Shown one piece after another: positions 1 to 54,442 of a stretch of 54,442 bases of DNA (its first letter is position 1; every line of letters starts with the position of its first letter). The notes beneath the pieces were generated by a model that ran no database searches, was not told the origin of the DNA, and saw only the letters and a list, made by a program, of their open reading frames with translations. Source of the stretch: an uncultured Pseudomonadota bacterium (GTDB lineage: Bacteria > Pseudomonadota > Gammaproteobacteria > Methylococcales > Methylomonadaceae). The DNA is taken from NCBI GenBank assembly GCA_903867225.1, contig CAIPQN010000042.1, positions 166,992 through 221,433 on the forward strand, in the 5' to 3' direction. Made by a program: the position numbers and the translations under genes.

Positions 1-3000
1 GATGCTAGCAATTTAATGGTTAGTTCATTAGTAAATAGCATTAGCAAAGCCAAAGAAACAAAAATTGATTTAAACAATACAGCATTTTTAAAAGATGTAT
101 TTGTAGGCGCAACCACTGTTAATAAAGATATTAAATTCGATACAACAAAAATAAATTTGGTTGATGATGTTTTTGCAACACTGATTGCTGACACTTCCGC
201 AAACATTGATAGTGCTTTAAGTAATACAGCACAAAATACGGTTACATTGTTGAGTAATGTTTCAAGAGTATCCAATTTCACTCAAAACACGGCAACGAAT
301 TCGATTGTTATCGCTATTTCAAATCCTAAAACATTTAATGAAAAAACATTACTGGATGCGTTAACGGGTTCAAAAGCTGATGAGGCGATTAAAAAAACAG
401 TGATTCCTGATGGTAATTTAACACCGCCACCAATACCTACTGATATTGGTAGTAATACCAACAACAATACAGGCAATAATTCATCAACATCAACATCAAC
501 AGGTGGTGGAGCCACCACAACTACAACAACAACAACACCAACAACTCCTGTTTTAACATTAAGTTTAGCCAGTGATACAGGAAGTAGCTCTACAGACAAA
601 ATAACAAGTAGCGGACAAATCAACGTAGCCAATTTAGTAGGTGGGCGTATTTGGGAATACAGTATTAATGGCGGTGCAAAGCAAACAGGTAGTGGTTCTA
701 GCATTTCTATTATCGGTGATGGCACTAAATCCGTTGTTGTTACACAAACCGATGCTAAAAACGTTGAAAAAACGGCGAGTTTGACTTTCACACTAGATAC
801 CACGCCACCTGCTGCTCCTACAGTGGAATCTAAAAGTGGTGTTGTGACAGATGGAACGGTGAAGGTCACAGCAACTGAAAGCAATTGGAAATACAGTGTT
901 AATGGAACTGAGTCGGTTGGAAGTGGTTCAAGTTTTCCCGTTACGGGTGATGGCAATAAATCTGTTCTTGTTTGGCAAACTGATCAGGCTGGTAATGATT
1001 CAAGTAAGGCAAGTTTAAATTTCGTTTTATCAACGGGCGTTCTAGCCACACCGACATTAAGTTTAGCCGCCGACACAGGAAGTAGCTCTACGGATAACAA
1101 AACAAGTAACGGACAAGTTAATGTTTTTAATTTAGTTAGTGGCACGACTTGGCAATATAGTCTTGATGGAAATAATTGGATTACAGGAAGCGGCTCAAGT
1201 TTTACGGTTTCAGGTGATGGTTCTAAATCCGTTTCAGTTAAACAAACAAACGCAAGTGGAAAAGTGGCAACCTCTACGCCACTTACGTTTGATTTGGATA
1301 CGTCTGCCCCTGCGAAACAACCTGTTTTAACGTTGAGTTCTTATATAACAACTAGTTCAGATGAAAAATTGGCTAAGTCAGGGAATGTTAATGTAGCGAA
1401 TTTAGAAAGTGGTGCAACTTGGCAATACAGCACAGATAGTGGCAAAAGTTGGGTTTTAGGCAGCGGTTCCAATTTCACACTTACAGGCGATGGAACTAAA
1501 TCTGTTTTAGTTAAACAAACGGATACAGCAGGAAATTCAACACTTAGTGAATCGTTAATTTTCAAACTTGATACGACAGCCCCAGCAACGCCCGTTTTAA
1601 GTTTGGTTGAAGATACTGGAAATCCAACAGACAACATTACTGGTAACGGTGGTGTTAAATTTACCAATTCAGAAACTAGCGCATTGTGGTATTACAGCAC
1701 TGACGATAATACTTGGACACCAGGAAATGGCTCGACTTTCACAATTACAGGCGATGGCAGCAAATCTGTTTTTGTTAAACAAATTGATATTGCTGGCAAT
1801 GAATCAATTCATGGGCGTTTAAATTTCACTTTAACTGCAACAAAACCATCGGCACCTACATTGTCATTAGCATCTGATACAGGAAATCCATCAGATAGCA
1901 TTACCAATAATGGACAAGTGAATGTCTTTGGTTTGAACAGTGGTTCAAGTTGGCAATACAGTATCGACAACGGTACGAACTGGATAACAGGTAACGGCTC
2001 GAATTTTTCTGTTTCAGGCGACGGTACTAAAACAGTTTTAGTCAAACAAATCGATTCTTCTGGTAACAGTTCAACGATTAGTACATTAGGTTTTTCATTA
2101 GTTACTTCATTACCTGCAACGCCGTCAATCGATAGTATTTCAAGCGATGGACAAGTAAATATATCTGGCTTGGTGAGTAATGGAATTTGGCAATATAGCG
2201 TTGATGGCGTTTCTAATGTTGGCAGTGGGAGCAGTTTTAAAATAACAGGAAATGGCACAAAATCGTTGCTTGTTAAACAAACTGATGGAGCTGGGAATGT
2301 TTCTGCTGATGCTTCATTATTAAATTTTGCTTTTGTGTCGGGAGTTTATACGGGAACACCGCCTAACGTAGCCGCTAATTTAGATTCACTCGAAGCACAA
2401 TCAATAACGTTATCAGCAATTAAACTAATTAGCAGTGTGAAAAAAACAAGTTTAATTCTGACTAAATCACAATTACTGAATAATCAAAATGCCTTAAGTC
2501 GAATTGATGGTACAACTTTTGGGGCAACTGGCTCTTTTCAAATAGAGCTGGAAATTAAATCTGAACTAACAGCAAAAGAAATGGCGAGTTTGTTGCCTAC
2601 GGTAGGCGCAAAAATAAAATCGAATTCAGTCACAATTAAAGATAGCGCACAAAATGTACAAATATATTGGGATCAATTGCACGCACTAAATATCGATCCG
2701 CCGATTGGTGCAATTTATTTCACGGATAAAGTGAAACCAAAATTATCATTGTCTTTAGGGCAATACGATAATGAACAGTTGTTATCTAATACCGAGCAAA
2801 GTGGGTTGTTAAAATTTATTAAATCACCCTACAGCTTGGTGGTTTATGACGTTCAAACAAATGATGCAATTACCGAAGCTCTTAATACTTCGATTTCATC
2901 TGTCACTATTACAGACACCGCAGCTGCAATATCAGCAAATTTTGGTAGCTTGATTAACATTTATAGTATTGGAAAATTAAATACGATTATTGTCACAGAC

Positions 3001-3663
3001 AATAAGGCGTTAGATATTTCTTCCTATAAAGATTTACCAAAAGCAGCTGACGTATTGAGCAAAGTTTCTTGGTTATCATCAATGTCAGATTTTATAAGTG
3101 ATTATAAAAACTCTGCCATATCTTTAATTACCGTAAAAGATTCTGCTGAATCCGTGCAAGCCAATATCGATTTGTTACAAGCGAGCATAAAAAAATTATT
3201 GACGATTGAGCTAACTGACAATTCGATTCCGACGATTACACTTTCAGAACAACAGTATAAAAATGATTTAAGTGTGTTAAATAAAATAAATACGGCACAT
3301 GAACTCACAATTATCGCAGGCTCACCCGATGCAGTCAGTTCGGTAGTTTTGGCGACAACAATGCAGATGAGTTTTAACGGTATTCCAAGTAATCTTGATT
3401 TAAGTGGCAACACGCCAATCACGATCAGTTATGACGTAGCAACGACTGATGAAGTGCTAAAAGTTTCTCATTTTGGCGAAGATGCCGACAAATTGCTGTT
3501 TAAAAATTTTGATGGCAACACCATTGAAATGCTTGATACGCAAATAAATAATCAAGCGGCAACGTGGCTGCATAGCAGTTCTGACAATAATCACGGCATT
3601 GTTCTTCTTGGTATACAAACGGCTAATTTAGTTATTAGTGATAATTTAGTAACCCTAATTTAA
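1..3663 (+). CDS. Large Ig-like repeat surface/adhesin protein, 5' part outside window
   Basis: The frame is open from base 1, so the N-terminus lies upstream; about 1220 residues are visible. In order: about 140 residues without a recognised domain, a Thr/Ser/Gly/Asn-rich linker (bases about 430-545), seven tandem Ig-like repeats of about 75-95 residues (bases about 546-2345), and about 430 residues of C-terminal modules. The Ig repeats share the pattern WQYS, GSGSSF, GDGxKSV, VKQTDxAGN. The C-terminal part repeats a pattern of the type TDTAAAISANF / KDSAESVQANIDLL. No transmembrane segment is seen. The stop lies 4 bases before a TpsB transporter gene, so it is probably co-transcribed with the secretion genes. 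An extracellular adhesin or surface-structural role is inferred from the architecture. Export could be by the TpsB or by another route; the missing N-terminus would decide. Confidence 0.75.
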   Translation, partial: DASNLMVSSLVNSISKAKETKIDLNNTAFLKDVFVGATTVNKDIKFDTTKINLVDDVFATLIADTSANIDSALSNTAQNTVTLLSNVSRVSNFTQNTATNSIVIAISNPKTFNEKTLLDALTGSKADEAIKKTVIPDGNLTPPPIPTDIGSNTNNNTGNNSSTSTSTGGGATTTTTTTTPTTPVLTLSLASDTGSSSTDKITSSGQINVANLVGGRIWEYSINGGAKQTGSGSSISIIGDGTKSVVVTQTDAKNVEKTASLTFTLDTTPPAAPTVESKSGVVTDGTVKVTATESNWKYSVNGTESVGSGSSFPVTGDGNKSVLVWQTDQAGNDSSKASLNFVLSTGVLATPTLSLAADTGSSSTDNKTSNGQVNVFNLVSGTTWQYSLDGNNWITGSGSSFTVSGDGSKSVSVKQTNASGKVATSTPLTFDLDTSAPAKQPVLTLSSYITTSSDEKLAKSGNVNVANLESGATWQYSTDSGKSWVLGSGSNFTLTGDGTKSVLVKQTDTAGNSTLSESLIFKLDTTAPATPVLSLVEDTGNPTDNITGNGGVKFTNSETSALWYYSTDDNTWTPGNGSTFTITGDGSKSVFVKQIDIAGNESIHGRLNFTLTATKPSAPTLSLASDTGNPSDSITNNGQVNVFGLNSGSSWQYSIDNGTNWITGNGSNFSVSGDGTKTVLVKQIDSSGNSSTISTLGFSLVTSLPATPSIDSISSDGQVNISGLVSNGIWQYSVDGVSNVGSGSSFKITGNGTKSLLVKQTDGAGNVSADASLLNFAFVSGVYTGTPPNVAANLDSLEAQSITLSAIKLISSVKKTSLILTKSQLLNNQNALSRIDGTTFGATGSFQIELEIKSELTAKEMASLLPTVGAKIKSNSVTIKDSAQNVQIYWDQLHALNIDPPIGAIYFTDKVKPKLSLSLGQYDNEQLLSNTEQSGLLKFIKSPYSLVVYDVQTNDAITEALNTSISSVTITDTAAAISANFGSLINIYSIGKLNTIIVTDNKALDISSYKDLPKAADVLSKVSWLSSMSDFISDYKNSAISLITVKDSAESVQANIDLLQASIKKLLTIELTDNSIPTITLSEQQYKNDLSVLNKINTAHELTIIAGSPDAVSSVVLATTMQMSFNGIPSNLDLSGNTPITISYDVATTDEVLKVSHFGEDADKLLFKNFDGNTIEMLDTQINNQAATWLHSSSDNNHGIVLLGIQTANLVISDNLVTLI
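546..2345 (+). repeat. Seven tandem Ig-like repeat units within the surface protein
   Basis: The coding sequence repeats with a period of about 225-285 bases. Each unit holds a W(Q/E)YS core, a GSGSS or GNGS turn and a GDGxKSV strand followed by a KQTDxAGN motif. Units 2, 5 and 7 are the most diverged, so this is an old domain array rather than a recent perfect tandem duplication. Such arrays can change copy number by recombination. Just before it (about 480-545) is a run of ACA/ACATCA-type triplets encoding Thr/Ser, all in multiples of three. Confidence 0.8.
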
Positions 3664-3667
3664 TTTT

Positions 3668-5332
3668 ATGGCACATAGAAAAAAACTATTGATAGCTGGC
3701 GCACTGATATTGACGCAAAACGCATGGGCAGCAGGTGGCAGCGAATCCAATGATCGCCCAAGTGCTAAATTACCTTCGCGACCTGAATTTTTAACGCCGA
3801 AAGCAGGTTTTAATTTACCGACATTGCCTGAATCGACAACGCTACTCGCGCCAAGTAGCGGCAAATTTTTTATTGAGCGTTACACTTTTTCAGGAAATAC
3901 GGTTTTTGATGAAAGTGAATTACACGTCCTCACAACACCATACGAAAATCGTGACGTTCGCACCGATGAATTAGAAGAATTGCGCCAAACTATCACGCGC
4001 TATTACATCAATCATGGTTACATCAATTCAGGCGCACGCATTACGAAAGACGCGCTCAAAAATGGCGTGCTGAATTTTGAAATTGTCGAAGGCAAACTCG
4101 ATGACGTGCAAATTCACGGACAAGAAGGTTTGAACGAAAATTACATTAAAAATCGTTTGCGAGCGGGTGACGTGTTGAACGTCGATGATTTGCAAGAGCA
4201 ATTTCAATTGCTGCTTGTTGATCCATTGATTTCGACGTTAAGCGGAAATTTGTTGCCTAGCTCAAATCCTAATCACAGCACGCTTGATTTAAACGTCACA
4301 CGAGCGCGACCTTATCAACTCACTTTTTTCACCAACAACTATCGTCCGCCATCAATTGGCGCAGAAGCAGGTGGCGTGAGCAGTTGGGTGAGGAATTTAA
4401 CGGGTTGGGGCGATTTACTCGATTTTACGTTTCAAGGTAGCAAAGGTTTGTTGGCATACAACGGTGGCTGGAGCATTCCGATTTCGTCTTACGGCACACA
4501 AGCCTTTTTTCGTTTTACCGAAGGCGATTCTTCTGTGATTGAGCAACCGACGCAAAAACTCGATGTAAAAAGCAAAGTTCATAATCTTGAAGGCGGTTTC
4601 AGTCATCCAATTATTGATTCACTTCGTCGGAAATTAACGTTAAGCACCAGTTTTGCCGTGCGCGAAAACGAAACCACATTAGCGGGTAGACCATTTTCTT
4701 TTATTGCGAGCGAACCGACAGGACACACGCAAGTCACGGTTGTTCGTTTTTCTCAAGAACACATTGAACGCATGGAAAATCAAGTATTGGCGTTGCGCTC
4801 AACGTTTAGTTTTGGTTTGAATGCGTTAGGTTCAACGCCACGACGTAATTCTGTTGACCCAAGCAGTGATTTTTTTACTTGGTTGGGACAAGCGCAATAC
4901 GGTCACAAAGTGTTAGAAAATGGCGCACAGGTTGTTTTGAAAGGAAATACGCAATTTAGTAATCACGCGCTTTTGCCGCTTGAACGCATGGCAGTTGGTG
5001 GCGTAAATACGGTGCGCGGTTATCGAGAAAATCAATTAGTGCGTGACGAAGGTTTTAACACCAGCGTCGAGTTTCACTACCCATTATTTGGCGACGCAAA
5101 TTCAGAGCATTCACTTTCGCTGGTTCCATTTATGGATTATGGCGGTGCGTGGAATCTGGGCGAATCAGCAAATTATTTGCATTCAACAGGTATTGGCTTG
5201 AATTGGAAATTCAACCGACTTAACAGCGAGTTTTACTGGGCGCATAAAATTAACAGCGTTGAAAAAACAAAATATAACAATGATTTGCAAGATGACGGTA
5301 TTCACTTCCAAGTCAAACTCGATGCTTTTTGA
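3668..5332 (+). CDS. TpsB outer-membrane transporter (ShlB/FhaC/HecB family) of a two-partner secretion system
   Basis: Family members form a 16-stranded outer-membrane barrel that recognises its TpsA substrate with periplasmic POTRA domains. The 554-residue length is normal. An N-terminal signal peptide ends near NAWA-AGG. A linker is followed by a POTRA_2-like region beginning around residue 65 (FFIERYTFSGNTVFDESEL) and a second POTRA region (GKLDDVQIHGQEG), then the ShlB-type barrel. The hallmark L6-loop motif VRGY is present (GVNTVRGYREN), and the protein ends in Phe, the usual barrel-insertion signal. The gene sits 4 bases after the Ig-repeat gene, and its stop overlaps the start of the CHAT gene. 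The likely partner is the haemagglutinin-domain protein two genes downstream. Confidence 0.92.
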   Translation: MAHRKKLLIAGALILTQNAWAAGGSESNDRPSAKLPSRPEFLTPKAGFNLPTLPESTTLLAPSSGKFFIERYTFSGNTVFDESELHVLTTPYENRDVRTDELEELRQTITRYYINHGYINSGARITKDALKNGVLNFEIVEGKLDDVQIHGQEGLNENYIKNRLRAGDVLNVDDLQEQFQLLLVDPLISTLSGNLLPSSNPNHSTLDLNVTRARPYQLTFFTNNYRPPSIGAEAGGVSSWVRNLTGWGDLLDFTFQGSKGLLAYNGGWSIPISSYGTQAFFRFTEGDSSVIEQPTQKLDVKSKVHNLEGGFSHPIIDSLRRKLTLSTSFAVRENETTLAGRPFSFIASEPTGHTQVTVVRFSQEHIERMENQVLALRSTFSFGLNALGSTPRRNSVDPSSDFFTWLGQAQYGHKVLENGAQVVLKGNTQFSNHALLPLERMAVGGVNTVRGYRENQLVRDEGFNTSVEFHYPLFGDANSEHSLSLVPFMDYGGAWNLGESANYLHSTGIGLNWKFNRLNSEFYWAHKINSVEKTKYNNDLQDDGIHFQVKLDAF

Positions 5333-7638
5333 TGGATAAAAACATGATTAAAAAATTTTTATTATTTGCAGCATTAGGCATTGCATTTCCGCTAAAGGCG
5401 GCTGATTTTTCCGATACGTTAAAACAAGGACTTGAATGCCAAAAACAAGGTTTGCTAAATCAAGCGGTTGTGAAATTGGAAAAAGCAAAACTCGTTGCTC
5501 AATCTGCTGATGAACAAACGCAAATTTCAGGGGCATTAGGTCGCACTTATTATCAATTTCATCAGTACGAATTAGCCAAACCGCTTTTAGAGAAGGCTTA
5601 TCAAAATAGTGGTGGATTGCAAAAAGCGGATTACGCAAATTTGCTCGGCAATTTGCACAATAATCAACATGAAAATAAACAAGCCAAAACGTATTACACG
5701 CAAGCCGCGCAATTAGCCAAAGGCGATGCAATTTTAACAATGAAAGTCGCGTTAAATTTGGCGCGTAATTTAGATGCTGCAAAGCACCTTGAAACATTGC
5801 AAAAATTAAGCAATCAACTCGACGGCATTTCGGATGTCAGTGAACGTGCTGGATTAAGTTTGAGTTTAGGTGAACAAGCTAAAGCATTAGGCAAAGATGG
5901 TTTATCACTCGCTTACGATTCGTTTGAAAAAGCCCGCTTATTAAGCACGAATGAAAATTTACCCCGCATTCAAACAGAAGCTCTGGACGCACTTGCTTCG
6001 CTTTATGAAGATAGCAAAAGAATTGACGATGCTTTGCGCTTAACAAGAGAAGCCATTGCGTTAATGCAAGCAAACGAAGGGCGCGATATTTTATTCAATT
6101 TGGAATGGCGACAAGGGCGTTTGCTTCGTCAAAATGGGCAAATTGAAGCCGCAATATCCGCATATCAACGCGCAGTAGAGCATATTGAAGCGATTCGCCA
6201 AGACATTCCTGTTGATTATCAAAACGGACGCTCTTCATTTCGTGAAACGCTCGAACCTGTTTATTTAGGGCTTGCAGATTTATTACTCGAACAAGCCAAA
6301 AAAACACCCAATGACAATCAGCAATTATTGAAAAAAGCGCGTGATACCGTTGAGTTAATTAAACAAACTGAGTTGGAAGATTTTTTAGGAAGTCGCTGTA
6401 CCGTTGAAAGCGCACGCCAACAAATTGAGCAGTTGGATAATAAAACGGCGATTGTTTATCCGATTATTTTGCCGCAACGCCTTGAAATTATAGTCAGTAC
6501 ACAAAAAGGATTGACGCAATTTACTGTGCCTGTCGATGGCGTGACATTGAAAACTCAAGTGCAAAAAATGGCGCGTAATTTACGCAATCGATTACCTGCG
6601 ACGATGGCAACAAAACTTTATGGGTGGTTAATTACGCCAACAGAAGATTTATTGAAAGCGCAAGGTATTGAAACATTAGTATTTGTTCCAGACGGCGCGT
6701 TACGTTTGGTGCCAATGTCAGCACTTTATGATGGCAAACAGTTCTTAATTGAAAAATACGCTGTAGCAACTTCGCCTGGTTTAACGCTTTTTGATCCACG
6801 ACCGTTACAACACAAAGATTTAAAAACGCTGTTGCTCGGTATGAGTAATCCTGGTGCAGTGGTTGAAAAATTACCTGCAAAAGTGATTGGCGGTTTTCTT
6901 GATGTAGGTGGCGAAGAATCGGCGGCTTCGGGTTCAGCACCTGCTGAAAAACGTGAATTGACTGCATCTGACAACACGCGCAACATTTCAGACAAATCGC
7001 GTACTTTGCGAGAATTGGTAAAACTCAATAATGGTAATCTTGAACAAGCAATGCGAACCCCCGCGTTTATTGAAGGCATGAAAGACCAACTAAAATTGCC
7101 AGGTGTAAAACAAGAAGTCATGACGTTAAGTCAGCAATCAATAGGAAATACGTTGTTGCTTGATGAAGGTTTTACGCTGGAACATTTTAAAGAAGAAGTC
7201 AAACACGCTCCTTTTTCGATTGTACATATTGCATCGCACGGTATTTTTGGTTCTAAAGCAGAAAATAGCTTTTTGATGGCTTACGATGACTTGCTACATA
7301 TTGATGATTTGGAAATTTTGTTACGCGCTGAAAAATTTAAAAAAAATCCGTTAGAACTTTTAACCCTTAGTGCCTGTCAGACTGCTGAAGGTGATGACCG
7401 CGCACCGTTAGGGTTCACAGGGGTTGCGTTGAAAGCGAATGCGCGAAGTGCGATGGGAACGCTTTGGCCTATTTCAGATGAAGCGGCGTTCACTTTGATG
7501 ACGCAATTTTATAAAAATATCAACACGATGAGCAAAGTGAAAGCCTTGCAACAAGCGCAATTGAGTTTAATCAATCGACCTGAAATGCGAAATCCCTTTT
7601 ATTGGTCGCCATTTATTTTAGTAGGAAATTGGTTATGA
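5332..7638 (+). CDS. Exported TPR-CHAT domain protein (caspase-like peptidase)
   Basis: The ATG at 5332 shares bases with the stop of the TpsB gene (TGATG overlap); an in-frame ATG at 5344 (MIKKFLLFAALGIAF) may be the true start of the signal peptide, which ends near PLKA-A. About residues 20-290 are helical TPR repeats (LGRTYYQFHQYELAKPLL, LANLLGNLHNNQ, ALRLTREAIALMQ). The C-terminal 330 residues are a CHAT domain. The caspase-like dyad is present: His636 in HIASHGIF and Cys682 in LSACQTAEGD, followed by GFTGVALKANARSAMGTLW. CHAT proteins are known as substrate-cleaving peptidases, for example in gasdermin and Craspase systems. A periplasmic CHAT protein between TpsB and TpsA suggests a role in maturing or releasing the secreted protein. 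That role is inferred and not visible in the sequence. Confidence 0.88.
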   Translation: MDKNMIKKFLLFAALGIAFPLKAADFSDTLKQGLECQKQGLLNQAVVKLEKAKLVAQSADEQTQISGALGRTYYQFHQYELAKPLLEKAYQNSGGLQKADYANLLGNLHNNQHENKQAKTYYTQAAQLAKGDAILTMKVALNLARNLDAAKHLETLQKLSNQLDGISDVSERAGLSLSLGEQAKALGKDGLSLAYDSFEKARLLSTNENLPRIQTEALDALASLYEDSKRIDDALRLTREAIALMQANEGRDILFNLEWRQGRLLRQNGQIEAAISAYQRAVEHIEAIRQDIPVDYQNGRSSFRETLEPVYLGLADLLLEQAKKTPNDNQQLLKKARDTVELIKQTELEDFLGSRCTVESARQQIEQLDNKTAIVYPIILPQRLEIIVSTQKGLTQFTVPVDGVTLKTQVQKMARNLRNRLPATMATKLYGWLITPTEDLLKAQGIETLVFVPDGALRLVPMSALYDGKQFLIEKYAVATSPGLTLFDPRPLQHKDLKTLLLGMSNPGAVVEKLPAKVIGGFLDVGGEESAASGSAPAEKRELTASDNTRNISDKSRTLRELVKLNNGNLEQAMRTPAFIEGMKDQLKLPGVKQEVMTLSQQSIGNTLLLDEGFTLEHFKEEVKHAPFSIVHIASHGIFGSKAENSFLMAYDDLLHIDDLEILLRAEKFKKNPLELLTLSACQTAEGDDRAPLGFTGVALKANARSAMGTLWPISDEAAFTLMTQFYKNINTMSKVKALQQAQLSLINRPEMRNPFYWSPFILVGNWL

Positions 7639-10415
7639 AAAAGTCACGCTTTTTTTTCCCATTAGCGGTTTTACTTTGTCCAACGGTTATTCACGCCGAA
7701 GCGATAACAGATGGCAGTGTTGGCGCGATTAAATCATTAAGTGGTAATTTTGAAGTCCCCGCATCTTTGGGTACAACAAGCGGTACAAATCTTTTTCATA
7801 GCTTTCAAATGTTCAATATCAACAGTGGCGAAAGCGCGACTTTCACAGGCGCAAGCAATATCACCAACGTGATTAGCCGTGTGACAGGTGGGAGAAATTC
7901 GACCATTGACGGCACATTACGCTCGCAGGTTGGAAACGCAGATTTTTACTTTATCAATCCCGCAGGCGTGGTTTTTGGCAAAGATGCAAAATTAGATGTG
8001 CCTGCGTCTTTTTATGCTTCGACTGCTAATAATTTGAAATTTAAAGATGGTGTGAATTACAGCGCAGTGGATTTGAAAAATAATACGTTAAGCGTCAGTA
8101 CACCTGAGCAATTCGGAATGCTTGATGCAAACGCGCAAAACAATAATTTGTTGAACGTTGACGGCGCAACGCTCTCGGTCAATGAAAAACAAACTTTCGG
8201 ATTAGCGTCGGGCAACATCCAAATTAGCAACAATGCACAGCTTAACGCACCAGACGGCAAAATTCTTATCGCATCAAATAATCAAGCGGAAATCACAGGC
8301 AGTTTGGTGAATGCAGATGGAAATGGGCAGGGGAACATTGTCGTTTCAGCACAAGAATTAACCATTGAAAATAGCACTGTGACGGCTTCAAATATCGGTG
8401 AAACGAACATGAAATCCATCGATGGCGTTGAAATTACAACAGCAAATCTCAATTTAATCGACCATTCGCAAATTCGCTCCACGTCTTACGATGCGGGCGC
8501 AGGTGGTAACGTGAATATCAACGCATCTGGCAATATCAACGTCCAAAATGGTAGCGTGATTTCTGCACACAGTCTTGCATCAGGGAACGGTGGTGTGGTG
8601 AATATCAATGCTGCATCTTTAAATCTTGACGGTAAAAATCAAAGCGACACCGATTTTACGGGAATTGCCGCAAATGCCAATCCAAATAGTACCGCGCAAG
8701 CTGGGCAAGTCAACGTGGAGGTCAATTCTTTAAATATCGAAAATGGCGCACAAATGAATTCAAGCACCTTTGGTGAGGGTGATGCAAATTCAGTAACCGT
8801 TACCGCAAAAAATATCACTATTGATGGCAAAGGCAGTGCTTATGCAACAGGAATCGGTTCCAACGCAAATCCTGACAGTAACGGTCATGCGGGAAATATC
8901 GTTATCAAGTCAGACAACGTAAGCATTTCTAACGGCGGCATTATCAATTCAGCGACATTTAGTTCAGGCGATGCGGGGAGCGTTCAAATTGATGCAAAAA
9001 CGGTGGCAATTGACGGGCAAAATAACAAAAACAAAGTAACAGGTATTAGTTCCGATACTAATGGAAGCTCTGGGAACGCGGGGAAAGTCACGCTAAATGC
9101 CAAACAATTAACTATTAAAAATACTGGCACAATAAGTTCCAGTACGATGGGAAGCGGGCAGGGCGGCAGTGTTCAAGTTAACGCCGATACTGTAGAAATT
9201 AACGGCAAAGGCAGCGAAGATAATTTATTCACAGGCATTTTATCGAATGCAGTCGGAACGGGTAATGCTGGTAATGTTTCAGTTAAAGCAAATACGCTCG
9301 CGTTGACTGAAAAAGGTCGTATTGCATCAAATACTTACGGTAATGGAAACGGCGGTGATGTAAATGTTCAAGCAAAAAATGTAAGCATCAACGGCAACAA
9401 CAGCAGTGTTTATACTGGGATTGCATCGAATACCTACAACAATGGCGACGCAGGAACAGTCACTCTCAATGCTACTGACATTAACGTTGAAAATGCAGGG
9501 CGTATTACCACAAATACGCGCGGTCAAGGCAAAGCGGGAAATCTTGTTGTGAATGCCGAAAATATCACGATTGACGCGAAAAATAGCCTTTATTTGGCAG
9601 GTATAGCGGCAGCTGCAAGTCCAGAAAGTACGGGACAAATTGGAAATGTTGAGGTAGCAGCGACTAACAAATTAGTCATAAAAAATGGCGGTCAAATTAG
9701 TGTTCAAAATCGTGCAACCGTTGAACATCCAGAAACTATTACAGCGGGAACCATTTCAATTAAAGCTGGTGATGTGTATTTAAATAACGGTTTAATTAAC
9801 GCGCAATCAACAGGTAATGTTGATGCGAGTAATATCCGCGCTCAAATTTTACGCGGTTTATGGATGAATAATTCAGGCATTACGATGCAAGCTAAATCAG
9901 GAAATGGCGGCGCAATTTTCATGAATAGCGGCGCGGTGATTGATATGTTTTCGTCTGTGATTACGACCTCCGTTGAATCATCGACGGGAAATGGCGGAAA
10001 TATCACCGTTGCGACGCAAAATCTTGTGTTAGATGATGGGGCGGTTCAAGCAAATGCTTACAGCGGTAATGGCGGTGACGTTTTACTGCAAATTGATTCA
10101 CTTGTCGGCAGTCGAGAACAGGTTCAACAAGGTGGTAAAAAAATTGATATTGGCACAGCTCCTAAACAAACAATTTGGAAAACGAATTCTAATGTTCGCA
10201 ATGTTATTCAAGCCGCGTCTGAATTTGGTTTGAGCGGACAAGTTATTGTGACTTCGCCACAAATCAATTTAAGTGGTGTTCTCGCAGGGTTAAGCACTGA
10301 GCAGTTCGATCCAAATATCCTGCGCCAAGATTATTGTGCGACTGGAACGGGTAGTTCGTTGACTAATAAAGGATATGGCGCATTACCTGCTAAACCATCG
10401 GATTTGTTGTATTAA
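7635..10415 (+). CDS. Two-partner secretion substrate (TpsA), filamentous haemagglutinin N-terminal domain protein
   Basis: The ATG at 7635 overlaps the CHAT gene stop by 4 bases (ATGA) and begins a clear signal peptide (MKKSRFFFPLAVLLCPTV...HA). Residues about 25-170 form the TPS secretion domain, with the signature STIDGTLRSQ...NADFYFINPAGVVFGKDAKLDV. The following 700 residues are Asn/Gly/Thr-rich parallel beta-helix repeats (GNAGNVSVKAN, INGKGSEDN, IDGKGSAYATGI). The C-terminus carries the CATGTGSSLTNKGYGALP motif common in small CHAT-linked haemagglutinins. The 926 residues are short for an FHA adhesin and no toxin domain is seen. It should be secreted by the TpsB encoded upstream. The downstream hairpin at 10421 closes the operon. 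Confidence 0.92.
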   Translation: MKKSRFFFPLAVLLCPTVIHAEAITDGSVGAIKSLSGNFEVPASLGTTSGTNLFHSFQMFNINSGESATFTGASNITNVISRVTGGRNSTIDGTLRSQVGNADFYFINPAGVVFGKDAKLDVPASFYASTANNLKFKDGVNYSAVDLKNNTLSVSTPEQFGMLDANAQNNNLLNVDGATLSVNEKQTFGLASGNIQISNNAQLNAPDGKILIASNNQAEITGSLVNADGNGQGNIVVSAQELTIENSTVTASNIGETNMKSIDGVEITTANLNLIDHSQIRSTSYDAGAGGNVNINASGNINVQNGSVISAHSLASGNGGVVNINAASLNLDGKNQSDTDFTGIAANANPNSTAQAGQVNVEVNSLNIENGAQMNSSTFGEGDANSVTVTAKNITIDGKGSAYATGIGSNANPDSNGHAGNIVIKSDNVSISNGGIINSATFSSGDAGSVQIDAKTVAIDGQNNKNKVTGISSDTNGSSGNAGKVTLNAKQLTIKNTGTISSSTMGSGQGGSVQVNADTVEINGKGSEDNLFTGILSNAVGTGNAGNVSVKANTLALTEKGRIASNTYGNGNGGDVNVQAKNVSINGNNSSVYTGIASNTYNNGDAGTVTLNATDINVENAGRITTNTRGQGKAGNLVVNAENITIDAKNSLYLAGIAAAASPESTGQIGNVEVAATNKLVIKNGGQISVQNRATVEHPETITAGTISIKAGDVYLNNGLINAQSTGNVDASNIRAQILRGLWMNNSGITMQAKSGNGGAIFMNSGAVIDMFSSVITTSVESSTGNGGNITVATQNLVLDDGAVQANAYSGNGGDVLLQIDSLVGSREQVQQGGKKIDIGTAPKQTIWKTNSNVRNVIQAASEFGLSGQVIVTSPQINLSGVLAGLSTEQFDPNILRQDYCATGTGSSLTNKGYGALPAKPSDLLY

Positions 10416-10420
10416 AATAG

Positions 10421-10462
10421 GATAGTCCCTTGTATCTTAAAACATGATGGCAAGGGACTATC
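10421..10462. terminator. 12-bp perfect inverted repeat between convergent genes
   Basis: GATAGTCCCTTG (10421-10432) pairs perfectly with CAAGGGACTATC (10451-10462) across an 18-base loop. It lies between the end of the haemagglutinin gene and the end of the convergent MFS gene. The position suits a bidirectional terminator, but neither strand has a long T run, so a protein-binding site or a relic of a mobile end is possible. Confidence 0.5.
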
Positions 10463-10503
10463 GAAAATTGTGAGCCGCTCAATTTGAGGTTTAACAATGT
10501 CTG

Positions 10504-11724
10504 TCACGAAACAACCACTTTCGGAAATCGATCCATTTTGCGTAACACTGGAAACGCAAACACACACACCAGCGTTACGCCTATCGTCAAACACCCGCCA
10601 ACAATCACCGCTGGTACAACGCCTAAAAATGCGGCTGTCATGCCTGATTCAAATTCGCCCAACTCATTCGACGCACCAATAAAAACCGAATTGACCGCGC
10701 TGACACGCCCACGAATTGCGTCGGGTGTTTCTAGCTGTACCAAAATATGCCGAATGTAGACGCTCACCATATCGCCCATGCCAATGAGAAATAATGCAAC
10801 TAACGAAACATAAAACTGTTCTGATATGCCGAACAACACCGTCGCGCCACCAAATATCAAAACGCCCGTGAACATCCACGCGCCTACTCGTCGCGTAATC
10901 GGGAAAAAACTTAACAGAATTCCCGTGATGGTTGCGCCCAATGCAGGTGCGCCGCGTAATAATCCCAAACCGACAGAATCAACGTGCAACACGTCACTTG
11001 CATAAGCGGGTAATAATGCCGTCGCGCCCCCAAATAATACTGCCAATAAATCTAACGACAACGCGCCCAAAATAATTGGACGCGAACGTACAAATTGCAG
11101 TCCTTCTAAAACACGATGCAACGACATCGGCTCACGTTTATTGGCTACAAAATTCACCTGAATTGGCAACATCAATAACACTGACATAGATAACAACACT
11201 GTGACGACGCTATAAACTGTTTCCGTACCGAACAAATATAACGCACCGCCTAACGGTGGCGCGGCAATAACAGCAATGTGATACAGCGACGAATTTAATG
11301 CCACCGCACTTGCCAAACTTTCAGTGGGTACTAAATTGACCAAAATTGCTTGCGCCGCTGGCATCATAAACGCTCGTGCCGCACCGTATAACGCCATCAC
11401 CGCAAACACGGGAATGACCGAAGTGAGTTCTTCTCGCGCAAAAAGTAGCAGTAACAAGCCACACAGTAATTCGATGAAAAAACACGTCAATACAATCCAA
11501 CGACGATTCCATTGATCAGCGAAATGCCCCGCAATCAGAATTAACAACGCAAACGGTAAAAATTGCGCCAGCCCAATCAATCCTAAATCCAGCGGATTAT
11601 TGGTTTGTTGATAAATTTGCCAACCAACGGCAACACTTTGAATCTGCACCGCCACGGTAGCGAGAAAGCGTGCAATAACAAAAAAGGTAAAATTTTTGTG
11701 TCGTAAAACGCTAAATGAAGTCAT
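10504..11724 (-). CDS. Major facilitator superfamily transporter (EntS-like, MFS_3 type)
   Basis: This is a 406-residue polytopic protein with about 12 predicted membrane segments. The N-terminal pattern SVLRHKNFTFFVIARFLATVAVQIQSVAVGWQIY and the loop AGHFADQWNRRWIV are typical of MFS_3/EntS-like exporters. A second-half region GDMVSVYIRHILVQLETPDAIRGRVSAVN is also characteristic. The substrate cannot be read from the sequence; siderophore or drug efflux are the usual roles in the family. It starts 6 bases after a 31-residue membrane peptide gene, lacks an obvious Shine-Dalgarno site, and is probably translated by coupling at the end of the symporter transcript. Confidence 0.85.
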   Translation of the reverse strand: MTSFSVLRHKNFTFFVIARFLATVAVQIQSVAVGWQIYQQTNNPLDLGLIGLAQFLPFALLILIAGHFADQWNRRWIVLTCFFIELLCGLLLLLFAREELTSVIPVFAVMALYGAARAFMMPAAQAILVNLVPTESLASAVALNSSLYHIAVIAAPPLGGALYLFGTETVYSVVTVLLSMSVLLMLPIQVNFVANKREPMSLHRVLEGLQFVRSRPIILGALSLDLLAVLFGGATALLPAYASDVLHVDSVGLGLLRGAPALGATITGILLSFFPITRRVGAWMFTGVLIFGGATVLFGISEQFYVSLVALFLIGMGDMVSVYIRHILVQLETPDAIRGRVSAVNSVFIGASNELGEFESGMTAAFLGVVPAVIVGGCLTIGVTLVCVFAFPVLRKMDRFPKVVVS

Positions 11725-11730
11725 AAGAAA

Positions 11731-11826
11731 CTAACGCATTCGCGCCAAACCTAAAACCACAAATATGACCAAAATCATTACAATTATTCTAATGGTTTCG
11801 AGCGTGTAATCATTTAATTCAATCAT
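11731..11826 (-). CDS. 31-residue single-span membrane peptide, unrecognised
   Basis: A short frame encodes 31 residues starting MIELNDYTLETIR and ending VVLGLARMR, with one hydrophobic span (IIVMILVIFVVLGL) followed by a positive tail, as in small inner-membrane proteins with the C-terminus in the cytoplasm. Its ATG lies inside the last codons of the symporter gene (8-base overlap). An AAAGGG-like ribosome site lies upstream. Its stop is 6 bases before the MFS start. The neat packing between two transporter genes argues that it is real, though it is too short to be certain. No family is recognised. Confidence 0.45.
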   Translation of the reverse strand: MIELNDYTLETIRIIVMILVIFVVLGLARMR

Positions 11827-13063
11827 GTTCTGACCCTTTTACTAATTTTTGTACTATCAAACTACCAATCATATCGCCTTCCACATTTGCCGCCGTCCGC
11901 AACGTATCGAGTAATCGATCAATCGGCAATAAAATCGCAATCGCTTCAGCGGGTAAACCCACAGATTGCAACACCATCACCATCGTCACCATACCTGCGC
12001 TCGGAATTCCAGGTGCGCCAATTGCGGCAAACATCGCCGTAAAAAATACAATCAATTGCTGTGTCAAATTCAAATCAATACCAACTAAATTCGCCACAAA
12101 TAATGCGGCGGCGGCTTCATAAAGTGCCGTGCCGTCCATGTTAATCGTCGCACCCAACGGAATCACAAATTGTGCGATTTCTTTGCGAACGTGCAAATTA
12201 TGTTCGGCGCAACGTAACGTAATCGGTAAGGTCGCGGAACTTGAACTGGTTGCAAATGCGGTAACTAACGCTTCTCTCGCGCCACGCCAAAAACGTAACG
12301 GTGTCATGCCAGTCAATAAATACAAAATCAGTGGCAACACGATAACGCCATGCAGTAATAAACTTCCTGTAACGACAGCGGCAAATTTCCCCAACGTGCT
12401 GAGTAATGCTAAATCTTGCGTAACGACTAATTTAATTAACAACGCCATAATCCCAAATGGCGCAATCGTCATAATCCAACGCACCATTTGCATCACAATT
12501 TCGAGCAATTCTTGTAACAGCGTGAGAATGTTTTTATAACGTTCGCCGCCAATCACCAACGCAACGCCTAGAAATAACGCAAAAATTAACACCGCCAACA
12601 CTTCACCTTGAGCCAATGCAGCCACGGGATTCATGAACAAACCATGTAAAAACTTGGTGAAAAACTCCGCTGGGCTTTGTTGTTTCGCCTCGAACTTACT
12701 CATCGCATTTTGGAACATCTCCAAATGCAAACCTTGTCCAGGGTGAAAAATGTGATTCGCCAATAATCCAACCACGATTGCCACAGACATCGAAAAGACG
12801 AAAAAACCGAGCGTATAAATCCAAACACGATGAATTTGTTTGTGAGCTTGTAAATTCGCCACGCCAACCGCAATTGATGTAAATACCAACGGAATTAGCA
12901 CCATTTTCAGTAAGTCGATAAACAATGTGCCAACTAAATTAGCCGCATATAAACTGGCTTGTGTCGTAGCGGAATCTTTGCCAAGCGAAAGTAATCCGAA
13001 ACCAAACGCCACACCTAAAAATGCGCCGAGTAGAATTTGCGTGTTGAGTGAAGGGAATTTCAT
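11819..13063 (-). CDS. Dicarboxylate/amino acid:cation symporter (DAACS/SDF family)
   Basis: A 414-residue protein with the GltPh-like fold: eight membrane helices and two re-entrant hairpins. The diagnostic motifs are visible: the serine-rich HP1 tip ATSSSSATLPITL, the TM7 motif PLGATINMDGTALYEA, and the HP2 region AAIGAPGIPSAGMV. The family couples Na+ or H+ entry to uptake of glutamate, aspartate or C4-dicarboxylates across the inner membrane; the exact substrate is not resolvable here. Its start overlaps the stop of the upstream membrane protein gene (ATGA), and it is followed by a tiny membrane peptide and an MFS gene. Confidence 0.93.
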   Translation of the reverse strand: MKFPSLNTQILLGAFLGVAFGFGLLSLGKDSATTQASLYAANLVGTLFIDLLKMVLIPLVFTSIAVGVANLQAHKQIHRVWIYTLGFFVFSMSVAIVVGLLANHIFHPGQGLHLEMFQNAMSKFEAKQQSPAEFFTKFLHGLFMNPVAALAQGEVLAVLIFALFLGVALVIGGERYKNILTLLQELLEIVMQMVRWIMTIAPFGIMALLIKLVVTQDLALLSTLGKFAAVVTGSLLLHGVIVLPLILYLLTGMTPLRFWRGAREALVTAFATSSSSATLPITLRCAEHNLHVRKEIAQFVIPLGATINMDGTALYEAAAALFVANLVGIDLNLTQQLIVFFTAMFAAIGAPGIPSAGMVTMVMVLQSVGLPAEAIAILLPIDRLLDTLRTAANVEGDMIGSLIVQKLVKGSEHD

Positions 13064-13551
13064 GTTGATGCCGTAAAGTTTTTGAGAAGCATGGCAATTT
13101 GAATTTTAATCGCGGCTTTGAATTTCAAACTAAGCTGATAAATCGCTGTTTGATGAATTACATCATGCGCCCAACGCAACACTCCAGTAATCGTGTTGTA
13201 AATTTTCGCAAACCAATTGAACGTCAATAATGCTATTTTAACCAAGCGAAAAATCCGAGCAATCAATAATGTGGTGAATAATTTAACACCGATTTCAACC
13301 AAAATACCTTCAACAATCGCGCCATGCGCTAACAAAACAACGGCAAGAACGTTAAACGGTGCAGCCAGAATCAGCGGAATCAAAAAGGTGAGTAAGGCTT
13401 TATTAGGCGAAGCATTTAATAGCCAGTTATCAAATTTTTCTAAATGCAGTACCTGCGAAAACCATTGTCCAGCAAGAGTCAGCGCGTCCCACAGCCATTC
13501 TTCAATAATAACAATGACGGCAAAAATAGACAGCAAGGATTTTTTAATCAT
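13060..13551 (-). CDS. Hypothetical inner-membrane protein (163 aa)
   Basis: I do not recognise the family. The start at 13551 is chosen because a GGAGG site sits 7 bases upstream and the product then opens with a hydrophobic segment (MIKKSLLSIFAVIVI). Two central hydrophobic stretches (LLTFLIPLILAAPFNVLAVVLL and IEGILVEIGVKLFTTLLIA) suggest three or so membrane spans, followed by a basic, amphipathic C-terminal tail. It lies 17 bases after the DUF2782 gene and overlaps the symporter start by 4 bases, so it belongs to the same transcript. Confidence 0.7.
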   Translation of the reverse strand: MIKKSLLSIFAVIVIIEEWLWDALTLAGQWFSQVLHLEKFDNWLLNASPNKALLTFLIPLILAAPFNVLAVVLLAHGAIVEGILVEIGVKLFTTLLIARIFRLVKIALLTFNWFAKIYNTITGVLRWAHDVIHQTAIYQLSLKFKAAIKIQIAMLLKNFTAST

Positions 13552-13568
13552 GCCCAAGCCTCCCTCCG

Positions 13569-13913
13569 TTACCATTCCAGTAAATTCCACATATTGACTT
13601 CTGCCCCACGATCTAACGAACTGCTGCGAACATCCATTTTTCCATCGCCATTGGTATCGCGTAAATAATAGGACAAACCCACATCAGGTGTGACTTTCAC
13701 CATATACAACCGTCCTCCACGACGATATTCTTGAATTGTCTTTTTGTCTTTGCGAACAATTGTAATATCGGGTTCTAACGTTTCGCCGCTTTTCACCGAT
13801 TTCGGCGGCTCTGGAACATCTGGAATGTTTTCTAAACGTGGTGGAGCATCGTCTTCAAGCGCGTAAACAGCAAAAGGTAACAACAATAAACTCATTAAAA
13901 TTAAACGACGCAT
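13569..13913 (-). CDS. DUF2782 family exported protein
   Basis: A 114-residue protein with a signal peptide (MRRLILMSLLLLPFAVYA-LE), a Pro-rich linker (PPRLENIPDVPEPP) and the conserved core EPDITIVRKDKKTIQEYRRGGRLYMVKVTP...YYLRDTNGDGKMD. This core is characteristic of DUF2782, a small gammaproteobacterial periplasmic family often found beside essential genes such as polA. No function is established. It follows glnL by 45 bases. Confidence 0.85.
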   Translation of the reverse strand: MRRLILMSLLLLPFAVYALEDDAPPRLENIPDVPEPPKSVKSGETLEPDITIVRKDKKTIQEYRRGGRLYMVKVTPDVGLSYYLRDTNGDGKMDVRSSSLDRGAEVNMWNLLEW

Positions 13914-13958
13914 AACTTATTCTCTTGGTTAAAAATGAAAAATGGGACGACAAAACTT

Positions 13959-15002
13959 TTACACAGAAAGTAAGGGCAGAATAATCGCAAAAACCGTTCG
14001 CCCTTTTTCACTGCTGCATTCAATCACGCCTTGATGTTGCGAAATTAAGGCTTGCGAAATTGATAATCCCAAACCTGTTCCTTCAACACGTCCCGTTACC
14101 ATGGGGTAAAAAATTTTGTTCAACATATCAGACGATATACCCATGCCATCATCAATCACTTCACAACGTAATGCTAATTTATAACGCTGGCGTTCAATTG
14201 TCACATGACGAGAAATGCGGGTTTTCAACGTCACATTTCCTGAGTCAGAAATAGCTTGAATAGCATTTCGCACAATGTTCAACACAGCCTGAATGAGTTG
14301 ATCTTTATCGCCCAACAAATCTGGAATACTCGGGTCATAATCGCCATGAATTTTGATATTTTCACCCACTTCCGTTTGAGCCAACCACCGCACACGTTCC
14401 AATACTTCGTGAATGTTGAGCATTTTTTTATTCGGCAATTCGTTTGAGCCGAGCATTCGATTGACCAGATTTTGCAATCTGTCCGCTTCTTCAATAATGA
14501 CTTGTGTATATTCTTTCAATTCATCATTTGGCAATTCCAAATCCAATAATTGCGCCGCGCCGCGCAAACCACCTAATGGATTTTTAATTTCATGCGCCAA
14601 CCCTTGAACCATCAAACGAGCAGTATTTTGTTGCGCGTGTAACTGTTCTTCTTGCGAAATACGAAGCCGATTATCAATCGGTAATAACTCAACCAAAATT
14701 TCATTGACCTGATTTTCTGAACCCAACGGTGTCACACTGAAATTCACAAAAATACTATGGCTGGCACGATGTAATTCTAGTCCGTAATCAATTAAGGGTT
14801 CGCCTGTATGTTGACAATGTTTTAGGTTGCTCACAAACGCCACATCAGATAGTTTAAATAACTGTTCAGCCGAAGTTTCTAATAATTGCCGTGCGCTATC
14901 AGCTAATAAAATTTCTGCCGCTGTATTTAAATAACGTAAATCTAAATTCGCATCGAATAATAAAACAGCGGTGTTTAAATTATCGAGCAGACGTTTATAC
15001 AT
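13959..15002 (-). CDS. glnL: Nitrogen regulation sensor kinase NtrB
   Basis: This cytosolic two-component kinase phosphorylates NtrC according to the PII/nitrogen state. The 347 residues match the family length. An N-terminal PAS domain (LLDNLNTAVLLFDANLDLRYLN) is followed by the HisKA box GLAHEIKNPLGGLRGAAQLL with phospho-acceptor His137, the N box NIVRNAIQAI and the G boxes DDGMGISSDML and EGTGLGLSISQ. No membrane segment is present, as expected. The usual partner glnG (ntrC) is not downstream; a DUF2782 gene follows instead. The gene abuts gltX with no intervening base and is probably co-transcribed with it. Confidence 0.93.
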   Translation of the reverse strand: MYKRLLDNLNTAVLLFDANLDLRYLNTAAEILLADSARQLLETSAEQLFKLSDVAFVSNLKHCQHTGEPLIDYGLELHRASHSIFVNFSVTPLGSENQVNEILVELLPIDNRLRISQEEQLHAQQNTARLMVQGLAHEIKNPLGGLRGAAQLLDLELPNDELKEYTQVIIEEADRLQNLVNRMLGSNELPNKKMLNIHEVLERVRWLAQTEVGENIKIHGDYDPSIPDLLGDKDQLIQAVLNIVRNAIQAISDSGNVTLKTRISRHVTIERQRYKLALRCEVIDDGMGISSDMLNKIFYPMVTGRVEGTGLGLSISQALISQHQGVIECSSEKGRTVFAIILPLLSV

Positions 15003-16403
15003 TTAAGCTTGAATGTGTGAAATGGCGCGTTGCAGACGGGCTAATGTTTTTTCTTTACCTAAAAGTGCAAGTGTAATATCAATCGACGGTGAAACACCGC
15101 TGCCACAAATCGCAACACGCAATGGTTGTGCAACTTTGCCCAAACCTAATTCTAATTTTTCAGCGGTATTTTTTACGACATCGTGCAAGGCTTCTTTTTC
15201 CCATGTTTGTAAATCTGCGAACGCAGTTTTTAATTCTGATAAAACGTTATCGCTGCCTTCTGAAAACGCTTTTTTGGCTGATTTTTCGTCGTAAGTTTCA
15301 AACTCTTGATAAAAATAACGACTTGCGTTTGCCATTTCGACCAGCGTTTTACAGCGTTCACGTTGTGCTTTGACAAGCTCAACTAAATCAACAGATTTAT
15401 CCGTATTTGCATCAATGCCGATTGCGCCTAAGTGCCAAATTAAATGCGGTACGATTTCAGATGGTTCGCTGTGCATTAAATAATGATGATTCAGCCACAA
15501 TAATTTTTCCATGTTGAACGTTGAAGCTGCGCCATTCACATCGTTTAAGTCAAAATGCTCAATCATTTCGTCGATTGAAAAAATCTCTTGATCGCCGTGT
15601 GACCAACCCAAACGCACTAAGTAATTGAGCAATGCTTGCGGCAAATAGCCTTCATCTCGGAATTGCATCACGCTGACTGCACCATGACGTTTTGAAAGTC
15701 GCGCTCCGTCTGAACCCAAAATCATTGGCAAATGCGCGTATTCTGGCAACGGCGCATTTAAGGCTTTCAGAATGTTAATTTGGCGCGGTGTGTTGTTAAT
15801 ATGATCATCACCACGAATAACGTGTGTAATTTTCATGTCCATATCATCGACAACGACCGTTAAATTGTACGTTGGCGAACCCTCGGTGCGAGCAATCACC
15901 AAATCGTCGAGTTCTTTATTCGCAACGGTAATATCGCCTTTCACTAAATCGGCAATTGTAATCGCACCCTCAATTGGTGTTTTAAAACGAATAACTGTTT
16001 TATCACTTTGCGATTTATGTGCGTCGCGACATTTACCGTTGTAACGAGGCTTTTCTTTTGCCGCCATTTGTTGTTCGCGCAACGTTTCTAATTCTTCTTT
16101 GCTGCAATCGCAATAATAAGCGTGACCCGTTTGAAGTAATTTCCCAATAATTTCTTTGTAGCGCGGAAAATTATGCGTTTGGAAAGTCGGCTCTGTGTCG
16201 TAATTCAAACCAAGCCATTCCATACCGTCAAAAATCGCTTGTACAGATTCTTGCGTTGAACGTTCTAAATCGGTGTCTTCGATTCTTAAAATAAATGTAC
16301 CGTTATGTTTGCGAGCATAAAGCCATGAAAATAAGGCGGTTCGTGCGCCACCAACGTGTAAATAACCTGTTGGGCTTGGCGCAAATCGTGTTGTAACTGT
16401 CAT
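15003..16403 (-). CDS. gltX: Glutamyl-tRNA synthetase
   Basis: Class I synthetase that charges tRNA-Glu with glutamate in the cytosol. The 466 residues match the bacterial enzyme. The HIGH-type box is PSPTGYLHVGGARTALF, the second signature is LSKRHGAVS, and the catalytic-domain motifs DTDLERST and VVDDMDMKITHVIRGDDHINNTPRQ are intact. A Cys pair (YCDCSKEEL) with a later Cys/His suggests the zinc-binding insertion. It lies 24 bases after ribD and directly abuts glnL, which places translation, nitrogen sensing and riboflavin synthesis on one probable transcript. Confidence 0.97.
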   Translation of the reverse strand: MTVTTRFAPSPTGYLHVGGARTALFSWLYARKHNGTFILRIEDTDLERSTQESVQAIFDGMEWLGLNYDTEPTFQTHNFPRYKEIIGKLLQTGHAYYCDCSKEELETLREQQMAAKEKPRYNGKCRDAHKSQSDKTVIRFKTPIEGAITIADLVKGDITVANKELDDLVIARTEGSPTYNLTVVVDDMDMKITHVIRGDDHINNTPRQINILKALNAPLPEYAHLPMILGSDGARLSKRHGAVSVMQFRDEGYLPQALLNYLVRLGWSHGDQEIFSIDEMIEHFDLNDVNGAASTFNMEKLLWLNHHYLMHSEPSEIVPHLIWHLGAIGIDANTDKSVDLVELVKAQRERCKTLVEMANASRYFYQEFETYDEKSAKKAFSEGSDNVLSELKTAFADLQTWEKEALHDVVKNTAEKLELGLGKVAQPLRVAICGSGVSPSIDITLALLGKEKTLARLQRAISHIQA

Positions 16404-16427
16404 TGTAAAAACTCAAAAAAATGAAAA

Positions 16428-17507
16428 TCAAAAAGAAAGTGTGAGCCGCAAATCCGCGCCGACGTGTCGCACGTCGCGCCATTGCAGCATTTTTTTATCG
16501 GTCATCGATTGCAATTCGGGCAACGCAAATGCGCCTCGTCCTTTATTACCTAACACGCACGGAGCCATGTAAATCAACCATTCATCTACTAAACCCGCTT
16601 CAAGTAATGCGCCATTCAAGGTTGCGCCCGCTTCGACAAAGACATTGTTTATTTCTTGTGCGGCTAAAAAATTCATCACGGCGAGCAAATCCAATCGTCC
16701 GTTTGATTCGGGTAAAACGTGAACCTCAAAACCTGCTTGTTTTAAAACAGTAGATTTTTGTTCATTCGTCGAACAAGTTAAAACTAAAATTCGTCCGTCA
16801 AATTTTGCCATTTGTGAATCAAGTGGCATTTGTAAATTTGAATCTAAAATCACCCGAATCGGTTGCACGATTGAAAGATTCACCCGCGCATTCAACGACG
16901 GATTATCAGCTAAAATTGTTCCAATGCCCGTTAGAATCGCGGAGCTTTCAGCGCGAAAACAATGCACGTCAGCGCGTGCTTCTGGCGACGTAATCCATTG
17001 ACTTTCGCCATTCGCCAACGCCGTTTTACCGTCTAAACTCATTGCAATTTTGCTACGAATAAACGGACGATTTCTCATCATTCGTGAAATAAAACCACGA
17101 TTTAACTTTTCAGCATCGGCGCGTAAAACGTCACATATAATTTCAATTCTTGCGGCTTCGCAACGTTCCAAACCTCGTCCTGCAACCAATGGGTTTGGGT
17201 CTTTCATCGCAACAACGAGCCGTTTAATTCCTGCCGAAATTAGCGCGTCACAACACGGCGGCGTTTTACCATGATGACTACAAGGTTCTAGTGTGACGTA
17301 AGCTGTCGCGCCACTTGCATCTTCAGTTAAATTTTTTAAGGCGTTAATTTCAGCGTGTGCTTGTCCTGCCCTTTCGTGAAAACCTTCGCCAATGATTCGC
17401 CCGTTTTTTACTAACACACAACCGACACGCGGATTCGGATCAGTGGTGAAACGTCCTCGTTCTGCGAGTTGTAACGCTCGTGCCATAAACTCTAAATCAG
17501 TTTTCAT
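16428..17507 (-). CDS. ribD: Bifunctional diaminohydroxyphosphoribosylaminopyrimidine deaminase / 5-amino-6-(5-phosphoribosylamino)uracil reductase
   Basis: Carries out the second and third steps of riboflavin synthesis from GTP. The start at 17507 (MKTDLEFMARALQLAERG) gives 359 residues, matching RibD; a longer frame upstream runs through the xthA gene and is rejected. The N-terminal deaminase has the zinc site HAEINAL and LEPCSHHGKTPPC. The C-terminal reductase starts around residue 150 (RPFIRSKIAMSLDGKTALANGESQWIT) with NNVFVEAGATLNGALL. It overlaps the xthA stop by 11 bases, suggesting coupled translation. The other rib genes are not in the window. Confidence 0.95.
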   Translation of the reverse strand: MKTDLEFMARALQLAERGRFTTDPNPRVGCVLVKNGRIIGEGFHERAGQAHAEINALKNLTEDASGATAYVTLEPCSHHGKTPPCCDALISAGIKRLVVAMKDPNPLVAGRGLERCEAARIEIICDVLRADAEKLNRGFISRMMRNRPFIRSKIAMSLDGKTALANGESQWITSPEARADVHCFRAESSAILTGIGTILADNPSLNARVNLSIVQPIRVILDSNLQMPLDSQMAKFDGRILVLTCSTNEQKSTVLKQAGFEVHVLPESNGRLDLLAVMNFLAAQEINNVFVEAGATLNGALLEAGLVDEWLIYMAPCVLGNKGRGAFALPELQSMTDKKMLQWRDVRHVGADLRLTLSF

Positions 17508-18261
17508 AATCAATAATGAGTGGCGCGTGATCAGAAAAACGCTCATCTTTGTAAATACTGACGGCTTTAACTTTATGTTGCAATGACGCGCTGATAATTT
17601 GGTAATCAATGCGCCAACCCACATTTTTTGCCCACGCTTGACCACGATTTGACCACCAAGTGTATTGTTCCGCGTCTTGATTTACCAATCGAAACGCATC
17701 AAACCATTTATCATCTGAAAACACATTATCAAGCCACGCACGTTCTTCGGGTAAAAAGCCTGAATTCTTTTGGTTGCCACGCCAATTTTTTAAATCAATT
17801 GCTTTGTGGGCAATGTTCCAATCACCACAAATAATCGTGTCACGTCCATTTTTTGAAATTTCGTCCAAATAGGTTTTGAAACGCGTTAAAACAGAAAACT
17901 TAAAATTTTGTCGTTCTTCACCTGAAGATCCAGAAGGTAAATACAACGAAATCACGCTTAAATTGCCAAATCGTGCTTCGATAAAACGCCCTTCACGGTC
18001 TATGTCTTCAATACCTAAACCATAAATAACTTCATCTGGCTTCGTTTTGCAATAAAGCGCGACACCACTGTAGCCTTTCTTTTCGGCATCGTGATAGAAG
18101 CAATGATATGGTGCGGGGCAAAAAGTTTCATCAAGTTGTGAGATTTGCGCTTTGGTTTCTTGAATACACACCACATCGGCATTTTGCAACACTAGCCACT
18201 CAAAAAAACCTTTTCGTTGTGCAGAACGAATGCCGTTTGTATTAGCTGTAATAATACGCAT
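17497..18261 (-). CDS. xthA: Exodeoxyribonuclease III (AP endonuclease)
   Basis: A base-excision repair nuclease of the EEP/Xth family, 254 residues from the ATG at 18261 (MRIITANTNGIRSAQRKGF). The catalytic motifs are present: CIQETKAQ, YSGVALYCKTKPD, ICGDWNIAHKAIDLKNW, and the C-terminal WRIDYQIISASL and FSDHAPLIIDYE. The final SDHAP box holds the catalytic His. Starts further upstream would run into the rpmE promoter region. It heads the minus-strand chain xthA-ribD-gltX and is divergent from rpmE. Confidence 0.95.
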   Translation of the reverse strand: MRIITANTNGIRSAQRKGFFEWLVLQNADVVCIQETKAQISQLDETFCPAPYHCFYHDAEKKGYSGVALYCKTKPDEVIYGLGIEDIDREGRFIEARFGNLSVISLYLPSGSSGEERQNFKFSVLTRFKTYLDEISKNGRDTIICGDWNIAHKAIDLKNWRGNQKNSGFLPEERAWLDNVFSDDKWFDAFRLVNQDAEQYTWWSNRGQAWAKNVGWRIDYQIISASLQHKVKAVSIYKDERFSDHAPLIIDYEN

Positions 18262-18276
18262 AAAAGTTTGAATCCA

Positions 18277-18305
18277 TTGCGAAATGTGAGTTAAGTCCGT
18301 AAAAT
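18277..18305 (+). promoter_or_regulatory. Predicted sigma70 promoter for rpmE
   Basis: TTGCGA (18277-18282), a 17-base spacer and TAAAAT (18300-18305) precede rpmE. The predicted leader holds a small GC stem, GCCC-GTTGT-GGGC (about 18327-18339), just before the start codon; it could influence L31 translation. Confidence 0.45.
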
Positions 18306-18351
18306 ACGCATTTTTAATATCAACCGCCCGTTGTGGGCAATGCGAAAAATC

Positions 18352-18552
18352 ATGAAACCAGAAATTCATCCTAATTATAAACAAATTACCGTCACTTGTG
18401 GTTGCGGTAATACTTTTGTGACCGGTTCTGCGTTGGCTAAAGACTTAAACATCGAAGTTTGCTCTTCTTGCCATCCTTTTTACACAGGGAAACAACGCGT
18501 TGTAGACACAGCTGGTCGTGTTGATAAATTCAACAAAAAATTCGCGAGATAA
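18352..18552 (+). CDS. rpmE: 50S ribosomal protein L31, zinc-binding (C+) form
   Basis: A 66-residue protein beginning [19 protein letters not shown], matching L31. The four cysteines of the zinc ribbon are present as TCGCGN and VCSSCHPF, so this is the zinc-containing form. The [21 protein letters not shown] signature is intact. The start at 18352 is chosen by family alignment; upstream in-frame ATGs would add a non-conserved extension. A strong terminator follows immediately. Confidence 0.97.
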
Positions 18553-18565
18553 TTTTTTTATCCAC

Positions 18566-18603
18566 AAAAAAGCCGATACGTTTTTTGCGTATCGGCTTTT
18601 TTT
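18566..18603. terminator. Strong rho-independent terminator shared by rpmE and deaD
   Basis: AAAAAAGCCGATACG (from 18566) pairs with CGTATCGGCTTTTTT (from 18588) around a short T-rich loop. A/T tracts on both sides allow termination in both directions between the convergent rpmE and deaD. Confidence 0.92.
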
Positions 18604-18615
18604 ATGCGTGACGTT

Positions 18616-20457
18616 TTAGTCGTCCTTCGGTTCTTTTGCACGACGCGAGGTTGAACTCATGCGCTTTTTATCTTTATCTCTTGGTTTATTGTCGTCGAAT
18701 TTCAACGTTTTACGACCTTCCGATTTGCTTTCAGATTTACCGCCACCCGATACGCTTGAAATGTTCAATAATTGTCCTGCAACACGCACTTTGCGTAATT
18801 CGTTTAACAATTCTTTGGGCATTCCAGCGGGTAATTCTACGGTACTGTAATCTTCTTCGATACGAATTCGCGCAATGTGTGCGCCGTCGATTCCCGTTTC
18901 ATTGGCAATTGCCCCCACAATGTTGCCAGGTTTTATGCCATGTGCATTACCGACTTCAATACGGAAAGTTTCCATTTCGATATTTGATGCACCGAAATCA
19001 CGTCTTGCAGGACGACGTTCACCACGATCACTTGATTCACGTCTTGGACGTTCATTTCTATCGCCTCGTCCACGAGAATCGTCACGACGTGGGCGATCAT
19101 CACGTTCGCGATCACGTTCCGACACTTTTTTAGGCGGAGACATTAACAATGGTTCATCACCTTGCACCAATTTCGCTAATGCCGCACCAATTTCTAAAGC
19201 AGTAACATCATGTTCAGTTTCATATTGTTGAATTAACTGAACAAAGAAACTTAATTCTTCTGCTGCTAACGTATCGGTAATATTTTGTTTAAAACGAGCG
19301 ATACGTTTGTTGTTAATAATTTCAGTCGATGGTAAGCCCATCTCTTCAATTTTTTGTTTTGTTGCACGTTCGATATTGGCAAGTAATTTACGTTCACGCG
19401 GTGCAATGAACAAAATTGCGTCACCTGTACGACCCGCACGACCTGTACGACCAATACGATGTACATACGATTCCGTATCGTAAGGAATATCATAATTTAA
19501 AACGTGGGTAATTCTGTCCACGTCCAAACCACGCGCTGCAACGTCTGTTGCAATCAAAATATCAAGTTTGCCATTTTTTAAATGGTTAATCGCGCGTTCA
19601 CGCAAGTTTTGCGACATATCACCGTTAATCGCGGCTGCTGAATATCCACGCGCTTCTAATTTTTCAGCGAGTTCAATCGTTGCGGTTTTGGTTCGCACGA
19701 AAATAATCATGCCGTCGAATGTTTCGGCTTCTAAAATGCGCGTCAACGCATCAAGTTTATGCACGCCGCTTACCAACCAATAACGCTGACGGATATTTTC
19801 AGCTGATGCCGTCGTCACTTTAATCGTAACGTGTTCAGGTTTGTTGAGATATTTTTCGGTGATTTTACGAATCACGCTTGGCATTGTTGCAGAAAACAAC
19901 GCAATCTGACGATTTTCTGGAGTTTGTTCTAAAATCCATTCCACGTCATCAATGAAGCCCATGCGTAACATTTCGTCAGCTTCATCAAGTACCAAAAATT
20001 TCAAATTGGTCAACGACAACGTATTTTTTCTCATGTGATCCATCACACGACCAGGCGTACCAACGACAACGTGTGCGCCGCGTTTCAATGAACGTAATTG
20101 CGTGCTGTAATCTTGACCGCCGTAAATCGGCAATACATGAAAATCTTTAATATGTGACGCATAACGCTGAAACGCTTCTGCTACTTGAATCGCTAATTCA
20201 CGAGTAGGAGCCAAGACTAAAACTTGTGGATCTTTTTGTTTTAAATCAATGCGTGACAAAATTGGCAATGCGAACGCGGCAGTTTTACCTGTACCAGTTT
20301 GCGCTTGACCTAAAACGTCTTTGCCATCGAGAATAAATGGGATGGTTTGAGCTTGAATCGGTGACGGCGTTTCGTAACCAACTTCTTTAAGTGATTTAAG
20401 TAAAGGTTCAATAATTCCTAAGTCACGGAATGACAATGGAGTTGTTTCTTCAGACAT
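18616..20457 (-). CDS. deaD: ATP-dependent DEAD-box RNA helicase DeaD/CsdA
   Basis: Cold-shock and ribosome-assembly helicase of 613 residues. Helicase motifs in order: Q motif SFRDLGIIEPLLKSLKEVGY, I AQTGTGKTAAFALP, Ia PTRELAIQ, Ib GTPGRVMDHM, II LDEADEML, III FSATMP, and VI HRIGRTGRAG. After the helicase core come an Arg/Asp-rich low-complexity linker (RDRERDDRPRRDDSRGRGD) and a DbpA-type RNA-binding domain (RIEVGNAHGIKPGNIVGAI). This layout distinguishes DeaD from RhlB, SrmB and RhlE. It has its own promoter region. Confidence 0.95.
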   Translation of the reverse strand: MSEETTPLSFRDLGIIEPLLKSLKEVGYETPSPIQAQTIPFILDGKDVLGQAQTGTGKTAAFALPILSRIDLKQKDPQVLVLAPTRELAIQVAEAFQRYASHIKDFHVLPIYGGQDYSTQLRSLKRGAHVVVGTPGRVMDHMRKNTLSLTNLKFLVLDEADEMLRMGFIDDVEWILEQTPENRQIALFSATMPSVIRKITEKYLNKPEHVTIKVTTASAENIRQRYWLVSGVHKLDALTRILEAETFDGMIIFVRTKTATIELAEKLEARGYSAAAINGDMSQNLRERAINHLKNGKLDILIATDVAARGLDVDRITHVLNYDIPYDTESYVHRIGRTGRAGRTGDAILFIAPRERKLLANIERATKQKIEEMGLPSTEIINNKRIARFKQNITDTLAAEELSFFVQLIQQYETEHDVTALEIGAALAKLVQGDEPLLMSPPKKVSERDRERDDRPRRDDSRGRGDRNERPRRESSDRGERRPARRDFGASNIEMETFRIEVGNAHGIKPGNIVGAIANETGIDGAHIARIRIEEDYSTVELPAGMPKELLNELRKVRVAGQLLNISSVSGGGKSESKSEGRKTLKFDDNKPRDKDKKRMSSTSRRAKEPKDD

Positions 20458-20524
20458 GATTTACCTGTTGTAAATTTTAAGAATGCGCGAATTGCGCGGG
20501 GAGGGTATTTGTTTTGATGTTTGA

Positions 20525-20530
20525 ATTATA
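20525..20530 (-). promoter_or_regulatory. Predicted -10 element for deaD
   Basis: On the minus strand TATAAT lies 67 bases upstream of the deaD start, with no convincing -35 box. The implied leader of about 60 bases contains the small palindrome GCGCAATTCGCGC. Long structured leaders are usual for cold-shock helicase genes, but regulation here is only inferred. Confidence 0.35.
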
Positions 20531-20638
20531 ACGCATTTACGCAGCGGCGGTTATCTTAAATCCGTTTTAAATTTGATAATCAATAGAAATGTCTTGTTTT
20601 ACCTATCATTTATGTGGAGACACCCTGTTTTACAAAAA

Positions 20639-21724
20639 CTAATCAGAAATATCCAAGCGTGACCACGCAGTCAAAACTGCTTTAACAACTGTTGCCAAGG
20701 GAATTGCTAAAAATACTCCCCAAAATCCCCACAAGCCACCAAAAAATAAAATTGCCACAATAATTGCGAGAGCGTGTAAATTCACAGCTTCTGAAAATAA
20801 TAATGGTACAAGCAACACGCCGTCCACCGCTTGAATAATGGCGTAAGCAATCACAATCGCCATAAAATCATCGTTCGTTAAACCAAATTGAAAATACGCT
20901 ACCCCCAAAACGGGAAATGTCACCAATGTCGCACCAATGTAAGGCAAAATTACCTGTAATCCCATCAACACAGCCAACAATAGCGCGTAATTTAGTCCCA
21001 TCACAGCATACGTCACATAACTCACTGCACATAAAATCAATACTTCTGCAAATTTCCCGCGCACATAATTACCGATTTGCGTGTCAACTTCATGCCAAAC
21101 ATCAACACTCAAATGACGTTCTTTTGGTAAAAAGTGCGTAAACCAAGCCATTAACAACGCTTTATCTTTTAAAAGAAAAAACACCATCATTGGTACTAAA
21201 AACAGATAAATCATCGCGCTAATCAACCCCATCACAGAGGCGGCTGAAACCGACAATAAACTTTGGCTGTAACTGAGTAATTCGTTTTGTCCAACGAGAA
21301 GAATTTCTTGGATTTTATTTTCAGAAATCAATTTTGGGTACAGTTTTGGCAACCGCATAATGCCTGTTTGTGCATGACTGATAATTTCTGGAATTTGCTG
21401 TACAAGTTCCACAGCTTGCTGCGAAATAATTGGAATCAAAATAAATAGCAAAAAAACAAGACTGGTGACGAATAACGAAAACACTAGTATTACCGCTGAA
21501 AAACGCGGCATATTGTAATGCTCAATTTGACGCACAACACCTTCAAGTAAATAAGCAATACCAATGGATACAAAAACGGGCAGTAACAAATCAGACAACG
21601 AATAAATCAGCACAAAACTGACCAATACAATAATTGCCAGTGAAGTTGCTTGAGTATTCGGCAAAAAACGCTTAATTGCTCGACGAGTAAAATGCGAAGG
21701 AACAAATTGATTAGACGAATTCAT
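20639..21724 (-). CDS. AI-2E/PerM family transporter
   Basis: A 361-residue inner-membrane protein with about eight predicted helices. It shows the family pattern of N-terminal helices (LAIIVLVSFVLIYSLSDLLLPV), a long middle amphipathic region (IPEIISHAQTGIMRLPKLYPK) and the conserved C-terminal half with VNLHALAIIVAILFFGGLWGFWGVFLAIPLATVVKAV. Members include PerM, YdiK and the TqsA autoinducer-2 exporter; the substrate cannot be told here. It follows corC by 6 bases, at the end of the miaB-ybeZ-ybeY-corC transcript where many gammas have lnt. Confidence 0.9.
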   Translation of the reverse strand: MNSSNQFVPSHFTRRAIKRFLPNTQATSLAIIVLVSFVLIYSLSDLLLPVFVSIGIAYLLEGVVRQIEHYNMPRFSAVILVFSLFVTSLVFLLFILIPIISQQAVELVQQIPEIISHAQTGIMRLPKLYPKLISENKIQEILLVGQNELLSYSQSLLSVSAASVMGLISAMIYLFLVPMMVFFLLKDKALLMAWFTHFLPKERHLSVDVWHEVDTQIGNYVRGKFAEVLILCAVSYVTYAVMGLNYALLLAVLMGLQVILPYIGATLVTFPVLGVAYFQFGLTNDDFMAIVIAYAIIQAVDGVLLVPLLFSEAVNLHALAIIVAILFFGGLWGFWGVFLAIPLATVVKAVLTAWSRLDISD

Positions 21725-21730
21725 AAATAG

Positions 21731-22567
21731 CTACTTTAACTTTATAAGTTTAATCAAATAGATTCGCCGATTATCAGCTTTAATCACTTCAAATTTAAAA
21801 TTATCAACGACCAAATTTTCACCTTTATGTGGCATGTGTTCTAGCTGACTTACGACAAAACCACCAATTGTGTCATATTCATCCGTCGCCAATTGAGTGC
21901 CGAAATACTCATCGAAATCATCAATAGGCATCAACGCTTTCAGCATGTATTCGCTTTCACTACGTTGAAACACATAATTTTCATCATCTGGGTCATCATG
22001 TTCATCTTCAATGTCACCAACAATTTGTTCTAATACATCTTCAATTGTCACTAATCCAGCGGTTTGACCATATTCATCAACCACAATAGTCATGTGATTA
22101 CCATTAGTACGCGATTCTTTGAGTAATACATTTAAACGTTTGCTTTCAGGTACGATACTGACCGAACGCATAATGTCTTGAACCGTCAAATTTTTGTTTT
22201 CAAATACTCGTGCCAGTAAATCTTTGGTCAACAATACGCCAATCACTTTGCTTTTATCACCATCAATCACTGGATAGCGTGAATGCCCCGACTCAGTAAC
22301 GATTGATAAAATACTTTCAAGTGTGGAATCTTTCGGTAAAACTGTCATTTGAACACGCGGAATCATAATGTCGCGGACGCGCATTTGTGATACTTGCAAT
22401 ACGCCTTCAATCATCGACAACGCATCAGTGTCTAATAAACTTCGCGTTTTCGCTTCACGCAAAAGTTCTAATAAATCATCAACATCTTGTGGTTCACCAG
22501 TTAATAATTGACTGATTTTCTCAAGCCACGATTTTTGTGGTGTACTGGGAGGATATTCGTCACTCAT
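21731..22567 (-). CDS. corC: CorC/YbeX CBS-domain protein (magnesium/cobalt efflux family)
   Basis: A 278-residue cytosolic protein with two CBS motifs ([20 protein letters not shown] and [19 protein letters not shown]) followed by a transporter-associated CorC_HlyC domain ([23 protein letters not shown]). The linking motif [30 protein letters not shown] is nearly invariant in the family. CorC is linked to Mg2+/Co2+ export with CorA and, as YbeX, to ribosome metabolism with its neighbours YbeY and YbeZ. Its start overlaps the ybeY stop by 4 bases. Confidence 0.93.
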
Positions 22568-23022
22568 AAGTCAATTTCTTCGTAAGGATTTGGAATGGAT
22601 AACGTTTGTAATAATTCGATTTCTTTTACTTCCATTTCTTTAGCTTCAGCGTCATCAATGTGGTCATAGCCAAGTAAATGTAACGTACCATGAATCACAA
22701 TGTGCGCCCAATGATTATGCAAAGGTTTATTCTGTTCAAGTGCTTCACGTTCCAAAACAGATGCACAAATTACTAAATCTCCGAGTAAATTTAATTCTAT
22801 TTCGTCGGGAACTTCAAATGGAAAACTGAGAATGTTTGTCGCGCCTTTTTTATGACGATAGGTTTCGTTGAGTTGTGCAGATTCGGATTCGTCCACAATG
22901 CGAATGGTGAGTTCAAATTCTTCGTTTAAATTTGTTAAAACTGTATTTACCCACAATTCCAATTGTTTGTCTTTTGGCTGGTTTGGTGATTCAAAAACAC
23001 GTTGAATATCGATGATGTTCAT
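22564..23022 (-). CDS. ybeY: Endoribonuclease YbeY (16S rRNA 3' maturation)
   Basis: A metal-dependent RNase of 152 residues involved in 16S rRNA processing and 70S quality control. The diagnostic zinc-binding motif [11 protein letters not shown], followed by acidic residues and [10 protein letters not shown], is intact; so is the [10 protein letters not shown] motif. It overlaps both neighbours by 4 bases (ybeZ upstream, corC downstream), the conserved bacterial arrangement. Confidence 0.96.
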
Positions 23023-23981
23023 TTTTGGTTTTTCTCAAACGCTTCGTAGGCTTCAACAATACGTTGAACTAACGGGTGACGCACCACATCGCGTGCGCTG
23101 AAATGGGTAAAGCTGATGCCTTCGACTTCGGTCAATACTTTCAAAACATGATGCAAGCCCGACATTTTTTCAGATGGTAAGTCAATTTGGGTAATATCGC
23201 CCGTAATCACCGCCGTTGAACCAAAACCTAAACGTGTTAAAAACATTTTAATTTGTTCAACAGTTGTATTTTGGGCTTCGTCGAGAATGATAAACGCATT
23301 ATTCAAAGTGCGACCACGCATATATGCGAGCGGCGCAACTTCAATCACACCTTTTTCGAGCAGTTTTTCGACACGTTCCAAGCCTAACATTTCGTGTAGC
23401 GCGTCATAAAGTGGACGCAAATACGGATCAACTTTTTGCGCCATATCACCAGGTAAAAAACCGAGTTTTTCACCAGCTTCAACCGCTGGGCGAACTAAAA
23501 TAATTTTGCGAACTTGCTCATTTTGCAACGCATGAACCGCGCAAGCGACTGCTAAATAGGTTTTACCCGTTCCCGCAGGGCCGATGCCGAAATTTACATC
23601 ATGCGAAACAATTTTTTGTAAATAACCGATTTGATTCGCGCCACGCCCTTTGATTAAACCCTGTTTCGTTTTAATTACAACAGGTTCAAAAGTGGGAATT
23701 TCTGGCTGCAAACTAACTTCAATCGACGCTTCTTGCAACGCCAAATGTACCAATTCTGGTGTAATGAAATCTTTTTCTGTGGCAGCAAATAATGACTGCA
23801 TCACCGCGCTACACCCTGTAATCACGTTTTCGTCGCCATCAATTTGAAAATGATTGCCTCGATTCGCAATTTGTACACCTAAACGTTTTTCTAAATGCCG
23901 CAAATGTTCATTTAATTGCCCACAAAAATTCATTAAACGCTCGTTGTCGTCTGGCAATAAAACTAAATCAAGAGAATTCAT
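23019..23981 (-). CDS. ybeZ: PhoH-like ATPase YbeZ
   Basis: A 320-residue PhoH family protein. An N-terminal KH-like region ([24 protein letters not shown]) is followed by the P-loop ATPase domain with Walker [16 protein letters not shown], Walker [12 protein letters not shown], and the signatures [16 protein letters not shown] and [14 protein letters not shown] (written [14 protein letters not shown] here). It functions with YbeY in RNA metabolism. Overlapping starts and stops with miaB and ybeY indicate one operon. Confidence 0.95.
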
Positions 23982-25315
23982 GCTACCGCCAAATCAATCA
24001 TTCGACCGCGCAATGAATTCGTCAACGATTCCGTAATTAAAACATCCACAAATTGCCCCGTTAAACGAGGATGACCAATGAAATTCACCACGCGATTATT
24101 TTCGGTTCGCCCTTGCATTTGCAGCGGATTTTTCTTCGATTGTCCTTCGACTAAAATCGTCTGTGTCGTGCCAATCATTTTTTCTGCAATCGCATTTGCC
24201 ATTTCGTTGATGCGGTTTTGGAAACGTTCCAAACGTGCTTTTTTCACATCAAGCGGCACATTGTCTTCAAATTCTGCCGCTGGCGTTCCAGGACGTGCGC
24301 TGTAAATAAAACTAAATGACAAATCAAAATTCATTTCGTCGATAAATTGCATTGTTTCTTCAAATTCAACGTCGGTTTCACCTGGGAAACCAATAATAAA
24401 ATCAGAAGATAAACAAATATCAGGACGCACTTCACGCAATTTACGAATAATTTCTTTGTAATCATCAATAACGTGACCGCGTTTCATCGCTTTTAAAATT
24501 GCATTGCTACCGCTTTGTACGGGCAAGTGAAGATGATTTACAAGCTGTGGAATTTCGGCAAACGCTTCAATCAATTCGTCAGTAAATTCCATTGGATGCG
24601 ACGTGGTAAAACGCAAACGGTCGATACCTTCAATTGCCGCAACGGCGTGAAGTAATAATGAAAAATCGGCAATTTCGCCATCTGCCATTTCACCGCGATA
24701 CGCATTGACATTTTGTCCAAGTAAATTGATTTCGCGCACGCCTTGTTTTGCCAAAACGCAAATTTCTGCCAAAACATCTTCAAGCGGACGACTGATTTCT
24801 TCGCCGCGCGTGTACGGCACGACACAATAAGTACAGTATTTACTACAACCTTCCATGACTGACACAAACGCTTTCACGCCATCGGCTTTCGCCTCGGGTA
24901 AATTGTCGAATTTTTCAATTTCAGGAAATGAAATATCGACAACGGGTTTATGTTGTGAGCGGACTTCGTTTAATAATTGTGGCAAACGGTGCAACGTTTG
25001 AGGGCCAAAAACCATGTCTACAAATGGCGCACGTTTTTGAATTGCCGCGCCTTCTTGACTTGCCACGCAACCGCCCACGCCAATAATCACGTCGGGGCGT
25101 TTATCTTTAATTTTTCGCCATCTGCCGAGTGCAGAAAATACTTTTTCTTCCGCTTTTTCACGAATTGAACAAGTATTTAACAGTAAAACGTCGGCTAATT
25201 TTGGGTCGTCTGTGATTTCAAACCCGTGCGAGGCTTGTAAAACGTCGCGCATTTTGTCCGAATCGTATTCGTTCATTTGGCAACCGTTAGTTTGAATGTA
25301 GAGTTTTTGAGTCAT
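23978..25315 (-). CDS. miaB: tRNA-2-methylthio-N6-dimethylallyladenosine synthase
   Basis: A radical-SAM methylthiotransferase acting on i6A37 of tRNAs. The 445 residues are normal. The N-terminal UPF0004 domain has Cys residues in [26 protein letters not shown] and GGCVASQEG for the auxiliary cluster. The radical-SAM motif is [19 protein letters not shown]. The middle [17 protein letters not shown] and a C-terminal TRAM domain ([24 protein letters not shown]) complete the family layout. It starts 6 bases after waaA and overlaps ybeZ by 4. Confidence 0.97.
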
Positions 25316-25321
25316 AGTTTT

Positions 25322-26587
25322 TTAAATGAGAGATTCGAGGTTTAATAAATTATAAATTCTTTCTGTTGCGCCTTGATTTTGAACAATAAAATCTTTGGCA
25401 TTTGAAATTAGCGTTTTTCGTAATTCAGGTTGGTTATAAAGTTTGATAATTTGATTTTCTAATTCAGCCACACTTTTGCATTGAATCGCGGCATTTGCAG
25501 TTAACATTTTTTCAGCGATTAAAGCGAAATTTTTCATTTCTAAACCGAATAAAACAGGCGTACCGACTGTAGCGGGTTCCAAAACATTATGCCCACCGAT
25601 TGGCGCGAAACTTCCACCCACAAACGCTAAATCAGCTGCAGCATAGAACAATTTTAATTCGCCTATCGTATCAATTAAAAAAACGTCCGTTGTATCGTTA
25701 CAGGTTTTTTGTGATGTTCGAGTAACAATCTTTAAATCGGCATTTTTTGCCAAATTTCCAACAGTTGAAAAACGTTCTGGATGACGTGGCGCAATCGCTA
25801 AAATCAATTCAGGAATTTTTTTCTTTAAGTTTTTATAAGTATCGAGTAATAAAATTTCTTCGCTATCGTGTGTGCTGGCGGCTAAGAAAACAAAGCGTTT
25901 ACTGAAAATTTGATTTTTTAAATTTTTACCTTCTAATAAAATTTCAGTTGAAATGGTTGTATCAAATTTGATGTTACCTAAATTTTTAACTTTTTGAGGA
26001 TTTGCACCGATTTCAATAAATCGGTTTTTATCCACTTCCGTTTGCGTCGCAATTTGAGTAATCGCACACAGGCTCGGAACTACGAGGAATGGGATTTTTT
26101 GATAACCGTTTACTGATCTTTCTGATAAACGGGCATTGATTAAATACAATGGAATCTGAATTTTTTCGCAAGCATGAAAAAGATTTGCCCAAATTTCAGT
26201 TTCAACAATTACCGCTATTTTAGGTTTAAACGCATTCAAAAATCGTGAAACCACATCGGGCAAATCGTAAGGTAAATAAACGTGCTGAACGCTTTCACCT
26301 AAGACGGCTTGAACCCGTGCTGAACCTGTTGGTGTTGTTGTGGTAATTAAAATGGAAAATTGTGGTTGGCGCGTTTGAATTAAACGAATTAACGGAAAAA
26401 GAGCTTCACTTTCACCGACCGAAACAGCGTGAAACCAAATCACATTCTGTACATAAGTCTGTGTATAAAAGCCAAAACGTTCAAAAATACGTTGTCGATA
26501 AGCGGGATTTTTAAGACTGCGCCACCAAAGACGCGAAATAATGAGGGGAATTGCGCTATAAAACAGAAATGAATAGAGGTTTTGCAT
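25322..26587 (-). CDS. waaA: 3-deoxy-D-manno-octulosonic acid (KDO) transferase
   Basis: An inner-membrane-associated glycosyltransferase that adds KDO to lipid IVA in LPS synthesis. It has 421 residues from the ATG at 26587, which aligns with the family start (MQNLYSFLFYSAIPLIISRLWWR). Family motifs: WFHAVSVGESEALFPLI with the catalytic Glu, TTTPTGSARV, LINARLSERS, APRHPERF, and FVGGSFAPIGGHNVLEPA near the C-terminus. A short TTG-initiated extension upstream is rejected. It lies 51 bases after rplI and 6 bases before miaB. Confidence 0.95.
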   Translation of the reverse strand: MQNLYSFLFYSAIPLIISRLWWRSLKNPAYRQRIFERFGFYTQTYVQNVIWFHAVSVGESEALFPLIRLIQTRQPQFSILITTTTPTGSARVQAVLGESVQHVYLPYDLPDVVSRFLNAFKPKIAVIVETEIWANLFHACEKIQIPLYLINARLSERSVNGYQKIPFLVVPSLCAITQIATQTEVDKNRFIEIGANPQKVKNLGNIKFDTTISTEILLEGKNLKNQIFSKRFVFLAASTHDSEEILLLDTYKNLKKKIPELILAIAPRHPERFSTVGNLAKNADLKIVTRTSQKTCNDTTDVFLIDTIGELKLFYAAADLAFVGGSFAPIGGHNVLEPATVGTPVLFGLEMKNFALIAEKMLTANAAIQCKSVAELENQIIKLYNQPELRKTLISNAKDFIVQNQGATERIYNLLNLESLI

Positions 26588-26638
26588 AATTATTAGCGTC
26601 AGGCGCAAAGTAAAAACTTCACGCCTTTCGAGCTGAAA

Positions 26639-27088
26639 TTACGCCTCAGCAGTGATTTTAACTGCACAAACGGCATTAACATCAGCGTGCAAATGAACGT
26701 GAACTTCAAAATCACCTAAATGGCGAATTGTGCCATGAGGTAAGCGAATTTCACTTTTATCCACTTGAACGCCTGCTGATGTAATCGCATCAGCAATTGC
26801 GTGTGTGCCAATTGAACCAAATAAACGACCTTCGTCGCCTGCTTTGTGTGCAATTGAAATGTGTAATTTGCCTAATGCTTCAGCGCGTGCTTGAGCCGCT
26901 GCCAATTTTGCTGCAGCCGCTTTTTCTAATTCAGCGCGACGAACTTCAAATTCAGCAATTTTTTTCGCAGTAGCAACAACTGCTTTATGCTGTGGAATCA
27001 AAAAGTTTCTGGCGTAGCCATTTTTAACGCTAACTTTGTCGCCCAAACTGCCTAAATTTGCAATTTTCTCAAGAAGAATTATTTCCAT
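26639..27088 (-). CDS. rplI: 50S ribosomal protein L9
   Basis: 149 residues from the ATG at 27088 ([19 protein letters not shown]), matching L9 exactly. The N-terminal RNA-binding signature [20 protein letters not shown] is followed by the long connecting helix ([21 protein letters not shown]) and the C-terminal domain ([16 protein letters not shown]...HLHADV). The longer upstream frame is not conserved. It ends the rpsF-rpsR-DUF2232-rplI operon. Confidence 0.98.
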
Positions 27089-27166
27089 CGTTACCATCCT
27101 CGTGGTGTATGTAAAGGTTTTGCGCCGATTTTGACGCACTATATAAATATGATTAACGGTTTTGGT

Positions 27167-28045
27167 TTATTTGATTTTAAATTTCTGACGCAAATTCAAC
27201 CATACATCTGCTACACCAATTGTCGCAACTGGAACTAATAAATGCGGAATCAAAAACACAGTCATATAAAAACCAATAACAAGATAGCGACCTTGTTTCA
27301 ATGGTGCGAGTAAACTATGCAGAACAGCCGTTCCCACAAAGGTATAAAGTACAAAAACGAGAATGCTTAAATTCCATGTTAATTCTTCAACTCCCCCTGA
27401 ACTTAGCATGGCTACACTAATCAAACTAATGCTGCCCATTGCTAAACTTTTAGACGTTGATAAACCTAAGTATTCGGTTCTAAATCCATCTGGATTATAT
27501 AATTGTGCTTGCCACCAACGTGCCATAAAAAGTGCGAATATCCAGCCAAATACGGTGCCAGCCGCAATAATACCTGTCATGTAATGTGCGATGATTTCCA
27601 TCTGTGGTTGCATATCAAGCCCAGTATCGGGTGGCGACATTTGCATTAGCAAACCTTTCCACATTTCAACGGCATCAGGCTTATATAAATAAAAACCAAG
27701 AATACCGATGCCACCTAATAACACAGCACTTTCAATTGCTAACGCTAACCGCCGTCCTGCTCGCAGTAAAATCGCAAGTACCCAATTTGGAAGCCATAAA
27801 ACCACTCCGTAAAGTAACGCAAATTCGACGTTACCAACTAACATACCAAGCGTACCAAGAATTAAAACTGCAATTCCAAAAACCGTTAAACCTTCGTAAG
27901 CTCCGAGTCGCAAAGTGACTAACCCTACCGCCGCAGAACTCACTATGCTGATGGGCGGCATAAACAACGACAAAAACGCCAAGCCGATGGTAGCGATAAT
28001 CGCTTGCCACCGTCCACGCATAATATAGGTTGCTAAGAAGCCCAT
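27167..28045 (-). CDS. DUF2232 (YybS-like) membrane protein
   Basis: A 292-residue protein from the ATG at 28045 (MGFLATYIMRGRWQAIIATIG) with about eight hydrophobic segments. It sits between rpsR and rplI, the position held by DUF2232 membrane proteins in pseudomonads and other gammas. The extension upstream of 28045 overlaps rpsR and is rejected. Family function is unknown; the conserved linkage suggests a link to translation or envelope growth, but nothing here shows it. Confidence 0.85.
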   Translation of the reverse strand: MGFLATYIMRGRWQAIIATIGLAFLSLFMPPISIVSSAAVGLVTLRLGAYEGLTVFGIAVLILGTLGMLVGNVEFALLYGVVLWLPNWVLAILLRAGRRLALAIESAVLLGGIGILGFYLYKPDAVEMWKGLLMQMSPPDTGLDMQPQMEIIAHYMTGIIAAGTVFGWIFALFMARWWQAQLYNPDGFRTEYLGLSTSKSLAMGSISLISVAMLSSGGVEELTWNLSILVFVLYTFVGTAVLHSLLAPLKQGRYLVIGFYMTVFLIPHLLVPVATIGVADVWLNLRQKFKIK

Positions 28046-28052
28046 TTTAAAT

Positions 28053-28283
28053 TTATTTATGTGCGTCGCAGTAAGGCAATAACGCGATGTATCGCGCACG
28101 CTTAATCGCCGTGCAGATTTGTCTTTGATATTTTGCTGGAGTGCCAGTGATGCGACTTGGAACAATTTTACCTGTTTCAGTCACATAGTCGCCTAACAAC
28201 CCCAAATCTTTATAATCAATTTGAATGCTATTTTCTGCACTACTAAAACTGGAGAATTTTTTACGTCTAATATTGCGTGCCAT
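28053..28283 (-). CDS. rpsR: 30S ribosomal protein S18
   Basis: 76 residues, a full-length S18. The conserved core is [49 protein letters not shown]. It binds beside S6 in the 30S platform. It is 29 bases downstream of rpsF and 7 bases before the DUF2232 gene; priB, found here in enteric bacteria, is absent. Confidence 0.98.
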
Positions 28284-28312
28284 GTTAATTCCGTAATGAA
28301 TAGTAAAAAGGA

Positions 28313-28774
28313 TTATTCTGCTGAATCATCAGCATCAAAGTCTTCATCAGTGTCGTCTAAATCGATGATGGGTGCTAAAGCGGCTTCACGAGCAGCAGTT
28401 TCTTCACGAATAGCGGCTTCTTTAGCGCGAATTTCAGCAGCTTTATTTTCTTCAGCAGTTGACGTTGCAATAATAGAAGGTTCAACAATGGCTTCTTCTT
28501 GTAACAAAATCATGTTACGCAAAATAGCATCATTAAAACGGAATCCTGTTTCAAGTTCACTTAACGCAACTTGGTCGCATTCGACATTCATTAAAATGTA
28601 ATGAGCTTTATGAACTTTTTTAATTGGATAAGCCATCTGGCGACGACCCCAATCTTCTAAGCGGTGAATTTTTCCAGATGTTGCTTCAACGATTGCCTTG
28701 TAACGCTCAATCATCGCAGGTACCTGACTACTTTGGTCAGGATGGACTAAAAAGACAATTTCGTAATGTCGCAT
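28313..28774 (-). CDS. rpsF: 30S ribosomal protein S6
   Basis: 153 residues. The S6 fold starts [21 protein letters not shown] and contains the conserved [24 protein letters not shown]. The C-terminus is extended and acidic (residues about 105-153, [18 protein letters not shown]...[14 protein letters not shown]). S6 tails vary and may receive RimK glutamate additions in some gammas. An AAGGA ribosome site is correctly spaced. First gene of the S6-S18-L9 operon with a clear promoter. Confidence 0.98.
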
Positions 28775-28859
28775 ATTATTTCCTTTTGGTTAAGCCTTCC
28801 ATCACTATTATAAAAATGGTAAAGCAAGGAGGAGCAGAATGCTCAGTAAAAGAGTGGCG

Positions 28860-28887
28860 ATTATATATATTTTTCAGTTAATTGCAA
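28860..28887 (-). promoter_or_regulatory. Sigma70 promoter of the rpsF operon
   Basis: On the minus strand TTGCAA (28882-28887), a 16-base spacer and TATAAT (28860-28865) lie about 85 bases upstream of rpsF. The leader holds a GAGCA-TTC-TGCTC hairpin that may be part of an S6:S18 autoregulatory site; I could not confirm the conserved bulge of that motif. Confidence 0.6.
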
Positions 28888-28898
28888 AACATGGAAAC

Positions 28899-28928
28899 AA
28901 AAAACCCAGCACGAGTGCTGGGTTTTTT
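28899..28928 (-). terminator. Rho-independent terminator of the 37-residue lipoprotein gene
   Basis: CCCAGCAC (28905-28912) and GTGCTGGG (28915-28922) form an 8-bp GC stem closed by a 2-base turn. It is extended by A/T pairs and followed by six T's on the minus strand. It separates the lipoprotein gene from the rpsF promoter. Confidence 0.88.
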
Positions 28929-28970
28929 AAAATCTCTAACAACTAAATAGTTAGCTATTTATTTTCAATC

Positions 28971-29084
28971 TTATAAAGAAATTGAACTAGAAACTTTTTG
29001 TTTAGTACCGTCTTGATCATCGATACAACCAGTTAAACCAACAATCATTAATGCTAAAGCTAATACAGAAATTACTTTTTTCAT
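28971..29084 (-). CDS. Small (37 aa) predicted lipoprotein
   Basis: The precursor opens MKKVISVLALALMIVGLTGC, a full type II signal peptide with lipobox LTGC (Cys20), and is followed by only 17 hydrophilic residues (IDDQDGTKQKVSSSISL). The expression signals are excellent: GGAGGA 7 bases before the ATG, an extended -10 promoter and a dedicated terminator. Size and plan recall entericidin or other tiny lipoproteins, but the mature peptide matches none I know. Asp at +3 after the lipid Cys (C-I-D) does not give a clear sorting call. Confidence 0.75.
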   Translation of the reverse strand: MKKVISVLALALMIVGLTGCIDDQDGTKQKVSSSISL

Positions 29085-29143
29085 TGTGAAATCCTCCAAG
29101 TTATTTTTAATTATTGTCGCGCTAATTTCTAAGCACGGCGCAA

Positions 29144-29172
29144 TTTATACCATGACTATTTTGCCAATGCAA
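29144..29172 (-). promoter_or_regulatory. Sigma70 extended -10 promoter of the 37-residue lipoprotein gene
   Basis: Minus strand: TTGCAT (29167-29172), a 17-base spacer, then TGG-TATAAA (-10 at 29144-29149), about 60 bases upstream of the start codon. Confidence 0.6.
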
Positions 29173-29202
29173 TAACAAAACAACCAAACAATTCGTACAA
29201 AG

Positions 29203-31092
29203 TTATAGCACGTTAATATCATCTGGTAACTCAATTTGAATTGCTTTTTTTTGCCACTGCGCTGAACCAATGATTGTCCACGTTCCCGTCATATTTTTAT
29301 GCAACAAATTCTGCTCCCAAAGATTCGGCGCATTGATTTTTTTCATTTGAATATGAAATGTAGTTTGATTCAAATCTAATCCTAAATCTTGTCCATAAAA
29401 GGCAGTAACTTTCATGATAAATTTCTTCAAACGCCAATTATCAATGTTCGGCGTGACGGCGATATTTGCCCACATCGAATGTATGCGTCCCCAATTCGGC
29501 GCAAGCATCCTTCCTTGTTCATTTACAAAAGGTAGCCATTGTTCTTGTCCATTTTTATCAGTGTAAGTAATCGCTAAAATGTGGTCATAACCAGAAAAAT
29601 GATCATGTAAATAAAGCGCGTGCGGCACAATTCCAACGAACGTCGTTGACCACAAAACGAGCGTATTACTCACCTGTGTTAATGGTGAGAGCAATGGATT
29701 ATGTAGTTTAAAACGATAAATTAACCCATAGTGAATCGTACTATTGAGCTGTAAAAGAAGAAATAAAGTTAAAATTTTGAGAAATTTTCGTGTAAAAACT
29801 TTTGGCTTTCTCGTAAATGCTTTTTCAAATAGTTGTGTGTACCAAGTGTTATTTTCTAAGCGGGTAATAACAAGACACGTTTCATCACAACGAACTCGAT
29901 TATCTGCAATGGCACGATATTTTTTTTCTGCTAATGTGCGAATAACTGGTAGCGATAAAAAAATTCCAACGAATTTTAAATAGCCCATCTGTTGAAAAGT
30001 CTGTGCATAAGTTTGAACACCCGCATAAACATTCCCATTAGAATCGATGGCATATAAATCTTTTAACAAAACATCAGGTGCGATTTTAGCTAATGCAGAA
30101 TAATTCACTGCATTATCTTGAGCATTCTTAAAATCAATCCGTTTAAAAATATCAAAGTGATTCAAAATTAAGACTGTACGATTACAAAGTGGGCATTGTT
30201 TATCAAAAAATACGGTCAAAATGGGTTGTTTTGCGACAAAAAAATTACTAATCGCCCGCCACCAAGCAAAAGGAATCATCAGCAAATAAAAGCTCAACAT
30301 CCCCAAGCCAAATGGGTAAATGTTAAATGACAGCGTAATGCCTAAATGTAACGACATTCCAATCAGCAAATACGCAATTCGGGCAATACGATGCCAAAAG
30401 AAAAAAATAAACGTAAATTGAAAAACTAAAATCGTGTAACTAAACGCGTTTTCAAACCATTTTTGATTGAGTAAAACAGAAAAATCTAATGCTGAAACAT
30501 AATAAGGTTGAGTAGCGGGGAGCCATGTTCCCAAACCATTTCGCCAATGTTCAGCAAACATTTTATGAACCGCCGAATCGAAATATAAAAATCCCAAACA
30601 AATTGCAACAGGCAAATAATAAGCAAGCACCGTTACAGTGGTTTTTGCGTGTTGGCTGTAATGTGTAAATGGTGTACTGAGTTTGTATCGTAAATTATCG
30701 ATTGAAAATGCGCGGTCAGCAGGCATAAAAAGTAGAAAAAATCCTGCTCCAATCATAAATGTATCAAAACCACCATCGAAATCACGTTGCATCGGCGTGA
30801 AATTCACAAACAAAATCCACAGTGCATAATTGAGCAACATAGACGTTTGATAGCGATAACCAAGCGTGACACATACAGCAATAATTGCCCACAAACATAA
30901 GAAAGCGGGAATCATTGGAAATTCAACGTCCAGATATGGAATTGGGTCAAAAATTAAATGATTAAAATACAATAGAAAAAAAATCTCTTGTAATGCAATT
31001 AAACCGTATCCGATACGAAATAAGCCTAAGCCTGTTGCGGGAACTTGTTTAGAAAGAAGCGTGGTTACTTTAGTTGAAAGGTGTTGATACAT
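29203..31092 (-). CDS. HTTM-DCC fusion membrane protein (vitamin K gamma-carboxylase-like plus DUF393)
   Basis: A 629-residue protein from the ATG at 31092 (AAGG site 6 bases upstream). Residues about 1-285 are an HTTM-type multi-helix domain (GLGLFRIGYGLIALQEIFFL, NFTPMQRDFDGGFDTFMIGAGFFLLFMPADRAFSID). Residues about 293-400 are a DCC/DUF393 domain with the FFDKQCPLCNRTV motif (DxxCPxC), a thioredoxin-like fold. One more hydrophobic segment and a C-terminal domain of about 190 residues follow. Bacterial HTTM proteins are distant relatives of gamma-glutamyl carboxylase, but carboxylase activity is not established for this group. Membrane-coupled thiol chemistry is a reasonable inference. Confidence 0.82.
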   Translation of the reverse strand: MYQHLSTKVTTLLSKQVPATGLGLFRIGYGLIALQEIFFLLYFNHLIFDPIPYLDVEFPMIPAFLCLWAIIAVCVTLGYRYQTSMLLNYALWILFVNFTPMQRDFDGGFDTFMIGAGFFLLFMPADRAFSIDNLRYKLSTPFTHYSQHAKTTVTVLAYYLPVAICLGFLYFDSAVHKMFAEHWRNGLGTWLPATQPYYVSALDFSVLLNQKWFENAFSYTILVFQFTFIFFFWHRIARIAYLLIGMSLHLGITLSFNIYPFGLGMLSFYLLMIPFAWWRAISNFFVAKQPILTVFFDKQCPLCNRTVLILNHFDIFKRIDFKNAQDNAVNYSALAKIAPDVLLKDLYAIDSNGNVYAGVQTYAQTFQQMGYLKFVGIFLSLPVIRTLAEKKYRAIADNRVRCDETCLVITRLENNTWYTQLFEKAFTRKPKVFTRKFLKILTLFLLLQLNSTIHYGLIYRFKLHNPLLSPLTQVSNTLVLWSTTFVGIVPHALYLHDHFSGYDHILAITYTDKNGQEQWLPFVNEQGRMLAPNWGRIHSMWANIAVTPNIDNWRLKKFIMKVTAFYGQDLGLDLNQTTFHIQMKKINAPNLWEQNLLHKNMTGTWTIIGSAQWQKKAIQIELPDDINVL

Positions 31093-31133
31093 AGCCGCCT
31101 TGAACACATTAAATCAGTGGTAATTTTAGACAT

Positions 31134-31165
31134 AAAAAAAGTCGCAACGATTTCCCGTTGCGACC
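31134..31165 (-). terminator. Rho-independent terminator after the 43-residue membrane peptide gene
   Basis: GTCGCAACG (31141-31149) and CGTTGCGAC (31156-31164) make a perfect 9-bp stem with a 6-base loop. On the minus strand it is followed by seven T's. Confidence 0.9.
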
Positions 31166-31195
31166 TTTTTATTAAAGATATTAAATCTTTGTATT

Positions 31196-31327
31196 TTATT
31201 TTTCGTCGTCTGGGTGTGCTGCGAAAACCCATTTCACGAAGAAGTAACCGCCCACTACAACAGCCAAACCAATCGTTGCACCTGTTGGTGTTTTTAACAT
31301 TTCAGTAACGTCTAAAATTGCGCCCAT
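31196..31327 (-). CDS. 43-residue single-span membrane peptide, unrecognised
   Basis: Begins MGAILDVTEMLKTPTGATIG and ends VKWVFAAHPDDEK, with one hydrophobic span in the middle (GATIGLAVVVGGYFFVKWVF). The expression signals leave little doubt that it is a gene: an AGGAG site 6 bases before the ATG, a sigma70 promoter with TTGACT/TATTAT and a strong terminator, all dedicated to this peptide. I do not recognise the family. The plan (short N-terminal amphipathic part, one helix, acidic tail) resembles small subunits of membrane complexes. Nothing links it firmly to the HTTM gene downstream. Confidence 0.75.
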   Translation of the reverse strand: MGAILDVTEMLKTPTGATIGLAVVVGGYFFVKWVFAAHPDDEK

Positions 31328-31387
31328 TGCATTCTCCTGTAATTTTTAGTTTTAAATATGCTAGAAACTAGCATAAATGGAAAAGTC

Positions 31388-31415
31388 ATAATACTTTAGA
31401 ATGCGTGAAAGTCAA
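31388..31415 (-). promoter_or_regulatory. Sigma70 promoter of the 43-residue membrane peptide gene
   Basis: Minus strand: TTGACT (31410-31415), a 16-base spacer and TATTAT (31388-31393). The leader of about 55 bases contains a GCTAGTTTCTAGC hairpin upstream of the AGGAG ribosome site. Confidence 0.62.
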
Positions 31416-31467
31416 GGCTTGTCGAGTTACTTTCACTTGCTAAAACTTAAAGCTACGCATTCAATGA

Positions 31468-31476
31468 TGATATAAT
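31468..31476 (+). promoter_or_regulatory. Predicted extended -10 promoter for the 31522 gene
   Basis: TGATATAAT (TG at 31468-31469, TATAAT at 31471-31476) lies 45 bases before the start codon; the -35 region is weak. Confidence 0.45.
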
Positions 31477-31521
31477 TTGAAACGCTACATTTGCATTTAA
31501 ACATCAACAGGGGTAGTAAAA

Positions 31522-31914
31522 ATGAGAATAATAAATTGCGTTAAAAACGCATCACTCGCAGCACTCTTATTTACGTCAATGGCTCATGCCGACATGGCGT
31601 TAAAAGATAGCAGCGAAATTTTAGGGCATTGGGCAGTCACAGCAGAATCGCTCAAACTTGAAGGCGAAAAAAAGTTAATCAAAAGTGCGTGGGATTTCAA
31701 AAATGATGGCACGCTAACAGCGATTTCCACAGATTCACTCGGACGCACAAAAGAGATGACTGTTGTGGTCAAATACTCAATTGAAGACGGTGTGATTAAA
31801 AAACAACTTGCGCCAGGTCGTGAAAAATATGAATCTTGCTCGGTGGTACAAAAAGAAGGTTCTGATATGATTTTGAAGTGTACAAACTTGTTTCTTTTCT
31901 TAACAAAAAAATAA
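31522..31914 (+). CDS. Exported hypothetical protein (130 aa), lipocalin-like in size
   Basis: A signal peptide (MRIINCVKNASLAALLFTSMAHA-DM) precedes about 107 mature residues. The mature part starts with SSEILGHWAVTAESLKLEGEKK and alternates short strands (WDFKNDGTLTAIST, MTVVVKYSIEDGVI) in the way of small beta-barrel, lipocalin-like stress proteins. Two cysteines (ESCSVV, LKCTN) near the C-terminus could form a disulfide in the periplasm. No family is recognised. A second short gene follows 23 bases later on the same strand. Confidence 0.7.
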   Translation: MRIINCVKNASLAALLFTSMAHADMALKDSSEILGHWAVTAESLKLEGEKKLIKSAWDFKNDGTLTAISTDSLGRTKEMTVVVKYSIEDGVIKKQLAPGREKYESCSVVQKEGSDMILKCTNLFLFLTKK

Positions 31915-31937
31915 TAATTTAAAAAGGGTATAAAACA

Positions 31938-32366
31938 ATGATCGGTGCAATTTTTATGATTTTTGTTGCCATCTGGATTTATCAGTCGGCAGCCAAAGCA
32001 AAAGTAGACAAAATGCTTTTTTGGGTAATAAGCGGTGCAATCACTTTTTTCGCTGTTCAAGCCCTATTTGTTTATTCAGATGTTTCGATACTTGAATCAT
32101 TTAGAAGTAGCGAAGGAGGCGCATCGTATGAAGCAGTAAATGGCGCAGATCGCAAAAATGAAGGTGACTTCCAAGGTTTCGGTGGTGTTTTAGAATCACT
32201 ATTCTTTGAATTAATGCCACAAGTAGCAGGCTTTTTAGTTGTTGCTGTTTTGCGTAATCGTTTCATGTTGAAGGAAGAACTTAACGCTGCAAACTTGTTT
32301 AGTGGTGTAAAAGAAATGTTTGTTAGTATCAAAGACAGCTTTAAAACCACTGCAAACCAAGAATAA
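31938..32366 (+). CDS. Hypothetical membrane protein (142 aa)
   Basis: Two N-terminal hydrophobic segments (IGAIFMIFVAIWIYQSAAK and FWVISGAITFFAVQALFVY), a polar loop with a Ser/Glu/Gly-rich stretch, a third segment (LMPQVAGFLVVAVLRNRFML) and a charged cytosolic tail. I do not recognise it. The 23-base spacing to the exported protein upstream, and the shared hairpin terminator, suggest a two-gene operon. Confidence 0.68.
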   Translation: MIGAIFMIFVAIWIYQSAAKAKVDKMLFWVISGAITFFAVQALFVYSDVSILESFRSSEGGASYEAVNGADRKNEGDFQGFGGVLESLFFELMPQVAGFLVVAVLRNRFMLKEELNAANLFSGVKEMFVSIKDSFKTTANQE

Positions 32367-32378
32367 AATCTATTCTAG

Positions 32379-32404
32379 TTAGGCGCAAATTCGTTTGCGC
32401 CTAA
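32379..32404. terminator. Hairpin with TTCG tetraloop between convergent genes
   Basis: TTAGGCGCAAA (32379-32389) and TTTGCGCCTAA (32394-32404) form a perfect 11-bp stem with a TTCG loop. It sits between the ends of the 31938 gene (+) and the DUF2063 gene (-). There is no long T tract, but the stable stem and position suit a bidirectional terminator. Confidence 0.65.
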
Positions 32405-32406
32405 TT

Positions 32407-33138
32407 TCAAGGCGTGGCAATCACACCACGTTTTGCAAAATCCTTCAAAATTTCAAAACCTTTTTCTTTTAAAATTTTAGCTGAAATCATCGGCGTAAAT
32501 TCTGCCAATTTCGTAAAATAAAAATGTGCCGTTTGTTCTGGCGAACTTTCAAGTAATTGTAATAATTGAAACGTCAAAGGTGTAATCTCTAAAAATTGCA
32601 CGACATCTTCTGCATTTCGATACAGCACCAAAAATGTCGGATTATCACTTTTTAACGGAATAAATTCGTGTGAAATTTTCTGTACTGGAAATTGGTACGC
32701 CAGCACACATGCCAATGGTGACAGCTTTAACGAACTTGTTTTTAAATTAGTTAATGGCATTTTTGAAAATTCGGTATCACTAATTGATAACGCCATTTCT
32801 ACCCATTCATAATGAGCTAATTCCATCATAAAAGGGAAATCCGTCAAAACTTTTCGCTCATTTTCTAAATATGCCAAAAATTCTTCGGGAATTTCTAAAA
32901 AATGTGGCGTGTGGCAAACGTGATTTTCAAAAAAATCTTGTACCAAATTTATCCAATCCTGTGCGGAAAATAAGCTATTTAAAACAGGAAAATTTGCGAT
33001 TAAAAAACCATTGATATTATTAAAAAATAACTCACGATACATCGCCATACGTTCAAGTTTTGCACCAATTGGAAGCGGATTTTTTTCTGGGTTGCGAATA
33101 TACGAAGCAAACGAGGCTTGATGCGTTTGAAAATTCAT
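32407..33138 (-). CDS. DUF2063 / BufC-HvfC-like MNIO partner protein
   Basis: 243 residues. The N-terminal half has the pattern of the DUF2063 domain (QASFASYIRNPEKNPLP, RMAMYRELFFNNINGFLIANFPVLNSLF, PHFLEIPEEFLAYLENER, ELAHYEWVEMALSIS). In known systems this family binds the RiPP precursor and presents it to the MNIO enzyme. It starts 4 bases inside the MNIO gene stop (ATGA overlap), so the two are translated together. The C-terminal third resembles the winged region of these partners (PLTFQLLQLLESSPEQTAHFYF). Function as a partner is known for the family; the peptide acted on here is not apparent. Confidence 0.85.
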   Translation of the reverse strand: MNFQTHQASFASYIRNPEKNPLPIGAKLERMAMYRELFFNNINGFLIANFPVLNSLFSAQDWINLVQDFFENHVCHTPHFLEIPEEFLAYLENERKVLTDFPFMMELAHYEWVEMALSISDTEFSKMPLTNLKTSSLKLSPLACVLAYQFPVQKISHEFIPLKSDNPTFLVLYRNAEDVVQFLEITPLTFQLLQLLESSPEQTAHFYFTKLAEFTPMISAKILKEKGFEILKDFAKRGVIATP

Positions 33139-33962
33139 TTTGCCACCGTTTGAAATTGTTTGATTTGCTGCACTTCGGCAACTAACTCAGAAAGTGGTGG
33201 CAAATTGAAATCACGTTCTAACAACGTTGGAAAAACACCGAAACGTGAGTAAGCGTGTCGCAATAATTCCCAAACAGGGTCAATAATCGGTGCGCCGTGT
33301 GTATCCACCAAAAAATCATCTGCTTCTTTGAAATGCCCAGCAATATGCGAGTAGGTAATGCGCTCCACAGGCATCGCATTCAAAAATTCCAGCGCATCAT
33401 AACCGTGATTCACGCTGTTGACGTAAATGTTATTCACATCAAGCAAAATGTCACAATTCGCTTCATTCACCACTGCATTGAAAAATTCGATTTCGCTCAT
33501 TTCCGCACCCGAAAACGTGTAATAAGAGACATTTTCGATAGCCATTTTTCGCTCTAAAATTTCCTGAACGCGTTTAATGCGCGTTGCAACGTGCGTTACC
33601 GCTTCGGACGTGAACGGAATTGGCATCAAATCATATAAATGTCCATTGTGAGAGCAATAACTCAAATGTTCACTGTAATGTTCAATGCCATGCTTCGCCA
33701 TAAAATTTTTGATTTGCAAAACCAATGTTTCATCAAGCACATCTGAACTACCAATTGACAGTGATAAACCATGGCAAACAAAACGATTCTTTTCAGTCAT
33801 TTCGCGCAACTGTTTACCTAATTTCCCTCCAACCGTTATCCAGTTTTCAGGTGCGATTTCATAAAAATCAACGTCAGTTAATGGTGCTTGTAAGACTTCA
33901 TTTAAAAATGGACGACGCAGCCCTAGACCTGCGCCTTGAAGAATGGATCGTGCTGCGTTCAT
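33135..33962 (-). CDS. DUF692 multinuclear non-heme iron oxidative (MNIO) enzyme, BufB-like
   Basis: A TIM-barrel enzyme of 275 residues. Likely iron-ligand motifs are all present: [64 protein letters not shown] and LLERDFNLP. MNIOs use two or three irons to modify cysteine or Asp/Asn residues in ribosomal peptides, for example in oxazolone/thioamide, bufferin and copper-binding products. The gene overlaps both hemL upstream and its DUF2063 partner downstream by 4 bases. The usual bufA-type precursor (small, Sec signal, several Cys) is missing from this operon. Confidence 0.92.
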
Positions 33963-35242
33963 GACAATCGACGAAACACAATTTCAGCGGCAGAAAATGT
34001 TTTATTTAAGGCTTCATTATCATGAGCAGTAGATACAAAGCCAGCTTCAAATGCAGATGGTGCAAGATAAATTCCCTGCTCTAACATTCCATGAAAAAAC
34101 CGTTTGAAATAATCTTGATTACACGCCATAACTTGGGTGAATGATGTAATATTTTTGTCTTCCGTGAAAAATAAACCAAACATTCCGCCCACTTGATTGG
34201 TTGTTAATGGTACGCAGTGTTGTTTCGCTAAATCTTTTAAACCATCTAGCAAGCGAGTTGTTTTCGCCGTTAAATCAGCATGAAAATTAGGAACAGCAAT
34301 CAATTCTAGCGTTTTTAAACCTGCTGCCATTGCGACAGGATTTCCTGATAATGTCCCAGCTTGGTACACAGAACCAAGTGGTGCAAGGCATTCCATAATG
34401 TCACGTCGTCCACCAAATGCACCTACGGGCATTCCACCACCAATGATTTTGCCTAACGTCGTTAAATCGGGTTTCACATTATAAAAACCTTGTGCGCCTT
34501 GCAAACTGACGCGGAAACCAGTCATCACTTCATCAAAAATTAATACACTCCCGTTTTCGTCGCACACGTCGCGTAATGCTTCTAAAAAACCTTCAACAGG
34601 CGGTACACAATTCATATTTCCAGCGACGGGTTCAACAATAATACAGGCGATTTCTTTGCCGAGTTGTGCGAATAAATCCCGCACGGCTGCTTCATCGTTA
34701 TATGGCAAAGTCAGCGTATCACGCGCAACCGCTTCGGAAACACCCGATGAACTCGGCACGCCAAATGTCAACGCGCCTGAACCTGCTTTTACGAGAAGTG
34801 CGTCCGAATGCCCGTGATAACAACCCTCGAATTTTACTATCTTGTTACGTCCCGTAAATCCTTTTGCCAAGCGAATTGCACTCATCGTGGCTTCCGTGCC
34901 AGAACTAACCATGCGTACTAATTCAATCGACGGCAATAATTCACATACCCGTTGCGCCATCTGAGTTTCGATTTCAGTTGGCGCACCAAAACTTAATCCT
35001 TTTTCAGCAGCGATTTTAACTGCGTCGATGACATCAGGATGCGCGTGTCCTAAAATCATAGGTCCCCATGAACCCACATAATCGACATATTCATTCCCTT
35101 CGTTGTCGTAAATGTACGCGCCTTTTGCATGATCAATAAAAATTGGCGTACCACCAACACCACTAAATGAACGTACTGGCGAATTTACACCACCTGGAAT
35201 AACGTGTTTGGCTTGGTTAAATAATTGAGTTGAAGTTGTCAT
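33959..35242 (-). CDS. hemL: Glutamate-1-semialdehyde 2,1-aminomutase
   Basis: A PLP enzyme of the C5 haem pathway that converts glutamate-1-semialdehyde to 5-aminolevulinate. 427 residues with the family start [12 protein letters not shown]. The PLP lysine lies in [18 protein letters not shown]; other signatures are [46 protein letters not shown] and [17 protein letters not shown]. It heads a short operon with the MNIO pair (4-base overlap), an unexpected partnership, though an iron/haem link is conceivable. Confidence 0.97.
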
Positions 35243-35413
35243 GAGTTTTACCTATTTCCCCGCATAATAATACTGGATAAAATTATTGTAGTTGAAAAAG
35301 AGCAGCTTGGAATTTTAAAAATTTCAGACTCAATTCGTATAAATTTTTCATCTTAATGCTTATTTTCTAGTTGTGAAGTGTCTCATAGTTTCACACTAAA
35401 TTAAATCACTGCT

Positions 35414-36769
35414 CTATTCCCTAACTAATCGCATCATCGCAATATCTTCCAAATAAGTGTAATAGCTCGAACCGTAATAAAAATGCACCGCCCAACCAAA
35501 AAAAGCATCTAACGCATAAGGCGACGAAGACCACATTTGATCATTTGGCGTTTCTGGAAAAACAGTTAAATCAATCGCTAAATCTGGTTGCGACGTGTCG
35601 ATTAAACTGCCTAATTCTTTGATATTTGGTAATCGCCAGTTTTTTCCCGTTAAACGCGCTTCACTTGCTGCACGCTGCAAACTTTCCACCAACATTCCAC
35701 CAAATGGATAACCGACACACGTTTTGCCATTCCATTTCATACCTTCAACGCAACGTCGCCAAATTAACCCTGTTTGTGTATCAAACACTTCTGCACCGTC
35801 TTTTGAAATCACATAATTTTTTGCAATCGGTTTTTGTGCGGAACTGACTAAACGAATTGCCGCGCTGGTTTTTTTATCTTGTTCAAAAATGCGCCCATCT
35901 TCAAAATAAATGCCCCAAACATCGTTCTTATTTTTTGCATAAGGCGTTGCTGACCAATAAATTTTGCTGGTTGAATTTGGAAACAAAGTAAGGTCGATAT
36001 TAGGATTCGGTAACGGTACGCTGTAATCTACAATGCTTTGCAACTCTTGAATCTGTGGCAACCGCCAATTCGATTCGCCACATAATTTTTGGGAATTTAT
36101 GGTTTTGACAAACTTGTCGGCATCGGCAAACACATAATTTTCGATGGCATTTTTAGGCATTTTAACTTCCCACAATAATCCCGTGATATTGTCTTTTACA
36201 CACGCCCATTCGGTTGCATTGAGCTGCAATTGTTTACCCGTTGCACTGATTTTACTGAAACTAAATCCTGCATGACCGTCTTTGTCGTCGTTATCAAAAA
36301 AATCCCTTCCAAATTCAGCATCTTGACGAGGATAACTGCTAATTCCACAACCATTTACATTGAATGCGCCATCTGAACAAAATGTAATACCTGTGTCGTT
36401 TAATTGCCCTTGAATTTGTGCGACGACGTTGATTGTCACGGTATCAACAGCAGTTGCTTTTTTGTCGTCGATTACAGTGAGTTTAAAAACTAACTCACCC
36501 ACTTTTTTTGGACTCTCAAATGTCGTCGAAACGTTTTTTGCATTTTGTAAAACGACTTTTGTACCTTTGGTTTGCGTCCATTGATACGTTTTAATTTCGC
36601 CATCTGCATCTGAACTTTTTATGCCTGAAAGTGTTGCGTTTGTTGAAAAACCAACATTTTGATCTACACCCGCATCGGCAATTGGTTTTTGATTAGCTGC
36701 TTCGGCGTTGGTGGTTAAACAAACAGCAGTGATAAAAATCGTTTTCTGTAATTTTGATAAAAAAATCAT
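35414..36769 (-). CDS. Exported PKD + DUF1566 protein
   Basis: A signal peptide (MIFLSKLQKTIFITAVCLTTNAEA-AN) precedes a PKD domain (residues about 30-112, NQKPIADAGVDQNVGF...DADGEIKTYQWTQTKG...VIDDKKATAVDTVTINV). Two DUF1566/Lcl-type modules follow; the pattern LLWEVKMP...SNWRLPQIQELQSIVDY...YWSATPYAK recurs as LIWRRCVEGM...KNWRLPNIKELGSLIDT...MWSSSPYAL. Such proteins are secreted or surface-exposed; biochemical function is unknown. It lies 72 bases downstream of the multiheme cytochrome, with an intervening hairpin, and an AAGGAAAAAAG ribosome site precedes the ATG. Confidence 0.82.
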   Translation of the reverse strand: MIFLSKLQKTIFITAVCLTTNAEAANQKPIADAGVDQNVGFSTNATLSGIKSSDADGEIKTYQWTQTKGTKVVLQNAKNVSTTFESPKKVGELVFKLTVIDDKKATAVDTVTINVVAQIQGQLNDTGITFCSDGAFNVNGCGISSYPRQDAEFGRDFFDNDDKDGHAGFSFSKISATGKQLQLNATEWACVKDNITGLLWEVKMPKNAIENYVFADADKFVKTINSQKLCGESNWRLPQIQELQSIVDYSVPLPNPNIDLTLFPNSTSKIYWSATPYAKNKNDVWGIYFEDGRIFEQDKKTSAAIRLVSSAQKPIAKNYVISKDGAEVFDTQTGLIWRRCVEGMKWNGKTCVGYPFGGMLVESLQRAASEARLTGKNWRLPNIKELGSLIDTSQPDLAIDLTVFPETPNDQMWSSSPYALDAFFGWAVHFYYGSSYYTYLEDIAMMRLVRE

Positions 36770-36790
36770 CTTTTTTCCTTTTTTGAAAAC

Positions 36791-36818
36791 AAAAAAGGGA
36801 ACGTTTTTGAACGCCCCC
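36791..36818 (-). terminator. Hairpin after the multiheme cytochrome gene
   Basis: On the minus strand GGGGGCGTT pairs with AACGTTCCC (two G-T wobbles, 4-base loop), followed by six T's. It lies just upstream of the DUF1566 gene and probably attenuates read-through. Confidence 0.6.
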
Positions 36819-36841
36819 TCCTTAAAACTTACAACTTGGTT

Positions 36842-39800
36842 TTACATTTTCATACCACCCATATTCATGCCTCCACCTGTTGATGCCGCAGGTTTTCCAC
36901 CAATCGTAAACGTTTCAGGTTTAGGTGGCGCGTGTTCTTTCGCCACACCTTTTGGTGAATTCATAAAACTTTTATCTATTTTGTGACACAAGTCACAACC
37001 GATAATTTGACCTTTCACGACTTTAATCGATTTACCTGTCGCATCCGTCAAAGTACGGTCAACTAAAGTTTTCGATAAGCGAGTGCCTTTATGGTCTGCA
37101 CCATGACACGCGGCACATTGGTCTTCGCCGTCTGGGCCTGGTTTTTGAGCAAAGTCATTATGCCAGCCTCCGTTGAATTTACCATTTTGCGTTTTAGCGG
37201 TGTTTTTCGCCGCGCCATCCGCATGGTAATACCATGATTTATCACCGACTGGGTGCATCCCATGAGGTCCCGCAAGGAATGCTTTTTCGCTGCTAGAATT
37301 CACAACTGTTCCATCTCTCACACCTTGACCAACACCTAAACCACTTGTGCCACCATCAGTCGCAACCAAGCCAGTTTTGAAATCATCTTTGATATGACAA
37401 ACCGAACATTCTGCAATGTTGCCATCGTAACCTTGCAACTGTTTCGACGTTTGGTTGTCATTAGCATTCGGATCTTGGTTAGGCCAAATCGCGTGTGAAC
37501 CACCGTGACAAGTTGAACAATTCAACGCGCCATTTGCCCCCGTCCCATGAACATCTGAACTTTTGCGATACAACGCTTGCGATACAGGTACACCGACATA
37601 TTTCGTTACCGAAGGATACGTTGTGATAGTTGGATATTTACCCGTCACAGGATCAATCGGTTTCGTTTTATCGTCGGTAATTGTAGGGTTTTGCGTTTTA
37701 TCTGGCGCAGTAATCGGTTCAAGACGGTTCTCTTTTGTAGGCATGACCGCAAAACGCGCATTCATTGGATCACGACTAAAACCAGTTTTGTCAGTTGCAT
37801 CCCAGGCTTGGCGCATAACACCTGCACTGAACGCATCACCTTTACCATCTTTGCCCATATTGCCATCACCCATGTGACATGAACCACAATTCGGTTCATC
37901 TAACCAAGGTCTACGGAAATTAACCGACTCACCCGTGTACGCACCGCCACCGGTTAAGTTTGCGTCATAGCCTTTGTTTGGATAAACGTTGCCAACTGCC
38001 AACATATCACCGTGACAACTGTCACATTTCAAACCTGCCGTGTGATGAATATCGCGATAACTTTTTTCAGTCGCACCGGTGTGACATTTATTACAGTTGT
38101 CTTCGGGGGCGATTTTTTCGCCAACTTTGACTAATGGCTCGCCATTTTTATCCGCTGGGAATAAATCAGGTCGCCAGTTGTTTTTTGTCGCGTCATAAGG
38201 TTGAACAGTCGGTTTTGTTAAATTACCGTCTGCATCCGCTGTTAAAGGCACGCCATTATCATCGTTATGTTGAGAATCCCAACCGCGTCCACCTAACATT
38301 TTAGGATGTCCGCGTTCGTCACGAATCAAATCGCCTTTTTTGTGTGCCAAACCGTCCGCACTCACCGCCGCGCTTACGTCTGCTTTATAGACTTGCATTT
38401 TGCCGTGGAAAGCATGGAAGGCTTTTGAATAATCAGAACGGTTTGTTTGGAAAGCACGCGGCACAACGCCTACGTCAAATTTGAGTGAACTTTGATGATG
38501 TCCTGAACAAAAATACATCGGTTGAGCGCGAGTTTTACCTTTGTCATCAGCATAGTTATCAGCTGTTATGACGGAATAACTGGCAGGCCACAATTTACCC
38601 GCAGCAGGAGTAGGACCGAATGGCACCATGTAATCGTGCATGATTAGCGTGTTAAATAACGCAGCTTTTTCTTGCTCAACCCACGATGTACCGCCTTCTT
38701 CTTCGGCTTCACGGAAGTTCAAACGGACTTGCAATTTCCAACTGGCATCTGCGTCAGCAGGTTTGGTTGGACTAGTTTGTGACGTTGGTTTTCCTGCAGA
38801 ATCTGTTTTTACCCAGCGTGATTCTTTGACACGGTCAGTACGTAAACCGTTTTGATCGCGAGGAATATAGATAACACTTTTGGGATCATTCACTTGAGGA
38901 GATAAACTAGTGAACGCTGGATTATCGGGAATTTTGTCGTCGAATTTATTATGAATAGCTGGTGGCCAAGGTTTAGTCGGATCCACACCAGGATTAAAAC
39001 TGCCAGCCCCCGTTGCAGGTCCAGGTGTTTTACCATCTGGTGCAAGTAATTCATCGACTGAAACCGGCATACGCCAAACGTCTTCATCACCTGCAATTTT
39101 GCCTTGCGAATGACATTCACGGCAGCGTGTTTCAGAAGCGGTTGTATAAACTGCGTCTGTTGCTGCAACTGTTTTACCGCCAACTTTCGCTTCAACACGC
39201 ATTAACGGATAAGGATTTGTACGTCCTTGATCGTCGATGTCACTGGCGGGTAAAAATTGTGCTGTGAAATTTTGTTTTTCGGGGCTGTAATCAAACTTTT
39301 TAGGGTCATTTTTTACATAAGGATTCGCAATCCCTGGCATTTCACGCATTCCCAGAGCTTTGTCTGTGTTGCCTCGAACACCTTGATCAGGCAATGCAGG
39401 CATAAATGCAGGCATATAACGATTTTGTTGATCGGTAAATGCCATACCCGTTTCATCAATGCCTTGTTCTTTCGCTAAAGGTTGATGAATTCTGTCCCAT
39501 TGTTCAGATTTACGAATTTTAGCTTGATGATAATCTTGCCCATTGATGAATACGTTTTTCAATGGTTTTCCCGTTGCGGGATCAAGTTTGCTGGCTTTAG
39601 GATCAAAGTTTGTTCCGACTTGGTTTTTGTCGAACAAATTTTGACTGGTCGAGTTAATCGAATCTTTACCCGCTGGATCTTTCGCATTCGATGCCGCTGA
39701 ATACGCAACACTGACGCTAGTATCGTCTAGTAATACGGGTTTATGTTCTACTTTTCTAAGGACTTGAGCATTCAATGAATTGTAGTTAATCATTGCGTTG

Positions 39801-40621
39801 TAAGGCAAACTGATCTGACTGCCACCTTGCATCCCCATATCTTCATACGGCAAAACAGCTAGCGCATTCGTGTCGTTGGTAACTTGCCCCGCTTTTTCTA
39901 CAGGTAACGCTTGACCTATTGTAGGAGCGGTACGTTCTTGAACTTTACCGTTAGGATTCGTGCCTTTGGGCGGAATGACTGACACTATTACATCATCTAA
40001 ACATTGATTGGCACCATCGGTGACTTTTAATATCACACGATATTTACCCGCATCAGTGAATTGATGATTTACTGACGCTTGTTTTATATCAGCCGAACCA
40101 TCATTGATTATCCATGAATAATCACCTTTAGCTTTCGTTGCTTCAAAAGCTAAAGAACTTCCAACTGTAATTTCAGTGTCACCAACGGGTTTTGTAATCG
40201 CACAGGCTGGAACAGCTGCCGTTGTAGCACAAGAAGCATCTGCACCGCTGACAGGCAATAAAATCTGCGATTGCGAATTATCTTTTGGATTGGTTACTTC
40301 AACACGAACTAAACAGGGAATTGTGGTCGCGCTGAGTAATTGCATTGAAAATGCTTTTTTTGCGTCGGTATTAATCGTGTAAAGAATTGTGTTATTTGCC
40401 GCATCTAAGACTGAAATTTTTGCTCCAGCTAAAATGGCGGCATCGGTTTTACCTGCAACAACGACTTTACCGATGGTTGCATCATATTTCGCAGTTGCTG
40501 TAATAGCAGAAACTGCTGCTTGAGCAGGCGGAAACGCCATTGCAGTGATTATCGGCGTAAGCGCAAGCAAACCCAGTCTGCGCTTTTGCCGATACGGCGG
40601 TGGAATTTGTTTATTGGGCAT
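36842..40621 (-). CDS. Large secreted multiheme (eight CxxCH) cytochrome c with PKD domain
   Basis: 1259 residues with a basic, hydrophobic N-terminal signal (KRRLGLLALTPIITAMAFPPAQA). Residues about 37-110 form a beta domain; about 118-205 a PKD domain (GSSLAFEATKAKGDYSWIINDG...VTDGANQCLDDVIVSVIPP). The rest is the haem region. Eight CxxCH sites are seen: CRECH near residue 500, then CNKCH, CDSCH, CGSCH, CSTCH, CSVCH, CAACH and CDLCH between about 845 and 1215. The wide 345-residue gap after the first haem is unusual. The protein ends in a Gly/Met-rich tail (STGGGMNMGGMKM) that could bind copper. An extracellular or outer-surface electron-transfer role is inferred; substrate unknown. A GGAGG site precedes the ATG. 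Confidence 0.9.
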   Translation of the reverse strand: MPNKQIPPPYRQKRRLGLLALTPIITAMAFPPAQAAVSAITATAKYDATIGKVVVAGKTDAAILAGAKISVLDAANNTILYTINTDAKKAFSMQLLSATTIPCLVRVEVTNPKDNSQSQILLPVSGADASCATTAAVPACAITKPVGDTEITVGSSLAFEATKAKGDYSWIINDGSADIKQASVNHQFTDAGKYRVILKVTDGANQCLDDVIVSVIPPKGTNPNGKVQERTAPTIGQALPVEKAGQVTNDTNALAVLPYEDMGMQGGSQISLPYNAMINYNSLNAQVLRKVEHKPVLLDDTSVSVAYSAASNAKDPAGKDSINSTSQNLFDKNQVGTNFDPKASKLDPATGKPLKNVFINGQDYHQAKIRKSEQWDRIHQPLAKEQGIDETGMAFTDQQNRYMPAFMPALPDQGVRGNTDKALGMREMPGIANPYVKNDPKKFDYSPEKQNFTAQFLPASDIDDQGRTNPYPLMRVEAKVGGKTVAATDAVYTTASETRCRECHSQGKIAGDEDVWRMPVSVDELLAPDGKTPGPATGAGSFNPGVDPTKPWPPAIHNKFDDKIPDNPAFTSLSPQVNDPKSVIYIPRDQNGLRTDRVKESRWVKTDSAGKPTSQTSPTKPADADASWKLQVRLNFREAEEEGGTSWVEQEKAALFNTLIMHDYMVPFGPTPAAGKLWPASYSVITADNYADDKGKTRAQPMYFCSGHHQSSLKFDVGVVPRAFQTNRSDYSKAFHAFHGKMQVYKADVSAAVSADGLAHKKGDLIRDERGHPKMLGGRGWDSQHNDDNGVPLTADADGNLTKPTVQPYDATKNNWRPDLFPADKNGEPLVKVGEKIAPEDNCNKCHTGATEKSYRDIHHTAGLKCDSCHGDMLAVGNVYPNKGYDANLTGGGAYTGESVNFRRPWLDEPNCGSCHMGDGNMGKDGKGDAFSAGVMRQAWDATDKTGFSRDPMNARFAVMPTKENRLEPITAPDKTQNPTITDDKTKPIDPVTGKYPTITTYPSVTKYVGVPVSQALYRKSSDVHGTGANGALNCSTCHGGSHAIWPNQDPNANDNQTSKQLQGYDGNIAECSVCHIKDDFKTGLVATDGGTSGLGVGQGVRDGTVVNSSSEKAFLAGPHGMHPVGDKSWYYHADGAAKNTAKTQNGKFNGGWHNDFAQKPGPDGEDQCAACHGADHKGTRLSKTLVDRTLTDATGKSIKVVKGQIIGCDLCHKIDKSFMNSPKGVAKEHAPPKPETFTIGGKPAASTGGGMNMGGMKM

Positions 40622-40812
40622 AAGCCCTCCTTTTGAAAATTATTTTGTGTAAAAATGCTGCTAATAATGAGCAACATTTAGTTTTGTAACAATAATCATG
40701 CCCTTAGATATTTCAATTAAAATTCAAATAATTGAGATGGATTTACTTTAAATACGAATACTTTTTTAAGGCATATCGCTCATTTTTATTTCCAAAATAA
40801 GCGATATGCCAT

Positions 40813-40851
40813 AAAAAAAGGGAAAACGAATTTAAACGTTTTCCCCCTTTT
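40813..40851 (-). terminator. Minus-strand rho-independent terminator with no intact gene upstream
   Basis: On the minus strand GGGGGAAAACG, an 8-base loop and CGTTTTCCC are followed by seven T's. The only coding-like sequence upstream of it is the short remnant at 40879-40962. Its sequence resembles the hairpin after the multiheme cytochrome gene. Confidence 0.7.
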
Positions 40852-40878
40852 ATTAATTAAATCTTATTGCATGATTTT

Positions 40879-40962
40879 TTAGCAACTCATACCTCCGCCA
40901 TCTGTCGTTGCGTTACTATCAATGAAGAAAGAAGCATTATTTTTAAATACTTTTTTCTTAAC
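40879..40962 (-). pseudogene. Possible 3' remnant of a gene related to the multiheme cytochrome
   Basis: An open frame of 27 codons without a start codon encodes KKKVFKNNASFF...NATTDGGGMSC and ends in TAA. Its end resembles the end of the neighbouring cytochrome (FTIGG...ASTGGGMNM), with the shared order F-I, a Thr, then GGGM. Like that gene it is followed by a GGGGG...CCC-T7 hairpin. The frame is closed upstream by a stop and no CxxCH is left in it. A decayed duplicate is the simplest reading, but the match is short and could be chance. Confidence 0.3.
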
Positions 40963-41040
40963 TTACACGCATTTGTCACATCAACATCTTTCAGAATTTG
41001 CAGAAAATGCAAAAGCGGGTACAAATAAGCTACACGCACA

Positions 41041-41076
41041 AAAAAGCCCCGACTACCGAAAGGTTGTCAGGGCTTG
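41041..41076 (-). terminator. Rho-independent terminator of the tRNA-Met gene
   Basis: Minus strand: AGCCCTGAC pairs with GTCGGGGCT (one T-G wobble) around an ACCTTTCGGTA-type loop, followed by six T's, starting just after the tRNA 3' end. Confidence 0.88.
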
Positions 41077-41083
41077 ATTTATT

Positions 41084-41160
41084 TGGTGGCGATGGGTGGG
41101 GTCGAACCACCGACCTTGGGGTTATGAATCCCACGCTCTAACCAACTGAGCTACATCGCC
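41084..41160 (-). tRNA. tRNA-Met (anticodon CAT), elongator type
   Basis: The minus strand folds as a 77-base tRNA. The acceptor stem is GGCGATG/CATCGCC, the D arm AGCTCAGTTGGTTAGAGC, the anticodon loop TTCATAA, the T arm GGTGG-TTCGACC-CCACC, and CCA is encoded at the 3' end. G1-C72 pairing argues against initiator tRNA. The CAT anticodon could also mark an Ile2 tRNA (lysidine), but the body looks more like elongator Met. The anticodon stem has an A-C mismatch next to the loop. Confidence 0.93.
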
Positions 41161-41173
41161 TTAGTGTCTTTAA

Positions 41174-41202
41174 ATTATAGGTATTAGCGTCGATATTGTC
41201 AA
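41174..41202 (-). promoter_or_regulatory. Consensus sigma70 promoter of the tRNA-Met gene
   Basis: Minus strand: a perfect TTGACA (41197-41202), 17-base spacer and perfect TATAAT (41174-41179), placing transcription start about 6-7 bases before the tRNA. The -35 box overlaps the last codons of ychF. Confidence 0.88.
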
Positions 41203-42290
41203 ACATTGAACCTAAAATGCACAACATCACCATCTTTTACGACATAATCTTTTCCTTCTAAACGCCATTTTCCAGCATCTTTCGCACCTTGCTCACCTTT
41301 ATAGGTAATAAAATCTTCATACGAAATCACTTCAGCTCGAATAAAACCACGTTCAAAATCGCTATGAATTACACCCGCTGCTTGTGGTGCTGTTGCGCCA
41401 ACAGAAATTGTCCACGCCCGAACCTCCTTCACACCTGCTGTAAAATAAGTCGCTAATTGCAATAATTCATAACCTGCTCGAACTACACGATCCAATCCAG
41501 CTTCTTCCATGCCTAAATCATCTAAGAATTCTTTCTTTTCGTCGTCGTCTAATTGCGAAATTTCAGCTTCAATCGCCGCGCAAATCGGCACTACTTGTGC
41601 GCCTTCTTTTGCTGCAAACACACGCACTTTATCGAGCAACGGATTATTCTCAAAACCATCGTCTTGCACATTCGCAATATACATTGTGGGTTTTAACGTG
41701 ATTAAGCATAAATCTTTTACTAAGGCTTTTTCGTCGTCGTCTAAATTGAGTGTTCTCGCAGGTTCACCTGCATCTAACTGAGCAAAAATACGCTCCAAAA
41801 CAGCTTTTTTTGCTTGCTCTTCTTTATTGCCTGTTTTGGCAATTTTGGTTGATTTCAACAACGCTTTTTCAACCGATGCCATATCTGCTAATGCCAACTC
41901 AGTGTTAATGACTTCAATATCAGAAAGTGGGTCAATTTTTCCTGCAACATGAACCACATTATCGTCTTGAAAGCAGCGTACAACATGAGCAATGGCATCA
42001 TTTTCGCGGATATTTGCTAAAAATTTATTTCCTAAACCTTCGCCTTTTGAGGCACCTGCCACTAATCCCGCAATATCTACAAATTCAATCGTTGTCGGTA
42101 ATACACGTTCTGGTTTTACGATTACCGAAAGCGCATCTAATCGTTTATCAGGTACTGGCACCACGCCAACATTTGGATCAATAGTGCAGAATGGATAATT
42201 TTCTGCTGCAATTTTCGCTTTAGTTAGCGCGTTAAATAACGTCGATTTGCCAACGTTTGGTAAGCCTACAATTCCACAATACAATGCCAT
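41199..42290 (-). CDS. ychF: Redox-regulated ATPase YchF (OLA1 family)
   Basis: 363 residues, the normal length. Obg-type P-loop [20 protein letters not shown]; switch motifs FCTIDPNVG and [22 protein letters not shown]; the NxxE-type ATP-preferring G4 region (IANVQDD); a coiled-coil insertion and a C-terminal TGS domain ([18 protein letters not shown]...[14 protein letters not shown]...[15 protein letters not shown]). It binds ribosomes and hydrolyses ATP rather than GTP. Single gene; the tRNA-Met gene follows 38 bases later with its own promoter. Confidence 0.97.
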
Positions 42291-42333
42291 AATAGTTTCT
42301 AATTACTCTTTTCAAAATGATGATTAAGGGCGA

Positions 42334-42339
42334 ATTATA
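42334..42339 (-). promoter_or_regulatory. Extended -10 promoter element for ychF
   Basis: Minus strand TGG-TATAAT lies about 44 bases before the ychF start codon; the -35 box is weak, as is common with a TGn extension. Confidence 0.45.
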
Positions 42340-42396
42340 CCAGCAATTCTCTTTATGAAATCAAACACTCACGGTTCACCCATTTTTAAATGTGTT

Positions 42397-44421
42397 TCAA
42401 ACTTTAATAACAGGGAAAAATAATTTAAAGGCTGTGCCTTGATTCGGCGGACTGGTTTTTGAATCCACGAAAACATGACCGTTTGAATGATGAACCATTC
42501 CACTAACAGTCGATAATCCCAAGCCAGTTCCTTCACCAACCACTTTAGTTGTGAAAAACGGATCAAAAATTCGGTTAATAATTTCTTCCTCAATCCCCGT
42601 GCCGTGATCTTGCACGCTCAACACAATAAATTCGCCCGAAAGTGACTTACCACAAGCCGTACAAATACTGTCTGAAACCGTCACAACGTTTAATGAAACG
42701 TTAATGTCACCGCCCTGTTCTTTCATTGCATCTCGTGCATTGACCAACAAATTGGTCAAAATTTGATGCAAATCGATAGCATCAATTTGGATATTAAAAT
42801 CCGTATGCGTATCAGATTGAACTTTAAATATACTGGTTAAACCTGGACGAACCATTGCTAAAACTTCATTAATAATTTCAATGGTCGGTTTGACGGTAAT
42901 GTCGATTTTAATGGTTCCTTGACGAGAATAAGCCATCATTTTTTTGATTAAATCGACAGCGCGATAACCCGCCTTTTCAACCTGAATCGCATTATTCAAA
43001 ATATCCGCTTTCAATTCTTCATCTTTAATATCGTCAGAATAAAATTTATTTAATTCGTTATAGCCCAACATTCCCGTCAAGATATTATTGAAATCGTGCG
43101 CGATGCCAGACGTTAAACGACTGATACTTTCTAACTTCTGCATTTGATTGACTTGAAGATTTAACAGTTTATTTTCATCGTGAGCAATCAATAGCTGCAT
43201 AGCATTTTTTTGTTTTTCTTCGCGGATAAGTTGATAACGGTCTATCAAAAGAAATGTGAATACAACGAGTTCCAATACTGAACCCATTTGCGAACTATGA
43301 ATGGTAAAAATGTTTACTGGTACGAGTGCGAGTACGAGCATTGCATTTCCAATGACACCTATCGCTAATAGAGAAAAAGCGGTGAATAAAAAATAAGCGT
43401 TACGCTTTCCTTTTCGCATTCCAATGACACTGACAATCAGCGCAAGCAATGCGGAAGTTGCCAAAATAATGGGAACAAATTTGGCAAATTGAAATGTAAA
43501 CAGTAATACAACTGGAATAATGATTTGTACGCCAATAAATAATTTTAAAACGTAATCTATTTTAGGTAGCGAAATTGGTGTATCTAACATTCGACGAACG
43601 AAAAACAACTGTGATGTCAACGCGAGAGAACCGAAAGATAAGGGGGCTATTCGTGTTAGCCACGTTAAATCCTGCCATAAAAATTCACTGCCAAAGCCTC
43701 TATTACCAATGAATGCAAATGCGACAAAAATAGTCATGCCGACATACAACAAATAATCGAATTCTTTTGTAACAAGCGCGAAAATAAGGTTCAGCAATAT
43801 GATAGCCAACACAAGTCCAAAATAAATCGCTTGAATGGAATACTCGTTACGTTCCTGTATGTAAAAATCATTAGGCACCCACAATAAAACAGGAATAATC
43901 ATGGCATTTTGCGTTTGAATCCGTAAATAAATCGTGTGGTGACTGTGCGCGGATAAAACAATCGGAAATGCAAAAATTCGACTTTTGTACGCACGATTTT
44001 CAAACGGTTGTGAATAGCCTGTATGAACTGTTTGATAATTTTGGTTTTCGGTTTGAAAATAAAAATCGAGTTTTTCAAGTAACGAATGATTAACGTCTAG
44101 CACGCGCTCAATCGGTTTATCACTGCTATTTTCTAATTCTAATCGCAGCCAATAAGCAGACGACGTATAAGACATATTTAATGGTTTATTGGCGGACAAA
44201 TCTGTTTGAAATTGTTTGGCAACATCTTCTTTTTGCACGTCCGCCAATGTCAAAATACCAGACGCATCTTCAAAAATACCTAAATGCGAACTCAATAAAA
44301 TAGGCGATTGATTAGATGGGCTAACGGCGAACACATTTGCTTTCGCAAAAGCGACATTGGCTATCAATTGAAAACTCAAAAAGGTTATGACAATTAAATA
44401 ATGGATAACATTTTTTTTCAT
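42397..44421 (-). CDS. 7TM-DISM sensor histidine kinase
   Basis: 674 residues from the ATG at 44421 (AGGAAA site; signal sequence MKKNVIHYLIVITFLSFQLIANVAFA). A periplasmic 7TMR-DISMED2 domain spans about residues 30-165 (SSAYWLRLELENSSDKPIERVLDV...YLRIQTQNAMIIPVLLW). About seven membrane helices (175-390) are followed by a coiled coil. The HisKA box SRLTSGIAHDFNNILTGMLGY has His442; the HATPase has NLLVNARDAMKEQGGD, DHGTGIEEEIINRIFDPFFTTK and GEGTGLGLSTVSGMV. DISMED2 domains are thought to bind carbohydrates or related ligands. No receiver domain or response regulator gene is adjacent, so its partner is elsewhere. Confidence 0.92.
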   Translation of the reverse strand: MKKNVIHYLIVITFLSFQLIANVAFAKANVFAVSPSNQSPILLSSHLGIFEDASGILTLADVQKEDVAKQFQTDLSANKPLNMSYTSSAYWLRLELENSSDKPIERVLDVNHSLLEKLDFYFQTENQNYQTVHTGYSQPFENRAYKSRIFAFPIVLSAHSHHTIYLRIQTQNAMIIPVLLWVPNDFYIQERNEYSIQAIYFGLVLAIILLNLIFALVTKEFDYLLYVGMTIFVAFAFIGNRGFGSEFLWQDLTWLTRIAPLSFGSLALTSQLFFVRRMLDTPISLPKIDYVLKLFIGVQIIIPVVLLFTFQFAKFVPIILATSALLALIVSVIGMRKGKRNAYFLFTAFSLLAIGVIGNAMLVLALVPVNIFTIHSSQMGSVLELVVFTFLLIDRYQLIREEKQKNAMQLLIAHDENKLLNLQVNQMQKLESISRLTSGIAHDFNNILTGMLGYNELNKFYSDDIKDEELKADILNNAIQVEKAGYRAVDLIKKMMAYSRQGTIKIDITVKPTIEIINEVLAMVRPGLTSIFKVQSDTHTDFNIQIDAIDLHQILTNLLVNARDAMKEQGGDINVSLNVVTVSDSICTACGKSLSGEFIVLSVQDHGTGIEEEIINRIFDPFFTTKVVGEGTGLGLSTVSGMVHHSNGHVFVDSKTSPPNQGTAFKLFFPVIKV

Positions 44422-44474
44422 TGGAAAGTATTTCCTAAATAATTTACGGTTTGCCATCGCTTGCGTGTTATTTG

Positions 44475-44480
44475 ATTATA
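44475..44480 (-). promoter_or_regulatory. Possible -10 element for the sensor kinase gene
   Basis: Minus strand TATAAT lies about 55 bases upstream of the kinase start; no clear -35 box is seen. Confidence 0.3.
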
Positions 44481-44576
44481 AGAGATTTAGCCACATTGCT
44501 TTTTATTTTTTGTTCACCGTTTTTTTTAGATATTTTTCGATTTTGAAACAGTTTTTTGAATGGAAAAGCGAGATGA

Positions 44577-45470
44577 TCAAAATTTTAAACTGGTTCTTAA
44601 AATGGCGTAATCGCCAGCAATGTGATTATTTACATTGTACTCATGCAACCATTTTGCAGAGAAATTGACATCACGTTCACCCATTTTCACGGTGTAATTT
44701 ATCACTGGACCGATGCTGCTGTATTCGCCACTAATCGCATTTTCCGGAACGCCCAAACCGCTATCATTTTTCACTTGTCGATAATATGATCCCGTTACGC
44801 CAACGCCTAAAGCACTGGTCAAATAATAGCCTGCCGAATAATCCAAATGAACTTCATCACCTGTTTTGTAATGTGTTGCTGCATTTTCAGTATTAACCAT
44901 ATAACCAAATGTCATTGAGAAATCATATTCCCCATCATTTGGTAGCCACGTCATCGAAAAATTATTATCGAATGTCCAAGTATTACGACCTGCATTTAAA
45001 TCCCGATTTTTATCATAAGCCCCCGTTGGAACAACGATGCCTTCAAATGCTGAAAATGAAAGTTCTTTCCATTGCCATGATAATAAAATCGGCACCGCAT
45101 ACATATCGCCAGCACCACCACGCGCTGATTCTTTTTTAACACCATTATTTGTTGAGTTATAAGTTGTATGAAGCGCGTAAGGATAAAACCCAAACGAATA
45201 AGTGCCACCCAACACTTTTTGTTCTGTCACTCGCATTAAACCTGGTAATTCAAATAATAAACTACTGCCGTTATCATCATTTCCCGCCCAGTTATAACCA
45301 AAGAAATTACTTAAATAATTGCCAGGTGCTGATGCAGTTGCCATTCCAAAATCACCATAAAATCCAGGTAAATACTGACTACTTCCACCTTCTGCCGCTA
45401 TTATTGGCGTTGAAAAAGCAAAAAAATAAACAACGCTTGTATGTGTGAGAAATTTTGTTAATTTTTTCAT
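44577..45470 (-). CDS. SphA/MetA-pathway (phenol degradation) family outer-membrane protein
   Basis: 297 residues with a signal peptide (MKKLTKFLTHTSVVYFFAFSTPIIAAEGG). The start of the mature part (GSSQYLPGFYGDFGMATASAPGNYLSNFF) and the alternating aromatic strands that follow (MYAVPILLSWQWKELSFSAFEGIVVPTGAYDKNRDLNAGRNTWTFDNNFSMTWLP) are typical of the SphA/Phenol_MetA_deg beta-barrel family. It ends in Phe (ILRTSLKF). Members are thought to admit hydrophobic compounds, but the substrate here is unknown. It stands alone upstream of the sensor kinase on the same strand. Confidence 0.8.
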   Translation of the reverse strand: MKKLTKFLTHTSVVYFFAFSTPIIAAEGGSSQYLPGFYGDFGMATASAPGNYLSNFFGYNWAGNDDNGSSLLFELPGLMRVTEQKVLGGTYSFGFYPYALHTTYNSTNNGVKKESARGGAGDMYAVPILLSWQWKELSFSAFEGIVVPTGAYDKNRDLNAGRNTWTFDNNFSMTWLPNDGEYDFSMTFGYMVNTENAATHYKTGDEVHLDYSAGYYLTSALGVGVTGSYYRQVKNDSGLGVPENAISGEYSSIGPVINYTVKMGERDVNFSAKWLHEYNVNNHIAGDYAILRTSLKF

Positions 45471-45542
45471 ATTTTATTTTTATTCAATTTGTAAAGCGCG
45501 ACGTGTTATAAATTTAGTCAGTTTAACGTAATTCTTAAATTT

Positions 45543-46073
45543 TCAAATCAACAAATACTGATTTTTTAAATCCACATAATGTTCTGCAGAATATCGCAAA
45601 AATTCTTTTTCTTTTTCTGTTAATGCTCGGTTTTGTTTTGCAGGTGAACCAACATACAAATAACCACTTTCGAGCCTTTTATTTGGCGGTACTAATGAAC
45701 CTGCACCTAACATTACATAATCTTCCAACACTGCATCGTCCATGACAATCGCGCCAATTCCAATCAAACAATAATCGCCAATCGTACAACCGTGAAGCAC
45801 CGCTCGATGACCAATCGTTACATTTGCACCAATGTTTAATGGATGCCCACGTTCTGAAAATTTACCTTGATGCGAAACGTGTAAAATCGCGCCATCTTGA
45901 ACATTTGTATTTTCGCCAATGCTTATTTTTTCAACATCACCGCGAATAACAGCCGTCGGAAAAACGGAAACATCATCGCCTAATTTGACTGCGCCAATTA
46001 CAATCGCGCTGTCATCAATATAAACATTTGCACCAAGTTGTGGGGTTTCATTTTTAAAATTTCTAATGCTCAT
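45543..46073 (-). CDS. Gamma-carbonic anhydrase family protein (YrdA-like)
   Basis: 176 residues from the ATG at 46073 (MSIRNFKNETPQLGANVYID). Left-handed beta-helix hexapeptide repeats run through most of the protein (IVIGAVKLGDDVSVFPTAVIRGDVEKISIG). The zinc-ligand histidines are in ILHVSH and GHRAVLHGCTIGD, and the C-terminal helix (KQNRALTEKEKEFLRYSAEHYVDL) is typical. The YrdA/PaaY group binds metal, but carbonic anhydrase activity varies. The upstream extension is not conserved. It is divergent from gmk. Confidence 0.92.
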   Translation of the reverse strand: MSIRNFKNETPQLGANVYIDDSAIVIGAVKLGDDVSVFPTAVIRGDVEKISIGENTNVQDGAILHVSHQGKFSERGHPLNIGANVTIGHRAVLHGCTIGDYCLIGIGAIVMDDAVLEDYVMLGAGSLVPPNKRLESGYLYVGSPAKQNRALTEKEKEFLRYSAEHYVDLKNQYLLI

Positions 46074-46148
46074 TTTTGTTTCCCTTTGAATGAATCTGAC
46101 TATTGAATTGAAGATTGTTAAAATGTTCGTAAATTTTAACTTCACAAC

Positions 46149-46772
46149 ATGAAAATTATGAACAAAGGGACGCTTTATATCATTTCTGCACCATCTGGCG
46201 CAGGCAAAACCACGTTAGTTAAAAAGTTAATCGCAAAAACTAGCGATTTAATTGTATCGGTATCTCACACCACGCGCCAAACCAGAGAAGGTGAAATTCA
46301 CGGCAAAGATTATTTTTTTGTTGATGTCGAAACCTTTCAAACCATGCAGCATGAAAATGCTTTTTTAGAATGCGCTCAAGTATTCGATAATTTTTACGGC
46401 ACAGCGCAACAAACCGTAGAAGATAATCTGGCTCAAGGAAAAGATGTGCTTTTAGAAATTGATTGGCAAGGCGCACAACAAGTACGTCATTTATTGCCTG
46501 AGTGTGTTTCTATTTTCATTTTGCCGCCGTCGATTGAAACTTTGCGTCAACGTTTGGAAGCACGCGGAAAAGATGATGTAGAAATTATCAATCGTCGTAT
46601 GAAAGATGCGGTAACAGAAATGAGCCATCATTCGGAATTTGATTATTTAATCGTCAACGATGATTTTTCCGAAGCGTTGAAAGCACTCAAAAGTATTGTT
46701 TTAACAAATCGTCTTAAACAATCGCGCCAATCGCAGAATTTAAAGACGTTGCTCTCTAATTTGTTAGCATAA
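46149..46772 (+). CDS. gmk: Guanylate kinase
   Basis: Phosphorylates GMP to GDP. 207 residues from 46149; an in-frame ATG at 46158 (MNKGTLYIISAPSGAGKTTL) aligns better with known starts and may be the real one. Motifs: P-loop APSGAGKTTLVKKL, the GMP-binding SVSHTTRQTREGEIHGKDYFFVD, LLEIDWQGAQQVR and IFILPPSIETLRQRLEARG. A DUF748 gene follows 6 bases later; the usual rpoZ is not adjacent. Confidence 0.97.
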   Translation: MKIMNKGTLYIISAPSGAGKTTLVKKLIAKTSDLIVSVSHTTRQTREGEIHGKDYFFVDVETFQTMQHENAFLECAQVFDNFYGTAQQTVEDNLAQGKDVLLEIDWQGAQQVRHLLPECVSIFILPPSIETLRQRLEARGKDDVEIINRRMKDAVTEMSHHSEFDYLIVNDDFSEALKALKSIVLTNRLKQSRQSQNLKTLLSNLLA

Positions 46773-46778
46773 TTTTTT

Positions 46779-49700
46779 ATGAAACGAATCGCTAAAATAG
46801 CCGTTACGATTTTAATTCCCATTGGATTAGTTGGCGGTTATTTAGCGACTGGTTTTTATATTTTACCCACATGGTTACAACATAATCTGCCAGCGTTAAT
46901 TAAAAAAGAAACGAATTTAGATACGAATATACACGAAGTAAAATTCAATCCTTTGACGCTTGAACTACATTTAAAGCAATTTGAATTACAAAAAATACTG
47001 CGTTTTGAAGACTTAGATATTCAAATTAATTTGCGCGAATCGTTTAATACTAAAACTTTCGTGGTCGAAAATGTCATGCTCAATAAGCCGATTTTTGAAC
47101 TCGAAAAACAAAAAAATGGCGCGTTAAATATCGACGCACTTTTGCCCAAAACCGACACCGCAAAAACTGAAAAAAACGATTACATTTTTCCAATCACGAT
47201 TAAAAACTTTATCGTGTCACAAGGCGGATTTTCCTTTAAAGATGGCAATATTCATGAAGAAATCACACCAATAAATCTTACGCTAACGAATTTCAGCACG
47301 ACAAATTCCGTTCCTGCTAAATTGGATTTAACGGCGAATTGGCAAAACGGCGGCGAGTTAAATTTGAGCGGTGAGTTTCAATTTTCAAACCTCGCTTCAA
47401 CAGGAAAAGTCACATTTCAAAAATGTGATTTGGCGCATTTACTTTCGTTAATTCCAGAAAACAAAATAAAACTAACGGGCGATGGCGATTTTTCTGCGAC
47501 ATTCAGCATCAAATTTAATAAAAAAATACCGTTGGTTCAAATTGAAAATGGCGTGATTGAATTAACAAATTTAAGTTATCAAAACAAAATCACGCTTCAA
47601 AAAATTACGCTCGACAATTTTAATTTCGACAGTTCAAAACAAATCGTTCAATTAAAAATGCTCTCGTTAAATACTTTTCGTTTTACAGAAGGACAAGCAC
47701 AATTTGATTTATCAAATCTGACGTTTAATGATTTAAGCGTAAATTTACAAAATCAAAATTTTCAAACAGCGAGTATTTTATTAAAAGATGCTGAACTTTT
47801 AGATACGACGCAAAATACGTTGTTGTTTAAATTACCAGCGATGGATTTGAAAAAAGTCGCGTTCAATTTAAAAAATAAAACGTTGGCAATTGGCGCAATT
47901 CAAGCAAAAAATGCTGATTTCAAAGCGTGGCTAAATCCGAATGGTGAATTAAATTATCAAACGCTTTTACCCGAAGACGAAGCGCAAATTGCCGCCGAAA
48001 AAGAGGCAGGAAATTCAACTAGCGAAGCGTTTTGGGGCATCAAAATTGATAACGTCGAACTCTCAGATTTCAGTGCAACATTTGAAGATAAAATGTTGCC
48101 GAAACCACTGACAATCAGCATCAAACCGTTGTCGCTAAAACTCACCGAATTAAGTAATGCGGCTGGTTCAAAACTGCCTTTTGAACTCAACACGGGCATT
48201 AACAACAGCGGTTCACTACATTTAAAAGGCAGCGCGGGATTATCGCCATTGACGGCTGAAACGCACATCGACATAAATGCGTTAGGCTTAGAAAAATTCC
48301 AATCTTACATCGATAAATTCGCGCATTTAGATTTGATAAAAGGCGTATTTAGTTTGGACGGAAAACTCGATATGGCACGAGGCGAACAAGGCGAATTAGA
48401 CCTTAAATTCAAAGGAAATTCAGGGATTGCACGGCTGATTACCCGCGACCAAATGCAAAATAAAGATTTGGTGAAATGGGATAATTTGACACTAAAAAAT
48501 ATCAATGCAGACGTTTTGGCGCAACGCTACAGTGCAGATTCGTTATTGCTTGATAAACCTTATGCGCGAGTAGTGATTGCTAAAAATAAAATGCTCAATT
48601 TTGCAGACATCTTAATTAACAATGATTCAAATAAAAGCACGAAACAATCTCCGAAAAAACCACCCATTTCGCCTGATTTTTATTTCAAGCTCGATAAAAT
48701 TCAAATTTCAAATGGCGCGTCATCGTTTGCTGATTTGTCGATGATTTTACCTTTTTCTGCTGAAATTCGTGGCTTGGAAGGTGGCGCGTCAGGTATTTCG
48801 TCAGAACATCAATCAACGATTAGCGTGACGTTAAAAGGTAACGCTTATGACCTTTCGCCCGTGGATATTAAAGGCAAAATTCAGCCGTTCATTGGTGATT
48901 ACAAAGCCGCTCTAAACTTCAAAGGGATGCCGTTGCCGTTGATGTCTGCTTATATGGCGGAATTCGCAGGTTATAAACTCGAAAAAGGCAAAATGTCGCT
49001 CGGTATGAATTACGAAGTTGAAAAAGGTGAATTAACCGCAACCAATAATTTGTTAATTGAGCAATTTGAACTGGGTGAAAAAGTTGAAAATCCGCACGCT
49101 GTTGATATGCCGTTTGATTTAGCGATTGCCTTGCTCAAAGATATGAATGGCATCATTAAATTAGATGTGCCGATTACTGGCTCATTAAATGACCCGCATT
49201 TTGATTTTGGCGGCGTTGTGGGTGATGCAGTTTTGAATGTTATGACGAAAGCCATCACTTCACCATTTCAAGCGATTGCCAGTTTATTAGGTACAGACGA
49301 AGATTTAAGCGCGGTGCAATTTTCCGCAGGCGAATCGATATTGTCAGAGTCACAAAAACCAAAATTAGACGGTTTAGCGAAAATTTTGCGTGAACGTGAA
49401 ATTTTAAAATTAGAAATTAAAGGCACTGCATTTGAATCACAAGATTGGACATTTTTACGCGAAGAAGCCTTAATTGATCGATTGAAAACATTGAAATCCG
49501 AAGAATTCAATCGTAAAAATGAACAAAAAATTCGTCCTGAATATGTTGAATTAGATGACACAGATTCGCAGCGATTGTTAGCACAAGAATTTGAAGCAAA
49601 ATTTCCACAACTGGTGAAAAAATCATTTTTTGGCGGGTTTGAATTGGTGAAACCTGACATGGGCGAATTTTATACCGTTGCGAAAGCTACGTTGCTTGAT

Positions 49701-49883
49701 ACATTTCCCGTTGAACAAAAACGCTTAACCAAATTAGCGGCGGCTCGTTCTAGAGCGATTGCAAAATATATCGTCCAACAAGGCGGTGTGCCGAATGAAC
49801 GGGTTTTTATTTTGGATACGGCAATTAATCCACCGCGCACTGATAACGATATTGATGCGTTGCTGTATTTGAAAGTTGATTGA
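46779..49883 (+). CDS. DUF748 (AsmA-like) envelope protein
   Basis: 1034 residues with an N-terminal membrane anchor (MKRIAKIAVTILIPIGLVGGYLATGFYILPTWL). The long periplasmic part carries DUF748 signatures: LDTNIHEVKFNPLTLELHLKQFEL near the start, repeated GxLxLKG-type strands (GSLHLKGSAGLSPLTAE), and the C-terminal GVVGDAVLNVMTKAITSPFQAIASLLG followed by the SAGESILSESQKPKLDGLAKIL module. AsmA-like proteins are beta-groove bridges thought to move lipids between membranes. Co-transcription with gmk (6-base gap) is likely, but a functional link is not evident. Confidence 0.88.
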   Translation: MKRIAKIAVTILIPIGLVGGYLATGFYILPTWLQHNLPALIKKETNLDTNIHEVKFNPLTLELHLKQFELQKILRFEDLDIQINLRESFNTKTFVVENVMLNKPIFELEKQKNGALNIDALLPKTDTAKTEKNDYIFPITIKNFIVSQGGFSFKDGNIHEEITPINLTLTNFSTTNSVPAKLDLTANWQNGGELNLSGEFQFSNLASTGKVTFQKCDLAHLLSLIPENKIKLTGDGDFSATFSIKFNKKIPLVQIENGVIELTNLSYQNKITLQKITLDNFNFDSSKQIVQLKMLSLNTFRFTEGQAQFDLSNLTFNDLSVNLQNQNFQTASILLKDAELLDTTQNTLLFKLPAMDLKKVAFNLKNKTLAIGAIQAKNADFKAWLNPNGELNYQTLLPEDEAQIAAEKEAGNSTSEAFWGIKIDNVELSDFSATFEDKMLPKPLTISIKPLSLKLTELSNAAGSKLPFELNTGINNSGSLHLKGSAGLSPLTAETHIDINALGLEKFQSYIDKFAHLDLIKGVFSLDGKLDMARGEQGELDLKFKGNSGIARLITRDQMQNKDLVKWDNLTLKNINADVLAQRYSADSLLLDKPYARVVIAKNKMLNFADILINNDSNKSTKQSPKKPPISPDFYFKLDKIQISNGASSFADLSMILPFSAEIRGLEGGASGISSEHQSTISVTLKGNAYDLSPVDIKGKIQPFIGDYKAALNFKGMPLPLMSAYMAEFAGYKLEKGKMSLGMNYEVEKGELTATNNLLIEQFELGEKVENPHAVDMPFDLAIALLKDMNGIIKLDVPITGSLNDPHFDFGGVVGDAVLNVMTKAITSPFQAIASLLGTDEDLSAVQFSAGESILSESQKPKLDGLAKILREREILKLEIKGTAFESQDWTFLREEALIDRLKTLKSEEFNRKNEQKIRPEYVELDDTDSQRLLAQEFEAKFPQLVKKSFFGGFELVKPDMGEFYTVAKATLLDTFPVEQKRLTKLAAARSRAIAKYIVQQGGVPNERVFILDTAINPPRTDNDIDALLYLKVD

Positions 49884-49966
49884 AATCGGAATAATTTCAG
49901 TGAAAATCATGCTGGCTTTAAATGTTTTTTTGTCGATTACGACTGACTTTTTGCCAAAAATAGAAT

Positions 49967-52117
49967 TTATCGTATTTTAAAATGTGCCATTTCAATCGCT
50001 AAATTTCTTGTTTGCTCACTGAGTGATTCTGCTGCCGCCGCCGCTTCTTCAACTAACGCCGCATTTTGTTGAGTGACACCATCCATTTGTGTAATTGCGT
50101 TATGAACTTGATCAATTCCTGACATTTGTTCACTTGAAGCAGAGGCAATTTCAGACATAATCACCGTAACATTTTGAATCGCATTGACAATATCTTCCAT
50201 TGTTTTACCTGCTTGTTCGACTTGCTTACTTCCGTCTGAAATCGTATCAACCGAATCACTAATGAGATGTTTAATTTCACCTGCGGCATTGGCGGCACGT
50301 TGTGCTAAGTTACGAACTTCAACCGCCACGACAGCAAAACCTTTTCCCTGTTCACCAGCACGAGCGGCTTCAACCGCCGCATTTAACGCTAAAATGTTTG
50401 TTTGAAATGCAATGTCATCAATTACGGTAATAATATCAACGATTTTATGTGACGATTCGTTAATAGTCGCCATTGTTTTAACTACGTTATTAACCACCAC
50501 AACGCCTTGTTTTGCCGTTGTCGATGCACCTAACGCGAGTTGATTTGCATTATTTGCGTTGTTAGTATTTTGTTGAACAGTCGTGGTTAACTCTTCCATA
50601 CTCGCGGCGGTTTGTTGCAAACTCGAAGCCTGTTCCTCGGTGCGATGCGACAAATCATTATTTCCTGCTGAAATTTCTCTCGACGCATTCGCAATCACTT
50701 CACTGGTATTTTGAATTTCACCAATCAAACTTTTTAAGTTTTCAACAGTAGCATTCATGCCAACTTTCACTTCCCCAAACAAGCCAGTGTAATCAGCTTT
50801 CATACTGTCAGTTAAATCGCCATTCGATAATGATTTCGCAACACGCAAAACACCGTGTAGATTTTTTTCAGTGGTTTCTAAACTTTGATTGATATTGTTT
50901 TTTAATGTGGCTAAATCGCCCATCCCTTGCGCTTGTACTCGAGTTGTTAAATCACCGTCTTTAACACCACTCATAACTTTTCCAATGTCACTAAGCATAG
51001 TTTGCATAGTTTGCATAGCGTCATCAACGGCGATTTTAACGTCACCTTTGACACTAGAATTCATACGTTTGCTGAAATCGCCATGACTTAATGCGTGCAT
51101 CACATCTGTTAAAGCAATCATCGTTTGTTGCAATTTATCAATGCTGGCATTCACGTTTTGTTTCAATTTATCCAAATCGTTACGCGCTTGAACATCAACG
51201 CGCTTACTAAAATCACCTTCCGCCACACTATTCATTACTGAATTGGTATTTGATAACACCGCATCAAGTTTGTTTTTCATGTCAGCAATTAAGGCAATAA
51301 TACTGTCTTTATGACTATTGCTGGTGTTGATTTGAATTGAAAAATTACCTTCAGCTAGCGAGTTAATGTATTTGCGAGCATCCTCAACTGAACCGCCAAT
51401 GATTTCATTCAATGCGATAAATGTGCGGCGTAACATCAACAACGTCAATGCACCGACCAAAACAAATACGCCTTGTGCAATGTGTGACAACAAATTTGCA
51501 AAATCAACGGCTTCAGCCGTGCGGGCTTCAAACAAAACATAAAACTCATCAATTGGTTTCATGATTTTGGCTTTATCCGCATGATATTTTTTGCTGTGCA
51601 TCATTTCACGCGCTTTCGCGTAGCCGACTTCAGCGTTTTCGCCTGTTAATTTTACCAAGCCCATAGCTTCAACTTCAGTATTTACCAAGCCATCAGAATT
51701 ATTTTTCGCTTCATTCAATTTGCCAAATTCTTCATCGGTAAAACCAATCTCTTTCATCAAATCGAGTAACGGACGTGTCACTGCAGAATCAGGGCGTGGC
51801 GATTTTTCACCGTTTGCCACAAAATCCCAGTAAATACGATGATAATTATCAGGACGCGCTTTTTTACCGTTACGAATATCAAGAATATCCATGTATTGTT
51901 TTTCGTAAGAAGCATCACGCGACACAACGTAAGTGCGTGCTAAACGTGTCAAATCATCTGACGATTGGCGTAATTCATCAGCCAATAAATACGATTGATA
52001 ACGTTGATTGTAAGCATTGCTCAATTGAGTTTGTGTCAACGCATAAAACACAAACATGAGAGCGAGTGCCACTAAACCCACAACCGAATACATCAGATTT
52101 TTTTGAAAAGAAGACAT
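49967..52117 (-). CDS. Methyl-accepting chemotaxis protein with tandem HAMP domains
   Basis: 716 residues. TM1 (residues about 10-30), a mostly helical periplasmic sensor domain (about 31-205), TM2 (about 207-225), then at least five HAMP-like units, seen as repeats of the xxGDFSKR pattern ([50 protein letters not shown]). The signalling tip is intact ([34 protein letters not shown]). No C-terminal CheR pentapeptide is present. It starts 12 bases after the porin gene stop with an AGGGA site, forming a porin-receptor operon; the ligand may be what the porin admits, which is inferred only. Confidence 0.94.
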
Positions 52118-52129
52118 TTGATTTTTTCC

Positions 52130-53302
52130 CTAAATTTGCCATTGAAAATTAACATTCATTGCGTTGATTTTATCGCCGCTCGCGGTCGATTTGTAATCCA
52201 TTCCTTTGGTCATTAAATCGCCGTATTGATAGCTTAATGAAATTTTTGCATTGTGTCCGTCAATAACATAATTCATCCCAGCTTCATAAACTTCACGATT
52301 CGCACTGGCAGTTGGGACAACATCAACATAGCGCACAAAAGGTTGAATTTGACCAATCAAGATTTTTTGCGGAAATAAATACATCCCACTGACATCAACG
52401 GCATTACCTTGAAACATTGAAAAACCACCACCTGCGATGCGTGAAGCCATACTGTAGCCATTAGTAATATCGTAATTTTTATATTCACCATTGAATGTCA
52501 CAACACCGCTATTCGGTAAATTTTTTTCCATTAGAATATCAACTGCTGTACCACGAAAATCACCTGAATCGGTTACTGTTCCTGCGCCATTTTCTTGATA
52601 TTGATTTGACACAGCGAGCGTTAAAATATCGCCGCCTTTGCCAAAATACGTTCCCGATGTGTAATAACCTGGATTTTTTTCAACGCTCCAAAAATTATAG
52701 GCAAAGCGTTGGGCATATAATGGATTATCACCTGAATTTGCACCCCCTCTTAATCCACGAAAGAAACCTGCTGCATATTGAAAATGTCCATCAAATGCCG
52801 CCCCCCAAAATGTTACGCCATCATCACGTCCCACTGAACCTGCTGAAACGCCACCTGCTTTGATAACAGTATTGTAATCAGCGGGTTCAAACGGTGTTCC
52901 CGATTGAAAAATGTTATACACCGCGCTGTAAAAAGGACCATTCATTTCACGGCGTTCTGCGGGAACTAATTGACGACCAAGCCAAACATTTGCCATTGGG
53001 TGAAATTCGAATTTACCAATCGCGTCTAAAATTTGAAAGTCACCACCTCTGCCACATGATGAACATTCGGTATTGAATTCTATTTTTAAGTATTGATGAA
53101 TTTGCCCGTTTAAGTACAAACGAAAATTGTCTAAATTGACGCTGTTGTCCCAGTCTGGTGTATTTTCATGCGCTCTAAAACTTGAACGTAATCCTGCACC
53201 AACGCTAATCCATTTGGTTTTATCGAGTTCAAATTTTTTTTCCGCTTCAGCTTGGGTGGTGGTGACCATAAACAATGAAAATAAAACGATTTTTTTATGC
53301 AC
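52130..53302 (-). CDS. Porin, OprO/OprP-like outer-membrane barrel
   Basis: 390 residues from a GTG start at 53302 with an AGAGG site 6 bases upstream. A signal peptide (MHKKIVLFSLFMVTTTQAEA-EK) is followed by porin-like strands: SVGAGLRSSFRAHENTPDWDN, NLDNFRLYLNGQIHQYLKIEFN, GKFEFHPMANVWLGRQLVPAERREMNGP. The end is a barrel strand (NAMNVNFQWQI). This layout suits the phosphate-selective porin O/P superfamily. Two Cys pairs (ECSSCGRGG) near residue 80 are unusual for a porin and could form a disulfide or bind metal. Substrate unknown; operon with the chemoreceptor. Confidence 0.82.
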   Translation of the reverse strand: MHKKIVLFSLFMVTTTQAEAEKKFELDKTKWISVGAGLRSSFRAHENTPDWDNSVNLDNFRLYLNGQIHQYLKIEFNTECSSCGRGGDFQILDAIGKFEFHPMANVWLGRQLVPAERREMNGPFYSAVYNIFQSGTPFEPADYNTVIKAGGVSAGSVGRDDGVTFWGAAFDGHFQYAAGFFRGLRGGANSGDNPLYAQRFAYNFWSVEKNPGYYTSGTYFGKGGDILTLAVSNQYQENGAGTVTDSGDFRGTAVDILMEKNLPNSGVVTFNGEYKNYDITNGYSMASRIAGGGFSMFQGNAVDVSGMYLFPQKILIGQIQPFVRYVDVVPTASANREVYEAGMNYVIDGHNAKISLSYQYGDLMTKGMDYKSTASGDKINAMNVNFQWQI

Positions 53303-53398
53303 AGCACACCTCTAAATAAAAATAGTTGTTGTTTTTAGTGTGCAATATGTCGGCATTACAACAAAATTCTATAACGCAATTTTAGATACCTGCTCAAT

Positions 53399-54346
53399 GT
53401 GGGTAAAGGTGACGACAAATTACTCGGCGGCAAAGGGGATGATAAATTGCTCGGCGGTGATGGTAATGACACACTCAAAGGCGGTATCGGTGCAGATGAG
53501 TTGAATGGCGGCGACGGTAACGATTATTACGTTGTCGATGATGTAAAAGATCGCGTCATTGAAACCAATAAAAATGCCAAGCTCGGCGGCAATGACACGC
53601 TCGAAACCATTTTCACTTACACGCTGGACAAAAACATCGAAAACTTAGTGCTAACAGGTGATAAAAACATTGACGGTACGGGCAATGAATTCATCAACCA
53701 AATTTCAGGCAACGCCGCTGAAAATGTTTTAAAAGGTGAAGCGGGCGATGATGTTATTTTTGGCGACAAAGGTGCGGATACGTTGTTTGGCGGCGCGGGT
53801 GAAGATGTCATTGATGGCGGTGAAGGTGTAGATGTTATTGACGGTGGCGCGGGAGATGATTTCATAACAGGTGGCGAAAGCAGTGACATGATAGAAGGTG
53901 GCGATGGTGATGACGTAGCGATTTTCAGCAGCACACAAACTGATTATCAAATTTCACATAACACCCTTACGGATGGAAGCGTTCAACTGGTTGTCAAATA
54001 TATTGGCAAAGACGTGAATGAAGGTACCGACATTTTAAGTCATATCGAAATGGTGAAATTTGGTGATGATGGAGCTATTAACATGAGCGACGTTAAAGAT
54101 ACCGTAATTGCTGTTGTGCCTGTGACTCCAGTTGTACCTGTAACGCCAGTTGTGCCTGTCACACCTACAACTTCTATTATCACTGGTACGATTAGCAATG
54201 ATAAATTAGCTGGAACTGTGAACGCTGATTCAATCAGTGGCAATGCAGGTGGTGATTATATTTGGGGCTATGAAGGTAACGATACTATCAATGGTGGTGC
54301 TGGGTGTTACCAACGCTTTAAATTTGACCCCTTAGCAACGGAATAA
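53399..54346 (+). pseudogene. RTX (haemolysin-type calcium-binding) protein fragment, broken at both ends
   Basis: The frame begins directly in nonapeptide repeats ([20 protein letters not shown]) with only a GTG and no ribosome site, so the true 5' end is probably lost. RTX blocks occur at 53400-53520, 53735-53925 and 54180-54300; a serralysin-like C-terminal module ([23 protein letters not shown]) lies between the first two, and a VVPVTP x3 linker (about 54110-54165) before the last. At 54305 the sequence changes from NGGAG to unrelated [13 protein letters not shown] and stops, at what looks like an IS end. The product would be a secreted Ca2+-binding protein, exported by a type I system. 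Confidence 0.7.
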
Positions 54347-54442
54347 GCTAATCCATTTAACGAAAAATAGAATATCGTAGAAATCAATAACGACAATGGA
54401 TTGAAGTCATAAACCACACTTCAATAGGGGGTCAATTAAAAA
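54305..54442. mobile_element. Left end of an IS21-like insertion sequence (runs off the window)
   Basis: The RTX reading frame breaks at a TGTTACCAACGC junction. Just inside, TTTAAATTTGACCCC (54317-54331) has an inverted, near-identical copy at the window edge (GGGGGTCAATTAAAAA, 54427-54442). Multiple inner copies of a TTGACCCC-type terminal repeat, with a TGT tip, recall IS21-family ends. No transposase is in view because the window stops, so family assignment is tentative. Confidence 0.5.

Follow-up and report, generated by a model that had tools for sequence, protein, structure and literature searches.

The locus described here raises the question of why the gene for a CHAT peptidase should lie between those for a TpsB transporter and a TpsA adhesin, overlapping both. 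It begins a stretch of 54,442 nucleotides, hereafter the window (G000:C42:166992-221433), from a Methylococcales genome; G and L numbers denote genomes and the loci taken from them, G000 being the genome of the window. The protein families are known individually; in combination they amount to a variant form of two-partner secretion that has a clan CD protease encoded in the operon and a matching C-terminal module in TpsA. CHAT proteases have roles in CRISPR, in death pathways and in heterocyst control. If the reading developed below is true, an envelope role would be added to these, and there would be a reason for the clustering of CHAT, DUF928 and CHASE2 with filamentous haemagglutinin genes in cyanobacteria. 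No description of the TpsB-CHAT-TpsA combination was found in the literature searched, the partial coverage of which does not establish its absence. Excerpts of one paper give a filamentous haemagglutinin gene and the CHAT gene all2170 separately among phage-resistance mutations, with no link drawn there (PMC10811720). The searches also listed one paper with DUF928 and CHASE2 terms (PMC5587647) and one on the CHAT domain and T6SS in Bacteroides (PMC11854122).

Genes of the locus and their junctions

Four open frames on the forward strand (1-3663, 3668-5332, 5329-7638 and 7602-10415) together fill positions 1-10415 of the window. Taking likely start codons into account, they are:

1..3663, + strand: Ig-repeat (Big_5/Big_13) protein, 3′ part of the gene (Pfam Big_13)
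3668..5332, + strand: TpsB transporter of the ShlB/FhaC family with POTRA_2 (Pfam; signal peptide by eye; cysteine-free)
5332..7638, + strand: TPR-CHAT peptidase, exported by its look (frame listed as 5329-7638 from a TTG; likely start ATG 5332)
7635..10415, + strand: TpsA, with TPS secretion domain and β-helix type repeats (listed from TTG 7602; likely start ATG 7635)

A TpsA with a TPS domain (Pfam E-value 3e-30) thus adjoins a TpsB with POTRA (POTRA_2, 4.5e-18) and ShlB barrel (2.9e-26), as in two-partner secretion (type Vb). The protein encoded between them is of the TPR-CHAT type (PF12770; 2.1e-52 for CHAT, with TPRs), its CHAT domain lying behind the TPRs and containing a His/Cys dyad. 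Open frames and Pfam therefore back all four of the identities given in a preliminary description of this DNA, and the signal peptide that it placed on CHAT corresponds to a signal-peptide-like stretch seen by eye at the N-terminus. Its picture of genes four bases apart or overlapping is equally confirmed: there are four bases between the Ig stop and the TpsB ATG, the end of TpsB and the start of CHAT have TGATG at 5330-5334 in common, and the end of CHAT and the start of TpsA share ATGA at 7635-7638. Two scans for promoters and terminators showed no clear excess over shuffled sequences, with 8 promoter-like and 7 terminator-like sites against 16.7 and 9.1 in the first, and 12 and 6 against 11.9 and 3.5 in the second. 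An inverted repeat at 10418-10466, just 3′ of tpsA (ggatagtccctt...aagggactatc) and facing a convergent transporter-like gene, is a possible terminator, although it is absent from the list of the consensus scan.

The preliminary description also made the Ig giant a member of a four-gene unit, and this did not survive comparison. The complete Ig gene (L006:6788-12655, 1955 aa) starts about 2.2 kb before the window; on the same strand, a 3115-aa Ig-like gene ends 19 bases 5′ of it and is itself preceded, across a gap of 69 bases, by a 1110-aa RTX gene. Since the Ig gene and this same-strand run begin before the window, the count of four is a product of the window edge. An Ig homologue is present in just 2 of 60 CHAT loci (or of 32, if only those with 2.5 kb or more of sequence ahead of the CHAT-adjoining TpsB are counted), namely those of G000 and its closest relative G002, so that the Ig protein was rejected as a conserved fourth member; the Ig gene is a neighbour rather than a conserved member of the set. 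A four-gene surface operon with the Ig giant as a functional member would fit the four-base gap before TpsB, the identical gene order in G002 and the large RTX-/Ig-like genes near modules in G005, G010, G042 and G105 (similar-looking by eye except for phmmer matches). Nevertheless, the rarity of homologues makes such an operon most improbable, as does the Ig protein itself, in which a Pfam search finds no TPS domain and no signal peptide is visible by eye. Its Big_5 repeats begin at residue 3. Possible type I secretion substrates are the Ig protein (L006:6788-12655) and the products of the other large genes, of RTX, FG-GAP and Ig-like kind, that precede the window in the same orientation (L005:3-2252, 5018-8350, 8420-17767).

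The gene set in Methylococcales, cyanobacteria and T6SS loci

What is conserved is the set TpsA-TpsB-CHAT, to which DUF928 and a CHASE2 sensor are added in some cases. It recurs in Methylococcales and on cyanobacterial plasmids, and hence in two phyla. In 43 of 60 cases a CHAT of the TPS-linked type follows TpsB immediately, in the same orientation and within 400 bases, and in 25 of the 29 loci where more than 4.5 kb flanks CHAT on either side, TpsB is within 1 kb of it. Because L140-L159 and a large part of L180-L199 had been selected for CHAT near ShlB, TPS or module, shares among the 60 CHAT loci are biased upward. A less biased measure comes from 201 genomes, where, among the matches listed, ShlB was found within 3.5 kb at no fewer than 31 of 132 CHAT places, every one of the 31 on the same strand. 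The recurrence of TpsB-CHAT-TpsA suggested earlier is thus borne out, and the gene-neighbourhood comparison proposed with it gives a divided answer: CHAT is kept with TpsB and TpsA, the Ig gene is not. A scan of genome contigs yielded five loci, and the closest named relatives of the window CHAT, 89% identical, are in Methylococcales assemblies, which makes a methanotroph of this order the most likely source of the DNA.

The cyanobacterial plasmid sets comprise TpsB, CHASE2, TpsA, CHAT and DUF928 in Pseudanabaena; CHASE2, DUF928, a TpsA-like protein, TpsB, CHAT and TpsA in Nostoc; TpsA, TpsB and CHAT with divergent DUF928 and CHASE2 in Planktothrix; and a TpsA-like frame, TpsB and CHAT in Acaryochloris sp. 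Moss Beach, where no DUF928 or CHASE2 is listed nearby. Among 47 plasmid records, those common to the best 60 of 69 and the best 60 of 96 matching records, the distance between the best TpsA and the best CHAT is no more than 10 kb in 40 records and no more than 1 kb in 23.

In G000 itself, a DUF928 protein (L005:4171-4770), exported by its look, and a CHASE2-guanylate/adenylate cyclase protein (L005:2242-4158) are encoded side by side, divergent from the large genes. DUF928 ends 18.9 kb before tpsB; in other genomes its proximity, like that of CHASE2, is variable. Both genes lie outside the window and were therefore invisible to the author of the preliminary description, from which the TpsA C-terminal module is absent too. 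DUF928 is present in 15 of the 201 genomes, half as many as the module. Of the 18 places where it occurs, 13, the one in the window genome not among them, are within 12 kb of a listed CHAT, TPS or module.

An unexpected setting for a TPS adhesin module is its embedding in T6SS gene sets. TpsB-CHAT pairs, several of them with TpsA, occur beside or inside such sets in L140, L141, L142, L143, L145, L146, L148, L152 and L153 (from G064, G089, G112, G170, G181, G145, G187, G151 and G057, respectively). Pfam identifies ImpA_N, VipB, TssF and TssG in L140 and T6SS FHA_C, VasE, DotU and IcmF in L145; the context of the remaining loci was judged by eye from N-termini. By eye, the T6SS-linked TpsA proteins end in what looks like a diverged module below profile detection: a Cys is followed by a short run of serine and leucine and then by LP or IP, and a further Cys lies close to the terminus. 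Elsewhere, in G001, a 200-aa frame matching TpsB and the end of CHAT (L041:1-603) lies beside an intact TpsB-CHAT-TpsA set and looks like a deletion remnant.

The TpsA C-terminal module and its association with CHAT

The end of the window TpsA contains the following features:

10188..10412, + strand: C-terminal module, the last 75 aa (more conserved than the rest of TpsA in ten comparisons)
10335..10337, + strand: codon of the sole TpsA cysteine outside the signal peptide region (position −26)
10371..10388, + strand: GYGALP, an element of the module (most cyanobacterial forms examined have GRGGLP)

The module, of around 75 residues and located at or near the TpsA end, has a single Cys followed first by SSL or a similar triplet and then by GxG(A/G)LP. 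The Cys...GxGxLP arrangement, by which we propose to recognize TpsA proteins of the CHAT-TPS set, is present in the window TpsA. When the latter was compared with ten chosen relatives, the module was more conserved than the TPS domain and the middle of the protein in all ten. Cyanobacterial modules mostly read GRGGLP and are followed by a further tail that holds a second Cys.

Module and CHAT go together at the level both of genomes and of genes. The module was found in 30 of 201 genomes, 29 of which have CHAT, compared with 78 of the 201 overall; the sole exception, G108, has two weak module matches. Gene counts were made among the matches listed (150 TPS, 132 CHAT and 150 ShlB, and 15 CHASE2, these last confined to contigs of interest), CHAT matches weaker than about 1e-18 being mostly omitted. 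Among these 150 TPS proteins, 28 have CHAT within 12 kb, and 26 of them carry the module against 10 of the 122 others. Of the two exceptions near CHAT, one is a fragment at a contig edge and the other a broken frame beyond which the module follows, and all ten module-bearing TPS proteins away from a listed CHAT are in CHAT-bearing genomes. In the window genome, module and CHAT are each matched only once, both times at this locus; a second TPS protein, a 3274-aa frame, lies elsewhere (L004 and L052, G000:C41).

The Fisher value for the module-CHAT link, 9e-19, is overstated, since shared descent inflates the correlation. When 91 TPS domains are placed in a tree, those of CHAT-linked proteins, whether from cyanobacteria, Methylococcales or T6SS loci, fall on one side of a branch with support 95/96. 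With labels as given, the tree requires three changes, two unlabelled rows lying inside the CHAT group. Both of these, seen in cut loci, proved to be CHAT-linked, L081 being the place of L186 and L199:0-872 the gene of L146:11868-12872, so the proteins are read as one group and no independent gains are claimed. By their TPS domains the CHAT-linked TpsA proteins are one old lineage, so that the association reads as old and kept rather than repeatedly gained.

At 13 of the 48 CHAT loci with TpsB in view (L140-L145, L147, L149-L151, L153, L171 and L192), profiles detect neither TpsA nor module. Six of the genomes concerned carry the module on other contigs, and a diverged TpsA end is seen, by eye only, at some of the remaining loci.

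LapG (PF06035) has no match in G000, an assembly about 95% complete. Replacement of LapG by CHAT across the order was considered and rejected: LapG is present in 5 of the 30 module genomes and in 55 of the other 171, which is not a significant avoidance (p = 0.13).

A proposed role for the CHAT protease

Three residues of the CHAT protein are of particular interest:

7237..7239, + strand: codon of dyad residue His637, in SHG (from alignment)
7375..7377, + strand: codon of dyad residue Cys683, in SAC (from alignment)
6397..6399, + strand: codon of Cys357, second invariant cysteine of TPS-linked CHATs (numbering from TTG 5329)

A natural fusion joins a protein of this type directly to a TpsA. 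Plasmid pREC3 of Acaryochloris marina MBIC10699 (L062) encodes, in one 1774-aa frame annotated as a single CHAT domain protein, a TPS domain, the module and a TPR-CHAT with dyad; the module has Cys896 and GRGGLP from residue 910, and the joint is just behind it. The fusion, a single case, adjoins DUF928; the 20.5 kb covered at this locus contain no annotated TpsB.

Together, TpsA and CHAT have the appearance of a self-contained system by which a surface protein is anchored or released. We propose, with about an even chance of being right, a two-partner secretion system with its own operon-encoded protease, CHAT, acting in the manner of LapG on a C-terminal anchor of TpsA. TpsB would export the adhesin, the C-terminal module (Cys, SSL...GxGxLP) exiting last and being held, at least briefly, at the periplasmic face of TpsB. 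The exported TPR-CHAT would bind the module through its TPR part and its His/Cys dyad would cut TpsA in or near the module, a cut that would decide whether the adhesin is anchored, matured or released. DUF928 and the CHASE2-cyclase, a sensor domain joined to a nucleotide cyclase, may form a control arm, in the role that LapD has toward LapG. We favour this reading because of the co-occurrence of module and CHAT, the TpsA-CHAT fusion, the start-stop overlaps, the cyanobacterial gene sets and the conservation of the module; binding, cleavage, anchoring and control by CHASE2/DUF928 are what we infer from them. The maturation protease travelling with its secretion system, which the preliminary description offered as a possibility, stands as the best reading, in the form of a maturation or anchor protease, but its cleavage of TpsA is a deduction. 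The protease gene overlaps those of both partners and the module is its candidate site; the natural fusion and the lineage-specific cysteine Cys357 offer direct experimental handles.

The nearest known parallel is CdrA of Pseudomonas aeruginosa. Excerpts from three papers (PMC5422565, PMC11898600, PMC4694147) describe a TPS adhesin that C-terminal cysteines presumably keep in place, the cysteine hook as PMC11898600 names it, and that periplasmic LapG cuts near its C-terminus under c-di-GMP control. The likeness to CdrA-CdrB/LapG/LapD thus lies in a TPS adhesin and a proposed periplasmic protease acting near its C-terminus. The window protease, however, is CHAT and not LapG (PF06035, Peptidase_C93), its gene overlaps tpsB and tpsA, and the putative control arm is CHASE2-cyclase/DUF928. 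For HMW1 and HxuA, the part of PMC5422565 that deals with them expects the TpsA C-terminus to stay periplasmic, locked in the TpsB pore. With these (HMW1/HMW1B, HxuA) the window TpsA would share a C-terminal anchor, in its case only proposed, but it has in addition the GxGxLP element and its own protease. A further likeness would be that to FhaB/SphB1, in the proteolytic maturation of TpsA that we propose, although SphB1 is a subtilisin autotransporter encoded apart.

The module could instead be a passive anchor of the HMW1 or CdrA hook type, CHAT travelling with the lineage and performing some other envelope task such as clearing stalled TpsA. The descent of CHAT-linked TpsA as a single lineage is compatible with this, as are the two C-terminal cysteines, such as a hook needs, of cyanobacterial, T6SS-linked and some other TpsA forms. 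Moreover, 6 of 20 control TPS proteins selected for absence of the module and of a nearby CHAT have a Cys in their last 60 residues (two of the 20 are cut before the end), so a C-terminal Cys alone is not specific. The window TpsA, on the other hand, lacks the cysteine pair; with one Cys it can form no intramolecular disulfide, unlike the HMW1/HxuA anchor. As the joint of the fusion just behind the module also argues against a purely passive role, we consider this explanation possible but rather unlikely.

Structure prediction bears on a different alternative, that CHAT is a periplasmic docking or chaperone protein whose TPR part holds the TpsA C-terminus and for which catalysis is secondary. 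AlphaFold (six rows) predicts the long TPR domain, about residues 43-292, with fair confidence and the CHAT domain poorly (mean pLDDT 55). In sequence searches of the PDB, the best 60 of 163 matches of the CHAT profile are all through the TPR part, and two CHAT-region queries gave no convincing match. The TPR domain would suit such a protein, and the fusion and gene overlaps are as compatible with binding as with cutting, but His637 and Cys683 are invariant in a 23-row alignment of the TPS-linked CHAT family, and we regard a docking role of this kind as unlikely. By eye, the stretch of the CHAT domain encoded at window 6860-7100 (CHAT residues ~510-590) is long, of low confidence and seemingly shorter in the cyanobacterial fusion.

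Cys357 sits between the TPR and CHAT parts, and its distribution sets the TPS-linked proteins apart. It occurs in all 53 linked CHATs (those with TpsA, TpsB or module within 8 kb, the fusion L062 being scored as linked through its own TpsA part) but in just 5 of 26 unlinked ones, 21 lacking it. These counts are based on 79 of 87 aligned CHATs; eight without both dyad residues were left out, among them L047 and L048, cut sequences which both have Cys357. Of the unlinked proteins with the cysteine, L182 and L183 adjoin DUF928 and L185 is at a contig edge, whereas for L184 and L195 no explanation is apparent. The window CHAT has Cys357, the second mark by which we would recognize the proposed CHAT-TPS set. 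Cysteines are absent behind residue 40 from most TpsB proteins and altogether from the window TpsB. Together with Cys357 and the sole TpsA cysteine, this suggests that a disulfide may form between TpsA and CHAT. A bolder reading would make CHAT a sortase-like enzyme: a mixed disulfide between the TpsA Cys and Cys357, the partner indicated by the cysteine-free window TpsB and by the need for Cys683 to stay free to act, would lay GxGxLP in the CHAT active site, where TpsA would be cut and possibly transferred to a surface acceptor under a CHASE2-cyclase/DUF928 switch. The second TpsA cysteine, where present, would lie in the tail to be removed. In type IX secretion the sortase PorU, a caspase-fold protease, acts on a C-terminal sorting domain at the outer membrane; CHAT and the TpsA module would take a PorU-like step in this scheme, although the likeness to caspase-fold sortase and sorting domain is one of analogy only. 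We hold the sortase-like reading to be quite unlikely.

Finally, CHAT could be an envelope or secreted protease of death or defence, carried or switched by TpsA, by comparison with the cytoplasmic roles of CHAT proteins. Excerpts of two papers report that TPR-CHAT acts in CRISPR defence (PMC9729208, PMC10028731), and in Craspase it cuts the protein Csx30, according to parts of PMC11106740 and PMC10028731; TpsB-CHAT sets, as seen above, also adjoin T6SS genes. Csx29 and the window CHAT are alike in combining TPR and CHAT protease with a protein partner, putative in the case of the latter, but Csx29 is CRISPR-linked whereas the window CHAT is TPS-linked, exported by its look and equipped with the second invariant cysteine, Cys357. 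Signal-like N-termini of the CHATs point to the envelope: a crude signal-peptide rule is positive in 46 of 57 CHATs of the TPS-linked family against 9 of 25 others. No effector or gasdermin gene is prominent in the conserved set, as judged from the gene sets described here. A death or defence function appears very unlikely, and the LapG-like protease remains our preferred reading.

Two further observations concern the range of the system. The TPS-linked CHATs at L153:7785-10589 and L192:6346-8994 have, by eye, lipobox-like N-termini, so that part of the CHAT family may be lipoproteins. At L159 (G134) and L190 (G097), two tandem module-bearing TpsA genes lie near a single CHAT gene, indicating that one CHAT may serve several adhesins.
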